64,000 nucleotides of DNA, from assembly GCF_000820505.1 (NCBI RefSeq), contig NZ_JWJD01000001.1:1279685-1343684 (forward strand), in the 5' to 3' direction. Source of the stretch: Geoalkalibacter ferrihydriticus DSM 17813. GTDB lineage: Bacteria; Desulfobacterota; Desulfuromonadia; Desulfuromonadales; Geoalkalibacteraceae. The notes below the pieces were generated by a model, which saw only the letters and a list, made by a program, of their open reading frames with translations, was not told the origin of the DNA and did no database searches. Shown here in pieces: positions 1 through 64,000 of this stretch (positions are counted from its first letter, which is position 1; every line of letters starts with the position of its first letter). A program made the position numbers and the translations under genes.

Positions 1-173
1 CCCGAGGCAAACACCAGCTTGTTGTTGGGGCCCAGGGGATGGCAGGTGGGGGGCACTTCCTTGGCCACCACCGCCGAGGTCAGACCGCGGCCGCCAAGCC
101 CGGCCCAATCAGCGGGGCAGTCTTCGACGGAGGTGGTCAGATTGGTCATGTTGACGCGGAAAATCTTGTCCAT
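1..173 (-). CDS. aor: Aldehyde ferredoxin oxidoreductase (tungsten-type), N-terminal fragment
   Basis: Only the first 57 codons are in the window; the gene runs off the left edge. The product starts MDKIFRVNMTNL and continues with GGRGLTSAVVAKEVPP and HPLGPNNKLVFASG, the opening of the AOR family N-terminal domain. Family members use a bis-pterin tungsten (sometimes Mo) centre and a 4Fe-4S cluster to oxidise aldehydes to acids with ferredoxin, in the cytoplasm. The start is ATG at 173, behind an AGGGAG ribosome binding site. It lies 218 nt after the mycofactocin glycosyltransferase gene on the same strand, behind a probable Moco/Tuco riboswitch. A role in oxidising the aldehyde made by the alcohol dehydrogenases is inferred. 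Confidence 0.85.
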   Translation of the reverse strand, partial: MDKIFRVNMTNLTTSVEDCPADWAGLGGRGLTSAVVAKEVPPTCHPLGPNNKLVFAS

Positions 174-214
174 GCGTGCTTCTCCCTTTCTTCGTGATTC
201 AGGTTTTCCATCAT
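146..214 (-). CDS. Possible 22-residue leader ORF overlapping the aor start
   Basis: A short frame starts at ATG 214 (second ATG at 211) after a good AAAGGAG site and ends at 146, overlapping the first 28 nt of aor in another frame. The peptide is very charged (MMENLNHEEREK...). Its AAAGGAG lies inside a 7-bp hairpin with CTCCTTT, so translation would depend on RNA folding. It could be a coupling leader peptide for aor, or chance. No family is recognised. Confidence 0.25.
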   Translation of the reverse strand: MMENLNHEEREKHAWTRFSAST

Positions 215-218
215 GGTC

Positions 219-320
219 GATCTCCTTTCCGAAAAGGAGGCTCCGCCGTTTCCAGCGAAACCCATCGGCCGCGCGACCCTTGGGGCCTTCCCCTTTAGGT
301 CGTGCAGCTCGGAGGAACGA
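219..320 (-). promoter_or_regulatory. Probable molybdenum/tungsten cofactor (Moco/Tuco) riboswitch upstream of aor
   Basis: Read on the minus strand, this leader has CUCCG near its 5' end that can pair with CGGAG near its 3' end. Inside is an arm GCUGCaCGACC/GGUCGcGCGGC capped by GGGG-AAGG-CCCC, and a small hairpin GUUUC-GCUG-GAAAC. A 3' hairpin CUCCUUU-UCGG-AAAGGAG follows and covers a Shine-Dalgarno sequence. The order CUCCG...GGAAACGGCGGAGCCUCC...GGAAAGG resembles, from memory, the Moco RNA motif, whose variants precede genes for Mo- and W-pterin enzymes. Its place before a W-enzyme gene fits. The family call rests on recall and hand folding, not a covariance search. Confidence 0.55.
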
Positions 321-341
321 TAATTTAAAAAATATGACGCC

Positions 342-395
342 GTAGGAGCGGATTGCATCCGCCCTCGCCTTGGGCGCACAGTGGTGCGCCCCTAC
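342..395. repeat. Dispersed palindromic repeat (REP-like), double hairpin
   Basis: The element begins GTAGGAGCGGAT and ends GTGCGCCCCTAC, so its ends are near-inverted copies. Inside are two hairpins: GCGGAT-TGC-ATCCGC and GGGCGCAC-AGTG-GTGCGCCC (8 bp). Its terminal GTAG supplies the TAG stop of the glycosyltransferase gene. This fits the GTAGGGGCGCACC-type repeats common in deltaproteobacterial genomes. Only one full copy was noticed here. Confidence 0.6.
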
Positions 396-1810
396 GAAAA
401 TTCAAATATGTAGCTGGCGAAATTTTTCCGCCGCCAGCAGCCGACAAACACACCGCAACCGTAAGAGAGCTGCTCCAGAAGATAGAACAGGGCAAAGGCC
501 AAGGGCGAGTTTTGCGGGCGGCGTACCCCATAGTCCACCGCCACCACCCACAGGCCGAGAAGCAGAAAAACCAAGCCCACTTTCGGCAGCAGAATTCCGA
601 GCAGAATGATCGGCAACAGGTAATAGCGTAGCAGATGGTAGCCGAGATAATAGGTGAGCCCGGCAAAAGCGCGCAGGCGGGCCAAAAATACCGCGAAAAA
701 TCCTTGGCGCAAGCCGCGCCCCACCAGTTTGCGGTGAGTCGTGAAAGCGTCGAGGATAAGGACCGCGGCGCAGGCCGTGAACACCGGCAGGCGCAGGGTC
801 GCCAGGCCGATCATCAGCAACAGAAGCGCCACGCACAGACCGGGCGGCAGCAGCATCTTCTTGCGCCGTTGCGGGTGCAGGGTCTGCAGGGTGCCCTCGG
901 AGGTGCCGTAATCAAAGCGTCGCTTCATGAACGGCCAGAGCCGGCTGCGGTGGTTGTGGCACACCCGTCCTTTGGGCAGATAGGCGATTCGGTAGGCACA
1001 GTCCCGCAGGCGCCAGGTCAGATCGACATCTTCGCCCACATGCAGATCCTCGCGAAAGCCGCCGACGAGGTGAAAGGCCGTACGCCGCACCAGCAAATTG
1101 CAGCTCGGCAGGTAAAAGGTGTCGTTGCCTTCCTTTCCGTAGCGCTCGCGGCCCCCCAGGTTGAGGCTCGACATCACCGTCTCGTAGCGGTCCAGAGCGC
1201 GGTCGCTGTTCATGCCGTCGACCCAGCCGCCCACCGCAGCGACCTCCGCAGCGGCAAAATCGGGCAGCAATTCGTTAAGCCATTCAGGCGAAGCGGTGCA
1301 GTCGGAATCGATAAAGGCCAGGATGTCCCCCGTGGCGACAGCCACGCCGGCATTGCGTGCAGCCGCCGGCCCGCGGCCGGTGCCGCCGGTGTGGACGACA
1401 CGCGCGCCGAATTCCTTGGCGACCTGCGGTGATGCGTCACGGCTGCCGTCGTCGACGACGATGATTTCCAGACGCTCCTGGGGGAAATTGAGTTGGAACA
1501 GAGATTCCAGGCATTTACGCAGATCATCCGCGCGATCAAGCACCGGAATCACCACGCTGACGCTGGGCGAAGATGTTTTGTCCGTTGTGTCCTCCCGTGT
1601 CTCGCGCAATGCCAAGCCCTGGCTGACCAGGGTTTCCCAGATTTTCTTTTCCCCGGCCGTGGCGGCCGCGACCGCTTCGCTCAGGGCCTTGTGCGCCAGG
1701 CGCTCCAGTTGCGCGTTGATCCGCAGCACCCGGTAGGGCCGCGCGGACACGAGAAAGGTGCCGGAAGAAGATTTTTCCAGGCGCACGGATGACAACAGAC
1801 GATACATCAT
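392..1810 (-). CDS. mftF: Mycofactocin system glycosyltransferase MftF
   Basis: 472 residues. The first ~75 resemble a PqqD/MftB-like peptide-binding domain (KALSEAVAAA...). A family 2 glycosyltransferase domain follows from about residue 83 (SVVIPVLDRADDL), with IDSD near 170 and GEDVDLTWRL near 260. Hydrophobic membrane segments lie at about 310-350 and 375-440. In actinobacteria MftF adds beta-1,4-glucose units to premycofactocin, and the same role is inferred here. The start ATG 1810 overlaps the etfB stop and has a GAGG site. The stop lies in the flanking repeat. It is the last mft gene of the operon. The domain pair PqqD-like plus GT2 with membrane tail is characteristic of MftF. Confidence 0.88.
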   Translation of the reverse strand: MMYRLLSSVRLEKSSSGTFLVSARPYRVLRINAQLERLAHKALSEAVAAATAGEKKIWETLVSQGLALRETREDTTDKTSSPSVSVVIPVLDRADDLRKCLESLFQLNFPQERLEIIVVDDGSRDASPQVAKEFGARVVHTGGTGRGPAAARNAGVAVATGDILAFIDSDCTASPEWLNELLPDFAAAEVAAVGGWVDGMNSDRALDRYETVMSSLNLGGRERYGKEGNDTFYLPSCNLLVRRTAFHLVGGFREDLHVGEDVDLTWRLRDCAYRIAYLPKGRVCHNHRSRLWPFMKRRFDYGTSEGTLQTLHPQRRKKMLLPPGLCVALLLLMIGLATLRLPVFTACAAVLILDAFTTHRKLVGRGLRQGFFAVFLARLRAFAGLTYYLGYHLLRYYLLPIILLGILLPKVGLVFLLLGLWVVAVDYGVRRPQNSPLAFALFYLLEQLSYGCGVFVGCWRRKNFASYIFEFS

Positions 1811-2703
1811 GGGCGGGCCTCGGGCAGCAGACCTTCGTTGTGAAAAATTTGCAGCAGGTTGTCGGCCACCTCCTCGGGCGGCAGAAAGTGCATCTTGCCC
1901 TCGCGCGGCTGGATGCCGCCGGAAAGGAGCGCCAGGATGCGTTCAAAGGCCGGCAGGCTGGGATCGGGAGTGCTCGAACGCAGGGGGTCGGGACGGGGGA
2001 AGGCGAATTCGCCGGGCTCCAGAACGGAACCCGAACCGCCGACCTCCCAGGAGGCAAGGCCCAGTTCGGACAGGCCCCAGGCTTCGATGGGGCGCGAGAG
2101 GGCATCCATCACCGCTTCCAGCGCGGGGTAGCGAATTTCTTTGAATCCGCTCTCGCAGAGGATTGCGCAAGGCAGGCGCGCGAGGATTTTCTGCCGCGCG
2201 CCGCGGTCGCCTTTGCGCAGTATTTCCACCTGGGGAGTGTTCACCTGCAGGGACAGAGCCGCACTGACACAACCCAGGCCCTGGCGCGCTGCCGCCAGCG
2301 CCGGCGCCGGGTCGCAGCCACAGTCGAGCAGGCGATTGCCGGTGAGGATCAGATCGGGGCGCAGGATGGAAAAGAGCCTTTGCCAAAGGTGCGCATCGGC
2401 GACGGCATCGCCCCCGTCAAGGCCGCCATCCCAGATGCGGATAGCCCGCTCGACGCCCATAGCCAGCGCCAGACGCAGGCTGTCGTCGAGGTGACTGGGG
2501 CCGAGGGCGGCAGCCGTGACTTTGGCAACGCCTGCATCCTTGAGCGCCAGGGCGTGCTCCAGAGCCTCCAGGTCTGCGGGGTTGACCAGACGGCGCAGGC
2601 CGCGGTCGCGAATTCCTGCGCCTTTGGCCATCAGGCGCACGGGCGGCCGGGGGTCGCTGCATTCTCGTATGATGACCAGTATTTCAAGTTTGTTTTGAGC
2701 CAT
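1807..2703 (-). CDS. etfB: Electron transfer flavoprotein beta subunit (mycofactocin operon)
   Basis: 298 residues with the EtfB pattern: NPADLEALEHALALKD, a CGCDPAPALAA segment where EtfB has its nucleotide-contact loop, and KEIRYPALEAVMDA near residue 190. EtfB pairs with EtfA to carry electrons from a flavin dehydrogenase to an ETF:quinone oxidoreductase. The start is ATG 2703, not 2712, because AGGAG sits nine bases before 2703 and directly abuts 2712. That AGGAG overlaps the fixX stop, so translation is probably coupled. The C-terminal ~80 residues are longer than in housekeeping EtfB. Confidence 0.85.
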   Translation of the reverse strand: MAQNKLEILVIIRECSDPRPPVRLMAKGAGIRDRGLRRLVNPADLEALEHALALKDAGVAKVTAAALGPSHLDDSLRLALAMGVERAIRIWDGGLDGGDAVADAHLWQRLFSILRPDLILTGNRLLDCGCDPAPALAAARQGLGCVSAALSLQVNTPQVEILRKGDRGARQKILARLPCAILCESGFKEIRYPALEAVMDALSRPIEAWGLSELGLASWEVGGSGSVLEPGEFAFPRPDPLRSSTPDPSLPAFERILALLSGGIQPREGKMHFLPPEEVADNLLQIFHNEGLLPEARP

Positions 2704-2715
2704 GCCGTGCATCTC

Positions 2716-3000
2716 CTAGGTCATGCGGAAAGAGACCCCGAATCCGCCTCGGGGATAGCTCCAGCGAGTGAAGGCGTCCTGGCGGCACACCACATAGCAG
2801 GTGCCGCACTCCAGGCAGCCGTCGTAGACGAAGGTCATTTTCTGATCCTCCTCCGACCAGGTATAGCAGCGCGCCGGGCAGGAGTTGGTGCAGCCGCGCT
2901 GATCGCAGCCCACGCACACCGTCGTGTCGAGTACGATGTGCGGCTCGCGGTCGATATGGAAACTGGTGACGTCGAAAATTTCGTCGACGTTGATTTTCAT
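2716..3000 (-). CDS. fixX: FixX-like ferredoxin partner of ETF:quinone oxidoreductase
   Basis: 94 residues starting MKINVDEIFDV. Cysteines occur as CVGCDQRGCTNSC, CYTW and CLECGTCYVVC, the ferredoxin-like pattern of FixX, which carries the Fe-S cluster that in ETF-QO is fused to the flavoprotein. ATG 3000 overlaps the fixC stop (ATGA), so the two are translationally coupled. An in-frame ATG farther upstream would lie inside fixC and is rejected. Confidence 0.88.
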   Translation of the reverse strand: MKINVDEIFDVTSFHIDREPHIVLDTTVCVGCDQRGCTNSCPARCYTWSEEDQKMTFVYDGCLECGTCYVVCRQDAFTRWSYPRGGFGVSFRMT

Positions 3001-4295
3001 AAGGCTCTCCATCCTGAATAGACATCGGCCAGCATGTTTTTCAGACCGATCTTTTCCTTGACGGTGCGCATCAGCAGACGCGTCATGGTGTCTTTCGGCG
3101 TGCCGTCGATGCGGTAGATTTCGTCCATGATGCCGCACAGCAGATCGGGATAGGCGGTGTAGATGCGATCGTTGTGCAGCATGTGCGGTGTGCGGCGGTA
3201 GAGTTTGAGGTCTTGCATGACGTAGCTTGCGTCCAACATCTTTTTGTATGTGGCCAGGCTGCGTTTGGAAAAATCCTTGCGTTCATGCGCCTCGATGGTG
3301 GCCTTTGCGGCGAGCATGCCGGAATGCGTTGCGAGGTTGATGCCTTCAAGGTTCAATCCGGTTACGATGCACAAGGCCGCGGCGTCGCCCGCCACCAGGA
3401 TGCCGTCGCCGTAGGTTTCGGGCACCATGTCATAGCCGCCCTCGGGCACCAGGTGCGCCGAGTATTCGAGCAGCTTGCCGCCCTTGAGCAGTTTGGCCAT
3501 CTGCGGCTGCTCCATGAAGCCGTTAAGCAGATCGTAGGGGGTCTTGCCGCTTTCGCTGAGGCTTCCGAGGTGCATGACCAACCCGAGGGAGAGAGAATCG
3601 TAGTTGGTGTAGAGAAAGCCGCCGCCGCGTACCCCCTGGGTGCAGCCGACCAGTTCATTGGAGGCGCCCTGGTCGCGCACCAGGCCGAAACGCTCGTCGA
3701 TGACTTCCTTGGGCAGGTCGATCAGGGCCTTGACACCGACGGCCATCTGGGCCGGGTCGAAACTGGGTCGGCGCAGGCCGGCTTTTTTCGCGGTGAAGGA
3801 GAGCACGCCGTCAGCGGCGATTACCACCGGCGCGCGCAAATCGCCGCCGTCGCGCATGATTTTGACGCCGACAATGCGCGCTCCGTCGCGGATCACATCG
3901 TCCACCGTACAGCCGCAGTAGAGCTTGGCCCCGGCCTTGACCGCCTCGTCCGCCAGCCAGCGATCAAAGCGGGGACGGTAGACCGTGTAACCGTTGTAGG
4001 GAGTGCGATCCGAGGCCTGGGTGTCGAAGTTGACGTTGAAAGACGCCTCGTCGGTGAGAAAACTCAGAGATTTCTTGACGATGTGGCGCTCCAGGGGCGC
4101 CTGGTCCCAGAAGTCGGGGAAATGTTCCTCCAGGGCGGTGAGGCGATGCAGCACCCCGCCGAACATGTTTTTCTCGCCGGGAAAGGTGCCGCGTTCGAGC
4201 AGCGCCACATCCAGGCCGGCCTTGGCCAGGGTGAGGGCCGCCGAGGAGCCGGCGGGACCGGCGCCGATGACGATGGCATCAAAAGAGCGTTTCAT
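2997..4295 (-). CDS. fixC: FixC-like FAD-dependent ETF:quinone oxidoreductase
   Basis: 432 residues. The N-terminus holds a dinucleotide-binding motif, IVIGAGPAGSSAALTLAKAG, and GEKNMFGGVLHR follows. Near residue 290 is GDGILVAGDAAALC, the second FAD contact. FixC with FixX takes electrons from EtfAB and passes them to the membrane quinone pool. It overlaps etfA upstream (4 nt) and fixX downstream. Within this operon its likely donor is the ETF that receives electrons from the mycofactocin-linked flavoenzyme (inference). Confidence 0.9.
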   Translation of the reverse strand: MKRSFDAIVIGAGPAGSSAALTLAKAGLDVALLERGTFPGEKNMFGGVLHRLTALEEHFPDFWDQAPLERHIVKKSLSFLTDEASFNVNFDTQASDRTPYNGYTVYRPRFDRWLADEAVKAGAKLYCGCTVDDVIRDGARIVGVKIMRDGGDLRAPVVIAADGVLSFTAKKAGLRRPSFDPAQMAVGVKALIDLPKEVIDERFGLVRDQGASNELVGCTQGVRGGGFLYTNYDSLSLGLVMHLGSLSESGKTPYDLLNGFMEQPQMAKLLKGGKLLEYSAHLVPEGGYDMVPETYGDGILVAGDAAALCIVTGLNLEGINLATHSGMLAAKATIEAHERKDFSKRSLATYKKMLDASYVMQDLKLYRRTPHMLHNDRIYTAYPDLLCGIMDEIYRIDGTPKDTMTRLLMRTVKEKIGLKNMLADVYSGWRAL

Positions 4296-5320
4296 GCGGC
4301 ACCTCCTGCGGCGGCTTTGACCCGTTCCAGCAGCAGCGGCATGACCGTGTTGAGATCGGTGACGAAGCCTTCATCCGAATTGGGAAAGATCGGCACCTTG
4401 GGGTCGATGTTGAGACTGATGATGCGGCGCGAATCCTTGATGCCGCCGATGTGGTGCATGGAGCCGGAGATGCCCAGCGCCACATAGAGGCGCGGCGCCA
4501 CGGTTTTGCCGGTCTGACCGACCATGCGCTCGAAGCCGGTCCAGCCCAGATCGTACACCGGCCGGGTGACGCCGAGGGAGACGTTGAGCAGCTTGCACAG
4601 CTCAAGCAGTTGCGCAAAGCAGGCCTCATTGCAGCCCAGACCGGCGCTGAAAATCACCTCGGCTTCGGAAACATCCACGGTCTGCGGATCGGGCGGAATG
4701 CGCTCGATGATGCGGGTTTTCCCAGGAGTGGCCGGTGGCGGGCCGCTGATTTCCACCTGCTCGGGCGTGGTGCGGCGCATGGAGGGCAGCAGCGCCGCGC
4801 TCAGAATCTGCGGCAGAGCCGTCAAAACCAGAGTGCCCTGGCCGTCCCAGAACCAGGCTTCCTGCACCCGGCGGCCCAGGGCGCGGCGCATGAGCTTGAG
4901 ACCTTTTTCGTCGCGTGTCGTGGCAACCGCCTCGGTGAACAGGGGGCCGTCGAGTCGCGCTGTCAGCAGCGGCGCCAGGGCCTGGCCGAGATCGTTGTGC
5001 GGCAACAGCACCACGCCCGCGCCCTGCTCGCGGGCCACCTGGGCGATGAGCCTTGCCTGCAGTTCGGGGGAATCGGCGACCGCCTCGTCGGCAGCCAGAA
5101 TCAGCATGCGTGGCACGCCGTAGGCGCCGAACTGCTCCGGCACCTCGGGCGCAAAGCCGGAAAAGCACAGGGTCGACCAAGAGACGTCGAGTTTCTTGGC
5201 GAGGCGCGAGGCCTCGCTGAGCAGGCCCTTGCCGGTTTCTTCCAGTTCGCCTCCGGGCAGTTCGACCACGGCCAGAATCGGGCCCGGCGCAAAAGGTTGC
5301 GGAGATTTGCCGAGGGCCAT
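4292..5320 (-). CDS. etfA: Electron transfer flavoprotein alpha subunit (mycofactocin operon)
   Basis: 342 residues. The C-terminal FAD domain is clear: GLGCNEACFAQLLELC near 230, GQTGKTVAPRLYVALGISGS near 275 and the ISLNIDPKVPIFPNSD stretch near 310. It forms the heterodimer with EtfB. The gene overlaps the OYE-like gene upstream and fixC downstream by a few bases, and etfB lies two genes on. This arrangement puts the ETF and its quinone reductase in one transcription unit with mycofactocin biosynthesis genes. Confidence 0.9.
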   Translation of the reverse strand: MALGKSPQPFAPGPILAVVELPGGELEETGKGLLSEASRLAKKLDVSWSTLCFSGFAPEVPEQFGAYGVPRMLILAADEAVADSPELQARLIAQVAREQGAGVVLLPHNDLGQALAPLLTARLDGPLFTEAVATTRDEKGLKLMRRALGRRVQEAWFWDGQGTLVLTALPQILSAALLPSMRRTTPEQVEISGPPPATPGKTRIIERIPPDPQTVDVSEAEVIFSAGLGCNEACFAQLLELCKLLNVSLGVTRPVYDLGWTGFERMVGQTGKTVAPRLYVALGISGSMHHIGGIKDSRRIISLNIDPKVPIFPNSDEGFVTDLNTVMPLLLERVKAAAGGAA

Positions 5321-7281
5321 CAGATCGACCTCCCTGTTTTGTGGCCTTCCCAGATGGCCATGTCGACCTTGCGCGGAGCCACGCAGTCGCCGATGCGGTA
5401 GAGTTCCTTGACCTTGCCCTTGAGGGCGAAATACAGGTCAGCGTCGACCTGCTGACCCATGGCCAGCACCACCGAATCGAAGGGGCCCCAGGTATCCCAC
5501 TGGTTGGAATAAACGTTGAATCCCTTGATTTCCTTAGAGCCCGCTTCCCCGCCGACTTCCATCACCGCGATGTCGGGTGTGAAGGTCACGCCCTTTTGCA
5601 GCAGGCGCTGGCGCGTCAGGTAAAGATCTTGAGTGGGACCGAGTTCGGCGCCGATAAACAGGCTCGAGGTAATGATGTGCACCGTCTTGCCCATATCTGC
5701 GAGGCGCTCGGCGGTGGCGGTGGCGCGGTGATGGCCGTCGTAGTCGATGAGGCAGACCTTCTCGCCCAGTTCCGGCTTGGCGTCGAGCACCTGCCAGACG
5801 TTGAACACGCCCGGTCCGTCGGCCCCGCCCACGGGATGACCCTTGGGTTGACTGCCGGTGGCGACCACCACCACATCGGGATTGTCTTTGAGGATCTGCT
5901 CGGGGGTGAGTTCGTTTTGCAGGTGCACCTTGACTCCGGCCTTATCGACCTGGTCCTTCTCATTGCGGATGATGACTCCGAACTCGTCGCGTCCGGCGCC
6001 CTTCATGGCGGTGAGCACCTGGCCGCCGAGGTTTTCGTTGCGGTCGAAGAGATCGACCTGATGGCCGCGACGACCGGCCATCTTCGCCGCCCACAGGCCT
6101 GCGGGGCCGCCGCCTACGACCATGACTTTTTTCTTCACCGATGCGGGTTTGAGGGTGCCTTCGCCCCATTCCTTTTCCAGGCCGACGGCCGGGTTCTGAA
6201 TGCAGCCCAGGGAGCGGTTGATGCCCATGCGGCCGATGCAGCCCTGATTGTCGCCGACACAGTAGCGGATGTCCTCAAGCCGGCCTTCCTGGGCTTTTTT
6301 CGGCAGGAAGGGATCGCAGATCAGGGCGCGGCACATGCCGATCATGTCCGACTGGCCGTTGGCCAACACTTTTTCAGCCATGACCGGATCGTTGATGCGC
6401 CCGGTGCAGAACACCGGCAGGTTGATTTTTTCGCGCATGCCCGCCGCTAGGGGAATGGTGTAGCCGAGCGGGGTGTGCATGGAGCCTTCCACCAGGTAGA
6501 GGTTGTAAAAGGTGGCGATGGAGAGGTCCATAAAATCGATGAGGCCGGATTCCTCGAACTTGCCGCCGATTTCCTGGATCTGGCCGAGATCGAGGCCGCC
6601 GGGGATCATCTCATCGGCGCACAGGCGGATGCCGACGGTGAAATCCTTGCCCACCGCTTTGCGCACCGCCTCGATGAACATGAGGGGCGCGCGCATGCGG
6701 TTCTCCAGGCTGCCGCCGAATTCATCCGCGCGGAAGTTGGTCAGGGGCGAGAGAAACTGGCGCGCCAGGCTCGAATGCCCGAACTGCAGCTCTACTCCGT
6801 CGAAACCGCCCTCGCGCACATGCACGGCACTTTTTGCGAAGTAGCGGCAGACTTCTTCGATGTCTTCGGGCTCCATCTCTTTGGGCGTCTCGCGGAACAG
6901 CACGTCGGGCATGGGGCTTGGCGCCCACACCGGCAGGCGCGAGATGCTGCCGTCGCACTGCTGGCCGTTGTGGTTGAGCTGGCAGAACATTTTCGTATCG
7001 AACTGATGCACGTAATCGGTGATCTTGCGGAAACCGGGTATCACCTCTGGATGAAAGGCCTCCACCAGCTTTTCGTAAGCCGTGTCCGTGGGGTGTACGC
7101 TCATCTCTTCGGTGATGATCAACCCCGCGCCTCCTTTCGCCCGCTCGCCCCAGTAGTACATGTGGCGCTCGCTAGGCATGCAGTGCTCGGCGAAATTGGT
7201 CAGGTGCGGCTGAAATGAGATACGGTTTTTCACCTCGACCTGGCCGAGTTTGATGGGCGAGAACAGGTAATCGAACATCAT
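5320..7281 (-). CDS. Mycofactocin-associated FadH/Old Yellow Enzyme-family oxidoreductase
   Basis: 653 residues: an FMN-binding TIM barrel (about 1-340), an Fe-S loop, then an FAD/NAD(P) domain starting VMVVGGGPAGLWAAKMAG near 390, as in 2,4-dienoyl-CoA reductase. The Fe-S loop reads CVGDNQGC...GCIQNP. In FadH-type enzymes this is CxxCxxxC-x11-C, so the second cysteine is replaced by Asp here. The start is ATG 7281 or 7278 after AGGAG. Being followed directly by etfA, etfB and fixCX, it is a candidate for re-oxidising reduced mycofactocin and feeding the ETF (inference). The alternative is a dehydrogenase for an enal or other substrate. Confidence 0.82.
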   Translation of the reverse strand: MMFDYLFSPIKLGQVEVKNRISFQPHLTNFAEHCMPSERHMYYWGERAKGGAGLIITEEMSVHPTDTAYEKLVEAFHPEVIPGFRKITDYVHQFDTKMFCQLNHNGQQCDGSISRLPVWAPSPMPDVLFRETPKEMEPEDIEEVCRYFAKSAVHVREGGFDGVELQFGHSSLARQFLSPLTNFRADEFGGSLENRMRAPLMFIEAVRKAVGKDFTVGIRLCADEMIPGGLDLGQIQEIGGKFEESGLIDFMDLSIATFYNLYLVEGSMHTPLGYTIPLAAGMREKINLPVFCTGRINDPVMAEKVLANGQSDMIGMCRALICDPFLPKKAQEGRLEDIRYCVGDNQGCIGRMGINRSLGCIQNPAVGLEKEWGEGTLKPASVKKKVMVVGGGPAGLWAAKMAGRRGHQVDLFDRNENLGGQVLTAMKGAGRDEFGVIIRNEKDQVDKAGVKVHLQNELTPEQILKDNPDVVVVATGSQPKGHPVGGADGPGVFNVWQVLDAKPELGEKVCLIDYDGHHRATATAERLADMGKTVHIITSSLFIGAELGPTQDLYLTRQRLLQKGVTFTPDIAVMEVGGEAGSKEIKGFNVYSNQWDTWGPFDSVVLAMGQQVDADLYFALKGKVKELYRIGDCVAPRKVDMAIWEGHKTGRSI

Positions 7282-7435
7282 GGTGTAGGCTCCTGGTTAT
7301 GAAAGATTCCTTGCACCGCAGAGGGCGCTGAGATCGCTGAGAAAAATCAGGAAGGGCTTTATTATTTCTCCGAACTTCACGGTATTCTCCGCGATCTCCA
7401 GTGAGCGCAGCGAACGGGCGGTGACATCAGGTTTA
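7282..7435. other. Intergenic spacer within the mft operon, possible decayed dispersed repeat
   Basis: The spacer between mftC and the OYE-like gene has a repeat-like text (CACCGCAGAGGGCGCTGAG at one side, CGCAGCGAACGGGCGGTG at the other) with ACCGC/GCGGT ends. Similar ACCGCAGAG strings recur in many proteobacterial genomes. No gene is seen. The AGGAG site of the next gene is at its left edge. Confidence 0.3.
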
Positions 7436-8476
7436 TCAGGCCGCCGCCGTTTTCCGTTCATCGGCAATCGAGGTCACGCAGCGCTCCAGACACTCGGGAT
7501 CGCCCCCTTGAATGTCGTTTTTGAGATGATACGCCACTGCCGGACAGCCACCGTGACACTGGTCGAATCGCTTGCAATCCTCGCAGGAATGAATACGCAG
7601 CCCGCGCAGAGACGCAAAAATCGCCGAGTTATCCCAAATGGTCTGAAAATCGCTCTCCCGCAGGGATCCGGCGGTGAACTGCTCGAGCTGCATAAAGGCG
7701 CAGGGGTAAACGTTGCCCGTGGGGCCGACGCAGCAGGTCAGCTTGGCCGCTCCGCACAGGTTGAGTCCCAGGCCCTGGCGCTCCTGCGCGGTGAGGGAGA
7801 AAAAGCTGTCGCCGGTACGCACATCACCGCGGCTCTCCAGCCATGTGGAAAAATCCAGTAGCTGCTGGGGGGTGGGACGCAAGGTTTCCCAGTTGTCGCT
7901 GCCGCGCCCCGAGGGGCGAAAACGGCTCACCCGCAGGGTCACGCCCAACTCGTCGGCCAGATCGTACATGGCGGGGATTTCGCTCGCATTCTGCCGGGTA
8001 AGTACCGTATTGATACTGGTGGGGATGGGGCTCCTGGCGAGCAGGCGCAACGCTCTGATGGCGTCATCGTAAGTGCCTTTTCCGCGAATCGCTTCGCAGG
8101 TGACCTGTTCGGCGCCGTCGAGACTCACCTGGATAGCCACCAGGCGGGTGCGCGAGAGACGCTCGATCAGCGCTGCGTCGAGCAGGGTGCCGTTGGTGGA
8201 AATGCAGGTCATGATGCCGCGCGCATGGCAGGCGGCGAGAATCTCTTCGAAGTCGGGGCGCATGAAGGGCTCTCCGCCGCCGAAATTGATCTGAAAGACG
8301 CCGGTGCTGTACATCTGTTCCACCAGATCGAGGGCCTCGGCGGTGGTGAGTTCGTCCGCCGCCGGATCGCCCGAAGCGGACAGGCAGTGGGTGCAACGCA
8401 GGTTGCACGCATAAGTTACTTCCCAGGTCAGATTGACCGGGGCACGCAGCCCCATTTCAACAAATCTGTTGCTCAC
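7436..8476 (-). CDS. mftC: Mycofactocin radical SAM maturase MftC
   Basis: 346 residues. The radical SAM motif CNLRCTHC sits near residue 20 in WEVTYACNLRCTHCLSASG, typical of MftC. The C-terminal SPASM region has cysteines in CGAAKLTCC, NVYPC, CEDCKRFDQCHGGC and a final CLERC for auxiliary Fe-S clusters. MftC decarboxylates the C-terminal Tyr of MftA and then makes the Val-Tyr carbon-carbon bond. The start is taken as GTG 8476, because AAAGGA lies seven bases upstream and the frame begins SNRFVEMGLRAPVN. It overlaps mftB by 20 nt. An upstream ATG would give a non-homologous tail. Confidence 0.95.
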   Translation of the reverse strand: MSNRFVEMGLRAPVNLTWEVTYACNLRCTHCLSASGDPAADELTTAEALDLVEQMYSTGVFQINFGGGEPFMRPDFEEILAACHARGIMTCISTNGTLLDAALIERLSRTRLVAIQVSLDGAEQVTCEAIRGKGTYDDAIRALRLLARSPIPTSINTVLTRQNASEIPAMYDLADELGVTLRVSRFRPSGRGSDNWETLRPTPQQLLDFSTWLESRGDVRTGDSFFSLTAQERQGLGLNLCGAAKLTCCVGPTGNVYPCAFMQLEQFTAGSLRESDFQTIWDNSAIFASLRGLRIHSCEDCKRFDQCHGGCPAVAYHLKNDIQGGDPECLERCVTSIADERKTAAA

Positions 8477-8714
8477 GGAGAAATCCTTTGTCGAGAAGTT
8501 GCGCCACAAGCTTGCGCACAGCATGTTGCTGCCCGCTCGAGAGTCCCGTCGGCAGATCGTCTCCGGTGCGGGTCTCGCTGAAAAAATCGGCGGGGACAAG
8601 GCTGCCGGTTGCGGCGAAGAGAAGGCGCGGCCCCCTGCTGTCGTAAAACAGGAGGCCGAACCCTTCTTGCCTCACGCGGCAGGCGGGGTGCAGTGTGATG
8701 CCTGCCGCCGCCAT
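8457..8714 (-). CDS. mftB: Mycofactocin precursor-binding chaperone MftB
   Basis: 85 residues. The segment HPACRVRQEGFGLLFYDSRG followed by PRLLFAATGSL is the conserved core of MftB, a PqqD-like RiPP recognition element. MftB binds MftA and presents it to MftC. The ATG at 8714 lies one base beyond the mftA stop (TGA GATG), and mftC starts inside its 3' end, so the three genes are tightly coupled. Confidence 0.93.
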   Translation of the reverse strand: MAAAGITLHPACRVRQEGFGLLFYDSRGPRLLFAATGSLVPADFFSETRTGDDLPTGLSSGQQHAVRKLVAQLLDKGFLREQQIC

Positions 8715-8715
8715 C

Positions 8716-8823
8716 TCAGTACACTCCGCAGATGCCGTCGATGGCCAGTTCTTCCACCTGGATCTCTTCAAGAATTTCCGGCTCTTCGTTGCATACCTCA
8801 GTGTTCTGCTTGTCGACTTCCAT
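8716..8823 (-). CDS. mftA: Mycofactocin precursor peptide MftA
   Basis: 35 residues, too short for ordinary gene callers. The leader is acidic (EEPEILEEIQVEE) and the C-terminus is LAIDGICGVY, the invariant mycofactocin core in which the final Val-Tyr is converted to the redox cofactor. AAGGAG lies six bases before ATG 8823. A sigma-54-type promoter is about 65 nt upstream. mftE, which would release the core, is not in the window. Confidence 0.97.
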   Translation of the reverse strand: MEVDKQNTEVCNEEPEILEEIQVEELAIDGICGVY

Positions 8824-8860
8824 GCTAATCTCCTTTTCAGCGGTTTTTTGATCAATGCAC

Positions 8861-8904
8861 TTGGCATCGTTGCGTTGCCATGGTTATTGCAACGCAGATG
8901 CCAA
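8861..8904 (-). promoter_or_regulatory. Sigma-54 (-24/-12) promoter of the mft operon with adjoining inverted repeat
   Basis: On the minus strand 8904-8889 reads TTGGCATCTGCGTTGC, with GG and GC exactly ten bases apart, matching the TGGCAC-N5-TTGC consensus well. Transcription would start near 8877, giving mftA a ~54-nt leader. The plus-strand bases 8861-8878, TTGGCATCGTTGCGTTGC, mirror the promoter with two extra bases. The initial transcript can therefore fold back, or a repressor could bind across it. Confidence 0.75.
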
Positions 8905-9128
8905 TGAGTAAAACGTTGGTATATAACGGGCTTAGCCCTTAGCCGCTTCCAGGTGTTTTGGGTTTACGCATGAGGGTGTAGAGAAATGGGACAGCCAAGG
9001 AGCCTGTTGCAGGGGGGGATGAAAAAATGTGTGTTGCGTTTTTCCCCATCATGGCGAATGTCTACATTGTTCTAAACCGATGTTTTGCATTGATTGGAAG
9101 ATTGATTTTTTATAACCGTACAGCCTTA

Positions 9129-9176
9129 ACCGCAGGCAGCGGCGGTACCGCTTGCGGCAAGCACTCTGCCTGCGGT
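9129..9176. repeat. Nested inverted-repeat block upstream of the Nudix gene
   Basis: Outer arms ACCGCAGGCAG (9129-9139) and CTGCCTGCGGT (9166-9176) are perfect 11-bp inverted repeats. Inside them are GCGGTACCGC and GCTTG-CGG-CAAGC. The whole can fold as a stem with two small hairpins. It may be a dispersed repeat or an RNA element. No terminator T-run follows. Confidence 0.5.
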
Positions 9177-9231
9177 GCAATAGGGCGTTTTCATCTGGAT
9201 AGTTAGGTTTTTTATTGTGAAAGGTTGAGCT

Positions 9232-9726
9232 ATGCATGAACTAAACGCGCATTGCTCCTATTGCGGCGCTCCCTATGCCGACGCCCAGCCCTGGCCGCGT
9301 CATTGCCGCAACTGCGGCAATACCAGCTATCTCAACCCCTTGCCCGTGGCAGTGGTGCTCCTGCCTGTCGGAGCCGGGCTGGTAGTCATCCGTCGCAACA
9401 CTGAGCCGCGCAAGGGCACCCTGACTCTGCCGGGAGGCTACATTGATTTCGGTGAAACCTGGCAACAGGCGGGCAGCCGCGAAGCGCTGGAGGAGACGGG
9501 CATCGCAGTATCAAGCGACGAGTTGCGGCTCTACGACGTGATGAACGGGCTCGACGGTACACTTGTCGTCTTCGGCCTGGCGGCGCCCAGACGGGCCGAC
9601 TGTCTGAAACCTTTTTCCTCCAGTGAAACCCAGGAGGTGCAGCTCATCAAGGGACCGACGGAACTGGGATTTTCCATGCATACCGAGATCGCTGCGCGGT
9701 TTTTTGCGCAGCGGGGGAGGGCGTAG
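9232..9726 (+). CDS. Nudix hydrolase with N-terminal zinc ribbon
   Basis: 164 residues. The first 30 contain CSYCGAPY and CRNCGNTSY, a four-cysteine zinc ribbon. The Nudix box GGYIDFGETWQQAGSREALEETG occupies about residues 64-86, with the expected REALEETG core. Zinc-ribbon Nudix proteins hydrolyse nucleoside diphosphate derivatives such as NADH or sugar nucleotides; the substrate cannot be told. AAAGG precedes ATG 9232. Its stop touches the end of the convergent epimerase gene. It is divergent from the mft operon and shares the control region with it. Confidence 0.85.
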   Translation: MHELNAHCSYCGAPYADAQPWPRHCRNCGNTSYLNPLPVAVVLLPVGAGLVVIRRNTEPRKGTLTLPGGYIDFGETWQQAGSREALEETGIAVSSDELRLYDVMNGLDGTLVVFGLAAPRRADCLKPFSSSETQEVQLIKGPTELGFSMHTEIAARFFAQRGRA

Positions 9727-10659
9727 CTATGCCTCTGAAAAGCTCCGGCCTGCTTTAAGGCGCGCGGCCCGCTCGGCCAGCGCCTTGCGGATCGCTTCCC
9801 GGCAGGGCGTTAATTCAAAGGGGAGCAACTCGCGGATACTGTCATCCCGGCATAGGACGTCGAGGTGGACTCCTTCGAGCAAAGCCCGGGCCACACCGGC
9901 ATTCACCGGCGTCATCATGGCAATCCATCCGGCCAGAACTTTCGGCATGAAAAAGGGTACCGGCGCGTTGAGGTGGGGAATTTTCATTTCGTCGGCGAAG
10001 GTTTCCATGAGATCGTAATAGGTCATGATTTCGGGGCCGCCGATATCAAATGTTCGGCCGGCCGTTTGCTCGTTTTCCAGGCAGCCGACCAGATAGTGGA
10101 TGGCATCGTCCACGGCAAGGGGTTGGCAGCGGGCGTGAAGCCAGTCTTTTGTGGGAAGTACGATTGAGGTGCGGACCAGAAAACGAATGATCTCATAAGA
10201 GGTGCCTCCCTCGCCGAGGATCACGCCTGAGCGCAGTGTCGTCGTCTTGAAAGGTGCGGCTTGCAAAATGTCGGCGACCTTGCTGCGACTGGACAGATGC
10301 GCAGACAAGGTTTCTTCGCCCTCGCCCAGGCCGGAGAGATAAATCACCCGGCGAACTCCGGCTTGCTGCGCTGCCGCAGCGAAGTTTTGAGCCGAAATGC
10401 GCTCTTTTTCGGCAAAACGGCCTTTTTCGCCCATGGAATGCACCAGGTAGTATGCTGTGTCCACATCGGCCAAAACCCCATCCAGCGTCTGCGCTTGCAG
10501 GAGATCCCCTTTCAGGATCTCGGTGCCCTCGGGAAGCGCGCGCGTCATGCGGCGCGACAGACATCGCACGGGAAAGCCCCGCTCCAGCAACGCAGGGACC
10601 AGGCGCCGGCCGATAAAGCCCGTTGCCCCGGCGACGAAAACCTTTGCTTTCTCTTCCAT
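9727..10659 (-). CDS. NAD(P)-binding epimerase/NmrA-like protein
   Basis: 310 residues. The Rossmann motif GATGFIGRRLVPALLERG is near the N-terminus, with DTAYYLVHSMG and RRVIYLSGLGEG farther on. This is the atypical short-chain dehydrogenase family related to complex I NDUFA9-like and UDP-sugar epimerase-like proteins. The start is ATG 10659, with AGGAG nine bases upstream. The substrate is unknown. It ends directly against the convergent Nudix gene. Confidence 0.75.
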   Translation of the reverse strand: MEEKAKVFVAGATGFIGRRLVPALLERGFPVRCLSRRMTRALPEGTEILKGDLLQAQTLDGVLADVDTAYYLVHSMGEKGRFAEKERISAQNFAAAAQQAGVRRVIYLSGLGEGEETLSAHLSSRSKVADILQAAPFKTTTLRSGVILGEGGTSYEIIRFLVRTSIVLPTKDWLHARCQPLAVDDAIHYLVGCLENEQTAGRTFDIGGPEIMTYYDLMETFADEMKIPHLNAPVPFFMPKVLAGWIAMMTPVNAGVARALLEGVHLDVLCRDDSIRELLPFELTPCREAIRKALAERAARLKAGRSFSEA

Positions 10660-11012
10660 CGGTGGAAACTCCTGGGAAGACGTTTTTTTCTGCAAAAAAG
10701 CCTATCATGACCGACGGGGAAATATAGCCTCGTTGAAAAAAATTCTGTCGCAACGATTCAGATCAAGGGCCTCAAGATGGATTTTGCACCAAGGTCTTTG
10801 TGAAAAATGGCAGTTCGCCCCCTGTGGTTGCATTCCTGGAACGATCCTGCCAGACTTTTGGCGAGGTGATGAAAAAATGGGGATCACTGTTCCGCCTGCC
10901 CCGCTGGTCTCGGCAGAATCGCTTGCGGTGAAAACTCGCCCGCGGCACTCAACCGTCACGGCCTGCGGCGCGAAGGGGCATTGCAGCTGAAGTCGTTACA
11001 AAGGAAGAGTCC
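10660..11012. other. Intergenic region with no recognised element
   Basis: This 353-nt gap separates the divergent epimerase and uracil-DNA glycosylase genes. It must hold both promoters. A TATATT on the minus strand near 10720 could be a -10 box for the epimerase gene. AAGGAAG before 11013 is the glycosylase ribosome binding site. No repeat, RNA gene or convincing small ORF is seen. Confidence 0.4.
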
Positions 11013-11726
11013 ATGACGTTGATAGAAATAACCCGCCGTCTTGCAGCGGATCTGGATCAATTGAGTTTCAAGGAGCCGGTCAGCCATGTCTATAATCCCC
11101 TGGATTATGCCTGGAAGTGCCACGAAGCCTATCTGCAACGCTATGGGCAGGGACCCAAAGAGATCGTTTTTCTCGGGATGAATCCCGGGCCCTGGGGAAT
11201 GGCGCAGACCGGGATTCCTTTCGGCGAGGTCGCCGTTGTGCGCGATTGGCTCCAAATCGATGAGCTTGTCGCGCGTCCGGCGCAGGAAAATCCCGCAAAG
11301 CCGGTGACGGGCCTGGCGTGTCGGCGCAGCGAAGTCAGCGGGCGGCGGCTGTGGGGGCTTTTCCGGGAGAAAACGAATACGCCGGAGAGATTTTTCTCAC
11401 GTTTTTTTGTACTCAACTACTGTCCGCTGCTGTTTCTTGAGCAGTCGGGACGCAACCGCACACCCGTGCAACTGCCGCTTGCGGAACGCAAAAAAATCAT
11501 GGAAATCTGCGATGAGGCGCTGCGGCGCATGGTTGCGGTGCTGGGGGCAAAAACCCTTGTCGGCATAGGGCAATATGCCGAGGAGCGTGCCCGTGAGGCC
11601 CTGTCCGGACAGGACCTGCGTATCGGCCGCATCCTGCATCCCAGCCCGGCCAGTCCAGCCGCCAATCGCGACTGGGCCGGCACCGTCGAGCGGCAACTCG
11701 AAGAGCTCGGAATTCGCTTCGAGTAA
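11013..11726 (+). CDS. SMUG1-like uracil-DNA glycosylase
   Basis: 237 residues. FLGMNPGPWGMAQTGIPFGE near residue 54 is the SMUG1 water-activating and uracil-recognition loop, and HPSPASPAANRDW near 209 is the DNA-intercalating motif. SMUG1 excises uracil and oxidised pyrimidines from DNA. Bacterial members are known in Geobacter-type genomes. The ATG at 11013 follows AAGGAAG. It stands alone between two intergenic regions. Confidence 0.85.
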   Translation: MTLIEITRRLAADLDQLSFKEPVSHVYNPLDYAWKCHEAYLQRYGQGPKEIVFLGMNPGPWGMAQTGIPFGEVAVVRDWLQIDELVARPAQENPAKPVTGLACRRSEVSGRRLWGLFREKTNTPERFFSRFFVLNYCPLLFLEQSGRNRTPVQLPLAERKKIMEICDEALRRMVAVLGAKTLVGIGQYAEERAREALSGQDLRIGRILHPSPASPAANRDWAGTVERQLEELGIRFE

Positions 11727-11825
11727 TTGTTGTGCATCCATCGTAGGCTGCACCGATATATCCCCACCTTTCTCCCTGAATTTACCCGACAAATCCCGCC
11801 CAAGTAACGCGTCCATCTGGTCACA

Positions 11826-11844
11826 TTTACATCACCTTTACATC
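11826..11844 (+). promoter_or_regulatory. Direct repeat TTTACATC x2 upstream of nrfA (possible OmpR-type site)
   Basis: TTTACATC at 11826-11833 recurs at 11837-11844, an 11-bp period as used by OmpR/PhoB-family winged-helix dimers. It lies ~155 bp before the nrfA start. An OmpR-family regulator is encoded just past nrfH, convergent, at 14126-14815, and is the obvious candidate binder (inference). Confidence 0.4.
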
Positions 11845-11998
11845 GATCCGGGGTAAAAGACAGACAAGGTATTCCATCCGCGGACCGCCGACGCATTTCT
11901 GCAGGCAAGGAGGTGATGAATCAATTCGCGGCAGGTGTCGGCCCAAGGTTTAGTTTCTGTCACCCTCACGATGACTCAACCGGAGAGAAGAGGAAACC

Positions 11999-13492
11999 AT
12001 GAAAAAATTCATTGCTCTGAGCGTAGCACTGCTGCTGTCGTCGGGCTCTTTGAGCCTGCTCCAGGCCGCCGATCTCGACTTGGGCGAGGGAAATCTGCGT
12101 TTCAAGAATCTGCCCCAGTATCAGACCTATCTGAAGAACAACGATGATTCGCAAATGACCGAGTACGGCGGGTCGGTACCGCACCGCAAACACGACGGGG
12201 TCAACCCCCTGCCCAAGGGTTACAAGCACGCCCAGCCCTATCTGAAGAATCTCTGGCTCGGCTACCCCTTTAGCTATGAATATGATCGCGCCCGCGGCCA
12301 TACCTACGCGCTGGACGATGTCTTCAAAATCGACCGCATCAACCGCTACAGCGAGCAGGCCGGGCTGCCGGCCACCTGCCTGAACTGCAAAACCAATACG
12401 ATTCCCGATCTCCTCGAAAAGCATGGAGACGATTTCTGGGCCTCCGAATTTCACCAGTACCGCGAGGTTCATGACGGCAAGATGCACTCCATCGGCTGCA
12501 CCAACTGTCACGATCCGGATCAGGCCATGCGACTGGCCATCACCAGCGTACCTCTGGATGAAGCCCTCAAGCGTCAAGGTAAGGACTGGCGCGAAGCTTC
12601 ACGCCAGGAGATGCGCTCTCTGGTCTGCGCCCAGTGTCATGTCGAGTACTACTTCGAGACCAAGGATTACGGTGTGGCCGCAAAACCCCATTTTCCCTGG
12701 GACAAGGGCATGAACCCGGACGATATTTACGCGTTCTTCGCCGCCGGCGACCCAGAGCGCGACGGCTTCAAGGGTCAGTTTGTCGACTGGACGCATGCCG
12801 TTTCCAAGACCCCCATGATCAAAACCCAGCATCCCGAATATGAAATGTACCATGACAGCGTGCACGGCGCTGCCGGCGTGTCCTGCGCCGATTGCCACAT
12901 GCCGCGCGTCAAGGTCGGCCCAGCGACGATTTCTTCGCACCACTGGACTTCGCCGCTGAAGAGCGATGAGATGATCCGCTCGTCCTGCATGGGCTGCCAT
13001 GGCGATAAGTCACCGGAATTTCTTAAGAGCCGCGTCGTCTACCATCAGGAAAAAACCTGGAACCAGCTGATGGTCGCTCAGGAAAAATCGGTGCGTGCCC
13101 ACGAGGCGGTGCGTCAGGCCATGGAATTCGAAGGGGTCGACAAGGATGTGCTGGCTGAGGCGCGCGAAATGGTGCGCAAGGGACAGTGGTTCTGGGATTA
13201 TGTCTCGGCGGAAAACAGCGCGGGCTTCCATAATCCGACCAAGGCGCTGGAAACCTTGGCTCTTTCCCAACAGTACAGCGACGAGGCGGTGCGCCTGGCG
13301 ACCCGTTCAACCAATTACGCCATCGCCGCCAGCCTCGATAAGCCCATCCAGGATTTGGTGCCCCCCATCATGGAGCACAGCCGCAAGCTGCAGCAGAGCC
13401 AGGAGCATCTCGACAGCCACTTCTGGCTGCAGTACCTGCCGAAACTTCCCGAAGCCGAACTGATTTGGGACGGTTACGGGCGGGTGCGCTGA
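11999..13492 (+). CDS. nrfA: Cytochrome c nitrite reductase NrfA (ammonia-forming)
   Basis: 497 residues with a signal peptide (MKKFIALSVALLLSSGSLSL) for periplasmic export. Heme sites in order are CLNCK (the lysine-ligated active-site heme of NrfA), CTNCH, CAQCH, CADCH and CMGCH, five in all. The CAQCHVEYYF motif contains the conserved active-site Tyr region. NrfA reduces nitrite to ammonium with six electrons. The length and the CXXCK first heme are typical. GAGG precedes ATG 11999. nrfH follows 76 nt later, the reverse of the usual nrfHA order. Confidence 0.95.
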   Translation: MKKFIALSVALLLSSGSLSLLQAADLDLGEGNLRFKNLPQYQTYLKNNDDSQMTEYGGSVPHRKHDGVNPLPKGYKHAQPYLKNLWLGYPFSYEYDRARGHTYALDDVFKIDRINRYSEQAGLPATCLNCKTNTIPDLLEKHGDDFWASEFHQYREVHDGKMHSIGCTNCHDPDQAMRLAITSVPLDEALKRQGKDWREASRQEMRSLVCAQCHVEYYFETKDYGVAAKPHFPWDKGMNPDDIYAFFAAGDPERDGFKGQFVDWTHAVSKTPMIKTQHPEYEMYHDSVHGAAGVSCADCHMPRVKVGPATISSHHWTSPLKSDEMIRSSCMGCHGDKSPEFLKSRVVYHQEKTWNQLMVAQEKSVRAHEAVRQAMEFEGVDKDVLAEAREMVRKGQWFWDYVSAENSAGFHNPTKALETLALSQQYSDEAVRLATRSTNYAIAASLDKPIQDLVPPIMEHSRKLQQSQEHLDSHFWLQYLPKLPEAELIWDGYGRVR

Positions 13493-13568
13493 GAGGTGCG
13501 GACCTTCTGGAAATGGATTGAGACCAAGCGGGGGAGGCGTTTTGTGATCCCCCTCAAAGGGAGCGATT

Positions 13569-14042
13569 ATGGAAAAACTTAGTACCAAGCTATGGTTGAT
13601 CGGGGGCACGGCGCTGGTCGTTATCCTGGTGGTCGCCGCCTTGGGCATGGCCCGGCAGACGTCCAAGGACAGCTTCTGCGTGACCTGCCATGCCTACGAG
13701 AAGGTCTCCTGGGATTACGGCAAGCATCCCGAAGTCGGCTGCATTGCCTGCCATACCAAGGGGATGGTGCGGGACAAGACCGCCGGGATGCGCAAGGTCT
13801 TTCTGACCCTCACGGATCAGGTGGACCCGCACCGCGACAATCTGCCGAGCTACAAAGACAAAATTAATGACAACTGCATCGCCTGCCACTTTGAAGAAGA
13901 GCGGCTGGCGTTGATGCCCTTTTTCAAAGAGCGCCATGACGAGTATCGCAAACACACCGAAGCCTGCATGGGCTGCCATGAGGCAGGCCACGTCATCAAG
14001 CTCAGGGATCTGCGGCAACCGGGCGTACGTCTGAAAATTTAG
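13569..14042 (+). CDS. nrfH: NrfH-type tetraheme quinol dehydrogenase
   Basis: 157 residues. One N-terminal membrane anchor (about 8-27, LWLIGGTALVVILVVAALG) is followed by four CXXCH sites: CVTCH, CIACH, CIACH and CMGCH. This is the NapC/NirT/NrfH family, which takes electrons from menaquinol and hands them to NrfA. A GGGAG site precedes ATG 13569. It is the last gene of the nrf unit. Confidence 0.92.
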   Translation: MEKLSTKLWLIGGTALVVILVVAALGMARQTSKDSFCVTCHAYEKVSWDYGKHPEVGCIACHTKGMVRDKTAGMRKVFLTLTDQVDPHRDNLPSYKDKINDNCIACHFEEERLALMPFFKERHDEYRKHTEACMGCHEAGHVIKLRDLRQPGVRLKI

Positions 14043-14060
14043 TCTGGTCGTCGGCACCAA

Positions 14061-14107
14061 AGAAAAGGCCCATGCCGGTTCTCAAAGGATCGGCGTGGGC
14101 TTTTGCA
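14061..14107. terminator. Terminator between nrfH and the OmpR-family regulator
   Basis: GCCCATGCCG and CGGCGTGGGC form a 10-bp stem (one G-T wobble) followed by TTTTG on the plus strand, with AAAAG before it for the minus strand. It sits between convergent genes and may serve both. Confidence 0.7.
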
Positions 14108-14125
14108 TTGGTGGCCGTGAAAATA

Positions 14126-14815
14126 CTACCCTTCGAAGCGATAACCCTGCCCCATTACCGTGACGATGTAGCGCGGCTCGGCGGCATTGTCCTCGATCTT
14201 CTGGCGCAGATGCTGGGTGTGTACATCGATCACCCGGCTCCAGGAATAGAGGCGCGAATCCTTCCACAGCCAACGCCTGATCTCTTCGCGCGTCACCAAC
14301 TGGTTGCGTTTAGCCACCAGACAACTCAGCAACTGAAATTCCTTCGGCGTGAGAGAAACCTCCTCACCGCGCAGTCTGACCTGGTGATTGGGCAGGTCGA
14401 TTTCAAGATCTCCCGCGACCACGACCTCAGACGGCGGCACGGGGGGTGGCTGGCGCAGTCGGGCGCGAATGCGCGCCAGCAATTCGCTGGTTTCAAAGGG
14501 TTTGACCATATAGTCGTCGGCGCCGATCTCCAGTCCCGTGACCTTGTCGTCGACCTGATCCTTGGCGGTCAGCATGATCACCGGCAGCAGGGGGTGGCGC
14601 TCCTTGATCTCGCGACAAAAATCAAGCCCGTCGCCGTCGGGCAGCATCAGGTCGAGCAGCACCAGGGCCGGGCGCTGCAACTCCAGGATTCGCCGCGCTC
14701 CCATGAGGGTTTCTGCGGTGAGGATGGAAAAGCCGTGCAGGCCGAGGTTGGCCTTGAGCACCCGGAGGATGTCCGGATCATCGTCAATGGCGAGAAGTTT
14801 CGTCGGTTCGCTCAT
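14126..14815 (-). CDS. OmpR/PhoB-family response regulator
   Basis: 229 residues. The receiver domain begins KLLAIDDDPDI, with phosphoacceptor Asp in VLLDLMLPDGDG near residue 55 and Lys in YMVKPF near 106. The C-terminal winged helix contains LTPKEFQLLSCL and RVIDVHTQHLRQKI. It is encoded 79 nt downstream of a heme-type sensor kinase on the same strand, so they form a pair. The convergent nrf operon, which has OmpR-like half sites in its promoter, is a likely target (inference). Confidence 0.88.
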   Translation of the reverse strand: MSEPTKLLAIDDDPDILRVLKANLGLHGFSILTAETLMGARRILELQRPALVLLDLMLPDGDGLDFCREIKERHPLLPVIMLTAKDQVDDKVTGLEIGADDYMVKPFETSELLARIRARLRQPPPVPPSEVVVAGDLEIDLPNHQVRLRGEEVSLTPKEFQLLSCLVAKRNQLVTREEIRRWLWKDSRLYSWSRVIDVHTQHLRQKIEDNAAEPRYIVTVMGQGYRFEG

Positions 14816-14894
14816 TATTAACTTTCCTCAGGTTTTAGAAACCGCTGCGCACTAGAGCACGACCGGAGGCGACGGCTGTATGGATTGCTGGAAA

Positions 14895-16502
14895 TTACAC
14901 CGGCAACGTGAAGTACACGCAGGCGCCTTTGCCGTTTTTGCCGTCGGTGGCGCCGATTTCGCCGCCGTGGGCCTTGATGATGGCGCGGCAAATGGCCAGG
15001 CCCAGGCCGCAGCCTTCCTTGCCTCCGGCGCGATAGAACTTTTCAAAGATTCTGTCCCGGTCCTGCGCAGCGATTCCCGGTCCTTCATCACAGACTTCGA
15101 CGTGGATAAAGCGCTCCCGCAGGGCGGCGCACACCTCGATGGTGGAATCTTCAGGAGAGAACTTGACGGCGTTGGCGAGCAGATTGATGAGCACCTGGCG
15201 AATGCGGTCCTCGTCGGCCTGGATTTTCGGCAATTGCGCGGGCAGGGCACAGAGCTGCACCCGGCTTAAGGCGGCTTCAAACGTAAAGCCCGTGACGCTC
15301 TCCTGGATAACCTGGGTCAGATCCACCGATGAGCGTTGCAGCGAACTCTCCGCACCCATTTCGATGCGTTCGATGTCGAGCATGGTTCTAACCATGCGGA
15401 TCAAGCGGTGGGTGTTTTTCTGAATGATGTGACAAAAATCCAGCAATTCCTCCCCTTCGGCGTCAAGGGGCGGTCCGGAGCCGCCCAGCTTGGCGGTCAC
15501 ATACTCCATGGCACCGTTGATGGAGGTCAAGGGAGTGCGCAGCTCATGGGCGGCGCGCATGAGAAAATCGGATTTGCGCTCGCTGGCCAGGCTCAACTGC
15601 CGGTTTGCGGCAGCCAGTTCCTCGGTGGCGGCGCGGATTTTTCCCTCCAGCCCCTCGTGGTATTGATTGAGGCGGTCGGCCATGGATTCAAAGGAACGCG
15701 AGAGATCCTCGAATTCATCGCCGGTGCGCAGGATCGGACCGCCTGGTTCGCGGCTCTCGGAAAAGCCCTGCATGGAGGTGGACAGCCGGTTCATGGGGCT
15801 GAGCACCTGACGGCGCAGCAAATAGGTCATTGCTGCGCTCAGAGTGGCTACCACCAGGAGCATGGCGACGAACAGGGTGCGCTTGTTGGCGGCGGCTTCG
15901 GCAAAGACTTTGCTCAGGGGTAGGGTGACGCTTATGGCGCCGCGAATGTCACCGACTTCATAGCCTTGCTCGCCGTGGCAGGCCAGGCAGGCTTCTTCCA
16001 CATACAGGGGGGAGACGTAGCGCAAAAAGGTGCTCCCCTCCAGAGTCTCCATGGCGATGATTTCGGGGAGGGCTTGTTCTTCGAATTGCAGAAGCGCATC
16101 GCGCTCAAAGGCGTCGGGAAGGTTTTCGGGGTTGGTCAGTTTGAGGCTGGTGATGTGAAACCAGTACAGTCCTTCGTCCCGGGCATAGTCTGCGAGTTCC
16201 TTGGTCACCATGGCGGGGGTTTTGCGGGAATAATGGCGGCTCTGACTGTCGACGATTTCCGGATTGCTGAGGTAGGGATTGGTCTGCGCCCAAGGCAGTC
16301 TTTCAACGAACACACCGCCGTGATCGGCAATCCAGCGGCGCATGATGACGATCTGCTGGAAAACGGCGCGCGCCTCATTCTCCGCCTGGCGGATGATCAG
16401 GCGTTCCTGACGCTCGTTGATGACATAGAACGTCAGGCTGAGGGCGACCAGCAGAATCAGGCTGCATCCGGCAACCAATTTGACGCTGAGGCTCAGTTTC
16501 AT
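14895..16502 (-). CDS. Sensor histidine kinase with periplasmic heme (DUF3365/Tll0287-like) domain
   Basis: 535 residues. Membrane segments near 8-27 and 208-226 flank a periplasmic domain containing one CXXCH, CLACHGEQGYEVGDIRGAIS, the signature of the DUF3365/Tll0287-like c-heme sensor fold. Then come HAMP, a HisKA box AAHELRTPLTSINGAMEY near 317, and an ATPase domain ending GCGLGLAICRAIIKAHGGEI. It should sense redox state or a heme ligand such as NO or nitrite (inference). A GGAGA site precedes ATG 16502. It is divergent from tex. Confidence 0.88.
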   Translation of the reverse strand: MKLSLSVKLVAGCSLILLVALSLTFYVINERQERLIIRQAENEARAVFQQIVIMRRWIADHGGVFVERLPWAQTNPYLSNPEIVDSQSRHYSRKTPAMVTKELADYARDEGLYWFHITSLKLTNPENLPDAFERDALLQFEEQALPEIIAMETLEGSTFLRYVSPLYVEEACLACHGEQGYEVGDIRGAISVTLPLSKVFAEAAANKRTLFVAMLLVVATLSAAMTYLLRRQVLSPMNRLSTSMQGFSESREPGGPILRTGDEFEDLSRSFESMADRLNQYHEGLEGKIRAATEELAAANRQLSLASERKSDFLMRAAHELRTPLTSINGAMEYVTAKLGGSGPPLDAEGEELLDFCHIIQKNTHRLIRMVRTMLDIERIEMGAESSLQRSSVDLTQVIQESVTGFTFEAALSRVQLCALPAQLPKIQADEDRIRQVLINLLANAVKFSPEDSTIEVCAALRERFIHVEVCDEGPGIAAQDRDRIFEKFYRAGGKEGCGLGLAICRAIIKAHGGEIGATDGKNGKGACVYFTLPV

Positions 16503-16771
16503 GCGATCTCTCCACGGACAGACAAAAATCCCGATTCGAATAAATACTTATCATACAAGGGCCTTATCCCTGGTGTCCAGGAGGCTGTGGGACTCAGAGT
16601 TTCTTCAGGCCCGGGGTGCGATCAGCGATTTAAGTGGGAGCTCGGGGCAGAGGGGGCAAAAAGCCTATTGTCGACAATCCTCATTGCCGCTATGCTTGCC
16701 TCAAGTTTCGCCCACGGTTTTTTTGCCTCTCAACGCTTCTATCCCCCCTTTTCCAGGTCATAAGAATTTCC

Positions 16772-19066
16772 ATGAAACAGTCATCCGTGCCGGATCTCAT
16801 CGCCCTGCTGCATCTGGACACCGGCTTGCAGCGCTCTCAGATTGAACAAACCGTCGCCCTGCTCGAAGGCGGGGCCACGGTGCCCTTTATCGCCCGTTAC
16901 CGCAAGGAGGCCACCGGTGAACTCGACGAGGTGCAGATCCGCCTGGTGGAAGAGCGCCTGGCCTATCTCAAGGAACTCGACGAGCGCCGCCGCACGGTGC
17001 TCAAGACCATCGAAGAACAAGGCAAACTGACGCCGGAGCTGCAAGCGCGCATCCTCGCCTGCCGGCAGAAGACCGAGCTGGAAGATCTCTATCTACCCTA
17101 CAAGCCTAAACGCCGTACCAAGGCGACGATGGCCAGGGAGCAGGGACTGGAGCCTCTGGCCGACGCGATCTTCCAGGCGACGGGTGTGGGCCTCGATCTG
17201 CCCGCCCTGGCGGTAGCCTATGTCAACCCTGAGCAGGGTGTCGCCGATGTCGCGGCGGCCTTGCAGGGTGCCGGTTTTATTCTTGCCGAACGCTTTGCCG
17301 ATACGGCCGAAGCCCGCGCTTTGGTGCGCCGGCTGACCTGGGAGCAGGGGCTGTTTCGCTCCCAGGCACAGCGTGGCAAGGCAGGCACGGTCAGCAAATA
17401 CGAGATGTACTACGATTTCAGCGAGGCGCTGAAAGTGATCCCCTCGCACCGCATGCTGGCCATGCGTCGCGGCGAGAAGGAAGAGATCCTGCGCCTGCAC
17501 ATCGAGGCGCCCGAAGAGGAGATTTTAAGCCGACTGGCCCAGTTGCTGCTGCCCAAGGCGAGTCCCTGCCGCGACTGGCTCGGGGAGGTTGTAGCCGATG
17601 CCTATGGGCGCCTGATCGCGCCGTCCATCGAGGTGGAACTGCGCCAGCAGGCCAAGGACGCCGCCGATGAGGAAGCAATCCGCGTTTTTGCTGAAAACCT
17701 GCGCAATTTGCTGCTTGCGGCGCCGGCAGGCAGCCGCCGGGTGCTCGGTGTCGACCCGGGTTTGCGCACCGGCTCCAAGCTGGCGGCGGTGGATGAGACC
17801 GGCCGCTTTCTCGCGCATGTCACCATCTATCCCCACACCGGTGGTGGGCGGGTGGATGCGGCCCGGCAGGAGCTGCTGCGTCTGGTGGAACAGCAGCGCA
17901 TCGAGATGGTGGCTATCGGCAACGGCACCGCCGGTCGCGAGATGGAGCAGTTCGTCCGCCAGTGCTTCAAGGAGAGCGGCGCGAAATTGCCGGTGGTGAT
18001 GGTCAGCGAGGCGGGCGCCAGCGTCTACTCCGCCTCCGACCTCGCCCGCGAGGAGTTCCCCGAGCTGGATCTGACCGTGCGCGGCGCGATCTCCATTGCC
18101 CGGCGCCTTCAGGATCCCCTGGCCGAGCTGGTCAAAGTCGATCCCAAGAGCATCGGCGTCGGCCAGTATCAGCATGATGTCAGCCAGACTGCCCTGAAAA
18201 AAGCCCTCGATCAGGTGGTGGAATCCTGCGTCAACTATGTCGGCGTCGATCTCAACACCGCCAGTTGGGCGCTGCTTGGTTTTGTCTCGGGCATCGGCCC
18301 CGCACTTGCCAAAACCATTGTTCAGTATCGCGACGAGCAGGGCGCTTTCAACGCGCGCAAGCAATTGCTCAAGGTGCCGCGCTTTGGGAAAAAGGCTTTC
18401 GAGCAGGCGGCCGGATTTCTGCGCATCCGCAACGGCGCCCAGCCCCTCGACAATACCGCCGTGCACCCGGAGCGCTACGCCCTGGTGGAGCGCATGGCCG
18501 GCGATGCCGGTGTGAAAGTACCGGCCCTTATCGCCCAGCCGCAGCTGCTGGAACAGATTGACCTCAAGCGCTATGTGGCGGGGGATGTCGGCCTGCCGAC
18601 CCTGCGCGATATCCTCGCCGAACTGCAAAAGCCGGGACGCGATCCACGCGAGAGTTTTGCCGCCACCAGCTTTCGCGAGGACGTTACGGAAATCGCCGAT
18701 TTGAAGGAGGGGATGAGCCTAAACGGCATCGTGACCAATGTCGCCGCCTTTGGCGCTTTCGTCGACATCGGCGTCCACCAGGATGGCTTGGTGCACATCA
18801 GCCAGTTGGCGGATCGTTTCGTCAAAGATCCCAACGAAGTGGTCAAGGTCGGGCAGCAGGTACAGGTGCGGGTCCTGGAAGTCGATGCGCAGCGCAAGCG
18901 CATTGCTCTGACCATGCGCAGCGGCGAGGTCCAGGCGGGTAAAAAAGAGACCCAGGGCCGCAAGCCGCAGGGCACGGGGGAAAGAAAGAAGAAAGAGCCG
19001 CCGGTCAACGTCAATACGGATCTCGCGGCAGCCCTGGAGAAATCTGGTTTTCGGGTCAAGAAATAG
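16772..19066 (+). CDS. tex: Tex family transcription accessory/RNA-binding protein
   Basis: 764 residues. The N-terminal helical region contains EGGATVPFIARYRKEATGEL. A YqgF-like RNase H fold starts near 330 (VLGVDPGLRTGSKLAAVD). Helix-hairpin-helix segments follow (FVSGIGPALAKTIVQYR), then an S1 domain (GIVTNVAAFGAFVDIGVHQD) near 650 and a basic tail. Tex binds nucleic acid and RNA polymerase. ATG 16772 is preferred because the upstream in-frame extension has no Tex homology. The length matches the family. Confidence 0.93.
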   Translation: MKQSSVPDLIALLHLDTGLQRSQIEQTVALLEGGATVPFIARYRKEATGELDEVQIRLVEERLAYLKELDERRRTVLKTIEEQGKLTPELQARILACRQKTELEDLYLPYKPKRRTKATMAREQGLEPLADAIFQATGVGLDLPALAVAYVNPEQGVADVAAALQGAGFILAERFADTAEARALVRRLTWEQGLFRSQAQRGKAGTVSKYEMYYDFSEALKVIPSHRMLAMRRGEKEEILRLHIEAPEEEILSRLAQLLLPKASPCRDWLGEVVADAYGRLIAPSIEVELRQQAKDAADEEAIRVFAENLRNLLLAAPAGSRRVLGVDPGLRTGSKLAAVDETGRFLAHVTIYPHTGGGRVDAARQELLRLVEQQRIEMVAIGNGTAGREMEQFVRQCFKESGAKLPVVMVSEAGASVYSASDLAREEFPELDLTVRGAISIARRLQDPLAELVKVDPKSIGVGQYQHDVSQTALKKALDQVVESCVNYVGVDLNTASWALLGFVSGIGPALAKTIVQYRDEQGAFNARKQLLKVPRFGKKAFEQAAGFLRIRNGAQPLDNTAVHPERYALVERMAGDAGVKVPALIAQPQLLEQIDLKRYVAGDVGLPTLRDILAELQKPGRDPRESFAATSFREDVTEIADLKEGMSLNGIVTNVAAFGAFVDIGVHQDGLVHISQLADRFVKDPNEVVKVGQQVQVRVLEVDAQRKRIALTMRSGEVQAGKKETQGRKPQGTGERKKKEPPVNVNTDLAAALEKSGFRVKK

Positions 19067-19492
19067 GTCGGCGGCGACCTGATTCTCCCCAAATCAGAAC
19101 AGGATCGATTATTTTTCCTAAATAACGACCGACCACTCCTTCTTTGATCTCACCGATTCATTCCCTAATAAAAAGCATGTCAGCCATTCTGTATTAAGGT
19201 TCTTGTTGTTCCGGCTATCAAAGATTTGAACGCGCACTTTGGAGTCGGTGCTTGATGTTTTGTGTCGGTTTTTAAGGGCTTTAAGGTGTTTTTGTGGGTT
19301 TTTGATTTTGTAAATTGACAAGTTTGTACTCTGCGGCATAGTTATCTTGAAGGGTGAATTGTTAATTAACAAATGGCATCGAGAGCGTTGTCATTTGCCT
19401 GGCCTCCAGCCGGGAAAGGGAGGTGGCAGGGAAAGCAGGTGGTGGAGAGTTATTTTTAAAAAGCCCTTGTTTAAACCTAAAGGAGACAAGCC
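19067..19492. other. AT-rich intergenic region upstream of the S8 protease
   Basis: This 426-nt region is clearly richer in A and T than its neighbours. AGGTCG-GCGG-CGACCT at 19065-19080 is a weak tex terminator. TTGACA (19315-19320) with TAGTTA 18 bases on is a good sigma-70 promoter for the protease gene. An 84-residue minus-strand frame at 19118-19372 has low-complexity K/N-rich content and no ribosome binding site worth noting, so it is not called. The composition suggests acquired DNA. Confidence 0.5.
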
Positions 19493-22400
19493 ATGAACAC
19501 CTTCTGGATAAGAATCGTTGACGCAAATTTCCAGATGCTCCGAGGCGCAAGCGTGCGTGCCCTCGCCGGCGACCAGAGAGACATCAAGTTGGAGTTCGAA
19601 GAGGATCATTGGGTCGGGCGCGGCATGCCCGGCGCGCGGGTGATCCTTGAGGTTGGGGCGCAGGGCTTCGAATCCGAGACGCACGTCGTCGAATTGCGCG
19701 ATGAGCTGACCCAGGTGGTCATCGGGTTGCGCCAACCGGGACAGCTTTCTTACAGTTACGGGCTTGATCGGCTTGCCTTCGCGCCGGTGGAGGATGCGTT
19801 GTTGCTGCGCGTCTGGGGCAAGAATGCGGCCGATGTCTTCGCCAAGCTGGCTCGCGGACAGAAGCTCAAGTGGCGGGCTGTCTCGACACAGGCCGCGAGT
19901 TCGCCCGAGGATCTTTTCGTACATGTCGAAGGCGATGTGGAAGGGGTTCAGGCCTTGGCCAAGGAGCTGAGCGCCGGCAAACTCAATGTCGAGATTTCGC
20001 GCCCCATCGCACACGGGGAGCGTCCGGCCTTTGGTTTGACCAATGAGCTCATTGTACGTTTTCGGGATGATGTCAGACGGCAGGAGGCAGATCGCCTGGC
20101 CGCAGGTGTGGGCCTGAGAATCCTGCGTGAACTCAGGCATGCCGGCAATGCTTTCGTGCTCGCGCGCGAGGGATTTCCCTCCTACGATCTGCTCAAGGCG
20201 GCCGATGCCCTGGCGCACAGTGGTCGGGTCATCTATGCCGAACCCAATCTGACTTTTGCCCTCGAACTGGATCAGTACACGCCGAACGATCCGCTGTACG
20301 GGCAGGTGCCGCACTTGCCGCTGATCGGGGCCGACGATGCCTGGGATCTGTTGGACAATGTGGCCATCACCCTGCGCGGCGGCTCACCGGATATCACTAT
20401 CGGCGTCATCGACCCCCACGGGGTGGCGCCCAATCATCCGGAGTTGACGGCCAACTTGACCGATGGCACCAGCAAACTGGTGACTTCCATGAATTTTGTG
20501 GTTTCGCCTATCGCCGCGCAAACAGTGGCTGGCCTGGGGGGCGATCACGGCACCCAGTGTGCCGCCTCGGCGACTGCCGCCTTCGATGATAATCGGGGCA
20601 TTCCGGGCGTCGCGCCCAACTGCCATCTTATCGGCGCGCGTATCGGCGGCTCTGCAAATACGGTGCTCATGGCCGATATCTATCTGTGGGTGGGCGGATT
20701 CCTCAACGGGTCCACCGCCGCAGGATTTCCGGCCGCACCGCCGGCACGTGCCGCAGACGTTATCTCGAGTTCCTGGGGCGCCAATGGTCTGGCTCTCTCC
20801 AACACCATCCGCGATTGCTTTGATTTTCTCACCACCTATGGCCGCGGCGGCAAAGGATGCGTGTTGCTTTTTTCCCTGGGGAACAACGGCTACCTCGATT
20901 TCACCAATGCCGCGGGGGCGTTTTTCAGGGCATGGCCAACCTACCAGAAGACCCTGGCCATCGGCTCAAGCATCAATGTCAATCCCACCAATCCAATACC
21001 GGTTTCCTTTCACGCCGATCCCAACGGCAACACCAACAACATTGCCACCGCCGTTGACCGGCGGGCTCTGTTCAGTCCCTTCGGCGCCACCGCCCTGCGC
21101 AAGCCTGATCTGGTTTCGCCCTCGCATACGGCCTACAATGGCGCGGGCAACCTCATCGATCCGATTCTCTCGGCGGTGCGCGTCGGCACGGGCAACGTCG
21201 ATGGTTGCCCGGGGCCGGCCACCTGTAACGACTATGCCGTCTCTTTCGGCGGCACCAGCCACTCCACCCCGACGGTGGCGGGGGCCGTGGCGCTCATCCT
21301 GTCCGCGCGTTCCAACCTGAACTGGGTGCAGGTGCGCGACATTCTGCGCCAATCCTGCGCGCGCATCGACGCTGCCCAGACCAACGCCATCGGCCAATGG
21401 CAGGATCTCGACGGCAATGGACAGATCGATTACAGCCGCTGGTACGGCGCCGGGCGCCTCGATGTGCAGACGGCGGTGGGGCTGGCCCTGGATGGGGGGC
21501 TGCCGCTTTCCGATGTCTATGTGCGCGAGAATCTCGCCGACATTGGCGATGTTCCTTCCGGTGGAAGCTGGTGGGCGAGCCCGGACATCTGGGTGCGCCA
21601 GGATGCCGCAACGCCCATTCCGGCGCTTTCCTGGAGCGATCCCCCGCCCCATCAGAATGCCCGGCGCGGACAAAACAACGCGCTGTTCTGCCGGGTGCGC
21701 AACCGGGGCACGGCGGCGGCAACCACGGTCTATGTGCGCGCCATGCTGACGCACTGGGCCGGGCTGGAATTTGTCTATCCGGCCGATTTTCAGCCGTCGA
21801 ACAACGTCGGCGCGCCGGTTCCCAACCCGCTGGTTCCCGGCACCTACCTGATCGGCGAGGAGCGCATCGACAATCTGGGGGTGGGTGCCGACCAGATCGT
21901 GAAGTTTACCTGGCCGCAGGCGCTGATTCCCCCGGCCACAGTGGTGGTCGGCGGTGCCACGGTCCACTGGCACCCCTGTCTGCTGGTGGAGGCTTCACCC
22001 CATGACGGCCCCGATCCCATCGGCGGCTTGTCGGTGCCGGTGCAGGGCAACAACAACATTGCCCAGCGCAACATCAGCATCGTCGATGCCGCAGATGCCG
22101 ATGCCGACCTCTTTGTCGGTATGGTCGCCGGTAGCCGCAATGTCTTCGGTGTGGCGACCCTGATCGTCGATGCCACCCTTTTGCGCGGGGCAATCTCCAT
22201 CCGCCTGCACCTGGCCGATGCGCGTGCCATGAAACAATTCACGGCGGGCATCCGACAAGCGGTTCAGGAGCAGCAGGTTCCAGTGCGCACCGGCGAGGAC
22301 GGCAAGGGTTGCGCGGTGATCATTGAGCAGCGCACCAAGCTGCGCGTGGAATGCGGATCCTGCGATACGGTGATCGAAGCCGCGGCCGGGTCGAGAATCT

Positions 22401-22645
22401 TCACCTGCGGCGGCCGACCCGCGACCCCGGTCAAGGTGAATTTCATCAAACATCAGAATCTGGAAGCCGTCGAAATTGTCGGCTTGCAGGGTCAGATCGA
22501 AATTCCGCTGCGTCTGGCCGGTGGCCAGTTCGTACCCCTGCTGGTGGCCGTGACCGGAGAGGCCAGCGGTGACTTGCGCCTCGCCCAGCGTCGCGGCGAT
22601 GGGGAACTCTCGGCGGGATACGGGATTCGCCGCACCCGTTCCTGA
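19493..22645 (+). CDS. Large subtilisin-like (S8) serine protease
   Basis: 1050 residues. The catalytic Asp is in TIGVIDPHGVAPNHPEL (~303), His in GLGGDHGTQCAASATAAF (~351) and Ser in SFGGTSHSTPTVAGAVALIL (~587). The ~270-residue N-terminal part ends in FRDD...HAGNAFVLAREGFPS, like a propeptide; the ~400-residue C-terminal part has repeated beta-type segments. There is no signal peptide: the N-terminus is MNTFWIRIVDANFQ. It may therefore act inside the cell or leave by a non-Sec route. AAGGAG precedes ATG 19493. The AT-rich upstream region suggests transfer. The substrate is unknown. Confidence 0.85.
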   Translation: MNTFWIRIVDANFQMLRGASVRALAGDQRDIKLEFEEDHWVGRGMPGARVILEVGAQGFESETHVVELRDELTQVVIGLRQPGQLSYSYGLDRLAFAPVEDALLLRVWGKNAADVFAKLARGQKLKWRAVSTQAASSPEDLFVHVEGDVEGVQALAKELSAGKLNVEISRPIAHGERPAFGLTNELIVRFRDDVRRQEADRLAAGVGLRILRELRHAGNAFVLAREGFPSYDLLKAADALAHSGRVIYAEPNLTFALELDQYTPNDPLYGQVPHLPLIGADDAWDLLDNVAITLRGGSPDITIGVIDPHGVAPNHPELTANLTDGTSKLVTSMNFVVSPIAAQTVAGLGGDHGTQCAASATAAFDDNRGIPGVAPNCHLIGARIGGSANTVLMADIYLWVGGFLNGSTAAGFPAAPPARAADVISSSWGANGLALSNTIRDCFDFLTTYGRGGKGCVLLFSLGNNGYLDFTNAAGAFFRAWPTYQKTLAIGSSINVNPTNPIPVSFHADPNGNTNNIATAVDRRALFSPFGATALRKPDLVSPSHTAYNGAGNLIDPILSAVRVGTGNVDGCPGPATCNDYAVSFGGTSHSTPTVAGAVALILSARSNLNWVQVRDILRQSCARIDAAQTNAIGQWQDLDGNGQIDYSRWYGAGRLDVQTAVGLALDGGLPLSDVYVRENLADIGDVPSGGSWWASPDIWVRQDAATPIPALSWSDPPPHQNARRGQNNALFCRVRNRGTAAATTVYVRAMLTHWAGLEFVYPADFQPSNNVGAPVPNPLVPGTYLIGEERIDNLGVGADQIVKFTWPQALIPPATVVVGGATVHWHPCLLVEASPHDGPDPIGGLSVPVQGNNNIAQRNISIVDAADADADLFVGMVAGSRNVFGVATLIVDATLLRGAISIRLHLADARAMKQFTAGIRQAVQEQQVPVRTGEDGKGCAVIIEQRTKLRVECGSCDTVIEAAAGSRIFTCGGRPATPVKVNFIKHQNLEAVEIVGLQGQIEIPLRLAGGQFVPLLVAVTGEASGDLRLAQRRGDGELSAGYGIRRTRS

Positions 22646-22686
22646 AAGCCGAAAAGAGAAAGGAGTTCAGAGCCATTTCGCAAAAA

Positions 22687-22732
22687 GAGCATCCACCTGA
22701 CAGGCTGAAAAAAGGCGTGCGGGTGGATGCTC
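22687..22732. terminator. Inverted repeat between convergent protease and lipoprotein genes
   Basis: GAGCATCCACC (22687-22697) pairs perfectly with GGTGGATGCTC (22722-22732) across a 24-nt loop. There is no T-run, so its role as terminator for the convergent genes is inferred from position. Confidence 0.4.
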
Positions 22733-22808
22733 GAAGGGGGGCACCCCGAGTGCGAAGGACGGAATGCGCGAGCTGTCCCCTAGGTTGTGCAAGGTGCCGG
22801 TTTTCTTA

Positions 22809-23456
22809 TCACTCCGCCTCCCAGGATGCAATGAACGCATCGGCCTGGGCGACGGATTGTTCGATGGTGCGCACCAGGCTGTCGACGTTGGCCTGCACGA
22901 CGACCACCTCATTTTTCAGCCCGGCGATGGCCTGCGCGTTGAGATTGTGCTTCATGAACAGCACCTGGTCACGCAGGGGCACCAGCGCCGGTTCCAATTT
23001 TGCCTCCGCCTGCTTCATGGCCGCCATCAGATCCGTGTACCTCTGCCGGGTCAGGTCGTACTGTCGTTGACTTGATCTGCGCAACTCCTCGCTGGAGTAC
23101 TGTCGGATTTCGGCGCGCCACTCCTTGAACAGTGCCCCTGAGACCTCCTCGACCGCCTTGATGCGTCTGCGCACTTCGGCCGCCTTGGCCTCGCTCTTTT
23201 GCAAGGTGGCGTTGAACCGGTTGTAAGCCCGCTCCAGATCCCCGCCCTCAAAATTGACCACGCTCTTGTAGTGCTCCATGGCCGTTAGAAATTGCTCCTT
23301 GGCTTCCTGCTGAGTGTCGCGCGCGACCTTGACGCGATCCACCATGATGTCGCGTTTGTGAATTCCCACCTTTTCCATGGCTCCGTAATAGACGGAGCTG
23401 CAGGCCGATAGAGAAGCCAACAGAAAAAGCAACAAGACTGAGGGTAGACTCTTCAT
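22809..23456 (-). CDS. DUF2959 family lipoprotein
   Basis: 215 residues. The signal peptide ends in the lipobox LSAC (residues 17-20), so the mature protein is lipid-anchored. The remainder is mostly long charged helices (KVARDTQQEAKEQFLTAME, RRRIKAVEEVSGALF) predicted as coiled coil. This fits DUF2959, a family without assigned function. The start is ATG 23456, because the signal peptide begins there; the longer upstream frame adds an unlikely basic tail. Confidence 0.75.
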   Translation of the reverse strand: MKSLPSVLLLFLLASLSACSSVYYGAMEKVGIHKRDIMVDRVKVARDTQQEAKEQFLTAMEHYKSVVNFEGGDLERAYNRFNATLQKSEAKAAEVRRRIKAVEEVSGALFKEWRAEIRQYSSEELRRSSQRQYDLTRQRYTDLMAAMKQAEAKLEPALVPLRDQVLFMKHNLNAQAIAGLKNEVVVVQANVDSLVRTIEQSVAQADAFIASWEAE

Positions 23457-23732
23457 GGATTTAATATTCTCCCAATTGCTGCCCCGTAAAATACGAGGTT
23501 CTTGGAGGTATCGGCGAGGATGCGGGCATTTTTTAACCCTACCGAAAAGCATAGCAAGAAGTCGTAATAAAGCACGCTGCTCTTTGGCGCGGCAGAAGGC
23601 TTGAAATGTCGCTATAATTCCTTAATATTGTTTTGAGACGCTGAAATCTGCCGTTTTCTTTCCGATGATCTCCGCGACTTCTCAGTCTGGTTGTGTCCTT
23701 TCGACCTCGACCGTTAAAAAAAGAGGAAAACC

Positions 23733-24101
23733 ATGGATTTCCGGGTATCTATACCTGAAGGGCAGGACTATGTTCTGATTGAAGTTTTCAAGCCCATCAC
23801 CAGCAATTTCGCCCTTGAATTTGGCTGTGAGGCCCGCAAGCTCGGCGAGGAATTTAATCTCAAAAAGTTTCTTTTTGATGTCAGAGGAGCGCCGAATATT
23901 CAATCCGTCGCCAAAAATTACGTCTTTGCCTATAAGGAATTGCCCGAGATTAAATTTCCAAAGTCGGCGATCTCAGCCTTTTTGCTCGATCAAGGCGACG
24001 ATTCCCATGAATTCATCGAGTTGGCGTTCAAGAACGCCGGATACACCCTGATGTCCTTTACCCGGCAAGACGAAGCCATTGAATGGCTGAAAAGCCACTA
24101 A
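23733..24101 (+). CDS. Conserved hypothetical protein, SpoIIAA/STAS-like size
   Basis: 122 residues starting MDFRVSIPEGQDYVLIEVFKP. The alternation of strands and helices, with KKFLFDVRGAPN in the middle and a C-terminal helix EAIEWLKS, resembles the STAS/SpoIIAA-like proteins (Crp-like domain-free). No catalytic motif is visible. It stands alone, with TATAAT at 23613-23618 as a possible -10 box. AAAAAGAGG precedes the ATG. Confidence 0.6.
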   Translation: MDFRVSIPEGQDYVLIEVFKPITSNFALEFGCEARKLGEEFNLKKFLFDVRGAPNIQSVAKNYVFAYKELPEIKFPKSAISAFLLDQGDDSHEFIELAFKNAGYTLMSFTRQDEAIEWLKSH

Positions 24102-24161
24102 GCGAGAACGCGCTGTGCGGATTGAATTGCGGCCGCGACCAGGTCGGTGCTCCTGGGCGCA

Positions 24162-25022
24162 TTACAACTGAATGAAGAACACCGCAAGCAACGTCAGGAC
24201 GATAGCCAGGAGGCGCGTGGAGGTCAGCTTTTCGCGATAGATGAGGGCTGAGAGGGCGATGGCGATGACGAAATGCATACCGGTGATCAGGGCGATGATG
24301 GACAGCGGCCCGCTTTCCAGGGCGATGAGAAAGGCATAAAACCCGAAAAAATTGAGCAAGCCCATGAACAGACCGATCTTTACGGCGTCGCCGGTGCGCG
24401 CCGGAGTTTGTTCACGGATCCATTTTTTTTCAATCATCAGGGAGAACAGGGTGGCCAGAAAATAGGACAGAGCCATGAATCCGGATTTGCTGGTGGAGAT
24501 CGCCGCAAACTTGCTGGAGATGGCGGCGGTCGCTCCGCACACCACGCAGATCCCGATTAGCAGCAGCCCGGTTGCCGCCTTGCCGCGCGGCAGGGTTGCG
24601 CTGCCTGATTCCCTTGCGAGAAGCGCTACGACGGCAAATCCCAGCAGAATTCCCATCCATTGAAAAAGCCCTGGTCGTTCCCCGAAGTAAACAACGGAAA
24701 AAACGATCACCACCAGCAGGCTCATTCGCGTGAGGGGAAAGGTAATGGCGGCCGGCAGGTGCTTGAGGGCTTCCATGTTGGCGACCGTGGCCAGAGTAAA
24801 GGACAGGCTGTTGACCAAGGCCAGAAGCGCCAGGGGCAACAGGGCGCCCGCAGGTTCGGCGGAGATGAAAAAGACCAGGCTGCTCAACAGTGTGACCGTG
24901 CCCATGAACACGGCGGTGGTCAGAGGCGCGCTGCAGTTGCGCTCGGCTGCGACCTTGTAGAGAAAGCGCTGGGCTCCCAAGAGACCAAGGGCCGCTATGC
25001 TGAAAAAGTACCAGTCGGGCAT
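24162..25022 (-). CDS. EamA/DMT-superfamily transporter
   Basis: 286 residues with about ten hydrophobic segments in two internal halves, the EamA repeat arrangement. Polar marks such as KHLPAAITFPLTRMS near 75 and ALESGPLSIIALITGMHFV near 235 are typical of the drug/metabolite transporter superfamily. The substrate is unknown. It stands alone. Confidence 0.8.
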   Translation of the reverse strand: MPDWYFFSIAALGLLGAQRFLYKVAAERNCSAPLTTAVFMGTVTLLSSLVFFISAEPAGALLPLALLALVNSLSFTLATVANMEALKHLPAAITFPLTRMSLLVVIVFSVVYFGERPGLFQWMGILLGFAVVALLARESGSATLPRGKAATGLLLIGICVVCGATAAISSKFAAISTSKSGFMALSYFLATLFSLMIEKKWIREQTPARTGDAVKIGLFMGLLNFFGFYAFLIALESGPLSIIALITGMHFVIAIALSALIYREKLTSTRLLAIVLTLLAVFFIQL

Positions 25023-25139
25023 GATCCTCGCGGGCTAATCCGGAGTTTAGGGTGGGTCGGGCTCTTTTTTTGCATACATTAACGGGGGTGTGAGACGGAG
25101 CGAAAGACATTCTAATACCATGCATCGAAGGATTGTCCC

Positions 25140-25472
25140 ATGGAAAATAACTCGGCAAAAGAGTCCACTCTGGTCACCGTTCGCATGTTTGGCGTTCTGC
25201 ACAGCCTGCGCCGCAGCCGGGGGCTTGCGACAACCGTTGAGCTTGAACTGCCGCCGGAAGGTCGAACGGCGCGTGAGATCGCCCTGGATCTGGAGTTGCC
25301 CCTGGATCGCATCGAGGCGGTTTTCTGCAACCATCGGACTTACGAGTTGGACCACCGCGTTCATCCGGGCGACCGCGTTGCCTTTGTGCCGCCGGGCGTA
25401 CCCGGCCCCCACCGGTTTTTTCTCGGGATTCACCAGGCCGGGCAGAAAACGCGGGCCGAAGAGGAGCGCTAG
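25140..25472 (+). CDS. MoaD/ThiS-like ubiquitin-fold protein without C-terminal GG
   Basis: 110 residues. VTVRMFGVLHSLRRSRGLATT, the strand ELELPPEGRTAREIALDLEL and HPGDRVAFVPPGVPG follow the beta-grasp order of MoaD/ThiS carriers. The usual terminal Gly-Gly, where sulfur is loaded, is replaced by a tail (PGPHRFFLGIHQAGQ...). It may be a structural rather than sulfur-carrying member, possibly linked to the tungsten or molybdenum enzymes here (inference). It is convergent with the DUF2750 gene, nine bases away. Confidence 0.65.
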   Translation: MENNSAKESTLVTVRMFGVLHSLRRSRGLATTVELELPPEGRTAREIALDLELPLDRIEAVFCNHRTYELDHRVHPGDRVAFVPPGVPGPHRFFLGIHQAGQKTRAEEER

Positions 25473-25481
25473 CCATTATGT

Positions 25482-25829
25482 CTAGGCCTGGATGGACCAG
25501 AATTCCTCCTTGGTGATGACCAGCACCCGGGTCGATTTGCCGTCCGGGTTGATTTGCAGTTCGGCAATCGCCATGCTCTGGTCCGACAACCACGTCTGGG
25601 AGAAAACTCCCAGGGGAACCGCCTCGGGTTTATATTTCTGTCCAATGGGTCTGGCGTTTTTCACAAAGTCGGCGGCTTTCTCCTCGCTTGACCAGACCGG
25701 CAAAGAAAAACCCGTCTTGTCCAACTCCATGGCGTAAATGTTCTTGTGGGTGCCCCTGAGCACCCAGACCTGTGCGGCGTCTTTGCTTTCTTGCAGAAAT
25801 ACCTTTTCGCCGAGGTATTCAATGCTCAT
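25482..25829 (-). CDS. DUF2750 family protein
   Basis: 115 residues. The middle part, VWVLRGTHKNIYAMELDKTG with WSSEEKAADFV, matches the DUF2750 pattern. No catalytic residues are evident. It overlaps the end of the upstream PAS kinase gene by 4 nt and is the last gene of the MoxR-VWA-radical SAM unit. Function unknown. Confidence 0.65.
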   Translation of the reverse strand: MSIEYLGEKVFLQESKDAAQVWVLRGTHKNIYAMELDKTGFSLPVWSSEEKAADFVKNARPIGQKYKPEAVPLGVFSQTWLSDQSMAIAELQINPDGKSTRVLVITKEEFWSIQA

Positions 25830-27742
25830 AGCTGCTCCTCCCGCCCGATGGGCAGTAGCACGGTGAATTGCGATCCTGCGCCGACTCTGCTTTCCAGCCG
25901 GATTTCGCCGCCATGGCGTTTGATGATGTTGTAGGTCAGGGCCAGGCCGAGGCCGACGCCCTGGCCTACTTCTTTTGTGGTGAAAAATGGCTCCCAGATC
26001 TTCTCGCGAATTTGCGGCTCCATGCCGCTGCCCGTATCGCTGATCACGACCGCGATGCGGGTGTCATCCTCCCTGGAGGTTCTGACCTCAACCCGGCCTT
26101 GCTCCGCAATGGCCTGATGGGCGTTGACCAGCAGGTTCATACAGACCTGGCGCAGGCCGGAGGGGTCGCCGGAAATGCGCGGGAGATCCCCCCTGAGGTC
26201 GGTGATGACCTGAATCTTCTGGTAGCCCGGCTGGTAGCGCAACAGTTCAATTACCTCGCGCAGAACGCGGTTGATGTCGACCTTGACGGTCGTGCCGTCG
26301 GATTTGCGGCTGAAGCTGAGCAAGTGGTCGATGATGTCCTTGCAGCGGTAGGATTCGCGCACGATCACTTCGAGATAATGGGGAAAGACATCGAGGCGTA
26401 CATCCTCTTTGAGGATGGGTTCATCACGGAAGCGGCGCAGCAGCGCCTCCGCGCAGCCAGCCACCGAGGTCAGAGGATTGTTGATTTCATGCGCGATGCC
26501 GGTGGCCAGCACGCCGATACTCGACATTTTTTCAGTCTGGATGAGATGCATTTCCTGCAAGCGCTTCTCGGAAACGTCGCGGAAGAAAACCAGGGCGCGG
26601 TTCTTCTCGCCGAGGGTGTCGCGGATCGGGGTTGCGGTGATGTCTAGATAACGGGTTGGCTGCCCCTCGTTTGCGCTGACCAGGCATGTATCCACCCGCT
26701 CGCCCTGGAGCGCCCTTTCGACGGGGCAGTCGTGCGATTCGGCAGCGGATTCGGGATGAAAGATGTCCTGGCAGGACTTGCCCGGCAGGGTCTCCTGAGG
26801 AAAAATCCGCGGACTGATCAGGTTGTGATGCTGGATCCGGCCGTCATGGTCGTAAACCGAGATACCGTCGCCTATGGAATCAAAAATGGTTTGCAGTTCG
26901 TTTGTTTTGTTGCGCAAGTCGACCTCGGCCTGTTTGCGCTGGGTGATGTCCTGGGTGGTTCCGTAGAGTTTGATAACCTTACCCGCAATGTTGAGGGCAG
27001 GTTCGACGATGGAATAGACCCAGCGCAAGCCACCGTCGTCAAAAAGCAGGCGATGTTCGATCTCATAGGTTTTGCCTTGCTCGACCCCCAACCGCAGGTG
27101 TTCCATGACGCTGTCGTAGTCTTCGGGGTGCACCACCCGGGCAAAGGCTTCCTGGGTGGTTTCTTCAGGCCGCAGGTGCAAAATACGCAACAGCTCGGCC
27201 GAGGCTTGAACCTCCCCGGATTCCGGATCAAAGCTCCAGGAGCCCACATGGGTCATGCTCTGGGCCTTGGCCAGATTGTATTCACTCTCCGCCAGCGCTT
27301 GTTCCGCGCGTTGTTTCTCGCTGATATCCACCAGCACAGCGAGGCACTCGCCGCCGGCTTCGCTCGCCAGAGCCTCGATACGCACATACAGCGGGTTGGG
27401 GCTTGGCTGTGCAAGCCGCAGCCGGCAGGTCTGCTTACTCTGATCGGCAAAGACCCGGCGCAGGAATTCTGCGAAAGCCAGGCGGGCGTCAGCGGCGACG
27501 AACTGCGAGAAATTGCGCCCAATCAGTGCGCTGGATTCGACCCCCAGAAACTTGGCGCCCAGCCGGTTCGCCAAGCGAATCCCGCCTGCGTCGTCCAAAG
27601 TGAAATACCCCACGGGGGCTTGATCGTAGAGCTGGGCATATCTGTCGCGCGAGGCCTCGAGGCGTTCAAGGCGGCAGCGCAGTTCTTCGATTTGAGCCTC
27701 CGCAGTGGTCTGTTGGGTTGGAATTTCCTGGTGTTTGTTCAA
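25826..27742 (-). CDS. Cytosolic PAS-domain sensor histidine kinase
   Basis: 638 residues without membrane segments. Three PAS domains lie at about 30-145, 160-275 and 285-400. HisKA contains [20 protein letters not shown] near 420, and the ATPase domain ends [20 protein letters not shown]. The third PAS has cysteines in [10 protein letters not shown] and HDCPVERAL. Its last ~350 residues closely resemble the kinase at 35811-37019, so the two are paralogs. The gene is 36 nt after a radical SAM gene in the same direction. No response regulator is adjacent, so the partner may be the regulator at 34447-35823 (inference). Confidence 0.87.
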
Positions 27743-27778
27743 AGGCCTTTCCTCTGCATCTTGGGCGCACGTGGCACA

Positions 27779-28900
27779 CTACAGGTATTTATCCAGTCCC
27801 ATGTGCCGGACCAGATCGCGGAAATCCTTTCCTCCTCTTTCGGCCAGAAAGCCCAGCAAGGTAAAACCTTCGAGAGGCCAGGCGATGCGCTCCATCCCTG
27901 GCTCGGTACACTGGCTGCATTCGGCAAAGGCTCCGACCTTTTGGCGAAAGCGGTTGGCGGCCGTACAGCGATAGAGACTCTCCAGAGACTGCGACCGGAC
28001 ATTTCCCAAGGACTCTGCCAGGACCGGACAGGGGAAGATCTCGCCATTGTGCCGCGCGAACAGGGTATTGAAGCCCGCCGTGCAGGGCTTGACGATTTTT
28101 CCGGTTCTGAGATAGCCGAGCATGGCTTCGCGGTGGCCGCTCCAGGCGAACCTGGGACTTTTGTAGAAATCGATCATCTTTTTGATGTCTGCGGGGCTGA
28201 AGCGCAGATCCTTGGCCTTGTCCAGGTTGGCAAAGCGGTTGGGCGTCAGGATGCACGGGGAGATAATGGTAAACAACTGGTGTTCGGCAGCGAATTCGGC
28301 AATGCGTTGGAGTTCGTGGACGTTCAGCGGCACGATCGTGGTTTTGAGGCCGAGAATCAGGTTGGCATGTTTGTCCCTGATGTCATTCAAAGCTGACAGG
28401 GTTTGCTCAAAGTGCCCCCAGGCGCCGGGATAATTGCGGATGCGATCGTGAAGCTTGCCCACGGCATCCACGCCGCAAGCCAGAACCATGTCGATGCCGC
28501 GCGCGTGAAGGGGGCCGATGCTTTCGCGGACGATGTGCGCAACGCGCTCGGTGAGCAGGGCGTTTGTGGTGATCGACAGGGTGCGCAGGGCGGGAAAGTG
28601 GTCAGGCTGCAAAGCGGCGATCTGCCGAATAAGTTCACCCAGGTCGCTGCGCAGGAAGGGCTCTCCGCCGGTGATGTCGAGTTCCTTGAGGTGCCGAAGC
28701 GCCGGCGAGCGAAGCACGGCGAGCCATTCGGTGAGATCCAGGTCAGAAACTGTAGCGGGTGTTTTCCAGATGTTGCACATATCACAGCGGCAGATGCAGC
28801 GGTGCGTCACCTCCAGGCTCAGGGATTCGAGCCGGTGGGGCTTGCCGCGGCGCTTGAGAAGGCGAAAGCGCAGGCCGTTGATGAGAAGTTTGGCGATCAC
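27779..28900 (-). CDS. Radical SAM/SPASM protein next to a small CGGY-ending protein
   Basis: 373 residues from GTG 28900. The radical SAM motif CICRCDMC (CxxxCxxC) lies near residue 36 in SLEVTHRCICRCDMCNIW. ITGGEPFLR follows near 80. C-terminal cysteines in CTAGFN, EIFPCPV, CTAANRF and AECSQCTEPG form a SPASM-type region for extra Fe-S clusters, as in peptide- or protein-modifying radical SAM enzymes. GTG 28900 lies four bases after the stop of the small protein gene, with GGGGGA upstream; an ATG at 28936 would overlap it. The gene order suggests that the small protein is the substrate (inference). There is no N-terminal RRE domain. Confidence 0.82.
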   Translation of the reverse strand: MIAKLLINGLRFRLLKRRGKPHRLESLSLEVTHRCICRCDMCNIWKTPATVSDLDLTEWLAVLRSPALRHLKELDITGGEPFLRSDLGELIRQIAALQPDHFPALRTLSITTNALLTERVAHIVRESIGPLHARGIDMVLACGVDAVGKLHDRIRNYPGAWGHFEQTLSALNDIRDKHANLILGLKTTIVPLNVHELQRIAEFAAEHQLFTIISPCILTPNRFANLDKAKDLRFSPADIKKMIDFYKSPRFAWSGHREAMLGYLRTGKIVKPCTAGFNTLFARHNGEIFPCPVLAESLGNVRSQSLESLYRCTAANRFRQKVGAFAECSQCTEPGMERIAWPLEGFTLLGFLAERGGKDFRDLVRHMGLDKYL

Positions 28901-28904
28901 CCGC

Positions 28905-29216
28905 TCAGTATCCCCCGCAGAAACCGTCCTCCGCAACCTCTTTCATCTCGATATCCGCCTTGCTGTCGGCCGGTTTCTTTCCTCCCGCGTGCGGTTTGCC
29001 GATTTCATCAAGGCCGACAACACCGTGGCCGCCTTCAACACTGGGCGCTGTCTCTCCCAGGTGAGCAGCGCAAACGTTCTTGCTGCTGTTGGCCGGGGCA
29101 CCGCAATGGTTGCAATGAATGGTCGGTTTGTCGGACAGGGCCTTGATGCAGTCATCCAACCCCTGGGACTTAAAAGCGCACATGTGCTTTGAGTGGTCCT
29201 TGCTGTCGCAATGCAT
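28905..29216 (-). CDS. Small Cys-rich protein with mycofactocin-like C-terminus (EDGFCGGY); candidate RiPP precursor
   Basis: 103 residues. Cysteines are at 3, 13, 23, 35, 38, 49 and 100. The segment HCNHCGAPANSSKNVC (34-49) could bind a metal. A Gly/Lys-rich linker leads to an acidic stretch and the end MKEVAEDGFCGGY. This parallels MftA of the same window (ELAIDGICGVY): acidic leader, DG, hydrophobic residue, CG, residue, terminal Tyr. A radical SAM/SPASM gene begins four bases downstream. AGGAGG precedes ATG 29216. I infer a ribosomally made, C-terminally modified peptide or protein. The alternative is a metal-binding helper of the MoxR-VWA pair whose C-terminal likeness is chance. Confidence 0.7.
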   Translation of the reverse strand: MHCDSKDHSKHMCAFKSQGLDDCIKALSDKPTIHCNHCGAPANSSKNVCAAHLGETAPSVEGGHGVVGLDEIGKPHAGGKKPADSKADIEMKEVAEDGFCGGY

Positions 29217-29245
29217 TGTTCCTCCTGTGGGTTTCCGGCGCCGGC

Positions 29246-30637
29246 TTACCAGTGGCTGCGCCCTGTGGGATCGAGGCTTGGCGTCGAATTGCCGCCTCCT
29301 CGCGTGTAATAGTGGCGATAATCATCGTCCTGCTCTTCCTCGGCTTTTTTGATCTCGCGCATGGAGCGGTGGTCCTCCTCAAGATAAATATTGCGGAACA
29401 GATCTTCGACAACCTGGTTTAATTCCTCAACATTTTTAACCACCTCGACCTTGTCGCAATAAGCGCCGTAGGTATCGATCAGGCAATCGCCCCTTTTCCA
29501 TAGCTCACGGTCTTCGGGGGTCAGCCACAGCATGTAGCCGGCCTTCTCGCGCAACTGCTCAAGCACCCAGTCATTGGGCTTGTTGTAGTTATTGCGCGCA
29601 TCGCCGAGAAAAATGACCGCCGGGCGCCCGCGCAGGTTTTCGAGAAATTTCTCTTTGAAGGTTTCAAAGACCTTGCCGTAATCGCTGTTGTCGTCCAGGT
29701 TGACGATCTCGCCGCTGTCAATGGCCTCCATCATCGTGTTGATGGGCGCATTGGCGAGCATTTCCGTGATTTCAGCCAGCTCCGCGTTGAAGATGAAGCT
29801 GCGTACATCCATCAAACGGTTGTGCAGGGTATGCAGCAGCAAGAGCATGAATTGAGAGGCATGGCTGACGGAAAAGCTCACGTCGCACAGCACCACCAGG
29901 CGTGGTTTCTGCTTGCGCCTGCGGCGCAGGACCAGATGAAAGGGCACCATGCCGTGGCGATAGTTTTTCTGGATGGTGCGAATGACATGGATTTTGCCGC
30001 GGTTCTCCATGTTTTTGACGCGGCGGATGTCTTTTTTCAGACGCATGAGCATGCGCGAAACCGCATCATGCATGGCGTCGAGTTCCTGCTGGGAAAAAGT
30101 CAGAGGACGCTTTTGCCCGCTGGGGTGTTTGAAGGCCATGGTGACAGGATTCTGCGGCATGCGCATGGAGGGTCGCGGGGCTTGCATCGCCCCCTGGTAA
30201 TCCTTGAGGCGGATCTCCATTTCCGAGCCGTCGAGCTGATCGAGACCGATTTCCTTGAGGCTCTGCAGGTCTTTGAGATCTTCGGGGCTCAGTCCCGCTT
30301 CGACCATGGCCAGGCTCATGTTTTCATTGACCATGTCCGGGTTGGTGCCGAGCATCTCCTCGGCTTCCATGCTCAGGATCGCTTCCTGCAGCAGGTCGGC
30401 GGGGTCAGGTCCCTCGCCGTTGGCTCCGCTGCTGAAAAAGCGCTCGAAAACCCTGTCGAAACTCTCCATGTCATGAATATTCTTCACCAGGGTCAGGCGC
30501 AGCAGGCTGCGCACCGCTCCGCGTCCTTCCAAACCGCCATGCGCCAAAGCGCAAACTGCATCAAGGCTCTCGCCGGGTGAGACCCGCAGACCTTCCTTGC
30601 GCAATTCGGCGACGAATCTGGTGATGATGGTTTCCAT
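29246..30637 (-). CDS. VWA-domain protein (CoxE-like), MoxR partner
   Basis: 463 residues. The C-terminal half is a von Willebrand A-type domain with the metal-ion site DxSxS in VVLCDVSFSVSHASQF near residue 250. GDARNNYNKPNDW and DRELWKRGDCLIDTYG follow, as in the CoxE group. The N-terminal half is helical and acidic. MoxR/CoxD-type AAA ATPases act with VWA proteins to insert metal or activate enzymes. The gene starts 2 nt after moxR and precedes the small Cys protein by 29 nt. Its likely client is the alcohol dehydrogenase just upstream or the aldehyde oxidoreductase (inference). Confidence 0.83.
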   Translation of the reverse strand: METIITRFVAELRKEGLRVSPGESLDAVCALAHGGLEGRGAVRSLLRLTLVKNIHDMESFDRVFERFFSSGANGEGPDPADLLQEAILSMEAEEMLGTNPDMVNENMSLAMVEAGLSPEDLKDLQSLKEIGLDQLDGSEMEIRLKDYQGAMQAPRPSMRMPQNPVTMAFKHPSGQKRPLTFSQQELDAMHDAVSRMLMRLKKDIRRVKNMENRGKIHVIRTIQKNYRHGMVPFHLVLRRRRKQKPRLVVLCDVSFSVSHASQFMLLLLHTLHNRLMDVRSFIFNAELAEITEMLANAPINTMMEAIDSGEIVNLDDNSDYGKVFETFKEKFLENLRGRPAVIFLGDARNNYNKPNDWVLEQLREKAGYMLWLTPEDRELWKRGDCLIDTYGAYCDKVEVVKNVEELNQVVEDLFRNIYLEEDHRSMREIKKAEEEQDDDYRHYYTRGGGNSTPSLDPTGRSHW

Positions 30638-30639
30638 GC

Positions 30640-31542
30640 TCAGCCTAGTTCCTCGGCGGCCAGTTCCACCACCCGCTGCAGGTCGGCCTGATGCTTGGAG
30701 ATGACGCCGACGGTGTTGGCGACCACGTCCGGCGTCAGTTTGGACACATGCAGGATGGAAAGGACTTCCGCCCAGTCGAGGGTTTCCGAGACGCTGGGGG
30801 GCTTGCGCAGGTTGAGTTCGCGGGCCTTGCGCAGAAAGCCCACCATCTGCTGCGCCAGTTCTTCACAGATATCGGGAAAGCGGGCGCGAACGATCTGCAC
30901 TTCGCGCTCCAACTCAGGGTAGTCGATGTAGAGGTAGAGGCAGCGACGCCGCAGGGCGTCGGAAATCATGCGGGTGCCGTTGCTGGTAAGGATGGCCAGG
31001 GGTTTTCTTTTGGCCTCGATCACTCCCAACTCGGGAATCGACACCTGAAAATCGCTCAGGCACTCCAGCAGCAGGGCTTCGAATTCATCATCGGAACGGT
31101 CGATCTCGTCGATCAGCAGAACCGAGCGCTTTTCCGAGAGGAAACTGCGCAGCACCGGGCGTTGGACCAGAAAATTGCGGGAGAAAAACAGACTTTCCTC
31201 ACTGGCCAACTGCTCCACGGCGTCGCGCAGGTCGGTTGCTTCGGCGAGTCGGTTGTCGAGCTGGGTTCGCAGCATCTGGGTGTAGAGCAGCTGCTTGCCG
31301 TATTCCCAATCATAGAGAGCCTTGCCTTCGTCGATCCCTTCATAGCATTGCAAGCGCACCAGCGGAAAGTCCATGACCTGGGAGAGGGTCTTGGCCAGGC
31401 CCGTTTTGCCAACACCGGGCGGTCCCTCGATAAGTATTGGTTTTTCCATCCGCAGTGCGAGAAAAACTGCGGTGGCGATGGCTTCGTCGGCGATATAGCC
31501 GCCGTCGCGCAGCCCATCTTTTACCTCTAGTTGAGTCATCAT
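30640..31542 (-). CDS. MoxR-family AAA ATPase
   Basis: 300 residues. Walker A is GPPGVGKTGLAKTL near residue 40, Walker B is VLLIDEIDRSDDEFE near 140, and sensor 1 is LAILTSNGTRM near 180. ALRRRCLYLYIDYP contains the arginine finger region typical of MoxR. MoxR proteins are chaperones for metalloenzyme or dehydrogenase assembly; the first was found with methanol dehydrogenase. ATG 31542 follows GAGG. It heads a unit with the VWA gene, the small Cys protein, a radical SAM protein, a kinase and DUF2750, and lies downstream of an Fe-ADH. Confidence 0.88.
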   Translation of the reverse strand: MMTQLEVKDGLRDGGYIADEAIATAVFLALRMEKPILIEGPPGVGKTGLAKTLSQVMDFPLVRLQCYEGIDEGKALYDWEYGKQLLYTQMLRTQLDNRLAEATDLRDAVEQLASEESLFFSRNFLVQRPVLRSFLSEKRSVLLIDEIDRSDDEFEALLLECLSDFQVSIPELGVIEAKRKPLAILTSNGTRMISDALRRRCLYLYIDYPELEREVQIVRARFPDICEELAQQMVGFLRKARELNLRKPPSVSETLDWAEVLSILHVSKLTPDVVANTVGVISKHQADLQRVVELAAEELG

Positions 31543-31589
31543 GGTCAGCCTCGTGGGGTGAGGAAAATAATAGTTGCCAACGCAAGAGC

Positions 31590-31631
31590 GCCGCTGGACC
31601 CGGCGAGAAGAAACTCTCCGGGCCCAGCGGC
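31590..31631 (-). terminator. Long hairpin between Fe-ADH and moxR
   Basis: Arms 31590-31607 and 31614-31631 pair over 16 of 18 positions around an AAGAAA loop, a very strong GC-rich stem. No T-run follows on the minus strand. It may be a partial terminator or an mRNA-stabilising structure that separates ADH expression from the downstream genes. Confidence 0.5.
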
Positions 31632-31666
31632 CTATGAACTACCGGTCTATTCGGTTACTGTGCAAT

Positions 31667-32872
31667 TTACATGCAGCCTTTGAACACGGCGCGCATATTT
31701 TCAAAGCCGATATCCACCGGGTTGCCTTCGGAGCAGATGTCTGCCGCGGCGAACTTGGACAGCCCGTCGAGGTCTTTTTCCTGCAGCCCGAGATCCCCGA
31801 ACCGGGTGGTGATGCCCAGGTCATCCTTGAGTTCCTGAATCATATCGATGAACTTCTCACCGGCTTTGATGTCAGACATTCCCTCAGTATTGATACCGGC
31901 GGCACGCGCCATCATGGCGAAGCGCTCGGGGCAGGCGGGCAGGTTGAGGCGGCATACGTCAACCATGGCGATGGCGTTGCACAGACCGTGGGGTGAGTCA
32001 TAGAGACCGCCCATGGCGTGTGCCATGCTGTGAATGATGCCCAGACCGGCGCTGTTGAAGCTGTAGGCGGCGGCCATCTCCGCCCACACCATCTGCTCGA
32101 TGGCCTTATCGTTGTTGCGGTTGGCAGCCGACTGACGCAAGTTGCCGAAGATTTCGGTGATCGCCCAGAGGCCCGGCCCGTAGGCCGACTGTACGCACAG
32201 GCGTGAGGCGATGGCTTCAACGGCATGGGCCAAAGCATCCATGCCGGTGTAGGCGGCGAGATCGCCGGGCATGCACTGGTGCAGCAAGGGATCGTTGATC
32301 GATTTGCTCGGGGTGCATGCCGGATCGAACAGAGCCATTTTGTACATTTTCTCGGTGTGGTTGATGATCGAGAAGCAAGAGACTTCCGACCCGGTGCCCG
32401 AGGTGGTATTGATGGCGAGTTGGGGGAGCTTGTTCTTCTTGGTCGCTTTGAAGGCGCCTTCGAAACTGCGCACGTCCTGACCGTCGTGGCTGTAAACCAG
32501 CTTGATCGCTTTGGCGCAGTCGGTGGTGCTGCCGCCGCCTATGCTGATGATGCCGTCGAACTTGCCCGAGGAAAGCACCTTGGCGCCCTCCATGACTTCA
32601 AAGTCTTTGGGATTGGGGGTGGCCTTGTCAAAAACTTCGGAGGAAACGCCGGCATGCTTGAGCACGCCCTGGATGGTCTCGATGATCCCGGTGCCTCTGA
32701 GACCGGTGGTGACGATGAGAGCATTGCTCATGCCCAGGGCCTTGGCTTCGTTGCCGACCATGGTATGCGCACCCCAGCCGACGTTCACCGAAGGGTAGGC
32801 GTGCTGCATCCTGATGGGATATTCCTGTCGTTCGTTGGAGAGCTTGCGTTTTGCGTCTTTGAAATGGGGCAT
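31667..32872 (-). CDS. Iron-type alcohol dehydrogenase resembling NDMA-dependent methanol dehydrogenase
   Basis: 401 residues. Nucleotide contact IISIGGGSTTDCAKAIK lies near 105. Metal ligands are in TGMDALAHAVEA (Asp, His), IIHSMAHAMGG (His) and DSPHGLCNAI (His). Stretches VGWGAHTMVGNEAKALG, TTGLRGTGIIE and NPKDFEVMEGAK resemble, from memory, the actinobacterial nicotinoprotein methanol/alcohol dehydrogenases, which hold NAD tightly and depend on mycofactocin. That makes this the likely mycofactocin user (inference). The start is ATG 32872 with GGAGG upstream; the longer frame is rejected. A strong sigma-54 promoter lies at 33049-33064. Confidence 0.88.
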   Translation of the reverse strand: MPHFKDAKRKLSNERQEYPIRMQHAYPSVNVGWGAHTMVGNEAKALGMSNALIVTTGLRGTGIIETIQGVLKHAGVSSEVFDKATPNPKDFEVMEGAKVLSSGKFDGIISIGGGSTTDCAKAIKLVYSHDGQDVRSFEGAFKATKKNKLPQLAINTTSGTGSEVSCFSIINHTEKMYKMALFDPACTPSKSINDPLLHQCMPGDLAAYTGMDALAHAVEAIASRLCVQSAYGPGLWAITEIFGNLRQSAANRNNDKAIEQMVWAEMAAAYSFNSAGLGIIHSMAHAMGGLYDSPHGLCNAIAMVDVCRLNLPACPERFAMMARAAGINTEGMSDIKAGEKFIDMIQELKDDLGITTRFGDLGLQEKDLDGLSKFAAADICSEGNPVDIGFENMRAVFKGCM

Positions 32873-33216
32873 GTGTACTTCCTCCTGTTGCTGGTGAGAG
32901 TTTACTTGCTGCCGCATCCTTGGTGGCCGGTGTCTGAGACACTCCGCCACCTCCTCATAACTTTGTTTTAGCGAAACCTTTGGTGGCCTCCATTAAACAC
33001 TTGGTTAATGTTCATCCAAGCCTGTGGCGACACTGGGTTGTCTACAGAGCAAGGAGGGTGCCAAACGGAAATACTGTTTTATAGTGCCGGTTTGCGGGCT
33101 TTTGAGGGAGGGCGTCAGGGGTCGCTGTGAGAGTGCGGGGAATTCCGAAACAGGTTGAAGGGAGGATGGGCGTGGCAGCCTAGGGCGTTTGTCCACACTG
33201 GGGAGTTTTGCCCCGC
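32873..33216. other. Intergenic region upstream of the Fe-ADH
   Basis: The 344-nt gap carries the ADH ribosome binding site, a ~165-nt untranslated leader, the sigma-54 promoter at 33049-33064 and GGAAATACTGTTTT just upstream of it. A 194-residue minus-strand frame crossing it is a shadow of the radical SAM gene and is not called. Confidence 0.6.
33049..33064 (-). promoter_or_regulatory. Sigma-54 promoter of the NDMA-type Fe-ADH
   Basis: The minus strand reads TTGGCACCCTCCTTGC, with GG-N10-GC and a nearly perfect -24/-12 consensus. The start of transcription would be near 33037. Three bases upstream is GGAAATACTGTTTT (33067-33080, plus strand), related to a motif near the second ADH promoter. 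The sigma-54 regulator at 34447-35823 is the likely activator (inference). Confidence 0.85.
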
Positions 33217-34338
33217 TCAGGACGGGTTTGCAGCGGATTTGCGATGTGCATAAACGGCGCGGCGCAGGGCGCAGCGGTCCTCGCTGGCGAAAAAATCGCC
33301 GCAACTGCCCCAGGCGCGACCCATGCAGCCCGCGCCGCAGGTATCGCGATCGGCGCAGGCGTGGCATTGGGGAATTGTTTCGGCCCGACTGCGACTGATT
33401 TCCAGCAGGGATGCCCACAAGGGTGCCCCAAGGGAGAATGCTTCCGCGAGGGGTTTGTCGAATACGCCGCTCACCGCATAGGGGTCGGCATGACACAGAA
33501 CGCAGGGGTAGAGGCGACCGGCCGCGGTGAGGTAGGGATTTTCGACAAAGGTGCAGTCTTGTCTCGTCGTCTTGTTCGGTGTTTGCCATTCCAGGGCGGC
33601 GATCCTGCCGATTTTCCGATAAAGAGCCCTGAAGCCGGAATCGGTTTCGTAGCGTTCGAGGAGGCGCAGATATTGCTCGGTTTCGGCCGGGGCGATGAGC
33701 GCATCCTCGGCAGCACGGCCGCAGCGCACCAGCGAGCCGCTGACGACGGAGGCGATGCCGAGTTCGTCGGCGCGTTCCAGGAGCGCCGGAATTTCATCGA
33801 GGTTGTGGCGCATCTCTGTAAAGAACAGGCTCAGACGTGGCGCGAGTCCTGCGGCAATAAGGTGCTGCAAGCCCGCCATGGCCCCGGCGAAGGCGCCCTC
33901 GCCGCGCACCAGATCATGGCTGGTGGCGCACGCCCCGTCGAGGCTGACCTGGATGGAGAGTCCGGAAAAATCAAGGTCGCGCAAGGCCGCCGCTTGGTTT
34001 TTTTTGATCAGGTTGGCGTTGGTTTGCACGCCAAGGTGGGGCATTTCGAGATGGCGGGCGAAGCGCAGCAGTTCGAGCCATTCGGGATGGCAGAGGGGTT
34101 CGCCGCCGGTCAGGCGCAGGCCCTGGCCACCTAGATCTGCAAACTCCTGCATGACGCGGCGCAGCTTTGCTGCCGGCACATGCGCGGCGGAGGTGGACAC
34201 GCCCCCTTCGACCCAGCAGTGACGGCATTGCAGATTGCAGGCGCCGGTGATGGCAAGAGTCAGGGTGTGTGGTGGGCGCAGGCCTGCCCGGCGAAGCAGG
34301 CCTTTCAGGTTGTCGGATGTTGCGGTCGAGGGTTCCAT
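33217..34338 (-). CDS. Radical SAM/SPASM protein of the second Fe-ADH operon
   Basis: 373 residues from ATG 34338. CNLQCRHC lies near residue 35 in LAITGACNLQCRHCWVEGG, followed by RLTGGEPLCHPEW. The SPASM region has CHACADRDTCGAGC, GSCGDFFASEDRC and an upstream LYPCVLCHADP. Such proteins modify peptides or metalloenzymes; the substrate is not evident. It is the last gene after Fe-ADH, kinase and regulator. The start is unsure: GTG 34431 would place the gene 15 nt after the regulator stop, with GAGGG nearby, and adds 31 residues. No small precursor gene was found beside it. Confidence 0.82.
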   Translation of the reverse strand: MEPSTATSDNLKGLLRRAGLRPPHTLTLAITGACNLQCRHCWVEGGVSTSAAHVPAAKLRRVMQEFADLGGQGLRLTGGEPLCHPEWLELLRFARHLEMPHLGVQTNANLIKKNQAAALRDLDFSGLSIQVSLDGACATSHDLVRGEGAFAGAMAGLQHLIAAGLAPRLSLFFTEMRHNLDEIPALLERADELGIASVVSGSLVRCGRAAEDALIAPAETEQYLRLLERYETDSGFRALYRKIGRIAALEWQTPNKTTRQDCTFVENPYLTAAGRLYPCVLCHADPYAVSGVFDKPLAEAFSLGAPLWASLLEISRSRAETIPQCHACADRDTCGAGCMGRAWGSCGDFFASEDRCALRRAVYAHRKSAANPS

Positions 34339-34446
34339 GGTTCTGTCATTGTCGGTTTCCGGCGGAGAAAATGTCCACAGTGTGGAGAAGCTACCCAATG
34401 AACGACACGGGATGTTGGGGAGAAATGCCACACAACCCTCAAACCC

Positions 34447-35823
34447 CTAAGCCGGCAAATCGTAGCGGTCCAATTTGGTGTAGAGGGTTTTGCGGTCGAT
34501 TTCGAGGATCTTCGCCGCCCTGCTTTTGTTGCCTTCAACCTTGTCCAGAACATTGCGAATGTGCTCACGCTCAATAACCCACAGCGGCAGGGGCGGCGCT
34601 TGCGGGGTCGCGCCGAGCTGAACCTCGGCAGGAAAGAGTTTGGGCGGGGCAAAGGGTAATAGATCGGCGGTAATCACCCGCTCTGCGGCCAGAATCGAAG
34701 CGCGGCGCATGGTGTTGCGCAACTCACGCACGTTGCCCGGCCAGTGGTAGGCACGCAGGGAGGCCATGGCTTCAGGCGATATCTCCCAAGGGCCTTGGCC
34801 GGGTCCGGAGCTGCTTTGCAGAAAAAACCAGGCCAGGGGCAGGATGTCCTCGGCGCGCTCGCGTAGCGGCGGGATAAGAATGGGCAGCATGTTGATGCGA
34901 TGAAAGAGGTCATCGCGAAACTCGCCGGCATCGACTTTGTCTTCGAGCTTTTTGTTGGTGGCGAAGACAAAGCGCACATCGACGCTGATGTCCCGATTTC
35001 CCCCCAGGCGCCGGAATGTGCCGGTTTCGAGGATGCGCAGCAGCTTGACCTGGACATCGAGAGTCATTTCCGAGACTTCATCCATGAACAGCGTGCCCTG
35101 ATGCGCCAGTTCGAACAGCCCTGCGCGACCTTTGACCGCGCTGGTAAAGGCGCCCTGCATGTGGCCGAACAGCTCGCTCTCGGCGGTGTTCACGTCAAGG
35201 CGCCCGCAATTGACGGTGACAAAGGGTTTTTGCGCCCGGGGACTGCTTTCGTGCACCGCGCGCGCCACCAGTTCCTTGCCGGTACCGCTCTCACCGAAAA
35301 TAAGCACATGCTCGTCGACGGCCCCCCAGCGTTTCACCGTGTCGAGCACCTGCGTAATCGCCTGACTCTTGCCGACGATCTGGTGATTGTCGAGTTTCTG
35401 CATTTCGAGTTTAAGGCTGATGTTTTCGAGTCGCAGGCGGTTTTTTTCATGGGCCTTGGTGATGACCAGGTCAAGCTCGTCGAGCTTGACGGGCTTGGTC
35501 AGGTAATCGTAGGCACCGTGCTTGATGCATTCAACGGCTGTTTCGATGGTGCCGTGCCCGGTGAACATGATGATCTCGGGAACGCTGGATTCGCTCTTCA
35601 TCTGCTTGAGTATTTCGACGCCGTCGCTGCCGGGCATGCGGATATCGAGCAGCACCACGTTGAAAATCTCTTCGCGGTAACGGGCCAGTCCTTCCTCGCC
35701 ATTGCCGGCGACCTGAACTCTGTGGCCGCTGCGGCGCAGCTCGGACTGCAGCAGCTCGCGCAGGGGTCTTTCGTCTTCCACAATCAGAACTTTGGCGACA
35801 TCGCCACGCTTTACATTTGACAT
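34447..35823 (-). CDS. Sigma-54-dependent response regulator (NtrC family)
   Basis: 458 residues. The receiver starts VLIVEDERPLREL, with Asp in VVLLDIRMPGSDG (~60) and TKPVKL (~110). The AAA domain has Walker A GESGTGKELVARAVH (~172) and Walker B TLFMDEVSEM. The sigma-54 contact loop reads GAFTSA instead of the usual GAFTGA. The C-terminal helix-turn-helix is NKSRAAKILEIDRKTLYTKL. ATG 35823 overlaps the kinase 3' end by 13 nt. The likely targets are the Fe-ADH, porin and perhaps mft promoters (inference). Confidence 0.9.
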   Translation of the reverse strand: MSNVKRGDVAKVLIVEDERPLRELLQSELRRSGHRVQVAGNGEEGLARYREEIFNVVLLDIRMPGSDGVEILKQMKSESSVPEIIMFTGHGTIETAVECIKHGAYDYLTKPVKLDELDLVITKAHEKNRLRLENISLKLEMQKLDNHQIVGKSQAITQVLDTVKRWGAVDEHVLIFGESGTGKELVARAVHESSPRAQKPFVTVNCGRLDVNTAESELFGHMQGAFTSAVKGRAGLFELAHQGTLFMDEVSEMTLDVQVKLLRILETGTFRRLGGNRDISVDVRFVFATNKKLEDKVDAGEFRDDLFHRINMLPILIPPLRERAEDILPLAWFFLQSSSGPGQGPWEISPEAMASLRAYHWPGNVRELRNTMRRASILAAERVITADLLPFAPPKLFPAEVQLGATPQAPPLPLWVIEREHIRNVLDKVEGNKSRAAKILEIDRKTLYTKLDRYDLPA

Positions 35824-37019
35824 ACAGGTAATCTCACCTTGAAAGTGCAACCTCTGTTCACCTGACTGGCCACCTCAATGCGGCCTTGGTGTCGCTCGAT
35901 AATGCTGTGGGTGATGGCCAGGCCCAACCCCAGGCCGTCGCCGACGGATTTGGTGGTGAAAAACGGATCCCAGATCTGATCGAGATGCTCCGGCGGGATG
36001 CCGCATCCTGAGTCGCGGATTTCCACCATCACTTCGTCGTCGACGGCGAGGGTGCGGATTCTGATGCGTCCCGGCCCCTTGATGGCCTGAATGGCATTCA
36101 TGGTCAGGTTCATGAACACCTGGCGTAGAGCGGCGGCATCGGCATTGATGCGCGGGATGTCGCGTTGACGGTCTTCCTCAATGCCGACCTCTTCCTGGCT
36201 GGCTTTGTTGCGGACCAGGTCGAGCACTTCGTCGATGACCTCGTTAATGTCCACCAACCCCACCGAACCATCGGAGCGGCGGCTGAAAGTCAGCAAGCTG
36301 TCGATGATATTTTTGCAGCGATAGGCTTCGCGCATGATCACCTGGAGGTACTCGGGAAACACCTCCAGGCCCAGATTCTCTTGCAGTCGCGGATTTTCGC
36401 GCAAGCGCCGCAGCAGCGCCTCTGCATAGCCGGCCACCGAGGTCAGGGGGTTGTTGATCTCGTGGGCGACGCCGGCGGCGAGCATGCCGATGCTCGACAT
36501 TTTTTCGGCTTGCACCAGTTGCAGTTCCTGAACGCGGCGTACCGTGACGTCGCGCAAAAACACCAGGGCGCGAGTCTGCCCCTGGGGATCGAAAATGGGC
36601 GAGGCGGTTACGTCGAAATAGCGGTTTTCGTCCCCGGCGCTGCTGTTGGTGAAGGACATCTGGTTGCTTTCGCCGCCGAGGGCTTTTTCAACCGGGCACT
36701 GTGCGGGCGCATTCTCCGCTTCGGGATGAAACAGGTCGCGGCAGGTTTTTCCCGGCATGGTCTGTTCGGGAAACAGCTGTGGGCAGACGTGATTGCGGTG
36801 CTGGATGCGCCCGCTGCCGTTGTACACCAGCACCCCGTCGCTGATGGAGTCAAACACCGCCTGCAGCTCGCTTTTTTTCGCGTGCAGGCTGGCGTTGGCC
36901 ACTTCCAGCTCGCGGATTTTCTGTTTGACCTCAGCATAGTAGCCGATTTTCGAGCTCTCGATGCCAAGCAGGCGATCCAGGCTCGCCTCATCGATGCGGG
37001 TTGGCTTGATCTCGTCCAT
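35811..37019 (-). CDS. Cytosolic PAS sensor histidine kinase paired with the NtrC-type regulator
   Basis: 402 residues, no membrane segment. A coiled N-terminus leads to one PAS domain (about 50-165) holding GKTCRDLFHPE and AQCPVEKAL cysteines. HisKA is [20 protein letters not shown], and the ATPase ends GLGLGLAITHSIIERHQGRI. It is a short paralog of the kinase at 25826-27742. ATG 37019 overlaps the stop of the second Fe-ADH (TGATG), so translation is coupled. The signal is presumably intracellular and may be redox or an alcohol-derived metabolite (inference). Confidence 0.9.
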   Translation of the reverse strand: MDEIKPTRIDEASLDRLLGIESSKIGYYAEVKQKIRELEVANASLHAKKSELQAVFDSISDGVLVYNGSGRIQHRNHVCPQLFPEQTMPGKTCRDLFHPEAENAPAQCPVEKALGGESNQMSFTNSSAGDENRYFDVTASPIFDPQGQTRALVFLRDVTVRRVQELQLVQAEKMSSIGMLAAGVAHEINNPLTSVAGYAEALLRRLRENPRLQENLGLEVFPEYLQVIMREAYRCKNIIDSLLTFSRRSDGSVGLVDINEVIDEVLDLVRNKASQEEVGIEEDRQRDIPRINADAAALRQVFMNLTMNAIQAIKGPGRIRIRTLAVDDEVMVEIRDSGCGIPPEHLDQIWDPFFTTKSVGDGLGLGLAITHSIIERHQGRIEVASQVNRGCTFKVRLPVCQM

Positions 37020-38194
37020 CAAAAGGCTCTTTCCAGAATCCGCAGCAGATCGGTTTCGTCAGCCTCACGTGGTGACGTCAGAATGCACACATCGCTCAGG
37101 GCATTGTGCGCCAGTTGGGGCAGATCCTCGCGCTTTACTCCCAGGCTGCTCAGGGTGCGAGGTGCGCCGGCGGCATCGAGCATGTGCTCGATTTTTTCCT
37201 CGACCACCTCGGCCGCGTCCCGGTCGCTCAGGTCTTTGTGTCGTGCCAGGGTCCAGGCCAGCTCCGGAAGCTTTTCGGTTACCACCGGCAGGTCGTAGCG
37301 GATCACCTCGGAAAGCAGTACCGCATTGACGCTGCCGTGATTGATGTCGTAGAGGCCGCCGATGGGGTGAGCAAGCGCGTGAACGATGCCGAGCAGAGAA
37401 TTGGAAAAAGCCATGCCGGCGTGCAGGCTGGCCCGTGCCATGCGTTCCAGATCGTCCGGTTGCTGTTCGCGCACCGCCCTGACCAGCCCGTCGGAGAGCA
37501 GGCTCAGGGCGCGGATGGCATTTACGTCGGTAAGGGTCGAGGAGGCCACTGAAAAATAGGCTTCCAGGGCGTGGCTCAAGGCATCGGTGGCGGTGGTGCA
37601 GATAAACTCTTCCGGCAAGGTCGCCAGGGTATCGGGATCGGTGAGACTGATGTCGGGGGCCACGCAGCGGCTCATGATCGTCAATTTGCAGTGGCGCTGG
37701 GTGTCGTTGATTATGGCGAACTGGGAAACATCTGAGCCGGTACCGCAGGTCGTCGGACACAGGACCAGCGGCGGCAGAGGGCGGCTGATTTTGTCCGAGC
37801 CTTCAAAGTCGCGGATGTTTCCGCCGTTGGAGACCAGGATGGCAATGCCTTTGGCGGCGTCCATGGCGCTGCCGCCACCCAGCCCGACGATGACGTCGGC
37901 GCCCTGGCGGATGTACTCCCTGGCTCCGGTTTCGACTTCATGATCCTTGGGGTTAGGGGTGATCTGGTCGAAGTAGACGAAATTCAGCCCGGCTTCCAGC
38001 AGGCTGTGCATGGCTTGGTCAACCCAGCCGGCGTTGAACAGACCCTGATCGCTGACAAGGAAGACCTTGTTGCCGCCGAGGCGCCGGGCGCAGGAGCCGA
38101 TCTGGGTGAGCAGGCCACGTCCGAAAATGATTTCCGGCACTTCAAATTTGCAATGATGAAGGGCGGGATTTTTCTTTTTTTCATCTTGCCCCAT
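37019..38194 (-). CDS. Iron-containing alcohol dehydrogenase (second copy)
   Basis: 391 residues. VGLGGGSAMDAAKG near 100 binds the dinucleotide. Metal ligands are in TATDALSHALEAYFS, IVHALAHPIGGLYD and INHGSVNAV. It is a standard group III Fe-ADH of the butanol/ethanol dehydrogenase type, less like the nicotinoprotein group than its neighbour at 31667-32872. AAGGA lies seven bases before ATG 38194. It leads an operon with kinase, regulator and radical SAM genes. A weaker sigma-54 promoter is ~70 nt upstream. Confidence 0.9.
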   Translation of the reverse strand: MGQDEKKKNPALHHCKFEVPEIIFGRGLLTQIGSCARRLGGNKVFLVSDQGLFNAGWVDQAMHSLLEAGLNFVYFDQITPNPKDHEVETGAREYIRQGADVIVGLGGGSAMDAAKGIAILVSNGGNIRDFEGSDKISRPLPPLVLCPTTCGTGSDVSQFAIINDTQRHCKLTIMSRCVAPDISLTDPDTLATLPEEFICTTATDALSHALEAYFSVASSTLTDVNAIRALSLLSDGLVRAVREQQPDDLERMARASLHAGMAFSNSLLGIVHALAHPIGGLYDINHGSVNAVLLSEVIRYDLPVVTEKLPELAWTLARHKDLSDRDAAEVVEEKIEHMLDAAGAPRTLSSLGVKREDLPQLAHNALSDVCILTSPREADETDLLRILERAF

Positions 38195-38264
38195 GGTTAA
38201 TTCCTTGCGCGCTGTTTTTCCATCCGTTCCCCGTACCCGAGTGCGACAGTCAATAAAAGCATAA

Positions 38265-38280
38265 GCAATAGGTATACCCA
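38265..38280 (-). promoter_or_regulatory. Probable sigma-54 promoter of the second Fe-ADH operon
   Basis: On the minus strand GG (38278-38277) and GC (38266-38265) are ten bases apart in CTGGGTATACCTATTGC. The -12 part TTGC is good; the -24 part GGTAT is weaker than TGGCAC. It would give a leader of ~60 nt. AAACAGTGTTTCCC lies nine bases upstream, as a related motif does at the other ADH promoter. Confidence 0.5.
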
Positions 38281-38391
38281 GTTGTCAAACAGTGTTTCCC
38301 GTTAAGCGAATATAATGTTTTCGCTGGACTCAATGTTCTCAGCTGATTGGGAGGAAATTCCACGCTGTAGAGACTTTCCGCACCTGATTAC

Positions 38392-38416
38392 CTGGAAAAC
38401 TGTTTCAATTTTCCAG
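38392..38416. promoter_or_regulatory. Palindromic candidate enhancer between Fe-ADH and porin operons
   Basis: CTGGAAAACTG and CAATTTTCCAG flank TTT; the arms match at 10 of 11 positions. The centre is ~107 bp upstream of the porin -24 box and ~126 bp upstream of the ADH -24 box, in the range used by NtrC-type activators. Confidence 0.5.
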
Positions 38417-38510
38417 AACATCATCTCGGTCTTCACTATAGCATCTTTTCGACTCTTTGAGACAAGCCCAATTTTTCTGGTTTTTAAAGAAAAAACCACC
38501 GTTTTACTCG

Positions 38511-38526
38511 TTGGCACCACCGTTGC
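38511..38526 (+). promoter_or_regulatory. Sigma-54 promoter of the porin operon
   Basis: TTGGCACCACCGTTGC has GG-N10-GC and a near-perfect consensus. It lies ~195 nt before the porin start, giving a long leader. Confidence 0.85.
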
Positions 38527-38720
38527 ACTTCCTGCCAGCAGTTCCTGTGTAAATGCAGATTCCGAAATTGCTTTTCCCGGTATTTGGCTGCGGTGAAACG
38601 GGCGCCAAAGGAGGACAGAGACATTGGAGTACGGGGCTTTTGCAAGAAGGAACCGTCTCCGCCGGCCGCTAGTGATTCGAGGAGAGCAATTTCACCCCTT
38701 CCCACTCTCAGGAGGTATCA

Positions 38721-39917
38721 ATGTTAGGTAAGATTCGGGGCTTAATTCTGATCGGGATTTTTGTCTGCCTGGCCCTTCCGCATGCAGCTCAGGCTGCCAT
38801 AACCCTCTACGACGCCAATGAGACAACTTTCAGCGTGGACGGCTCGTTCAATACTTTCTATGTTTTCAGCAGCAGCGACAAGAATGCGGAGATGCGGGCG
38901 CTGCTTGAGGAATTAGGAAACCCGAATGTCGAAGACCGCGACCAGTCCCGGGTGAAAATGGGATTTTTGCCCAACTGGATCGGGTTTAATTTCAGCAGAC
39001 AGGTGGGAGATCTCAAACTCGGCGGCCGCTCTTCTTTCTGGGTGACCATTAACGACAGTGACAATAATCTCACCGAAACCGGCATTGATGTCCGTCAGTT
39101 CTACGCCACCGTAGATGCCGATTGGGGCCAGGTGCTTTTCGGCAAGGATTTCACTCTGTTCAACCGCTCGAATATTTTTCTGGATGAAATTCTGCTCGGG
39201 TACGGCAATGTGAGCGATACCCTGAGCCTGATCGATGGTGCGGGTGTCTCCTTCGGCAATATCGGCACCGGTTATACCTACCCCTTCCCCTCGGCACAAA
39301 TCACCTACCGCACGCCTGAGTTCCATGGGTTTAAGCTCGCGATCGGCGCTGTCGACCCGTCGCGAACCATCGACGACGGACAAGAAAAAGCACCGCGCTT
39401 CGAGGGCGAGTTGACCTACAACTACAAATTTGAGCGTGGCGATATTACCGCCTGGAGCGGTTTTCTCTACCAGAAGTCAAAAACCACCCTGGCTACCGGA
39501 TCCGATCTCACGAGTAAGGGCGTTTCTTACGGTGTGCGGGCGCGCTACGCCGGTTTCAGCCTGCATGCCTCAGGCTTCAACGCCGAAGGCCTGGGTTTCC
39601 TGCTGGGGCCCGGCGCCGATGCGACCCTTGGCCTGCCCCTGGCTGAGGCAGGTGACGAACTTGATAGCAGCGGTTATCTTCTGCAGGGCTCCTATACCTA
39701 CGGCCCTGCCAGATTCGTCATTTCTTACGGCGAAAACGAGCTGGATTCCACCCCGACCAGCCCCAAGTGGCAGAATGAGACTGTAACCGGGGCGGTGTTC
39801 TATGATGTCAATGCCTACTTTAAGCTGGTGGCCGAATACAACATCAACGAAATCTCCATCGGCACAGCCGAAGAAAAAACAAAAACCATCGCCCTGGGCG
39901 CGATCGTTAATTTCTAA
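38721..39917 (+). CDS. Outer-membrane porin-like protein
   Basis: 398 residues. The signal peptide ends PHAAQA (~25). The rest is rich in alternating polar/hydrophobic strands with aromatic ends (SFNTFYVFSSS, GGRSSFWVTIND, FYATVDADWGQVLFGKDF), and the protein ends in IVNF, a terminal Phe as needed for outer-membrane insertion. It resembles Gram-negative trimeric porins. AGGAGG precedes ATG 38721. First gene of a sigma-54 operon with a lipoprotein, DUF4242 and AmiS/UreI genes, divergent from an alcohol dehydrogenase; uptake of a small alcohol or amide is possible (inference). Confidence 0.8.
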   Translation: MLGKIRGLILIGIFVCLALPHAAQAAITLYDANETTFSVDGSFNTFYVFSSSDKNAEMRALLEELGNPNVEDRDQSRVKMGFLPNWIGFNFSRQVGDLKLGGRSSFWVTINDSDNNLTETGIDVRQFYATVDADWGQVLFGKDFTLFNRSNIFLDEILLGYGNVSDTLSLIDGAGVSFGNIGTGYTYPFPSAQITYRTPEFHGFKLAIGAVDPSRTIDDGQEKAPRFEGELTYNYKFERGDITAWSGFLYQKSKTTLATGSDLTSKGVSYGVRARYAGFSLHASGFNAEGLGFLLGPGADATLGLPLAEAGDELDSSGYLLQGSYTYGPARFVISYGENELDSTPTSPKWQNETVTGAVFYDVNAYFKLVAEYNINEISIGTAEEKTKTIALGAIVNF

Positions 39918-39934
39918 ACGAAAGGAAACAACCC

Positions 39935-40081
39935 ATGAAAAAGCTGATCTTGCTCATGGTCGCAGCAATGCTGGTTTTTTCTCTGAGCGCCTGCGCGACC
40001 CCGAAGGACCAACAAGAGAGGGTCCCGGTAAAGTGCCCGGCCTGCGGGTATGAAGGCCTTGATTTTATCTACCAACCTTAA
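39935..40081 (+). CDS. Small lipoprotein with CxxC motif
   Basis: 48 residues, below the length most callers accept. MKKLILLMVAAMLVFSLSAC is a lipoprotein signal with lipobox LSAC. The mature part is ~29 residues with KCPACGYEG near the end. AAAGGA precedes ATG 39935. It lies 17 nt after the porin gene and 18 nt before the next. Function unknown. Confidence 0.7.
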   Translation: MKKLILLMVAAMLVFSLSACATPKDQQERVPVKCPACGYEGLDFIYQP

Positions 40082-40099
40082 ACCTTAAGGGGTCATGCA

Positions 40100-40372
40100 A
40101 TGCCCAAGTACATTATCGAACGCAGCATTCCCGGTGCCGGCGAACTCTCCGCCGAGCAGCTTCAGGGTATTTCGCAGAAATCCTGCGGTGTGCTCAACCA
40201 GTTGGGGCCAAAAATCCAGTGGGTGCAAAGTTACGTGACGCACGACAAGGTCTATTGCGTCTACATTGCCCCCAATGCTGAACTGGTGCGGGAACACGCT
40301 CAGCAAGGCGGTTTTCCGGCGGACAGCATTGCCGAAGTTAGCGGCATCATCGATCCGACCACGGCCGAATAA
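40100..40372 (+). CDS. DUF4242-like small protein
   Basis: 90 residues. MPKYIIERSIPGAGELSAEQL and KVYCVYIAPNAELVREHAQQ with FPADSIAEV follow the DUF4242 family, small ferredoxin-like-fold proteins of unknown role, some said to bind nickel. It is inside the porin-AmiS operon. AAGGGGTC precedes ATG 40100. Confidence 0.7.
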   Translation: MPKYIIERSIPGAGELSAEQLQGISQKSCGVLNQLGPKIQWVQSYVTHDKVYCVYIAPNAELVREHAQQGGFPADSIAEVSGIIDPTTAE

Positions 40373-40380
40373 TCAACATC

Positions 40381-40416
40381 CTCTCACTCCCGAACCAGGA
40401 TGTTCGGGAGTGAGAG
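40381..40416 (+). repeat. Perfect 15-bp hairpin inside the porin operon
   Basis: CTCTCACTCCCGAAC (40381-40395) and GTTCGGGAGTGAGAG (40402-40416) pair without mismatch around CAGGAT. No T-run follows, and a GGAG ribosome binding site lies just past it. It probably tunes mRNA stability or the ratio of the genes on each side. Confidence 0.6.
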
Positions 40417-40439
40417 AATCTGAAAGACGGAGAAAAATA

Positions 40440-40967
40440 ATGACTTTAGCCATACTGATAGCCATCAGTCTGATGTGGATTTCCGTGGCCATTCTGTTTC
40501 TCGGCAAGGGCGAGGCCAAGGGCACCGGCGCGATCACGGGCTTTGTCGGCCTGGTCGTGGTTCTCGGGGCGTTTCTGCAAACCGCGCTGTTTAAAGACCC
40601 CTTCACCGGCGGCCTGCTTTTTGCTCATGGCCTGCTTTACTGCACGGTCGCCTATGCCCTGCTGGCCGGGCTCGAGGATCTGCGCTCGGTGGGTAACGTC
40701 AGCCTTGGGGTTGCGATTATTTCGTTTATCTACATGGTGCTCTTCTTTACCGGCGGTGTCGCCGCGGACGGCAGTGTTCTCATCGCCCAAAGCTACTATT
40801 TCGCCTTTGCCTGCCTGGGTTACACAGTTCTTACCGTGCAGGTCTGGCTCAACGCCTATGGTAAGGTCCAGGCCAACACCCTGGCCTGGTCGCTTATCGC
40901 CTGGGTGCCTCTTGGCCTGTGGCTTCCGGCGTTCATGCTGATGTCTACCGGGCGGCTTCCTTTTTAA
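40440..40967 (+). CDS. AmiS/UreI-family small-solute channel
   Basis: 175 residues with six hydrophobic helices (e.g. LAILIAISLMWISVAILFLG, ITGFVGLVVVLGAFLQTALF). The order of helices and GLLYCTVAYALLAGLE with SYYFAFACLGYT fits the AmiS/UreI family, proton-gated urea or amide channels of the inner membrane. No urease or amidase gene is nearby. In a sigma-54 operon beside alcohol dehydrogenases it may pass a small neutral solute other than urea (inference). Confidence 0.78.
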   Translation: MTLAILIAISLMWISVAILFLGKGEAKGTGAITGFVGLVVVLGAFLQTALFKDPFTGGLLFAHGLLYCTVAYALLAGLEDLRSVGNVSLGVAIISFIYMVLFFTGGVAADGSVLIAQSYYFAFACLGYTVLTVQVWLNAYGKVQANTLAWSLIAWVPLGLWLPAFMLMSTGRLPF

Positions 40968-41058
40968 CGCGAGCTTCCTCCGGGCTGGCCTCCGGGAGCA
41001 AATGCACGACCGAACAATCTGGCGAGCGAGTGCCTCCTCACTCTCCACCTGTTGCAAT

Positions 41059-41088
41059 GGGGGAAGCCGTGTCTTCCCCCGCTTTTTT
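41059..41088 (+). terminator. Rho-independent terminator after the porin-AmiS operon
   Basis: GGGGGAAG-CCGTGT-CTTCCCCC forms an 8-bp stem followed by GCTTTTTT. It lies ~90 nt after the AmiS/UreI stop and before the radical SAM gene. Confidence 0.8.
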
Positions 41089-41216
41089 AGGGCTGCTCAA
41101 GCTGTTAAAATGGATCAGACTTGACCTCCATCAAAGACCCCTGAACTGCTTTGTGGGTTAAATTGTGTGGAGGACTTTGTTTTTTACGCTGATCAAGCTG
41201 TAGAGGAGATAGGATC

Positions 41217-42563
41217 ATGAATGCGAGCGAACCCTGCGGGCATTTTCGGCCTGCCGCGGAAGATCATCCCGCCCTGGCGAAATTTCCAGCCAAGCTGTTT
41301 GTCGAGGTGACCACCCGCTGCAACATGGAATGCTTCATGTGCATGAAGCAGAATCCCGGCAGCGGTATCTGCGAGGGAGATCTCAGCGAGGTGACCTTTG
41401 CCGCCCTCAAGCCCGCGTTTGCTCACCTTGAAGCGCTGATTCTCAACGGCGTCGGCGAACCCCTGCTGCACCCGCGTCTGGAAGAGATGATCGCGCGCGC
41501 CAAAACTCACATGCCGGAATCAGCCTGGGTGGGTTTTCAAAGTAACGGATTGCTGATCAGCGAAAAGCGGGCAAGCACACTGGTCAAAGCGGGTCTTGAT
41601 AAGATCTGTCTGTCGGTCGACGCGACCTCCCCGGAGTTGTTCCGTAAGGTGCGCGAAGGCGGCGATATCCACGCCGTGGAGCGCGCGATGAATTCCCTGG
41701 TTAAGGCCAGGACCGAACAGCCCGCGAGCCGTCTGGAAATTGGCATGGAATTCGTCGCCATGCGCGACAACCTGCGGGAACTGCCCCGCGCCATTCGGTG
41801 GGCGGCCGAGCGTGGTGCAAGTTTTGCCCTCATCACCCACATGCTGCCCTACGATGAAGAGCATGCGGTCCAGGCCGCCTATCCCACGGTAACTGCCGAA
41901 GCCTTGCAGTTGTTTCACAAGTGGCGGGACATCGCCCGAAATCAGGGTCTTGACATCCGACGCTACTTCAAGAGCCTGATCCGCTACGCCACCACGCGCA
42001 GCGAAGACGAACAGCGTCTCTACAAGCTGGTGGAACAGATGAGGAACGAGGCGGTGGCGCAGGGAATCGTGCTTGATCTGCGCAGCCTGATGGCGGTGGA
42101 TGAGGGCTTGCTTGACGAGGTGGCGGCGGTGTTTGCCGAAAGCCGGCGGGTGGCCGCGGAGTGCGGGGTTGATCTGCGCCTGCCGGAAATTCTGCCCAAG
42201 CACCAGCGCAGCTGTGAGTTCGTGGAAGAGGGCGGGGCGTTTGTCGCCTGGGATGGCAAGGTTTATCCCTGCTATTTTCTCTGGCACCGCTTCAACTGCT
42301 ACGCCATGGGTTGGGAGCAGAAGGTGCAGCCCAAGGTTTTCGGCGACCTCAACGAGAACGCGCTGCTTGATATCTGGAACGCCCCGGCCTTCCGGGATTT
42401 TCGCGCCAAGGTGATTCGCTACGACTACCCCTTCTGCTCCAATTGCGCCGTAGCACCCTGCGACCTGGTGCAGGCCGAAAACTTCGAGCATGACTGCCAC
42501 GCCCAGAGCGAACCCTGCGGCAGCTGCCTGTGGTGCATGGGGCTGTTTCAGTGCCTGCGCTGA
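41217..42563 (+). CDS. Radical SAM/SPASM putative metalloenzyme maturase
   Basis: 448 residues. CNMECFMC lies near residue 36 in FVEVTTRCNMECFMCMKQN. The C-terminal part has RSCEFVEEGG, VYPCYFLWHRFNC, CSNCAVAPC, HDCHAQSEPCGSCLWC and MGLFQC, an unusually cysteine-rich SPASM region ending at the C-terminus. From memory this resembles the radical SAM maturases found with tungsten or other metalloenzymes in Geobacter-type genomes. It is convergent with the fdhD-mobA gene and touches its end. A role in formate dehydrogenase or W-enzyme maturation is inferred. GAGGAG precedes ATG 41217. Confidence 0.8.
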   Translation: MNASEPCGHFRPAAEDHPALAKFPAKLFVEVTTRCNMECFMCMKQNPGSGICEGDLSEVTFAALKPAFAHLEALILNGVGEPLLHPRLEEMIARAKTHMPESAWVGFQSNGLLISEKRASTLVKAGLDKICLSVDATSPELFRKVREGGDIHAVERAMNSLVKARTEQPASRLEIGMEFVAMRDNLRELPRAIRWAAERGASFALITHMLPYDEEHAVQAAYPTVTAEALQLFHKWRDIARNQGLDIRRYFKSLIRYATTRSEDEQRLYKLVEQMRNEAVAQGIVLDLRSLMAVDEGLLDEVAAVFAESRRVAAECGVDLRLPEILPKHQRSCEFVEEGGAFVAWDGKVYPCYFLWHRFNCYAMGWEQKVQPKVFGDLNENALLDIWNAPAFRDFRAKVIRYDYPFCSNCAVAPCDLVQAENFEHDCHAQSEPCGSCLWCMGLFQCLR

Positions 42564-43985
42564 TCAGGATTGCTGTTTCTGCAAGACCTGCGGCAGCTCG
42601 CCGGGCTGATCTGTGTGCTGCCCCGTGCGGCACTGGAAGTATTCCTCGGGGGTGTTGATGTTGCGGAAGCTCTTGCCCTCGGCGTCGTGTTGGGCAAGTT
42701 CGGCGAGGGCCACTTCGTGCACCTGCACGGCGGGAAAAAAGGCGACGATGCGTTTGCGGCCCTGGTCGAGGACTTGCTCGATGGCGGGCAGGCAGTTCTT
42801 ATGATAGAGGGCGTGCAGGGGCTCGGGACCGCGCGGACTCTGGGGGATGACCACCTCGCCTTGTTCGGCATGGGCGCAGAGATCACGGATGACATCTGGT
42901 TTGAGAAACGGCATGTCGCAGGCCACGGCGAAAATGCGCTCATGGCGAGCGTGGCACAGGCCTGAGTGAATGCCAGCCAGTGCGCCCTTGGCGTAGTAGA
43001 TGTCGGGCACCTTGCGGCAGGGGATGTCTTGATAAAGGCTCGGCGAGTTGGTGACGATAATCACCTCGTCGAACAAAGCGCTCAGGCGCCGATAAATGTG
43101 ATCGATGAAGCGCGCGCCCTCCACGGGCAACAGCGACTTGTCGCAACCCATGCGCCGGCTTTCGCCGCCGGCCAGAATGACGCCGGTGATGCCGGCGATT
43201 TTTTTATCGGGTACGCCGGGCGCGAGGCGCGCGGCGTGGCTGTACACCTCGAAGGTTTCACCCCGCACATAGCCGACCAGGGTGATGCCGGCCTGCTCGG
43301 CCAGCTCGATGGCTTTGTCGGTGGGCGAGGTGCGCGAGGCGATCAGGGCGATGCCCAGAAAGGCGGCCTTCGCCACCATTTCCGTGGAAATACGCCCGGA
43401 AGTCACGAGTATGCGTCCCGCCAGGTCGATGCCGCGGAACAGGGCTTCGCCGGCGATGCGATCAAGGGTGTTGTGTCGGCCGAGATCCTCGGCAAACAGC
43501 ATGAGCCTGACGCCGTCACCCACCGCGGCGGAATGAATGCCCCCGTGGCTGGCGTAGCTTTCGGCCTTGCGCGCGAGATCCTTCATTAACTGGAAGACCG
43601 CGGCAGGTGAGAATTTTTCGGCCGACACTGTTTCCGTCCGTGGCCTGAGGGTGCGTGCCAGGTTAAAGGTGATACCGGTACCGCAACCCGAGGTCAGCGT
43701 CGGCTTGAGGCGTTCGGGGATTGCGCCGCGCACCTGGACGCGGGCGCTTCCGAAATCGGCGCAAACGCCGAGGCTCAGAACCTCATCCATGCTGCTGATG
43801 AACCCTTGCAGCCGCAAAAAGCCCATGATCAGAAAGTTGAGTTGGTGAGGCGAGCTGATCAGCGTCGCCAGGGGGCGTTCGTTGACGATGAGTTCCAGGG
43901 GGTATTCCTGAACCAGGGGGCGCTCAAAGTTTTTGAACTGGTCGCGTTCAAAGCGAACGATGCCACGTCTCAAGCCTTTTTCCAT
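42564..43985 (-). CDS. fdhD-mobA: FdhD-MobA fusion protein
   Basis: 473 residues. Residues 1 to ~265 are FdhD (sulfurtransferase that loads sulfur on the formate dehydrogenase cofactor): TLTSGCGTGITF, YASHGGIHSAAV, EDLGRHNTLDRIAG. Residues ~275-473 are MobA (GMP transfer to molybdopterin): GVILAGGESRRMGCDKSLL and VACDMPFLKPDV. The FdhD loop has one cysteine (SGCGTG), where E. coli has CxxC. ATG 43985 with AGGAG is chosen over an upstream frame. Last gene of the first formate dehydrogenase operon. Confidence 0.92.
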   Translation of the reverse strand: MEKGLRRGIVRFERDQFKNFERPLVQEYPLELIVNERPLATLISSPHQLNFLIMGFLRLQGFISSMDEVLSLGVCADFGSARVQVRGAIPERLKPTLTSGCGTGITFNLARTLRPRTETVSAEKFSPAAVFQLMKDLARKAESYASHGGIHSAAVGDGVRLMLFAEDLGRHNTLDRIAGEALFRGIDLAGRILVTSGRISTEMVAKAAFLGIALIASRTSPTDKAIELAEQAGITLVGYVRGETFEVYSHAARLAPGVPDKKIAGITGVILAGGESRRMGCDKSLLPVEGARFIDHIYRRLSALFDEVIIVTNSPSLYQDIPCRKVPDIYYAKGALAGIHSGLCHARHERIFAVACDMPFLKPDVIRDLCAHAEQGEVVIPQSPRGPEPLHALYHKNCLPAIEQVLDQGRKRIVAFFPAVQVHEVALAELAQHDAEGKSFRNINTPEEYFQCRTGQHTDQPGELPQVLQKQQS

Positions 43986-44153
43986 GGTCGACTCCTGCCT
44001 TGTGTGCGGATCTGTCCGGCGATGCCGTAAACGGAAAGCAGAAACTGTGCCTTTTGCAAAAATGCTGTGTTTATGGGCTTTGCGGCCTGGATTGCGTAAA
44101 AAAGGGTGGGTCAAAATCACCCACCTGGATCACAGCGGTATACAGGTCGCGGA

Positions 44154-45032
44154 TCAATGAGTATCCGAAGTTTTCTCTGCCCCGCCGGGGAAGTCGCGCT
44201 TGATTCGGGTGAAGCCTTCACGCTGGGCGAGCAGATCGAGATGCAGGGTGCTGACGTCTTCAATATCCATGGGCAGGTTCAGGCCCGCCTCGCGACTGTC
44301 GACCACCTTGAGGTAACTGTCGCATTTACGACAGACGTTGACGCGGTAGGCCTTGTCTTCGCCGGCGGTAAAATATTCCAGGGTCTTTTCATCGCGGTTG
44401 CCGCAACTGGTGCAGCTGCGCCGTGCGCCGGGCCAGTTTTCGCCGCAGGTGCCGCAGTGCAGGACCAGCCGCCCTTCGTCGCCCTGGAGTTCGCCCATGA
44501 CCGGGACGCTTCCGCACAGGGGACAGTAGCCGTGCGGCCACTCGCCCTCGGGGGCGGCAAGCCCGTTTTCGCGAGCCTGGTGGAGCGCAAAGGAGCAGGC
44601 AAGGCCGATGATGTATTCGAGCACCGCGGGTTCGCAGGCAAGATCCTCGGCGGTCTTGGCGAACAGGGCGCGGTCGCGTTCCACATAGGCGCCGAATAGG
44701 GGTACGGGGTCAAGGCTCTGTTTTTTCAGGGATTCGTCGATATGCGCCAGCTCTTCCTGGCCCTGTTGCCCGTGGCGGTGCAAAACCGCGATGAGATCGC
44801 GCAGAAAGGTGCGGGTGCGGGCAGGGTTGACGTCAAAGCTTTCGGCCGTGAGCAGGGGAAAGCCCTGTTCAAAATGGGTGGGCTCCGTTTTCGGTGCGAG
44901 TTTCAGAAATGGTTCGTTCTGTTCGGCGAGAAATGCGTAGAGGCTGCCGTAAAAATCGAATATTTCAGAAAATTGCGGGCGAATGCGGCGCAGGTCATTT
45001 AACCGGCGGCGACGTTGTTCAATATACTCCAT
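44154..45032 (-). CDS. fdhE: FdhE formate dehydrogenase accessory protein
   Basis: 292 residues. Two zinc-ribbon pairs in the second half, CPLCGSVPVMGEL and HCGTCGENWPGARRSCTSCG, with VNVCRKCDSYLKVVD later, match FdhE, a rubredoxin-like-fold protein needed for formate dehydrogenase assembly. ATG 45032 is preferred over GTG 45041, since AGGAG lies eight bases before the ATG and abuts the GTG. It lies 168 nt upstream of the FdhD-MobA gene on the same strand. Confidence 0.9.
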   Translation of the reverse strand: MEYIEQRRRRLNDLRRIRPQFSEIFDFYGSLYAFLAEQNEPFLKLAPKTEPTHFEQGFPLLTAESFDVNPARTRTFLRDLIAVLHRHGQQGQEELAHIDESLKKQSLDPVPLFGAYVERDRALFAKTAEDLACEPAVLEYIIGLACSFALHQARENGLAAPEGEWPHGYCPLCGSVPVMGELQGDEGRLVLHCGTCGENWPGARRSCTSCGNRDEKTLEYFTAGEDKAYRVNVCRKCDSYLKVVDSREAGLNLPMDIEDVSTLHLDLLAQREGFTRIKRDFPGGAEKTSDTH

Positions 45033-45069
45033 GCTAGACACTCCTCTTATTTATGACCGGGTTTCGGCA

Positions 45070-46122
45070 TCAGGGAAGCACCGGCGGGCCTACCACCGGA
45101 ACCGTTCCCGACAGGCTGGTTAAAAAAGCGAGCAGATCGGCTTTTTCCTCGGCCGTCAACTCCAGGGGCTGCAACAATCTCGATTTGTCGGGATCCTCGC
45201 CGCCGCCACGGTTGTAAAAGGCAATGACCGCTTCCAGGGTCGCGATGCTGCCGTTGTGCATATAGGGAGCGGTGTCCGCGACCTGGCGCAGGGGCGGTGT
45301 GCGAAAGGCGCCCAGGTCCTCCGGGTTGTGGGTGACGGCATAACGCCCCGGGTCGCGATCGCTGCGCTCCAGGCCCATCTGCACCTGAAAGAAATGGCGG
45401 GCGGCACGCCGTTGCGTATCTTTGCGCAGCTCCTCAGTTTCACCCACCCCCGTATTGTGAAACTTCTGGTCGGATAGCAGAGAGCCGCTGTGGCAACGAT
45501 GACAGTTGGCTTTGCCGTAAAACAGTGCCATGCCGCTCCGCGCCGCATTGCTCAGGGCATCAGGGTTGCCTTTCAGATACAGATCGAAGGGTGAATCACG
45601 CACGATGAGGCTGCGCTGGAAGTCAGCCAGAGCCGAGGCAATCGATGCGCGCGTGATTTCACTGTCGTAGGCCTGGCGAAAAAGCTCGGGATATCCTGGG
45701 GTTTCACGCAGCTTCTCGACCATGAAGTCCAGATGCAGGTTCATCTCGAAGGATGAGTGGATCGGACCTTCGGCCTGCTGCTCAAGGCTCTCACTGCGCC
45801 CGTCCCAGAGAAAGGTATGAAGATAGGCGACATTGATCAGGCTCTGGGTGTGTCGCCAGTGCCTGGTTGTCGGATAAGCTCCTGACAGAGCGCGGCCGTC
45901 GCCATAGGCCCGCTGGGGGTCGTGGCAGACGGCGCAACTCATGGTGCCGTCGCCCGAAAGGCGCCGGTCGAAAAATAGCATGCGTCCCAGCTCCACGCGT
46001 TCGGCGGGCGGCGCCTGCAATTGCGCCAGGGGCGCGGGAAGCTTGACCTCGGGCGCGGCAAGAGCCGGGCAGGTTGCGCCGAACCCTATCAGCAGCAATG
46101 CCAAGGAGATGAACCAGCGCAT
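45070..46122 (-). CDS. Diheme cytochrome c peroxidase/MauG-family protein
   Basis: 350 residues. The signal peptide MRWFISLALLLIGFGATC directs it to the periplasm. Two heme sites are present: CAVCHDPQRAYGDGRALSG (~70) and CHRCHSGSLLSDQKFHNTG (~210). TPPLRQVADTAPYMHNGS and FYNRGGG follow, as in the CcpA/MauG family. The usual function is peroxide reduction; some members oxidise proteins. It lies 4 nt after the Sec-DsbA gene in the formate dehydrogenase operon, so protection of that oxygen-sensitive system is likely (inference). ATG 46122 has GGGAGA upstream. Confidence 0.9.
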   Translation of the reverse strand: MRWFISLALLLIGFGATCPALAAPEVKLPAPLAQLQAPPAERVELGRMLFFDRRLSGDGTMSCAVCHDPQRAYGDGRALSGAYPTTRHWRHTQSLINVAYLHTFLWDGRSESLEQQAEGPIHSSFEMNLHLDFMVEKLRETPGYPELFRQAYDSEITRASIASALADFQRSLIVRDSPFDLYLKGNPDALSNAARSGMALFYGKANCHRCHSGSLLSDQKFHNTGVGETEELRKDTQRRAARHFFQVQMGLERSDRDPGRYAVTHNPEDLGAFRTPPLRQVADTAPYMHNGSIATLEAVIAFYNRGGGEDPDKSRLLQPLELTAEEKADLLAFLTSLSGTVPVVGPPVLP

Positions 46123-46126
46123 CTTT

Positions 46127-46717
46127 TTAGTCTCCCGTGGATTTTGCTTTCGCAAGTTCTTCATCGATGATTTTTTTGAAATCTTCGAAAGGGCGCTCTC
46201 CCACAATCTTGCGGCCGTTGATGAAGAACGTGGGTGTCTGGTAGATGTCGAGCTTTTGTGCCAAATCCACATCCTGGTTGATCCGTGCCAGATATTTTTC
46301 TCCGTCCAGTTCGCGGGTAAAGCGCGCCACATCCAGATTCAACTCGCCCGCATAGCCGACGAGGCTGTCGCGGTCAAGCCGTTTGCGCTCCAGCATCAGG
46401 TCGTGCATTTCCCAGAATTTTCCTTGAGCCCGTGCCGCTTCTGCGGCCTGGGCGGACAGGTGCGCATAGTCGCGGTAGCGATAGGGGTGATGGATGATCG
46501 CCAGCCGCACCTGATCGCCGTATTCCTCAATCACCCGATTGACGGTCGGACCGACCGCCTGACAGAAGGGTCATTGAAAATCGAGAAATTCGATGATGGT
46601 GACCGGCGCATCGGCGGGGCCGCGCACCGGCGCCCGGTCGAGGGGAATGTCGACGGCCGCCGCGGCCGTCGCCCACAACAAGATCAGTAAAACTAAACAG
46701 AATTTCTTTCCATGCAT
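46127..46717 (-). CDS. Selenocysteine-containing DsbA/thioredoxin-like protein (in-frame UGA)
   Basis: 196 residues if TGA 46573-46571 is read as selenocysteine (residue 49). The signal peptide is MHGKKFCLVLLILLWATAA. After it come PADAPVTIIEFLDFQ, then U-PFC, the CxxC active site of the DsbA/DsbG fold with Sec in first place. The rest continues the fold without a break (LDIYQTPTFFINGRKIVG with cis-Pro, FEDFKKIIDEEL). A hairpin with GGUCC loop follows the UGA. GGAGG precedes ATG 46717. It probably makes, isomerises or reduces disulfides or repairs cytochrome heme sites in the periplasm (inference). Two other Sec genes in the window show that the organism decodes UGA as Sec. Confidence 0.85.
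46543..46557 (-). promoter_or_regulatory. SECIS-like hairpin of the Sec-DsbA gene
   Basis: On the mRNA CGGUC-GGUCC-GACCG starts 13 nt after the UGA, with GGU in the loop 18 nt after it, like bacterial SelB-binding loops. Confidence 0.65.
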
Positions 46718-46837
46718 TGGGGAACCTCCGAAACGAAAGAATGGACGGGCATGAGCCAGTTCAATCATACCAGTTGATTGTACCCGGTTCACCCCGTCCA
46801 TTTCGTTCATTATGGCTACTTAGTCGTTAATGATGCT

Positions 46838-47449
46838 TTAGCCTTTTTCAACTTTACGGTACCATTTGCTGGCGTGCATTTTCGCCCAGCTTTTGGTGAC
46901 GGTGCCGTAGAGCATGCTGGAAATCGTCCCCGGGTTGCCTAGAGTCGTCAGATAGATATGCACGATGGCTGCTATCACGAACAGAACGAAGAACAGGCTG
47001 TGTAGAAGCAGCGAGTATTGAACCAGACTGCGTCCCAGGCCGTCCGCGAACCACAGGACAAGACCGGTGAGGCCCATGATCAGCGTCGCGAACAAGGAAA
47101 AGACACCGAACAGTTTTTGGCCGCAATTGAATTTGCCCTGAGGAATATGCTCATGCCCCTTGGACAGGTACCCCCCGCATTTTTTCATCCACAGCAGGTC
47201 GTCCTGGTCAAAAGTGAAGAGTTCCTTCAAGTGGTTGAAGGCCAGCAGCAGCGACGAGGTGAAAAACACCAAGCCCGCCCACTTGTGAATCAGCATGGAC
47301 TGATGTGGCCCGCCGAAGAAGTCGAAGTAGCCATAGAAGGTGTGAGCGTAAAGGCCCAGCCCGGTAAAGACCAGCAGAAAAAAGGCCACCACCATGAACC
47401 AGTGCAGGACCCGCTCGACGACATTGAAGCGCTCAACAAATCTGCTCAT
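46838..47449 (-). CDS. fdnI: Formate dehydrogenase cytochrome b subunit
   Basis: 203 residues with four hydrophobic helices (HWFMVVAFFLLVFTGLGLY, SLLLAFNHLKELF...). Histidines in VERVLHWFMV, IHKWAGLVFF and LLHSLFFVLF are the likely heme b ligands. This is the FdnI/FdoI type, which passes electrons from FdnH to menaquinone. It starts 3 nt after fdnH. A gap of 120 nt separates it from the Sec-DsbA gene downstream. Confidence 0.88.
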   Translation of the reverse strand: MSRFVERFNVVERVLHWFMVVAFFLLVFTGLGLYAHTFYGYFDFFGGPHQSMLIHKWAGLVFFTSSLLLAFNHLKELFTFDQDDLLWMKKCGGYLSKGHEHIPQGKFNCGQKLFGVFSLFATLIMGLTGLVLWFADGLGRSLVQYSLLLHSLFFVLFVIAAIVHIYLTTLGNPGTISSMLYGTVTKSWAKMHASKWYRKVEKG

Positions 47450-47452
47450 GGA

Positions 47453-48256
47453 TTATGCCCCTTTCTGCGGAGTGTCGTGCTCGTTGTTGTCCATCTCATC
47501 ATCATGTCTGCGGCCGTAATCCTCCAGTTTATTTGGTCCGAAGGTCACGTAATGCAGCAGTGCCGCGCCGACGGCGCCCCAGAAGCCGAGGATGCCTAAG
47601 GGCTTGACGACGTCCTTCCACAGGAAGACGGAGGCCGGAATGGCCGGTTTCGCCGGCAGGTTGTAGGTCTCGGGTGAATCCTCGAGGATGTAGACGGCGC
47701 CCAGACCCTTGAGGTCGTTCTCGCCGTAGACCTTTTTCCCTGCGGCCTTGGCTTCGGCGATAAGCGTGTCGCGGTCGCCAAAGCGCAGGGTCTGCGTCGG
47801 GCAAGACTTGACGCAGGCCGGAGCCATGCCGTTGGCGATGCGGTCGATGCAGGCATGGCACTTGGTGACCTTCTTGCGCGCGTCGTAGCGTGGCACGTCG
47901 AAGGGGCAGCCGTTGACGCAGTAGTGGCACTCGATGCACTTGTTCTGATCAAAGCCCACCATCCCGTCGGGAGTGTGGTAGAGGGCACCTGCCGAGGGGC
48001 AGACTTTGACGCAGCCGGCGTCGGCGCAGTGCATGCAGCGTTTGTTGAGAAACAGCCAACGCAGATCATCGCCGTTTTCCTGTTCAATGAACTTGATCTG
48101 GTTGTAGAGCTGCGGCGTGAGCTGCGGCGGATTTTCATAGCTGCCGCGGTTGACCGTCGCGTCAGGTTCAAGTTTGTTCCACTGTTTGCAGCCGACCTGG
48201 CAGGCGCGGCAAGCGATGCAGCGACTCATGTCGATTAGAAATGCTTTTCTTGCCAT
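47453..48256 (-). CDS. fdnH: Formate dehydrogenase iron-sulfur subunit
   Basis: 267 residues. Four 4Fe-4S motifs: CIACRACQVGC near 13, CMHCADAGCVKVC near 75, CIECHYCVNGC near 105 and CHACIDR...CVKSC near 130. One C-terminal helix (VKPLGILGFWGAVGAALLHY) anchors it to the membrane. FdnH wires FdnG to the cytochrome b. It begins 6 nt after fdnG. Confidence 0.93.
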   Translation of the reverse strand: MARKAFLIDMSRCIACRACQVGCKQWNKLEPDATVNRGSYENPPQLTPQLYNQIKFIEQENGDDLRWLFLNKRCMHCADAGCVKVCPSAGALYHTPDGMVGFDQNKCIECHYCVNGCPFDVPRYDARKKVTKCHACIDRIANGMAPACVKSCPTQTLRFGDRDTLIAEAKAAGKKVYGENDLKGLGAVYILEDSPETYNLPAKPAIPASVFLWKDVVKPLGILGFWGAVGAALLHYVTFGPNKLEDYGRRHDDEMDNNEHDTPQKGA

Positions 48257-48262
48257 CGTTTA

Positions 48263-51200
48263 TTACCCCCTTTTCTTCTCGACATTGACCATGAACGCCT
48301 TGGTTTCCGGAATCATGGTGTTGGCATCGCCGATGGTCGGCGTCAGCAGGTTGGCGCTGTCCCCGGATTTGGGTGAATGCCAGCCGTAATGATAAGGCAG
48401 CCCGACCTGGTGGATGGTCATGTTCTGCACCTTGAAGGGTTTGAAGCGCGGGGTAACGACAGCCACGGCTTCGACCTTGCCGCGCCCTGAGGAGACCACG
48501 CACCAGTCGCCGTTCTTGATGCCTTTTTCCCGACCAAGTTCCACACTCAACTCGACGAAGTTCTGCGGCTGCATTTCCATCAGCCAGGGGGTGTTGCGCG
48601 TCATGACCCCGGTCTGCCAGTGTTCCGTTACGCGATAGGTGCTGGCCACATAGGGATAGCGCGTATCGCAGCTGAAGTATTCATCCTTCGGGAACAGACG
48701 GATGGTCGGGTTGATGCGCTGGTTGTGGAACGGGTTTTTGTCCAGGGGGCACTCCAGGGCCTCGTAATGCTCCGGGAACGGCCCGTCGTTCAAGCCGGGA
48801 GCAAAGAGATTGGCGACCCCGTCGGCGGTCATGATGAAGGGCTTTTTGCCGGCGCTGTCGTCCATGGGCCGCCAGCCGCCATCGGGCACGTCGCCCGCCC
48901 AGGCATTGCCCGTCCACCAGATGACCGGCCGTTTGGGATCCCAGGGACGTCCCTGGCCGTCGACGGAGGCGCGATTGTAGATGATACGCCGGTTGACCGG
49001 CCAGCACCAGGCCCACTCGGGGTGCAGGCCGATGCCGCTGGGATCCTTTTGCCCACGCCGCGCCATCATGTTGCCCTGCTCGGTATAGCTGTTGCAGTAC
49101 AGCCAGTTGCCCGAGGATGTCGAGCCGTCGTCCTGCAACAGGGCAAAGCTCGGGACCTGTTCGCCTTTTTTGTAGAGGCGTCCGCCGATTTCCTTGTCCT
49201 CGACGAAGTACCCGTTGATCTCCTTGGCAATGACATGGGGGTCGATGTGCGGGATGTAGCCGTTAGGCAGCTTGAAGCCGTAATTCCAGGAGAGGTTGAG
49301 AATCGGATCGGGGAATGCGCCGCCCTCGGTGGCATATAGCTGCCGGATGCGGAAATACAGCTCATTGATCATATCGCCGTCAGGTTTGGAATTACCCACC
49401 GGCTTGGCGCCTTCGTAGCGCCACTGCGCCAGGCGTCCCGAGTTGGTGACCGAGCCCTCTTTCTCGAAGAAGGCGGCCGCCGGCAGAAAGAACACTTCGG
49501 TGTCGATTTCGGCCGGGTTGACGCCCGGGCCCTTCCAGAAGGAGGCGGTTTCGTTGTCGAACAGGTTGGCGGTCACCATCCAGTCGAGCTTGCTCAGAGC
49601 TGTTCGAACCTTGTTCGAATCGGAGCCCGAGCAGGCGGGGTTCTGGCCCCAGGCGAAGAAGCCCTTGATGCCGCCCTCGAACATGCGATCGAAGAGCATC
49701 AGCCAGGAGCCATTCTGCCCGGCGTCGAGCTTGGGCATGTAGTCGTAGCCGAAGCCCTGTTCTGCGCCCAGGCTGTGATCGTAGTAGGCGCGCATCAGCG
49801 AGGTGATGTACTTGCCGCGATTGCCCCACCAGTTGGCGCTTTTGGGGTCGCTGGTCGCGGGGGTGTGACGCTTGATGTAGCTCTCCAGATCGGGCAGATT
49901 CGCCGTCGGCGTCGGCAGGTAGCCGGGCAGGATGTGGAAGAGCAGGCCATAATCGGTTGAGCCCTGGACGTTGGATTCGCCGCGCAGGGCGTTGACCCCG
50001 CCGCCGGCCAGGCCGATATTGCCGAGCAGCAACTGAATCATGGCCATGGTGCGAATGTTCTGGGTGCCCACGGTATGCTGGGTCCAGCCCATGGCGTACA
50101 TGATCGTCGCCACCTTGTCGCGCTTGCCCGTGGCGGCGTAGGCTTCATAAACCGCCAGCAGTTTGTCCTGGGGGGTGCCGGTGATATCGGAGACCACCTC
50201 AGGGGTGTAGCGCGCGTAGTGCTTGCGCATCAGTTGGAAAACACAATTGGGATCCTGCATGGTCGGATCGGTCTTGGGAGTGCCGTCTTCATTGCGCTGA
50301 AACGACCAGGCCGATTTGTCGTAGCTGCGGCTCTCGGCATTGTAGCCCGAGAACAGGCCGTCGAGTTCCCCGGGCATCTTGAAGTCTTCGCGTACCAGGA
50401 AGGAGGCGTTGGTATAGAGCCGTACGTATTCGTCCTGGAACAACTGGTTTTCAAGGATGTAGTGGATCATCCCGCCGAGAAAGGGGATGTCGGTGCCCGA
50501 ACGCAGGGCGGCGTAGATGTCGGCTTTGGACGATGTGCGGGTGAAGCGCGGATCGACGCTGATCAGGGTGGCGCCGCGATCCTTGGCTTCGAGAACGTAT
50601 TTAAAGGAGATGGGGTGGTTTTCAGCGGGGTTGGCGCCCATCATAAGGATCACGTCCGCGTTGCGGAGGTCGATCCAGTGATTGGTCATGGCGCCGCGGC
50701 CGAAGGTGGCTGCCAAACTGGCAACCGTGGCGGAGTGTCATATACGTGCCTGGTGTTCGATGTAAACCAGTCCCAGGCCGCGCAGAAATTTTTGATAAAG
50801 GTAGCATTCCTCATTGTCCAGGGCAGCGCTGCCGATGGAGGCGATGGCGTCGGTGCGGTTGACCGTCTCGCCTTTTTCATTCGTCTCCATGAAACTTGCG
50901 TCGCGGGTGCTCTTGACGCGCCGCGCAATCTGGTCGAAGGCCCAGTCCCAGGAAACCTTGCGCCACTCACGCTCGCCCTTGCCGCGATACATGGGCTCTC
51001 TGACACGGGCTTTGTTGTGGTGCAGTTGATACACCGACGAGCCCTTGGGGCACAGGGTTCCGCGATTGATGGGGTGATCCGGATCGCCCTCGGTGTTGAT
51101 GATCGTTCCGCCCTGGTTGTGCACGATGAGGCCGCAGCCCACCGAGCAATAGGGGCAGATGGTGGTTGTTTCCCGGGCGTACTGAATCGCCAGGGGTTGG

Positions 51201-51295
51201 GCATAGGCTTCGGCGGGTTTCAGACCGATGCCCAGAACGGAGGCGCCTACCGCGCCGCCCGAAACTTTGAGGAAACCGCGTCTATTCAGCTTCAT
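48263..51295 (-). CDS. fdnG: Selenocysteine formate dehydrogenase, catalytic subunit (copy 1)
   Basis: 1010 residues with Sec186 at TGA 50740-50738. The Tat signal NRRGFLKVSGG (4-14) exports the folded enzyme. CPYCSVGCGLIVH binds 4Fe-4S. IEHQARI-U-HSATVASLA is the invariant Sec site of Mo/W formate dehydrogenases. GAMTNHWIDLRNAD and the cofactor-binding domains follow to the end. It oxidises formate to CO2 outside the membrane. ATG 51295 has AAGGAGT. The apparent stop is not a frameshift, since the frame continues with full homology. A sigma-54 promoter lies ~110 nt upstream. Confidence 0.95.
50708..50726 (-). promoter_or_regulatory. SECIS-like hairpin of fdnG copy 1
   Basis: GGUUGCC-AGUUU-GGCAGCC, a 7-bp stem with one G-U pair, starts 11 nt after the Sec UGA. 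It matches the place and size of the E. coli fdhF SECIS. Confidence 0.7.
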
Positions 51296-51402
51296 CCTCG
51301 ACTCCTTTCCAGTGAAAAAAATATGTCGGCGACAAAACCGGTCAAAGTGTCTTCTGCCAGTCTTCTGCCGACCATGGACAAAATAGCGTTGACGCCATAA
51401 GA

Positions 51403-51418
51403 GCAAGCCCCATACCAA
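51403..51418 (-). promoter_or_regulatory. Sigma-54 promoter of formate dehydrogenase operon 1
   Basis: The minus strand reads TTGGTATGGGGCTTGC, with GG-N10-GC. Transcription would start near 51391, giving a ~95-nt leader. Confidence 0.75.
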
Positions 51419-51489
51419 CGTTCTAATTTTGTGAAATAGGTTGTGTTTACGGAATGTTAGGGCTTGGCCTGATGATAGGGGCGCGCCTC

Positions 51490-51505
51490 GGGCGGAATGA
51501 CGCGG
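51490..51505. promoter_or_regulatory. Candidate activator site upstream of fdn operon 1
   Basis: GGGCGGAATGACGCG here matches the palindrome GGGTCGGAATGACCC upstream of fdn operon 2 at most positions. It lies ~75 bp upstream of the -24 box. The shared activator is probably the regulator at 51625 (inference). Confidence 0.45.
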
Positions 51506-51534
51506 TTGTATATTTTTTTCATACAGTGTATACA
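51506..51534 (+). promoter_or_regulatory. Sigma-70-like promoter for the sensor operon
   Basis: TTGTAT (51506-51511) and TATACA (51529-51534) are spaced by 17 bases, ~90 bp before the regulator start. Both boxes depart from the consensus. Confidence 0.35.
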
Positions 51535-51624
51535 TTTTATCCAGGTCGTTGATTGGGAAGATGTTAAACGGTGTTTTTTTATTCATTGGCGTGTGTTAGT
51601 GTTGCCGGTGGCTGTGGAGACTTG

Positions 51625-52992
51625 ATGACACGACGAATTTATATCTGCGACGACGAAGAAGGGATGCTGCGCTATCTGAGCAAAACCGTGTCGGACTGGG
51701 GCTTCGATGTGAGAACCTTCGCCTCGGCACTGGAGTTGCTCGCGGTTCTGGAAAAAGAGGAAGAGCAGAGTGGAGTGCTGCTGCTCGATATTCGCATGCC
51801 CGAGATGGATGGATTGGCGGTCCTGGCACGGGTTCGCGAGAAATATCCGGAGCTTGGTGTGGTCATGATGACCGGCTACGGCACCATCGATTCGGCGGTG
51901 GACGCCATCAAGCAGGGTGCCTTCGACTACCTCACCAAGCCCTTTCCTGAAGAACGCCTGGAAACGGTCCTCGGGCGCTGTTTCGAGCGTCAGCAATTGG
52001 TGGCGGAAAACCGCGCCCTGAAAAAGGATCTGCAAAGTCGCCTGGCGCCTGGAGAGATCATCTATCGCAGCCGCCGCTTCCGTGAGGTGCACGATATGGC
52101 GCTGCGCGTGGCCGAGAGCGACGTGTGCGTTCTGCTTTTGGGAGAAAGCGGCACCGGCAAGGAACTGGTCGCGGCCGCCATTCATTACGCCAGCCCGCGC
52201 ACCGAGCGGCGTTTTCTTGCCATTAACTGCGCGGCGCTGACGGAAACTTTGCTCGAGAGCCAGCTTTTCGGTCATGTGCGCGGGGCCTTTACCGGCGCGG
52301 CACAAAACCAGAAAGGTCTTCTGGAAGAGGCTGATGGGGGCACGCTGTTTTTGGACGAAGTCGGCGAATTGAGTCCCGGCCTGCAAGCCAAGCTGCTGCG
52401 GGTATTACAGGAAGGGGAATTTATCCCTGTCGGGTCGACCCGTGCCAAGCGCGTCGATGTACGCTTTGTCGCCGCGACCAACAAAGATCTTGAAGAAATG
52501 GTGGCTGCGGGAACCTTTCGCGAAGATCTCTTTTATCGCCTCAATGTGTTTGCCCTGCAGTTGCCTCCCTTGCGCGAGCGTCCCGAAGACGTGGAAATCC
52601 TGGCCCGGCATTTCCTGGAACGCGCCGCCATACGCCTGGGGCGCAATTTTGAAGGTATTGCTCCGCAGGCCCTGGAAGCCCTGCGCAATTACTCCTGGCC
52701 GGGCAATGTGCGCGAATTGCAGAATGTTATCGAGCGCGGAACCATTCTCGCTCGGGGACCCTATATCGGGCCCGAGGATCTGCCCTTGCAACTCAGCCGT
52801 CCGAAAAGTTTGGATAAGTGCGAGGACGGCACGGAGCCTTTGACCCTGCGCGATGCCGAGCGTCTGCAGGTCGCACGGATTTTAAGCCGCACGGGTTGGA
52901 ACAAGAGTCGCGCCGCCCGCATGCTCGACATTACCCGCCGCACCCTGGATCGTAAAATCCAAGATTACGATCTGTCGCTCGACAAGCCATAA
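51625..52992 (+). CDS. Sigma-54-dependent response regulator (formate operon activator candidate)
   Basis: 455 residues. Receiver: YICDDEEGMLRYL, phospho-Asp in LLLDIRMPEMDG, TKPFPEE. AAA domain: GESGTGKELVAAAIHYAS, the canonical GAFTGA loop in HVRGAFTGAAQNQKG, and FLDEVGELSPG. C-terminal HTH: NKSRAARMLDITRRTLDRKI. ATG 51625 follows GGAGA. It is divergent from fdn operon 1 and in operon with a periplasmic binding protein and a kinase. Control of both fdn operons is inferred from position and shared upstream sites. Confidence 0.9.
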   Translation: MTRRIYICDDEEGMLRYLSKTVSDWGFDVRTFASALELLAVLEKEEEQSGVLLLDIRMPEMDGLAVLARVREKYPELGVVMMTGYGTIDSAVDAIKQGAFDYLTKPFPEERLETVLGRCFERQQLVAENRALKKDLQSRLAPGEIIYRSRRFREVHDMALRVAESDVCVLLLGESGTGKELVAAAIHYASPRTERRFLAINCAALTETLLESQLFGHVRGAFTGAAQNQKGLLEEADGGTLFLDEVGELSPGLQAKLLRVLQEGEFIPVGSTRAKRVDVRFVAATNKDLEEMVAAGTFREDLFYRLNVFALQLPPLRERPEDVEILARHFLERAAIRLGRNFEGIAPQALEALRNYSWPGNVRELQNVIERGTILARGPYIGPEDLPLQLSRPKSLDKCEDGTEPLTLRDAERLQVARILSRTGWNKSRAARMLDITRRTLDRKIQDYDLSLDKP

Positions 52993-53039
52993 ACGGCCAA
53001 GGTTATCCCCTTTGATCCCTTATTTTGCATAGGCCAGCC

Positions 53040-54224
53040 ATGCTTCGTGTCCGCGTCATTTTGCTGCTGATACTGCTCTTGCCGGTCCAAAGTGTTTACG
53101 CCGCGGACATTTTGCTCGGCATGTCCACCGCCCTGACCGGGCCCACTGCCGAACTGGGCACCGCCATGCGCGACGGCGTGCTGCTGGGACTCGAGCGCAT
53201 CAATCGCGACGGCGGCGTCGATGGTCGAAAACTGCGCCTGGTGGTTCTTGACGACGGGTATGAGCCTGCGCGCACGGCGCCCAACATGCGGCGGCTTATC
53301 GAAGAAAAACAGGTGCTGGCGATCATCGGCAACGTGGGAACGCCCACCGCCATCGCCTCGCTGCCGGTGATTCGCGAGCACCGGGTGTTGTTCTTTGCGC
53401 CCTTTACCGGCGCCGGCGTGCTGCGTCAGACCCCCCCCGAACGCTACGTCATCAATTTGCGCGCCGGCTACACCGAGGAAATCGATGCCATGGTCGATGC
53501 ACTGGTGCGCCACGGCGGGTTGCAACCGGAGGATATCGCCTTTTTCACCCAGCGCGACGGTTATGGAGATTCCGGATACGTTTCAGGTTTTTCAGCCCTG
53601 CGTCGTCATGGTCTTGCCGATGAGCGCCAGGTTCTGCATGTTCGTTATCCGCGCAACACCCTGGCGGTGGAAAACGCCTTGGCCGATGTTCTGCTTGCCG
53701 AAAAAACGCCGCGCGCCATCATCATGGTCGGCGCCTATGACCCCTGCGCAAAGTTTGTGCGCCTGGCCCGCGAAGCCGGGCTCGAATCCCTGTTTCTGAG
53801 CGTCTCGTTTGTCGGCGGAGATTTTTTGGCCGAAGCGTTGGGACCTGGGGTTGAAGGCGTGGTGGTGACCCAGGTGGTTCCTCACCCACGGGATCGCAGC
53901 CTGAGGGTTGTGGATGATTACCTGAGCGACCTGCACAGCCTGGCTCCCGAACTTTCACCGACCTTTGCGGCCATGGAAGGTTATCTGGCGGCGCGATTGT
54001 TGGGACTGGGCCTGGCGCGGGTGCAGGGCGTGCCGAGCCGCGAGAGCTTGATCGATGCCCTGGAGACTCTGGGGCGTATTGATCTGGGATTGGGGCGCCC
54101 TTTGCAACTCGGCCCCCAGCGTCACCAGGCCAGTGACCAGGTGTGGCCCACCCTTCTGCGCCAGGGCCGTCTGATGCCTATGGATTGGCCGCAAATCGCC
54201 GACTTGGTTCCGGAGCGCCCCTGA
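53040..54224 (+). CDS. Periplasmic ligand-binding protein of the LivK type, sensor partner
   Basis: 394 residues. The signal peptide ends QSVYA (~22). ILLGMSTALTGPTAELGTAM begins a type 1 periplasmic-binding fold (Peripla_BP_6), with DDGYEPARTAPNMRRLIEE, ALIGNVGTPT-like IIGNVGTPTA and EGYLAARLLGLGLA. Relatives bind amino acids, amides or short acids for ABC import. No permease or ATPase gene is near; a sensor kinase overlaps its end. It therefore probably presents a ligand to the kinase (inference). Ligand unknown; formate or another small acid is a guess. Confidence 0.82.
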   Translation: MLRVRVILLLILLLPVQSVYAADILLGMSTALTGPTAELGTAMRDGVLLGLERINRDGGVDGRKLRLVVLDDGYEPARTAPNMRRLIEEKQVLAIIGNVGTPTAIASLPVIREHRVLFFAPFTGAGVLRQTPPERYVINLRAGYTEEIDAMVDALVRHGGLQPEDIAFFTQRDGYGDSGYVSGFSALRRHGLADERQVLHVRYPRNTLAVENALADVLLAEKTPRAIIMVGAYDPCAKFVRLAREAGLESLFLSVSFVGGDFLAEALGPGVEGVVVTQVVPHPRDRSLRVVDDYLSDLHSLAPELSPTFAAMEGYLAARLLGLGLARVQGVPSRESLIDALETLGRIDLGLGRPLQLGPQRHQASDQVWPTLLRQGRLMPMDWPQIADLVPERP

Positions 54225-56581
54225 TGTCCGGCGATCATCGTCGCACCGTACTGTTGCTGGTCTGGACCCTGGTGTCCATCGGCTTGCTTTCAGGCGCTCT
54301 GACCAACGGTCTGGTCGGCTGGACGCTGCTGACCTTGAATCGCGAGCGGATCCAGATGTTCGAGCAGGACCGTCAACTGGTCCAGTCTGCCGAGCGCCTA
54401 CAGCGTTTGGGACAGGACGCGCGCAGCGACATCAGCCTGCTGCTGCAGGGAAATCTGGTGCGCACTGAGGAGTTTTCAGCCGACGAATTCACCGCGATTG
54501 CCCGCACTCTGGCCAACGAGTTCGTTGAGCATTCCGGCGCCCGAACCTTTGATGATCTGCACGCCGCGGGGCGCGACCTTGCCGATTTGCGCTCCCAGGC
54601 GATGGCCTGGGTGATGCGCTATATTCCGGTCGCCGCCGACCAGCGCGAAAAGCGCACCCTTGGGCAGATGCGTTTGCTTCTCGAAGAAATGCGCGCCGCG
54701 GCGGAGACCCTCGAAGGTCGTCAGCGGTTGGAGGAAGCCAAGGTCTTGAGACGCTGGCGGCAGGCCGATGCCCGCCATTCCGCGGCCCTGGCGCAGGAAT
54801 TTCTCGAAATGCAGGCCGATCTGCGCTCGCGCATCGTCAAGGAAGTTCGCACCGAACTGGCTGAACTATCGCGGCTGGTGGAAACCCTGGCGGGAGAGGA
54901 TCAGCTCGATCACCTCGCCGATCTACGTGATAATCAGCTCAAGCCGGTCCTCGATCGTCTCGAACAGCAACTCCTCTGGCTGGCGCAGGACGATGTGGAT
55001 GCCGCCGGGTTGGCGCCGGGGCAGGTGCTTGCTTTGCGCGATGGTCTCTTCGGGCGTGGTCATCAGGTCCTCGCTGAATACCAGACCATTCGCCTCGGCG
55101 AGGGCGGGCTGTTCCGTCTCAGTGCCGATGCCCTCCTTCTGCGCCAAGAGCGCGAAGGGCTACAGGAACGCGCGCAGGAACTCTTCGCCCGCATTGAACA
55201 GATACATCCCGTGATGGCTGAACTGGCCAGTCTGCGGAGCCGGACGGTGACCCGCCAGGCCGAGGAGAGTCTGATGCGCGGACTGAGCAATCTGATGCTG
55301 CTCAGCGTTTTGGTCATGGGCGGCTTTCTTGGCCTGGGTTGGCTGATTTCACGCCGGGTGGGAAATCAGGTCAGGATTATGGGCCGGTTGCGACGGCACA
55401 ACGAGCTGATTCTCAACTCGGCAGGGGAGGGCATTCTCGGGCTGGATCGCACCGGGCGGGCCTCCTTCATCAATCCCGCCGGTGCGCGCCTACTCGGCTC
55501 CCCTGCCGATGAAATCATCGGCGGTGATCATCGCCGCATCTTTTATCGGTCGCCCGACGGGCAGACTCCTCCCTGTGCCACACCCGGCCTTTTGAATCAG
55601 GTTCTGCAGGATGGTGCGGTGATACGAGACGAGGACCATTTGTTTTTGCGACCCGATGGGAGCGCTTTTTCCGGCGAATACACCGCCACGCCCATTCACA
55701 ACGAGCGGGGGCTGATCGAAGGAGCGGTGGTGACATTTGTCGATATCACTGCGCGTAAGCAGGCCGATGCCGCCCTCAAAAAAACCCTCGCGGAACTTGA
55801 TGACCTCAACCGCAGCCTCGAGGTCAAGGTGGTCGAGCGCACCCAGGCGCTGGAAGAAAAGAACCGTGAACTGCTGCGCACCCAGGAAGAGCTGGTGCGC
55901 AAGGAGAAGCTGGCTGCCATCGGCTCCCTGGCTTCCGGCGTCGCCCATGAAATCAATAACCCCGCGGCCATCATCCGTGGCAATGTTGAAATTCTTCGCC
56001 GTCGTCTCAAAGACGAAGATGCCGGGCGCGAAGAGGTTTTGGAAATCCTCAAGCACACCGAGCGTATTTCACGCATTACTCAGAGCCTGTTGCTCTTTGC
56101 GCGCGAGCAGAATCTTCCCCCCGCGGCGCGCGAAGATGTCGAGATCAATGCCCTGCTCGACGACATTCTCGCCCAGGCCTCGCATCAGGTCAGTTTTGCC
56201 GGAATCGAGGTGGTGCGCAGCTTTGCCGCCGATCTTCCCCTTCTGGCAGCCGACCGGGAAAAATTGCGCCAGGTGTTTACCAACCTTGTGCTCAATGCGG
56301 TGCAAGCCATGGAGAACGGCGGGATTCTGCGTGTCACCACCGGTTGCGACGCGAGTCGTCTTGAGGTGCGGGTCGCGGATAGCGGGCCGGGGATTGCTCC
56401 CGAGGTGCGTGCAATGATCTTCAATCCCTTCTTTACCACCAAAAAGACAGGTACGGGGCTTGGACTTGCGGTTTCTTACGGCATCGTACAGGCTCTTGGC
56501 GGAGCCTTGGATGTAGATAGCGAACCCGGCCGGGGCGCCACTTTCACCGTGCACCTGCCGATGATCACGAAATCGCACTGA
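54224..56581 (+). CDS. Membrane sensor histidine kinase with large helical periplasmic domain and PAS
   Basis: 785 residues. Membrane helices at about 9-32 and 363-385 enclose ~330 residues of heptad-rich helices (AERLQRLGQDARSDISLLLQ). PAS lies at about 395-520. HisKA is SGVAHEINNPAAIIRGNVEI (~580), and the ATPase domain ends TGLGLAVSYGIVQALGG. ATG 54224 overlaps the binding-protein stop (TGATG), so the two are coupled. The helical domain is well suited to dock a periplasmic binding protein, as in the LuxPQ and TorST systems. The cognate regulator is at 51625-52992. Confidence 0.88.
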   Translation: MSGDHRRTVLLLVWTLVSIGLLSGALTNGLVGWTLLTLNRERIQMFEQDRQLVQSAERLQRLGQDARSDISLLLQGNLVRTEEFSADEFTAIARTLANEFVEHSGARTFDDLHAAGRDLADLRSQAMAWVMRYIPVAADQREKRTLGQMRLLLEEMRAAAETLEGRQRLEEAKVLRRWRQADARHSAALAQEFLEMQADLRSRIVKEVRTELAELSRLVETLAGEDQLDHLADLRDNQLKPVLDRLEQQLLWLAQDDVDAAGLAPGQVLALRDGLFGRGHQVLAEYQTIRLGEGGLFRLSADALLLRQEREGLQERAQELFARIEQIHPVMAELASLRSRTVTRQAEESLMRGLSNLMLLSVLVMGGFLGLGWLISRRVGNQVRIMGRLRRHNELILNSAGEGILGLDRTGRASFINPAGARLLGSPADEIIGGDHRRIFYRSPDGQTPPCATPGLLNQVLQDGAVIRDEDHLFLRPDGSAFSGEYTATPIHNERGLIEGAVVTFVDITARKQADAALKKTLAELDDLNRSLEVKVVERTQALEEKNRELLRTQEELVRKEKLAAIGSLASGVAHEINNPAAIIRGNVEILRRRLKDEDAGREEVLEILKHTERISRITQSLLLFAREQNLPPAAREDVEINALLDDILAQASHQVSFAGIEVVRSFAADLPLLAADREKLRQVFTNLVLNAVQAMENGGILRVTTGCDASRLEVRVADSGPGIAPEVRAMIFNPFFTTKKTGTGLGLAVSYGIVQALGGALDVDSEPGRGATFTVHLPMITKSH

Positions 56582-56642
56582 TCCGATCCTGTTCTACCCG
56601 TCCCTCGCCGATCCTTTTTTGTCAGGGTGTTTCTGCCTCTTA

Positions 56643-56679
56643 AAAAAAAGCCCGCGACATGCAAGTCGCGGGCTTTTTT
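56643..56679. terminator. Bidirectional terminator between kinase gene and fdn operon 2
   Basis: AAAAAAGCCCGCGAC and GTCGCGGGCTTTTTT pair perfectly around ATGCAA. T-runs on both strands make it work for both convergent units. Confidence 0.93.
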
Positions 56680-56713
56680 CATCATCAGACGAGCAGATCG
56701 CGCAGCTTCGAGG

Positions 56714-57970
56714 TTACTGCGGATCCACCACGGGGATCGGTTTAGTCCGAGATGTAGACTGTGGCTCGACGGCCTGTGATTCTTCGGCCCTCTCGATCTT
56801 GTGGAAGCGGTCGGGAATGGAGTAGTCGACGGTTTCCGGATGATGCTCGAAGATCGGGAAGTATTTGGCAATGAGCACGAAGAACAAAATGTGCGCGGCG
56901 ATGATGCCGATGGTCACCACCGATTCAAGGATGTTGGGGACATATATCTGCTGGCCCGGTTGGATCATGGCGAACATGGACACATTGAAGCGGTTGAGCA
57001 CCAGGCCGAAGATGACCAGACCGGCGGCGCGCAACTGCATGGATTTGTCGGTGCGGATGCGGCTCTGGAGAAACATCCAGAAAGGCAGCAGCAGGCCGAC
57101 GGTGATCTCGACCACGAACAGAGTGGTCAGGACCGGGCGATCAAAGAGCGGCCCCTGGGGCGCGGCAATAAGGGGCACGAATTTGGCGATCATGTAGGCG
57201 CCCATGACCCAGGGTACGATACGCGTCAAGGTCGCCAGCAGCTTGGATTCATCAGGCTGGTTCATGTAGCGGTGGCAGAGGCTGGCTTCGAGCATGACGA
57301 TGCACAAGCCGGTGAAGATCGCCGAGAGCCAGAATTGCAGGGGCAGCAGCGGCGTGTACCAGAGGGCATGCAGCTTATCCACCGCGATGAGGAAGAAGGT
57401 GCCCAGGGTCGACTGATGCAGGGTCGAAATCATCGCCGCGAGAATCGCAAAAGGCACCTGCAGGTTGCGCAGCAGGCGCAGGGGAATATGCCAGCCGAAA
57501 CGCTCCGACACTGGATGCAGAAACTCGAGAAACAGCACCGTGGTGTAGGCCATGACGCACATGGAGACTTCGAACATGGGTGAATGCACGTTCCAGTTCC
57601 AGGGGAAGAGAACATAGACGCCGCGTTGCGGCTGACCCAGATCGAGGAGCAGTCCGACACACACCAGCGAATAGCCGAGGAAACCGGTGACGATGGCCGG
57701 CCGCACCAGGGGTTCGAGCTTTTCGATGCGGAACACATGGGCTACGACGCCGACGGTGAAAGCACCGGCCGCCAAGGGCACGGCCGTGACCACGTCAAAG
57801 GAAATCCACAGGCCCCAAGGGTAGGTGTCGTTGAGATTGGTGGTGGCGCCGAGGCCGAAGATGAAACGGATCGCACCACCCACCGCAGCCAGAGCGACGA
57901 GGAAAATGAGAAATTTGATGAAGCGGTGATAGCCCTGTATTTCATTAATGACGGATTTGGCGGCGGTCAT
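56714..57970 (-). CDS. NrfD/HybB-type membrane subunit of formate dehydrogenase 2
   Basis: 418 residues with about ten hydrophobic helices. TYPWGLWISFDVVTAVPLAAG near 48, LDLGQPQRGVYVLFPWNWNVHSP (split here) near 110 and LHQSTLGTFFLIAVDKLH near 183 are hallmarks of HybB/NrfD-type quinone-reactive subunits, which carry no heme. This differs from operon 1, which has a cytochrome b. The C-terminal ~45 residues are cytosolic and charged. It overlaps the iron-sulfur gene by 4 nt. Confidence 0.87.
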   Translation of the reverse strand: MTAAKSVINEIQGYHRFIKFLIFLVALAAVGGAIRFIFGLGATTNLNDTYPWGLWISFDVVTAVPLAAGAFTVGVVAHVFRIEKLEPLVRPAIVTGFLGYSLVCVGLLLDLGQPQRGVYVLFPWNWNVHSPMFEVSMCVMAYTTVLFLEFLHPVSERFGWHIPLRLLRNLQVPFAILAAMISTLHQSTLGTFFLIAVDKLHALWYTPLLPLQFWLSAIFTGLCIVMLEASLCHRYMNQPDESKLLATLTRIVPWVMGAYMIAKFVPLIAAPQGPLFDRPVLTTLFVVEITVGLLLPFWMFLQSRIRTDKSMQLRAAGLVIFGLVLNRFNVSMFAMIQPGQQIYVPNILESVVTIGIIAAHILFFVLIAKYFPIFEHHPETVDYSIPDRFHKIERAEESQAVEPQSTSRTKPIPVVDPQ

Positions 57971-58890
57971 GAGTGCTGATCCTCCTTGGCATCTGCGGAA
58001 GCCTTCCCGCGTGCGGGGAGATCTGCTTCCGTTCCTTTTTGCGCGCTTTCTTTCTGCTCTTCGGGATGCTGAAACATGGCTGAAAGCATGCCCGCCTGTT
58101 CCTTTTTCACCCGCTCTTTGCGGTGCTGGAACCAGGAGACGGCCGAGAGAGTGGCTCCTACGCCGATGAACACCCCCGGAACCAGACGCAGGGCCTGCCA
58201 GGTGTAGGAGGGCAGGGCGCGCATGGTCACCGGTTTGAAGCCGAGTTCATCGAAGGGTAGCGCCGTGAGGTAAATGACGCAGGTGCCGCCGGCCTCGTCC
58301 TTGCCGTAGACCTTCTGCAGGTAACGGTCCGGAAAAGCGGCCAAACGCCGCTCGGCCTCCTTGATCATCTCGTCGCGCGGGCCGTAGGTGATGGCCGTGG
58401 GGCAGGTGGTCACGCAGGCCGGTTCGAGGCCTTCCTTGACGCGGCTGTAACAGCCGGTGCACTTGCGCACCAGGGGAAAGGCCTTGCTCCATTCGTAAGT
58501 CGGCACGCCGAAGGGGCAGGCGATCATGCAGAAACGGCAGCCGATGCAGGTCTTGTCCTTGTAAATGACCGGGCCTTCGGGGGTCTTGACGAAGGCGGCG
58601 ACGGGGCATACCGAGACGCAGGCCGCATCGTTGCAGTGCATGCACATTTCTTTGTAGAAGGCGAATTCGTTCTGCCCGTTGCGCTCATAGTCGCGGAATT
58701 TGATGCGGGTGAAAGTGAATTCGCTCATAGCGGGGGGGTTCTCGTAGCCCTCGCCGGTAAAGAAGGTGGTCTCTTCAGCCTTTAATTGGTTCCACTGCTT
58801 ACATGCCACCTGGCAGCCGCGGCAGCCGGTGCATTTGGTCAGGTCGATGAGAAATGCCTTGTTGCGGCTGAAATCTTTTTGTGCACTCAT
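57967..58890 (-). CDS. Formate dehydrogenase 2 iron-sulfur subunit
   Basis: 307 residues. Four cluster motifs: CTGCRGCQVAC near 18, CMHCNDAACVSVC near 85, CIGCRFCMIAC near 115 and CTGCYSR...CVTTC near 140. A C-terminal helix (LRLVPGVFIGVGATLSAVSW) is followed by a charged tail. It is the electron bridge to the NrfD-type subunit. ATG 58890 overlaps the fdnG stop. Confidence 0.92.
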   Translation of the reverse strand: MSAQKDFSRNKAFLIDLTKCTGCRGCQVACKQWNQLKAEETTFFTGEGYENPPAMSEFTFTRIKFRDYERNGQNEFAFYKEMCMHCNDAACVSVCPVAAFVKTPEGPVIYKDKTCIGCRFCMIACPFGVPTYEWSKAFPLVRKCTGCYSRVKEGLEPACVTTCPTAITYGPRDEMIKEAERRLAAFPDRYLQKVYGKDEAGGTCVIYLTALPFDELGFKPVTMRALPSYTWQALRLVPGVFIGVGATLSAVSWFQHRKERVKKEQAGMLSAMFQHPEEQKESAQKGTEADLPARGKASADAKEDQHS

Positions 58891-61800
58891 GCCTTCTTAC
58901 CCCCTTTCTCGATGTTGCAGAGAAACGCCTTGTATTCGGGGATGGTGGTGTTGGCACAGCCCACCGCCGCCGTAAGAACATTGGCGCTGTCACCCTTAGC
59001 CAGTCCGGCGAAGCCGAAATGCCAGGGCAGGCCGACCTGCTCGATCATCCGTCCGCCGACGCGCAAGGGTTTGATGCGCGAGGTTATCAGGGCGCGTGCT
59101 TCAATGGCGCCGCGTTCCGATGAGATCGTGACCATATCGCCGTTGTTGATCCCTTTCCAGCGTGCCAGTCCTTCGCTCATTTCCACAAACATATCCGGCA
59201 CCAGTTCCACCAGCCAAGGCAGATTGCGGGTCATGGAGCCTGCCTGCCAGTGTTCGGACACCCGGTAGGAGGTGCCGATGTAGGGGAATTTCTCGCGATC
59301 GCTGAGCCTGGCCGGGGGGCGCACCGCCGGGTTGGTCTGCTGCTTACAGAAAAGATTTTCCGTGGGACTCTCCATGGGCTCGTAATGCGCCGGGAAAGGA
59401 CCATCGGCAAGACCCGCGGAGAACAGCCGGCCGAAGCCTTCGGCGACCATGATGAAGGGATAGCGTCCGCCGGGCTTGTTCATGGGCGGCCAGCCACCAT
59501 CAGGCACGTCGCCGTCCCAGCGACCTGTCGTCTCATTCCAGGCGATGACGATTTTCTTCGGATTCCAGGGGCGACCATCGGGGTCGACGGAGGCGCGGTT
59601 GTAGAGAATGCGGCGGTTGACCGGCCAGCACCAGGACCAGTTGGGATACATTTCAAGGCCGGTGGGGTCTTCCTGGCCGCGACGTTTCAACTTGTTGCCA
59701 TCTTCTTCCGTGTAGGAGCCGCAATAGAGCCAGTTACCCGAAACGGTCGAGCCGTCGTCTTGCAGCGCGGTGAAGGCCGGCACCTGCTCGCCCTTTTTGT
59801 AGAGCTTGCCGCCGATCTGCACGTCGCGGGTGAAAAAGCCGTTGGTCTCTCTCGCGACCATTTCGATGTCCGGTTCATGGCCGTCGCCGTAATTCCACGC
59901 CAGGTTGACGATGGGCTCGGGGAACACGCCGCCTTGAGAATAGAGGTTCTTCAGGCGACGATAGAGCTGATCGATGATAAAGGCGTCGCTTTCGGCATGA
60001 CCTGGCGGCTCCACCGCTTTGTAGCGCCATTGGGCCCAGCGTCCCGAGTTGGAGATGCTGCCCTCTTTTTCCACCGAACTGGCGGCCGGCAAATTGAACA
60101 CTTCGGTCTGGATATCCTTGGGATTGACGCCGGGGCGTTTCCAGAAGACGCTGGTATCGGTCTCCCACAGATCGGCGGACACCATCCATTTGAGTTTGTC
60201 CAGCCCCCGGCCGATGCCCAGGGAATCCGGTCCGCCGACGATGGGGTTGGTCCCCATGCAGAACATCCCATCGAAGCCACCCTGCTGCAGGCGCTCCATG
60301 AGCATGATGTAGGAGTAGTTGCCGCTGCGTTTGGGCAGATAGTCGTAGCCGAAATCGTTGGCCGCGGTGGCATGCTCGCCCCAGAAAGCCTTGAGCAGAC
60401 TGACCATATATTTGGGCATGTTGCTCCACCAGTTGGCGCTTTTGGGGTCGGTGGCGACCGGCGTGACGTTTTTCAACCAGGTGGACAGGTCCACGTCGTC
60501 GTATTCGGGCGATTTCATGTAGCCGGGCAGGATGTGGAAAAGCAAGGCATAGTCCGTTGAGCCCTGCACGTTGCACTCGCCGCGCAGGGCGTTGATGCCG
60601 CCCCCGGCGATGCCCACGTTGCCCAGCAGCAGTTGCAGCATGGCGTAGGAGCGAACGTTCTGGGTGCCGTAGGTGTGCTGGGTGGTGCCCATGGCATACA
60701 TGATGGTGCCCGCCTTGTCGCTGCGCCCCGTTTCACAGAAGGCGCGTGCCACGGCCATGTAGTCCTGAATGGCAGTGCCGGTGACCTCGCACACCTTGGC
60801 CGGGGTGTATTCGGCGAAATGGGCTTTGAGCAACTGGTAAACACAACGCGGGTCCTGCAGGCTCATATCCTTGAGGGGTTGGCCATCCGCGGCGGTTTTG
60901 TAGCGCCAGCTCTTTTTGTCGTAGCTGTAGGTTTCGGGTGAGAAGCCGGAGAAGATGCCCTCGTCGAAATCGTAATTGTCGTCCACGATGAAAGCGGCGT
61001 TGGTATAGTTGAGGACATATTCCTTGTGAAACAGTTCGTTTTCCAGGGTGTAATTGATCAGCCCACCCATAAATGCGATGTCGGTGCCCGGCCGCAACTG
61101 GGCGTAGATCTGGGCTTTGGAGGACGTACGGGTAAAGCGTGGGTCGACGCTGATGAGCTTGGCGCCCTTGTCGATGGCCTTCTCCACATATTTGAAGGAG
61201 ATGGGATGGTTTTCAGCGGGGTTGGAACCAATGGCCAGAATGACATCGGCGTGCTGAATGTCGTTCCAGTGATTGGTCATGGCACCACGACCGATTGAGG
61301 CCGCCAGACCGGCGACCGTAGCGCTGTGTCATATTCGCGCCTGGTGTTCGAGGTACCCAACGCCCATGGCGCGTGAGAACTTGCTCCACAGGTAGCACTC
61401 TTCGCTGTCCAGGGCTGCGCCGCCGAGAAAGGCCATGCCCTCGTTGCGATTGACGCGATAGGTTTTGCCGTCGATGGTTTCGCTGGCGATAAAGTTACGG
61501 TCGCGCGACTCCTTCATGAGCTTGGCGATGCGGTCCATGGCCCAATCCCAGGACTTCTCCTCCCAGCGGTCGCTGCCCGGGGCGCGGTACTGTACCTTGG
61601 TCAGGCGCCGCTCGTTGTTGGCCACCTGGTACATGGCGCTGCCTTTGGAGCAGAGCGAACCGCGGTTGATGGGGTGCTCGGGATCGCCCTCGATATTGAC
61701 GATGCGTCCGCCCTTGGTGTGCACGATCATGCCGCAGCCGACCGCGCAGTAGGGGCAGATGGTGGTGGTGCTTTGCAGGCCTTTGGTGCGCAGATCCGGT

Positions 61801-61895
61801 GAATCCGGTCCCGCCTCGGCCGGGGTGCGGCTCAGGGCGACGGCCCCGACGGCAGCGCCGCTCCCTTTCAAAAAGTTCCTCCGGGAAATACCCAT
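58887..61895 (-). CDS. fdnG: Selenocysteine formate dehydrogenase, catalytic subunit (copy 2)
   Basis: 1002 residues with Sec189 at TGA 61331-61329. Tat signal: SRRNFLKGSGAAVGA. Cluster: CPYCAVGCGMIVH. Sec site: LEHQARI-U-HSATVAGLAA, then GAMTNHWNDIQHAD. It is collinear with copy 1 and ends KKA. AAGGAG lies eight bases before ATG 61895. A strong sigma-54 promoter and two palindromes lie upstream. The two copies probably serve different conditions or quinone routes (inference). Confidence 0.95.
61299..61317 (-). promoter_or_regulatory. SECIS-like hairpin of fdnG copy 2
   Basis: GGUCGCC-GGUCU-GGCGGCC starts 11 nt after the Sec UGA; the loop GGUCU matches, from memory, that of E. coli fdhF. Confidence 0.75.
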
Positions 61896-61957
61896 CCCTC
61901 TCTCTCCTTTCGTCATTGAATGTAATGCCTTGCGCATTACAGGTTGTCGCCCTTAGC

Positions 61958-61973
61958 GCAACAGTTGTGCCAG
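61958..61973 (-). promoter_or_regulatory. Sigma-54 promoter of formate dehydrogenase operon 2
   Basis: The minus strand reads CTGGCACAACTGTTGC: TGGCAC and TTGC with GG-N10-GC, essentially consensus. The leader would be ~50 nt. Confidence 0.88.
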
Positions 61974-62073
61974 ATGTTTACGGCATTGTGAGGTAAGTTT
62001 TTTTGCGTGTACTTCTAATGAGTTAGAGGGGCAGGGCGAAGGCTGTAGTGGTCTCGCGCGGAAGCTGTGCACT

Positions 62074-62106
62074 GGGTCATTGTGACCCGCTGGGTCGGAA
62101 TGACCC
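62074..62106. promoter_or_regulatory. Tandem palindromes, probable enhancer of fdn operon 2
   Basis: GGGTCATTGTGACCC (62074-62088) and GGGTCGGAATGACCC (62092-62106) are two inverted repeats with centres 18 bp apart, ~105-135 bp upstream of the -24 box. This is the layout expected for an NtrC-type activator. Confidence 0.7.
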
Positions 62107-62240
62107 GCTGGGAAAAGGTTATTTCATTGGCGATTCGGCGCCAAAGGGTGGATGATTTTTGCGGGTTGATCTAATCTGCCCGGAAGGTGGTTGCCTTTCA
62201 GGCGCTTTACCGCACCTGAAAAACTCACGGAAAGGCTGCT

Positions 62241-62834
62241 ATGCCCACTCCTCTTCACGATGAGCGTCTCACGACAGTCTTGCAGGTGCTGCTGGCCCAT
62301 GGCGTGCAGTCGGTTCTCGATCTTGGTTGCGGCCGCGGCGAAATGCTCGCCCTCCTGCTTGCCGAACCCCAGTTCACCAGGATCGTCGGCATGGATGTCT
62401 CGCCGCAGGCCCTGGAGGCGGCGCAGGGTCTGCGTGCGGGACAAGAGGAACGCCTTGACCTGGTGCATGGCTCCTACACTCAGCCCGTCGCAGGGCTGGA
62501 CGGCTTTGATGCGGCGCTGCTGGTTGAAACCATTGAGCATCTTGACCCCAGTCGCCTGTCGCAGGTGGAACATGCGGTGTTTGACGCTTATCGCCCGCGG
62601 CTGGTGGTGATTACCACACCCAACCGTGACTACAATGTCCTGCATGGTCTGGCCGAAGGGGTTATGCGCCACCGTGGCCATCGCTTTGAATGGACGCGGG
62701 CCAAATTCAAATCCTGGGCCGAAGGCGTTGCCGCGCGCAACGGCTATGCGGTGGTTTTTGCCGATCTCGGAGCTGTTCATCTGCATCTTGGCGGGTCCAG
62801 CCAAATGGCCACCTTCACTCTGCGCGAAATCTAA
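62241..62834 (+). CDS. Hen1-like RNA 3'-end methyltransferase domain protein
   Basis: 197 residues. SAM-binding motif SVLDLGCGRGEMLALLL (~25). LLVETIEHLDPSRL (~95) gives the Glu, Glu, His and RHRGHRFEWTRAKFKSWA (~142) the second His of the Hen1 metal site. TPNRDYNVL lies between. Bacterial Hen1 2'-O-methylates repaired RNA 3' ends and is normally a ~450-residue protein paired with Pnkp. Here only the methyltransferase domain exists, and no Pnkp gene is adjacent. It may be a stand-alone or degenerate member. Confidence 0.75.
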   Translation: MPTPLHDERLTTVLQVLLAHGVQSVLDLGCGRGEMLALLLAEPQFTRIVGMDVSPQALEAAQGLRAGQEERLDLVHGSYTQPVAGLDGFDAALLVETIEHLDPSRLSQVEHAVFDAYRPRLVVITTPNRDYNVLHGLAEGVMRHRGHRFEWTRAKFKSWAEGVAARNGYAVVFADLGAVHLHLGGSSQMATFTLREI

Positions 62835-62913
62835 TAAAATTTCCAACAGACCAAGCGCGCCACCCCAAGCGTTGATGGCGTAGCACGAAAACAAAAAAGG
62901 TGTGTTAAAAGCC

Positions 62914-62942
62914 TTGACGGACGAAGTCTATTTCCTTATGGT
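62914..62942 (+). promoter_or_regulatory. Sigma-70 promoter of the TonB-dependent receptor gene
   Basis: TTGACG (62914-62919) and TATGGT (62937-62942) are spaced by 17 bases, ~105 bp before the receptor start. Confidence 0.5.
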
Positions 62943-63046
62943 GGCACGAAAAAGGAAAAAGTCACACTTCATGTTTCCCGTGGATTGGCATTGGGCAGGT
63001 TCTCATTGTCGAAAAGAATTCAAACAGGAAAGGATTGTTTTGCCCA

Positions 63047-64000
63047 TGTGTATGAGTCGTTGGCTTCCCACTGCTTTTGCTGTTGCCTTGTTGCTGTCGC
63101 CGGTCGTTGCCGCCACGGCGGCGGCGCAACCCGTTAATCTGCAGGACGTGGTGGTCACCGGTACCCGCTCGCCCCACGCCCTGGCGGATGTGCCCGTTGA
63201 AACCCTGGTCATCAGCCGCGAAGAGATCGAACGCGCCCCGGTGCAGAATCTTCCCCAGCTGCTACGCACTCTGCCGGGAGTTTCCGCCACCAATCTCGAC
63301 GATACCCTGGCTTCGGACAACCTGCGCCTGACCGTGCGCGGGCTGCAGCTCAACGAAGGCTACGGGTTGATTCTGGTGGACGGCAAGCGCATCCACGGCG
63401 GCCTGGGCGCCCACGGCGACTACGGCATCAGCCTCAACCAGATTCCCCTGAGCATGATCGAGCGCATCGAGGTGGTCAAAGGCGCCAGCTCCGCTCTGTA
63501 CGGCGCTGATGCCATGGCGGGAGTCATCAACATCATTACCCGCGCGGTGCCGGCGCAGGCCAGTGTCGCCGGCGGAATCAATTACGGCCTCTACGACGTT
63601 CTGCCGCGCGCCGGGGTCAAGGCCGAAGACCCGACGCGGCGCACCGCCCTGGTGCATGCCAATCTCGGGGCGCCGGTCGGCGAATCCTCGGGCGTTATGC
63701 TGCAATTCGCCCATCAATCCGACGAGGGCAGCGACCGTGTCCCGCAAACGACCCGCCGCGACTCGGTCCTGGGCAAATGGCATACCGCGTTGACCGATAC
63801 CTGGTCCGTCGATCTGGCCGGCGACCTGGCCTGGTCGCGCCGCGACGCGCCGCCGGCAACCGCGCGCTATGATCGCAAACTCGATGACTACCGGGCCTCC
63901 GCAGCCCTTAATTACAAGGATGACCGCCACGCCTGGACCCTCTCGGGATACCGCTTCAACCAGGATTTCGAGCAGGGTTACGATGGGTTCCCCCATGGCT
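63047..64000 (+). CDS. TonB-dependent outer-membrane receptor, N-terminal part
   Basis: 318 codons, cut by the window end. The signal peptide runs to about residue 28 (ATAAAQP). A TonB-box-like segment LQDVVVTGTRS follows. The plug domain holds LPQLLRTLPGVSATN, LRLTVRGLQLNEGYGLILVD and IERIEVVKGASSALYGADAM, leading into GVINIITR and barrel strands. Such receptors import siderophores, cobalamin or other metal complexes with energy from TonB; the ligand is not clear. AAGGA lies 11 bases before ATG 63047. No riboswitch was recognised upstream. Confidence 0.9.

Follow-up and report, generated by a model that had tools for sequence, protein, structure and literature searches.

A MoxR-VWA gene pair beside a mycofactocin-type alcohol dehydrogenase in Geoalkalibacter ferrihydriticus, and a mycofactocin-precursor-like tail on unrelated proteins

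What is the task of a MoxR-VWA gene pair that is packed, together with genes for a small Cys protein, a radical SAM enzyme, a PAS kinase and a DUF2750 protein, behind an iron-containing alcohol dehydrogenase (ADH)? A sequence-only reading of the 64,000-nt stretch of Geoalkalibacter ferrihydriticus DNA analysed here (the window) had taken these 6 genes for a machine that builds or installs a cofactor in the ADH. We observed all 6 on the minus strand after the Fe-ADH, where that reading had placed them, with operon-like spacing (3 nt separate the end of MoxR from the start of VWA, and the rSAM_A ORF abuts or overlaps the small Cys gene):

31667..32872, minus strand: ADH1, mycofactocin-type iron-containing alcohol dehydrogenase, predicted to be nicotinoprotein-like (Pfam Fe-ADH)
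30640..31542, minus strand: MoxR-type AAA+ ATPase, MadB-like (AAA; Walker A GPPGVGKT, Walker B VLLIDE)
29246..30637, minus strand: VWA protein, MadC-like (VWA_CoxE; intact MIDAS DVSFS)
28905..29216, minus strand: small Cys/His protein of 103 aa with a mycofactocin-precursor-like C-terminal tail, ADIEMKEVAEDGFCGGY
27779..28936, minus strand: rSAM_A, radical SAM protein with a short SPASM/twitch domain (Pfam Radical_SAM and SPASM, CxxxCxxC)
25826..27742, minus strand: HK1, sensor histidine kinase with three PAS domains (Pfam PAS, HisKA, HATPase)
25482..25829, minus strand: DUF2750 protein (PF11042, 40 bits)

The ADH1 ORF extends over 31667-32950, and the ATG at 32872, preceded by AGGAGG, is its likely start; rSAM_A probably starts near 28900, inside its ORF. 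Rfam gave no match within window positions 25000-39500.

The 6-gene cassette is the middle part of a larger mycofactocin (Mft) locus. The following genes, which the sequence-only reading had missed, lie 17-30 kb downstream of the cassette on the same strand:

8716..8823, minus strand: MftA, mycofactocin precursor, C-terminus EELAIDGICGVY (TIGR03969, 43.7 bits, above the cut-off of 25)
8457..8714, minus strand: MftB, precursor chaperone (TIGR03967, 64.6 bits, above the cut-off of 33)
7436..8599, minus strand: MftC, mycofactocin radical SAM maturase (TIGR03962, 355.6 bits, above the cut-off of 265)
5320..7281, minus strand: mycofactocin-system FadH/OYE family oxidoreductase 2 (TIGR03997, 947 bits, above the cut-off of 793)
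4292..5320, minus strand: ETF alpha, mft_etfA-like (ETF_alpha; NF038209, 146 bits, below the cut-off of 240)
2997..4295, minus strand: FixC / ETF:quinone oxidoreductase-like protein (NF007450, 394 bits, below the cut-off of 466)
1807..2712, minus strand: ETF beta, mft_etfB-like (ETF; TIGR04503, 70 bits, below the cut-off of 200)
392..1810, minus strand: MftF glycosyltransferase (TIGR03965, 372 bits, above the cut-off of 280)

MftA carries the conserved IDGxCGVY-type C-terminus (IDGICGVY). As in the mycofactocin system of Haft 2011 (PMC3023750), MftA, MftB, MftC, MftF and the OYE_2 enzyme exceed curated cut-offs, and an iron ADH with an NPKD-type motif lies beside the Mft genes; that report already links iron ADHs to mycofactocin, Geobacter members and G. 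uraniireducens included. The locus differs from that system in that MftD (TIGR03966) gave no match anywhere in this genome and the MftE-like match lies below cut-off (TIGR03964, 127.7 bits against 172), so that, by the mycobacterial standard, steps towards finished mycofactocin are missing. PMC3023750 describes both genes as not universal in mycofactocin systems, and since they are not defining features, the locus still counts as a mycofactocin biosynthesis system. MoxR-VWA, the sigma-54 element, the PAS kinases, rSAM_A, rSAM_B and the roaming tail described below are present here and are not mentioned in the passages of that report consulted here.

The neighbouring Mft genes bear directly on the notion that the 6 genes jointly assemble an organic cofactor in the ADH and that the small protein carries it. 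These genes are indeed adjacent in the window, yet the small Cys protein, rSAM_A and DUF2750 are absent from some relatives that retain ADH1-MoxR-VWA, and a dedicated organic cofactor pathway already exists in the neighbourhood. We regard joint cofactor building by the 6 genes as highly improbable; the Mft genes next door most likely make the organic cofactor, and the cofactor of ADH1 is most likely their product, mycofactocin. DUF2750 was detected only in the window's own genus (relatives G001-G003) and is accessory. Since the small protein is missing from some relatives in which ADH-MoxR-VWA is kept, it too is accessory.

The first reading's suspicion of a link to mftABC proved well founded. 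We surveyed 118 genomes of the same order, 277 of the class and 395 in a phylum sample; a single-sequence search of contigs for the VWA family gave nothing, and an alignment-based search was used. Full-length VWA is present in 18 of the 118 order genomes, the window's own included, and mftC in 16, with 15 genomes common to both (Fisher p 3.5e-15, uncorrected for relatedness). In G003 and G092, which have VWA only, the contigs stop at or within MftA. In the phylum sample, 4 of 395 genomes carry the full-length VWA family, and MftC is present in all 4. Distant MadC-like VWA genes from other classes of the phylum were set aside on account of a partial profile match and a wide score gap; the short flanks searched around them held no Fe-ADH.

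Arrangement within the locus is conserved among relatives far beyond chance. The genes are not scattered without a link to the ADH: wherever the contig of a named locus extends far enough, ADH1-MoxR-VWA is contiguous and in the same order. HK1 also keeps its place downstream of VWA, with few exceptions among the loci. The same order recurs as mdo-MoxR-VWA on 4 actinobacterial plasmids, where Mdo, a mycofactocin enzyme, exceeds its cut-off in the one plasmid tested. The best plasmid match of the window's MoxR is the one linked to mdo in M. chubuense (53% identity), and ADH1 is 36% identical to the Mdo of that organism. The actinobacterial Mdo/Mno operons differ from our locus in regulation, and no tail or radical SAM genes are annotated in the plasmid stretches examined.

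ADH1 itself matches best, among NCBIfam models, TIGR04266 (NDMA-dependent methanol dehydrogenase), with 306 bits against a cut-off of 625, and is thus not filed as Mdo, although its working mode may be like that of Mdo. It contains the NPKDFEV motif and the metal ligand pattern. The NPKD motif and kinship support the earlier suggestion that it is nicotinoprotein-like, with bound NAD as a prediction.

The MoxR and VWA genes have the features of a chaperone pair, namely Walker A and B motifs, a MIDAS-bearing VWA protein (DxSxS invariant in 18 sequences) and adjacent genes. The only curated families that they approach are MadB (NF047784, 307 bits, cut-off 475) and MadC (NF047783, 170 bits, cut-off 600), both below cut-off; our literature searches found no source paper for these NCBIfam families, and other proteins named MadB or MadC (lantibiotic, fungal) are unrelated to those described here. 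For VWA, no solved structural relative was found by sequence, and among PDB sequences MoxR weakly matches NorQ. NorQ-NorD is likewise an AAA+/VWA pair adjoining its client metalloenzyme, and offers a precedent for metal insertion (PMC13036017); its client is nitric oxide reductase, whereas the client proposed here would be a soluble iron ADH, with metal insertion suggested by analogy.

Because the triplet is also found behind Mdo in Actinobacteria, the ADH is the likely client of MoxR-VWA. One might instead assign the pair to another enzyme of the locus, such as an AFOR-type aldehyde oxidoreductase, a radical SAM enzyme or the OYE, given that MoxR-VWA pairs elsewhere serve Mo/Cu enzymes and that a Natronorubrum plasmid has such a pair beside genes of the CO-dehydrogenase type. 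We consider this improbable: ADH1 adjoins MoxR-VWA in every readable locus, and the actinobacterial partner is the adjacent mdo, with no OYE or AFOR-type enzyme among the listed neighbours. Of the original idea of a cofactor machine for the ADH, then, the tie of MoxR-VWA to the ADH is supported, and cofactor building by the 6 genes themselves is not.

Upstream of ADH1, the first reading had also passed over 4 genes on the same strand, listed here with 2 promoter elements:

33048..33063, minus strand: sigma-54 -24/-12 promoter upstream of ADH1, TGGCACCCTCCTTGCT (exact match)
33217..34431, minus strand: rSAM_B, radical SAM/SPASM protein (full C-x2-C-x5-C-x3-C motif)
34447..35850, minus strand: sigma-54-dependent response regulator (Response_reg, Sigma54_activat, HTH_8)
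35811..37022, minus strand: HK2, PAS sensor histidine kinase (PAS, HisKA, HATPase; synteny)
37019..38194, minus strand: ADH2, ErcA-like Fe-ADH, possibly regulatory (NF041833 ErcA, 431 bits, cut-off 550)
38512..38527, plus strand: second exact sigma-54 promoter, upstream of a porin gene (38721-39917)

In 50 of 52 loci, ADH1 is preceded by the sigma-54 element at a distance of 126-244 bp. An ErcA-like Fe-ADH beside a sensor kinase is also found in the alcohol regulon of the Pseudomonas exa/ped cluster (ErcA/ErcS; PMC12997753). Our locus differs from it in the sub-threshold ErcA score of ADH2, in its sigma-54 regulator and in having mycofactocin instead of PQQ.

Taken together, we think it probable that the locus is the catalytic and maturation half of mycofactocin-dependent alcohol oxidation in a Geoalkalibacter-like bacterium, an explanation built on what we observed here: the genes present, their conserved order, their link to MftA, MftB, MftC and MftF, and the sigma-54 promoter. 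The sigma-54 regulator and PAS kinases would switch on ADH1-MoxR-VWA. ADH1 would then oxidise an alcohol using tightly held NAD and pass the hydride to mycofactocin; OYE, ETF and FixC would re-oxidise mycofactocin and deliver its electrons to the quinone pool. The MoxR-VWA pair would use ATP to remodel ADH1 and so mature or re-activate it, most likely by inserting metal as NorQ-NorD does. An accessory substrate bearing a tail related to the MftA end, here the small Cys protein, would occupy the slot that separates VWA from the PAS kinase.

That this small protein may be modifiable had been suspected beforehand, and its C-terminus, DGFCGGY, resembles the IDGICGVY of MftA. The protein has a conserved Cys/His pattern and gave no Pfam or NCBIfam match; its AlphaFold model is of low quality, with a mean pLDDT of 63 and a disordered tail, and no PDB entry matched it at E <= 0.001. 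A search of the 277 class genomes for DGxCG[GA]Y-stop returned 28 matches, 28/28 of them inside this locus. Their hosts are of 4 unrelated types, namely the Cys protein (termed zinc-ribbon-like when considered as a precursor host), a thiol peroxidase (Tpx), an M24-peptidase-like protein and a free peptide of 55-72 aa, and in relatives they occupy the same slot, between VWA and the PAS kinase. Host-type labels on the VWA tree require at least 19 changes. Some relatives have no tail, among them G001 from the window's own genus, and in G002 and L145 the tail has Arg in place of its Cys.

An hhalign alignment of tail and MftA spans 16 residues (P 2.9e-5), although the tails reach at best 8.6 bits, below the cut-off of 30, with the MftA models TIGR03969 and NF040489, and are without the MftA leader. 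Of the 28 tails, 25 have Gly before the last residue and 3 have Ala, against Val in 11 of 11 MftA rows. MftC targets Tyr30 and Val29 of MftA (PMC9012708); with Gly in the penultimate position the known MftC cross-link should not form, and the expected product would be a decarboxylated or otherwise altered Tyr end rather than mycofactocin.

Which enzyme, if any, would act on the tail? MftC is the most likely candidate; rSAM_A or rSAM_B might act in its place. The rSAM_A gene comes immediately after the tail gene in the window, as it does in 7 named loci (G002, G003, L149, L151, L152, L158, L174), the tail also exists as a free peptide, and rSAM_B bears a peptide-maturase motif. The tail might therefore belong to a second RiPP system, independent of mycofactocin, in which it is the precursor, rSAM_A (or rSAM_B) is its own maturase and the hosts are mere leaders from which a small Tyr-derived product is cut off; we hold this to be doubtful. 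Elsewhere, rSAM_A is often 15-20 kb off or absent; it is present in 14 of 27 tail-bearing genomes, and distant or undetected in about half. Among VWA-positive order genomes, tail and rSAM_A showed no association (7/9 against 5/9, p 0.62), and rSAM_A was rejected as an obligatory tail enzyme. rSAM_B is absent from some tail loci, for example L149 and L155, and MftC alone is general to the locus. The SynChlorMet maturases ScmE/ScmF were rejected on cut-offs, rSAM_A scoring 64 of 400 bits and rSAM_B 109 of 400 (TIGR04251 ScmF); rSAM_B is also below cut-off with TIGR03962 (96 bits).

The tail might alternatively be left unmodified and serve for docking or as a decoy, binding MftB/MftC or ADH1 so as to localise its host or tune mycofactocin synthesis. 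It shares DG-x-CG-x-Y with MftA, yet the key Val is changed to Gly/Ala, the known product being impossible with Gly; the leader is absent; and the host changes freely. We rate this as rather unlikely, for the last Tyr is invariant in 28/28 tails, most of which were collected with a pattern requiring Tyr, and an invariant Tyr fits a substrate better than a decoy.

The presence of an MftA-like tail on several unrelated proteins hints at an undescribed, protein-borne version of mycofactocin chemistry. Tentatively, the tail could be a movable cofactor precursor: mycofactocin-type radical SAM chemistry would act on the C-terminal Gly/Ala-Tyr, both in whole proteins and in a free peptide, and yield a redox group that is derived from Tyr, stays tethered to the protein and trades electrons with mycofactocin and ADH1. 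If true, this would be the protein-borne sister of a diffusible RiPP cofactor, its carrier swapped many times in evolution. What surprises is that selection retains a precursor-like sequence although the protein carrying it changes; should the tail be modified, it would represent a new form of RiPP cofactor and extend MftC-type chemistry beyond MftA. For MoxR-VWA, the mycofactocin-type iron ADH becomes an obvious client with support from 2 phyla, so that maturation of such nicotinoproteins is directly testable, also in mycobacteria and rhodococci.

The sequence-only reading had described a six-gene MoxR-VWA-radical SAM cassette on one strand after an iron alcohol dehydrogenase, proposed as a cofactor machine for that enzyme, and we found all of the cassette genes where it had placed them. 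The dehydrogenase (ADH1) is of the mycofactocin type. Downstream of the cassette, MftA, MftB, MftC, MftF and a mycofactocin-type OYE each score above their curated cut-offs, which makes this a mycofactocin locus.

32872: start of ADH1, the right end of the interval in that reading
8716-8823: MftA, above curated cut-off

Mft-type ETF subunits and FixC also lie downstream and, like an MftE-like gene, score below cut-off; no MftD was found in the genome. On the same strand, upstream of ADH1, come rSAM_B (a second radical SAM/SPASM gene), genes for a sigma-54 response regulator and a PAS kinase, and ADH2, a further iron dehydrogenase that resembles ErcA. The closest named relative is Geoalkalibacter (L136).

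Several neighboring features were recorded. A ThiS/MoaD-like small protein (25140-25472, +) lies at the cassette end on the opposite strand. A strong inverted repeat, seen by eye in the ADH1/MoxR gap (31550-31660, -; CCGCTGGGCCCGG...CCGGGTCCAGCGG), might keep MoxR-VWA at a lower level than ADH1. Divergent from ADH2 are a porin and an AmiS/UreI-type channel (38721-40967, +), possibly for alcohol or amide uptake. A putative radical SAM/SPASM metalloenzyme maturase, TIGR04311 (41217-42563, +; 645 bits, cut-off 400), has the alcohol locus on one side and, on the other, formate dehydrogenase-like genes, which by eye form 2 operons within 42564-61937 (-), where an FdhD-MobA fusion gene also lies (42564-44120, -).

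The co-occurrence search suggested by the sequence-only reading was run on 118 genomes of the order: a full-length VWA gene is present in 18, MftC in 16 and both in 15 (Fisher p 3.5e-15, a value that overstates independence, as the genomes are related). The 3 VWA-only genomes are G003, with MftA at a contig end, G092 (L142), whose contig stops within MftA, and G107, assembled in about 630 contigs; the one genome with MftC alone, G033, has about 640. In the phylum sample the full-length VWA family occurred in 4 of 395 genomes, all 4 with MftC, and other classes held other MftC genomes without it. Wherever the contig reaches, ADH1, MoxR and VWA are contiguous and in that order (48 named loci), and in most of these loci the triplet is preceded by ADH2-kinase-regulator and followed by the PAS kinase HK1. 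ADH1 (about 75-95% identity) and MoxR (67-94%) are the best-conserved proteins; DUF2750 is confined to the window's genus among the loci compared. A GldA-like third iron dehydrogenase, absent from the window, adjoins the tail slot (see below) in many relatives (L058, L061, L072, L073 and others).

Of 52 loci, 50 carry a sigma-54 element, TGGCAY-N5-TTGC, at a distance of 126-244 bp before ADH1, against a chance expectation of about 3% per 500 bases from the window's own rate; another exact match stands in front of the porin gene (38721), and the nearby regulator carries a sigma-54 interaction domain. In many relatives the ADH1 leader (32873-33047, -), which follows the sigma-54 site, includes a conserved stretch similar to AAAACAAAGTTAT and, after it, GGAGGTG. 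This stretch, which had no Rfam match, could be a leader RNA or a regulator site.

A plasmid search with the VWA protein as query found mdo-MoxR-VWA on plasmids of Mycolicibacterium chubuense NBB4, Mycobacterium dioxanotrophicus and two Rhodococcus strains; the one Mdo tested scored 680 (cut-off 625), and the mycobacterial MoxR genes from these triplets are the best plasmid matches of the window MoxR. Further plasmid MoxR-VWA pairs adjoin other genes, such as a CO-dehydrogenase-type set. Since the same triplet occurs in two phyla, the dehydrogenase is likely the client of MoxR-VWA. The link of MoxR-VWA to the mycofactocin system is well supported; a literature search of incomplete coverage found no paper linking mycofactocin with MoxR/VWA, or with peroxiredoxin.

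The small Cys protein ends in ADIEMKEVAEDGFCGGY and MftA in EELAIDGICGVY. We scanned 277 genomes of the class for this MftA-like tail (D-G-x-C-G-[G/A]-Y-stop), and all 28 matches fell within the mycofactocin-alcohol locus, on the Cys protein (11), a thiol peroxidase (10, one frameshifted; NCBIfam 216 bits, cut-off 123), a free peptide of 55-72 residues (5) or an M24-family protein (2; Pfam 67 bits). Tail and MftA align over their last 16 residues (hhalign P 2.9e-5), and even outside the five shared motif residues they are more similar than shuffled columns (fraction 0.003); the tails fall short of a match to the MftA models. On the VWA tree, host types require at least 19 changes against a minimum of 4, with 'none' counted as a label. 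The odd ending GSCGGY is common to sister loci L172 (M24 host) and L179 (Cys protein host), and it therefore appears that the tail stays while the host protein is replaced. In L145, the beginning of a peroxidase appears to have been joined to the tail through a deletion.

Arg replaces the conserved Cys in two tails (L059 at 18779, L145 at 11842; DGFRGGY, DGIRGGY); the Cys may be dispensable, or these genes may be decaying. The peptidase fold of the M24-like host (L151, L152, L172) might be related to peptide release, and a YpdA-like FAD oxidoreductase adjoining a tailed thiol peroxidase (L076, 3978-5162) is possibly its reductase.

The bond of the MftC cross-link uses the Val beta carbon. The penultimate residue is Val in all MftA rows and Gly (25) or Ala (3) in the tails, so that no cross-link is possible with Gly. 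On MftA, MftC first removes the carboxyl group of Tyr30 and next links this residue to Val29 (PMC9012708); Gly tails could undergo at most the first step, decarboxylation, or possibly another reaction. Of the candidate enzymes for the tail, MftC is the one general to the locus. The cassette's own radical SAM gene (rSAM_A) adjoins the tail gene in some loci, with no overall association among VWA-positive order genomes; rSAM_B has peptide-maturase Cys spacing, yet is absent from some tail loci.

From families and gene order, ADH1 would oxidize an alcohol with bound NAD, hydride would pass to mycofactocin, and OYE, ETF and FixC would carry it back to quinone. An AFOR-type oxidoreductase could take up the aldehyde; near its gene lies an ABC transporter ATPase gene (L184).

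L184, 16032-17858: AFOR-type aldehyde oxidoreductase, left edge of the window

The proposed role of MoxR-VWA is maturation of ADH1, most likely at its metal site, on the model of NorQ-NorD (PMC13036017). The locus is a new form of the mycofactocin system, with a strongly conserved, host-swapping, precursor-like tail.

Follow-up and report, generated by a model that had tools for sequence, protein, structure and literature searches.

The locus described here raises the question of whether the C-terminal region of a mycofactocin precursor can be carried by an unrelated protein and, if so, which enzymes might act on it. It lies in a 64,000-nt stretch of the Geoalkalibacter ferrihydriticus DSM 17813 genome (the window, which denotes the whole stretch of DNA analysed) and comprises an ORF for a protein of 103 residues (28905-29216, reverse strand) ending in ...MKEVAEDGFCGGY* (EVAEDGFCGGY), followed by a gene for a radical SAM enzyme (rSAM1), whose GTG start codon at 28900 is separated by a gap of four bases (28904-28901) from the preceding stop codon (28905-28907). 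A preliminary description had taken the pair for the possible precursor and dedicated maturase of a new mycofactocin-like RiPP and had compared the end of the 103-residue protein with the IDGICGVY terminus of MftA. The coordinates, the sequences and the spacing of the genes were borne out, including the position of MftA at 8716-8823 (reverse strand); the roles proposed for the two gene products fared less well, as set out below.

The tailed protein and its genomic setting

The relevant genes of the window, all on the reverse strand (-), form a mycofactocin cluster (392..7281 from ORFs and curated models, followed by MftC, MftB and MftA) and a cassette around an iron-containing alcohol dehydrogenase (Fe-ADH), whose edges were set by conserved synteny:

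392..1810 (-): MftF
1807..2712 (-): EtfB-like protein
2997..4295 (-): ETF-QO-like protein
4292..5320 (-): mycofactocin EtfA-like protein
5320..7281 (-): OYE family 2 protein
7436..8599 (-): ORF of MftC, with the true start probably inside; TIGR03962, 355.6 bits (cut-off 265); CX2CX5CX3C motif
8457..8708, approximate start (-): MftB peptide chaperone; TIGR03967, 63 bits (cut-off 33)
8716..8823 (-): MftA, 35 aa, end EEIQVEELAIDGICGVY; proposed as the tail's source or model
25826..27742 (-): PAS histidine kinase (PAS, HisKA and HATPase_c in Pfam), one edge of the cassette
27779..28900 (-): rSAM1, radical SAM enzyme with a short SPASM/twitch-type C-terminus; C35/C39/C42 and C273, C291, C328, C331
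28908..28952 (-): MftA-like C-terminal tail, residues 89-103, IEMKEVAEDGFCGGY; delimited by the pattern common to four unrelated carriers and by bounded DNA conservation
28983..29216 (-): Cys/His-rich carrier domain, residues 1-78; tail-free in relatives
29246..30637 (-): VWA/CoxE-like protein; PF05762, 107.6 bits; NF047783 (MadC) below cut-off
30640..31542 (-): MoxR-type AAA+ ATPase; PF07728, PF00004; NF047784 (MadB) 307 bits, below the cut-off of 475
31667..32950 (-): Fe-ADH; PF00465
33217..34431 (-): rSAM2, radical SAM enzyme with the full SPASM motif CX2CX5CX3C; the ORF probably extends upstream of the true start
34447..37022 (-): two-component pair (sigma-54-type response regulator, histidine kinase), the other edge of the cassette

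Within the window, MftB, MftC, MftF and OYE family 2 all score above their curated cut-offs (in 392..7281: TIGR03965, 372 against 280; TIGR03997, 947 against 793; NF038209, 146, below its cut-off of 240). No MftE or MftD above the curated cut-off was detected in positions 392-8867, nor in the eight genomes of the class tested, and the late steps therefore probably use enzymes other than the mycobacterial ones, even for mycofactocin itself.

The gene order of the cassette is histidine kinase, sigma-54-type regulator, sometimes MoaA and rSAM2, Fe-ADH, MoxR ATPase, VWA protein, Cys-rich protein and/or tailed carrier, rSAM1 and/or glycerol dehydrogenase, and PAS histidine kinase. The best NCBIfam match of the Fe-ADH is the NDMA-dependent methanol dehydrogenase family TIGR04266, whose cut-off of 625 bits it does not reach (306 bits). 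That clade and the Geobacter PF00465 dehydrogenases connected with mycofactocin by Haft 2011 (PMC3023750) are its closest known counterparts: the Fe-ADH is nearest to the clade, and MftC co-occurs with the cassette. It differs in its score below the family cut-off and in its association with MoxR/VWA and a tailed gene. A literature search for MadB and MadC yielded unrelated proteins only. Elsewhere in the window (47453-61937), two similar tandem gene groups look like subunits of iron-sulphur and molybdopterin oxidoreductases.

At E<=1, no NCBIfam model matches the Cys-rich protein, the curated MftA precursor model included; in Pfam, it shows a sub-threshold zinc-ribbon match only, with no family of either collection above cut-off, and its AlphaFold model is unusable (pLDDT 39). 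It ends in EDGFCGGY rather than in IDGxCGVY with a terminal Val-Tyr, and its gene lies inside the Fe-ADH/MoxR/VWA cassette, ~20 kb from mftB and mftC instead of adjacent to them. Small proteins resembling its first ~50 residues (C..H..H.C, CxxC) were observed in 74 of 147 related genomes (e.g. L023-L038), mostly without a tail.

A conserved, carrier-independent tail confined to the cassette

When 277 genomes of the class (Desulfuromonadia) were searched with a DNA pattern encoding DGxCG[GA]Y* at the C-terminus, 28 matches in 27 genomes were obtained, as opposed to 5 for the reversed DNA pattern used as a control, and all 28 sit on four kinds of carrier. A sample of the phylum, the outermost group searched, gave one further match, in an ORF without a carrier; within the phylum, the tail is thus essentially absent outside the class. 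Six genomes with variant tails were added by looking inside cassettes (G002, DGFRGGY; G107, DEVCGGY; G150, DGIRGGY; G238, AGSCGGY; G223 and G253, TGSCGGY), which brings the tail genomes to 33 by our own count over carriers, although only the exact-match figures are free of the resulting bias. In these 33 genomes, the carrier is the Cys-rich protein in 13, a thiol peroxidase in 12 (of which one has a frameshift and another has lost its domain), an M24-peptidase relative (PF00557) in four and a peptide of 55-75 aa in four; genus g54 alone holds all four kinds. No relevant account of the motif or of such tails was found in the open-access literature searched.

The borders of the tail are sharp. 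When unrelated carriers from a single genus are compared, DNA identity is ~0.25 upstream, 0.62-0.79 in the 63-nt tail and ~0.28 downstream, and synonymous codons vary inside DGxCGGY. In a thiol peroxidase carrier (NF001808; 214 bits against a cut-off of 123 for an intact example), residues 9-169 out of 185 can be aligned to solved peroxidases; because homology stops there, immediately ahead of the tail, the tail is an extra on this protein, which otherwise corresponds to Tpx and differs from it by ~16 additional C-terminal residues. In one relative, G150, the tail is kept without the peroxidase domain: the gene (L182:8879-9034) is cut to 51 codons and retains the N-terminus and the tail, with Cys replaced by Arg, as if selection acted on the tail. 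The same Cys-to-Arg change occurs on a different carrier in a second genome (L136:9459-9779, DGFRGGY, beside DGIRGGY in L182). Tail-free relatives of the Cys-rich protein end cleanly at the carrier boundary, and the neighbouring gene is often tailed instead. Relatives thus either keep the tail or stop just before it, and the freely varying C-terminus that would have spoken against the preliminary description was not observed. Nor is the Cys-rich domain indispensable as precursor; it turned out to be one of four interchangeable carriers.

Aligned over fifteen columns, the tail matches MftA. The consensus of 33 distinct tails (among them a chance match from G499) is I-x-[ITV]-[KR]-[QE]-[VIL]-P-x-D-G-[VIF]-C-G-[GA]-Y, with I-Q-V-E-E-L-A-I-D-G-I-C-G-V-Y as its MftA counterpart, and the simplified form IxVKQVPxDG[IVF]CGGY corresponds to MftA (IQVEELAIDGICGVY) column by column. 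Conservation of the last seven positions is partly built in, because the search fixed or limited them; positions -15 to -8, which lie outside the search pattern, are conserved too, with Ile at -15 in 30/33, Lys at -12 in 24/33, Val, Ile or Leu at -10 in 32/33 and Pro at -9 in 26/33 tails. Together with the excess over the control, this supports the earlier view that the terminus is a real, conserved, MftA-like element. The residue before Tyr, for which the pattern itself demanded Gly or Ala, is Gly or, in four genomes (G049, G056, G092, G151), Ala; a peptide with the tail ends in QIPVKQVPMDGICGGY, MftA in EEIQVEELAIDGICGVY. As noted before, Gly at this place rules out the bond between Val Cbeta and Tyr Calpha found in mycofactocin; Ala, which has a beta carbon, is the exception. 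In sum, the tail and MftA (TIGR03969) share the C-terminal pattern I-x-V-x-[EQ]-[LV]-[AP]-x-D-G-x-C-G-x-Y, and MftA, MftB, MftC and MftF are encoded in the same window. The tail departs from the MftA system in having Gly or Ala instead of Val before Tyr, in its fusion to folded proteins (peroxidase, M24 relative, Cys-rich domain) and in the location of its gene in a dehydrogenase cassette rather than beside mftBC. By its defining features it is not an MftA, although it would, if the model proposed below holds, function like an MftA core placed on other proteins.

Association with mycofactocin genes and with rSAM1

The cassette tracks the mycofactocin system. Its VWA protein was detected in 61 and MftC in 60 of the 277 genomes, with 54 in common (Fisher p=1e-42), and the tail was present in 32 of the 61 cassette genomes, while 32 of the 33 tail genomes contain the cassette (26 of 27 for exact matches; in the exception, G159, the tail lies on a 3-kb contig). 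MftC occurs in 29 of the 33 tail genomes (24 of the 27 exact-match ones; p=2e-18); because the genomes are related, these p-values overstate independence. Where no MftC was found, G003 has the mycofactocin OYE (OYE2) and G107 has MftF beside rSAM1 (L170), which brings the tail genomes with a mycofactocin gene to 31 of 33. In G092 (86% complete) and G210 (98%), both drafts, neither MftC nor a mycofactocin OYE above cut-off was found. Since MftC co-occurs in 54 of 61 cases, Fe-ADH, MoxR and VWA (29246-32950) probably constitute a unit for alcohol oxidation that depends on mycofactocin and is equipped with a metal-insertion-type chaperone pair. Within cassettes, tail and MftC are not associated (28/32 with and 26/29 without tail, p=1); the presence of MftC therefore follows the cassette rather than the tail, and a link of the tail to MftC tighter than that of the cassette was not seen. 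No tail was found in 29 of the 61 cassettes, and the tail is thus not essential. For the protein queries, only the best first-look candidates were scored across genomes, and single absences in paralog-rich families may consequently be false.

rSAM1 was described as a radical SAM/SPASM protein lacking an MftB/PqqD-like domain. Pfam detects Radical_SAM (44 bits, cut-off 29.5) and SPASM (35.4 bits, cut-off 21.5) and no domain of the latter type; the SPASM motif CX2CX5CX3C, present in MftC and rSAM2, is absent. No NCBIfam equivalog was identified; the 25 best families shown are all far below cut-off, and TIGR03962 is not among them. The AF2 model (mean pLDDT 93.6) has SkfB, BlsE and CteB as nearest solved folds, a mix of peptide and small-molecule enzymes to which rSAM1 is ~17% identical; rSAM1 falls outside the curated families, and its substrate may be a peptide or a small molecule.

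The distribution of rSAM1 shows that it is dispensable. An ortholog is present in 19 of the 33 tail genomes and absent from 14, some of them rated 99-100% complete; in these, the best other matches to a profile of 23 orthologs reach E values of 1e-21 to 1e-32, compared to <=1e-173 for orthologs. An obligate maturase role was rejected on these grounds, and at 19/33 tail and rSAM1 do not show the co-occurrence of a RiPP precursor with its maturase; of the two points that the preliminary description had put up for checking, conservation of DGxCGxY was found, coupling to this radical SAM family only in part. In many mycofactocin clusters, rSAM1 adjoins MftF or MftC; it lies beside MftF also where the vicinity contains no tailed gene, and elsewhere stands alone with no visible precursor. 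A spirochaete contig (L058) carries the operon MftA-MftB-MftC-rSAM1-MftF with no CGGY tail, which ties rSAM1 to mycofactocin independently of the tail. rSAM2, also considered as an obligate maturase, was discarded because its presence is no different in cassettes with and without tail (26/32 and 22/29, p=0.76); it was detected in 57 of the 277 genomes by a search that can miss copies (G148 has one in L137), and none of its best NCBIfam matches reaches the cut-off. In Desulfobacterales, rSAM2 often lies between MftF and rSAM1.

Candidate fates of the tail

In the presence of MftB, MftC starts by oxidatively decarboxylating the C-terminal Tyr of MftA (PMC5264612) and next bonds Val Cbeta to Calpha of the resulting unsaturated tyramine (PMC9062424). 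The tail keeps the MftA pattern with Gly or Ala for Val, so that the first step would be possible and the second, with Gly, would not; this favours a decarboxylation dependent on MftB and MftC. Our preferred reading, to which we assign a probability of roughly 0.45, is recognition of the tail by MftB and MftC, followed by oxidative decarboxylation of the Tyr at its end. The gene would then encode a carrier protein to which a copy of the tail of the mycofactocin precursor has been added. The peptide chaperone MftB and the radical SAM enzyme MftC, encoded ~20 kb away, would recognise the 15 residues as they do MftA, with ...IPVKQVPMDGICGGY as the substrate end, and MftC would leave a tyramine-type group (unsaturated, as with MftA) on the protein. 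The Val-dependent mycofactocin ring would not be made, because Gly, or Ala in four genomes, precedes Tyr; with Ala, it would be possible only in principle. The modified tail might stay on the carrier or leave as a small product, and in either form would serve the mycofactocin-linked Fe-ADH cassette around its gene, with rSAM1 as an optional partner that could add a second modification in some lineages. We infer that MftB binds the tail, that MftC decarboxylates its Tyr and that it plays a part in alcohol oxidation; MftB binding is not certain, because P in the tail replaces the A of MftA, and K/Q replaces E/E. Decarboxylation is further challenged by the missing association of tail and MftC within cassettes, by the two tails with Arg for Cys, by the 29 cassettes in which no tail was found and by G210 and G092, in which no mycofactocin gene was found.

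The main rival to decarboxylation, serious though on balance unlikely, is that the tail is never modified and acts as a docking or decoy motif for MftB, MftC, the Fe-ADH or the MoxR/VWA pair, bringing a carrier such as the peroxidase to the mycofactocin machinery or regulating cofactor synthesis. Retention of the MftA recognition residues with replacement of the cross-linked Val by Gly or Ala is what docking would lead one to expect, and loss of Cys from two tails and the lack of a tail-MftC association within cassettes point the same way. However, the C-terminal Tyr is always the exact end of the motif, as it should be if an enzyme acts on this Tyr or on the terminal carboxylate, and in relaxed scans of cassettes without an exact match D, G and C were seen to be replaced, whereas the last Tyr never was, evidence that is partly built in because the searches were anchored on a final aromatic residue.

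As dedicated maturase for a new mycofactocin-like RiPP with the Cys-rich protein as precursor, rSAM1 appears improbable. The operon with its 4-nt gap argues for it, as do a tree in which the tail-adjacent copies, directly adjoining the tailed gene, fall into two separate clades, its greater frequency in tailed cassettes (19/32 as against 8/29, p=0.02) and the peptide thioether enzymes SkfB and CteB among its nearest solved relatives; these points are countered by its absence from 14 tail genomes, its occurrence beside MftF or elsewhere without tailed genes, its lack of CX2CX5CX3C and cassettes that contain rSAM1 and no tail (L051, L156). The carriers could instead be delivery vehicles from which MftC and a peptidase free a dipeptide-type product, a second free cofactor beside mycofactocin. 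Although one kind of carrier is merely a peptide of 55-75 aa, like MftA, and the tail outlives the carrier domain in G150, a folded, conserved protein such as the thiol peroxidase would make an odd leader and neither MftE nor MftD exceeded the cut-off in the eight genomes tested, which makes this proposal highly improbable. Chance, or an ordinary C-terminus, has nothing but the shortness of the motif in its favour and was rejected as negligible given the 28 matches against 5 in the control, the four carriers at one cassette position and the bounded DNA conservation.

If decarboxylation by MftB and MftC does take place, the ends of whole proteins may be within reach of mycofactocin chemistry: its enzymes would act on full-size proteins, beyond a dedicated peptide, and the tails would represent a new C-terminal protein modification as well as natural substrates without the cross-linked Val. 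A bolder version, which we regard as rather improbable, is a protein-anchored relative of mycofactocin, in which MftB and MftC turn the C-terminal Tyr of whole proteins such as the thiol peroxidase and the Cys-rich protein into a tyramine-type group, redox-active or otherwise reactive, and this group participates when electrons leave the captive NADH of the Fe-ADH; a radical SAM enzyme that makes a cofactor would then double as a C-terminal protein-modifying enzyme. Even if the tail is unmodified, a 15-residue module that passes from one protein to another, unrelated one without leaving its cassette would provide a direct handle on partner recognition by the mycofactocin machinery in anaerobic alcohol oxidation.
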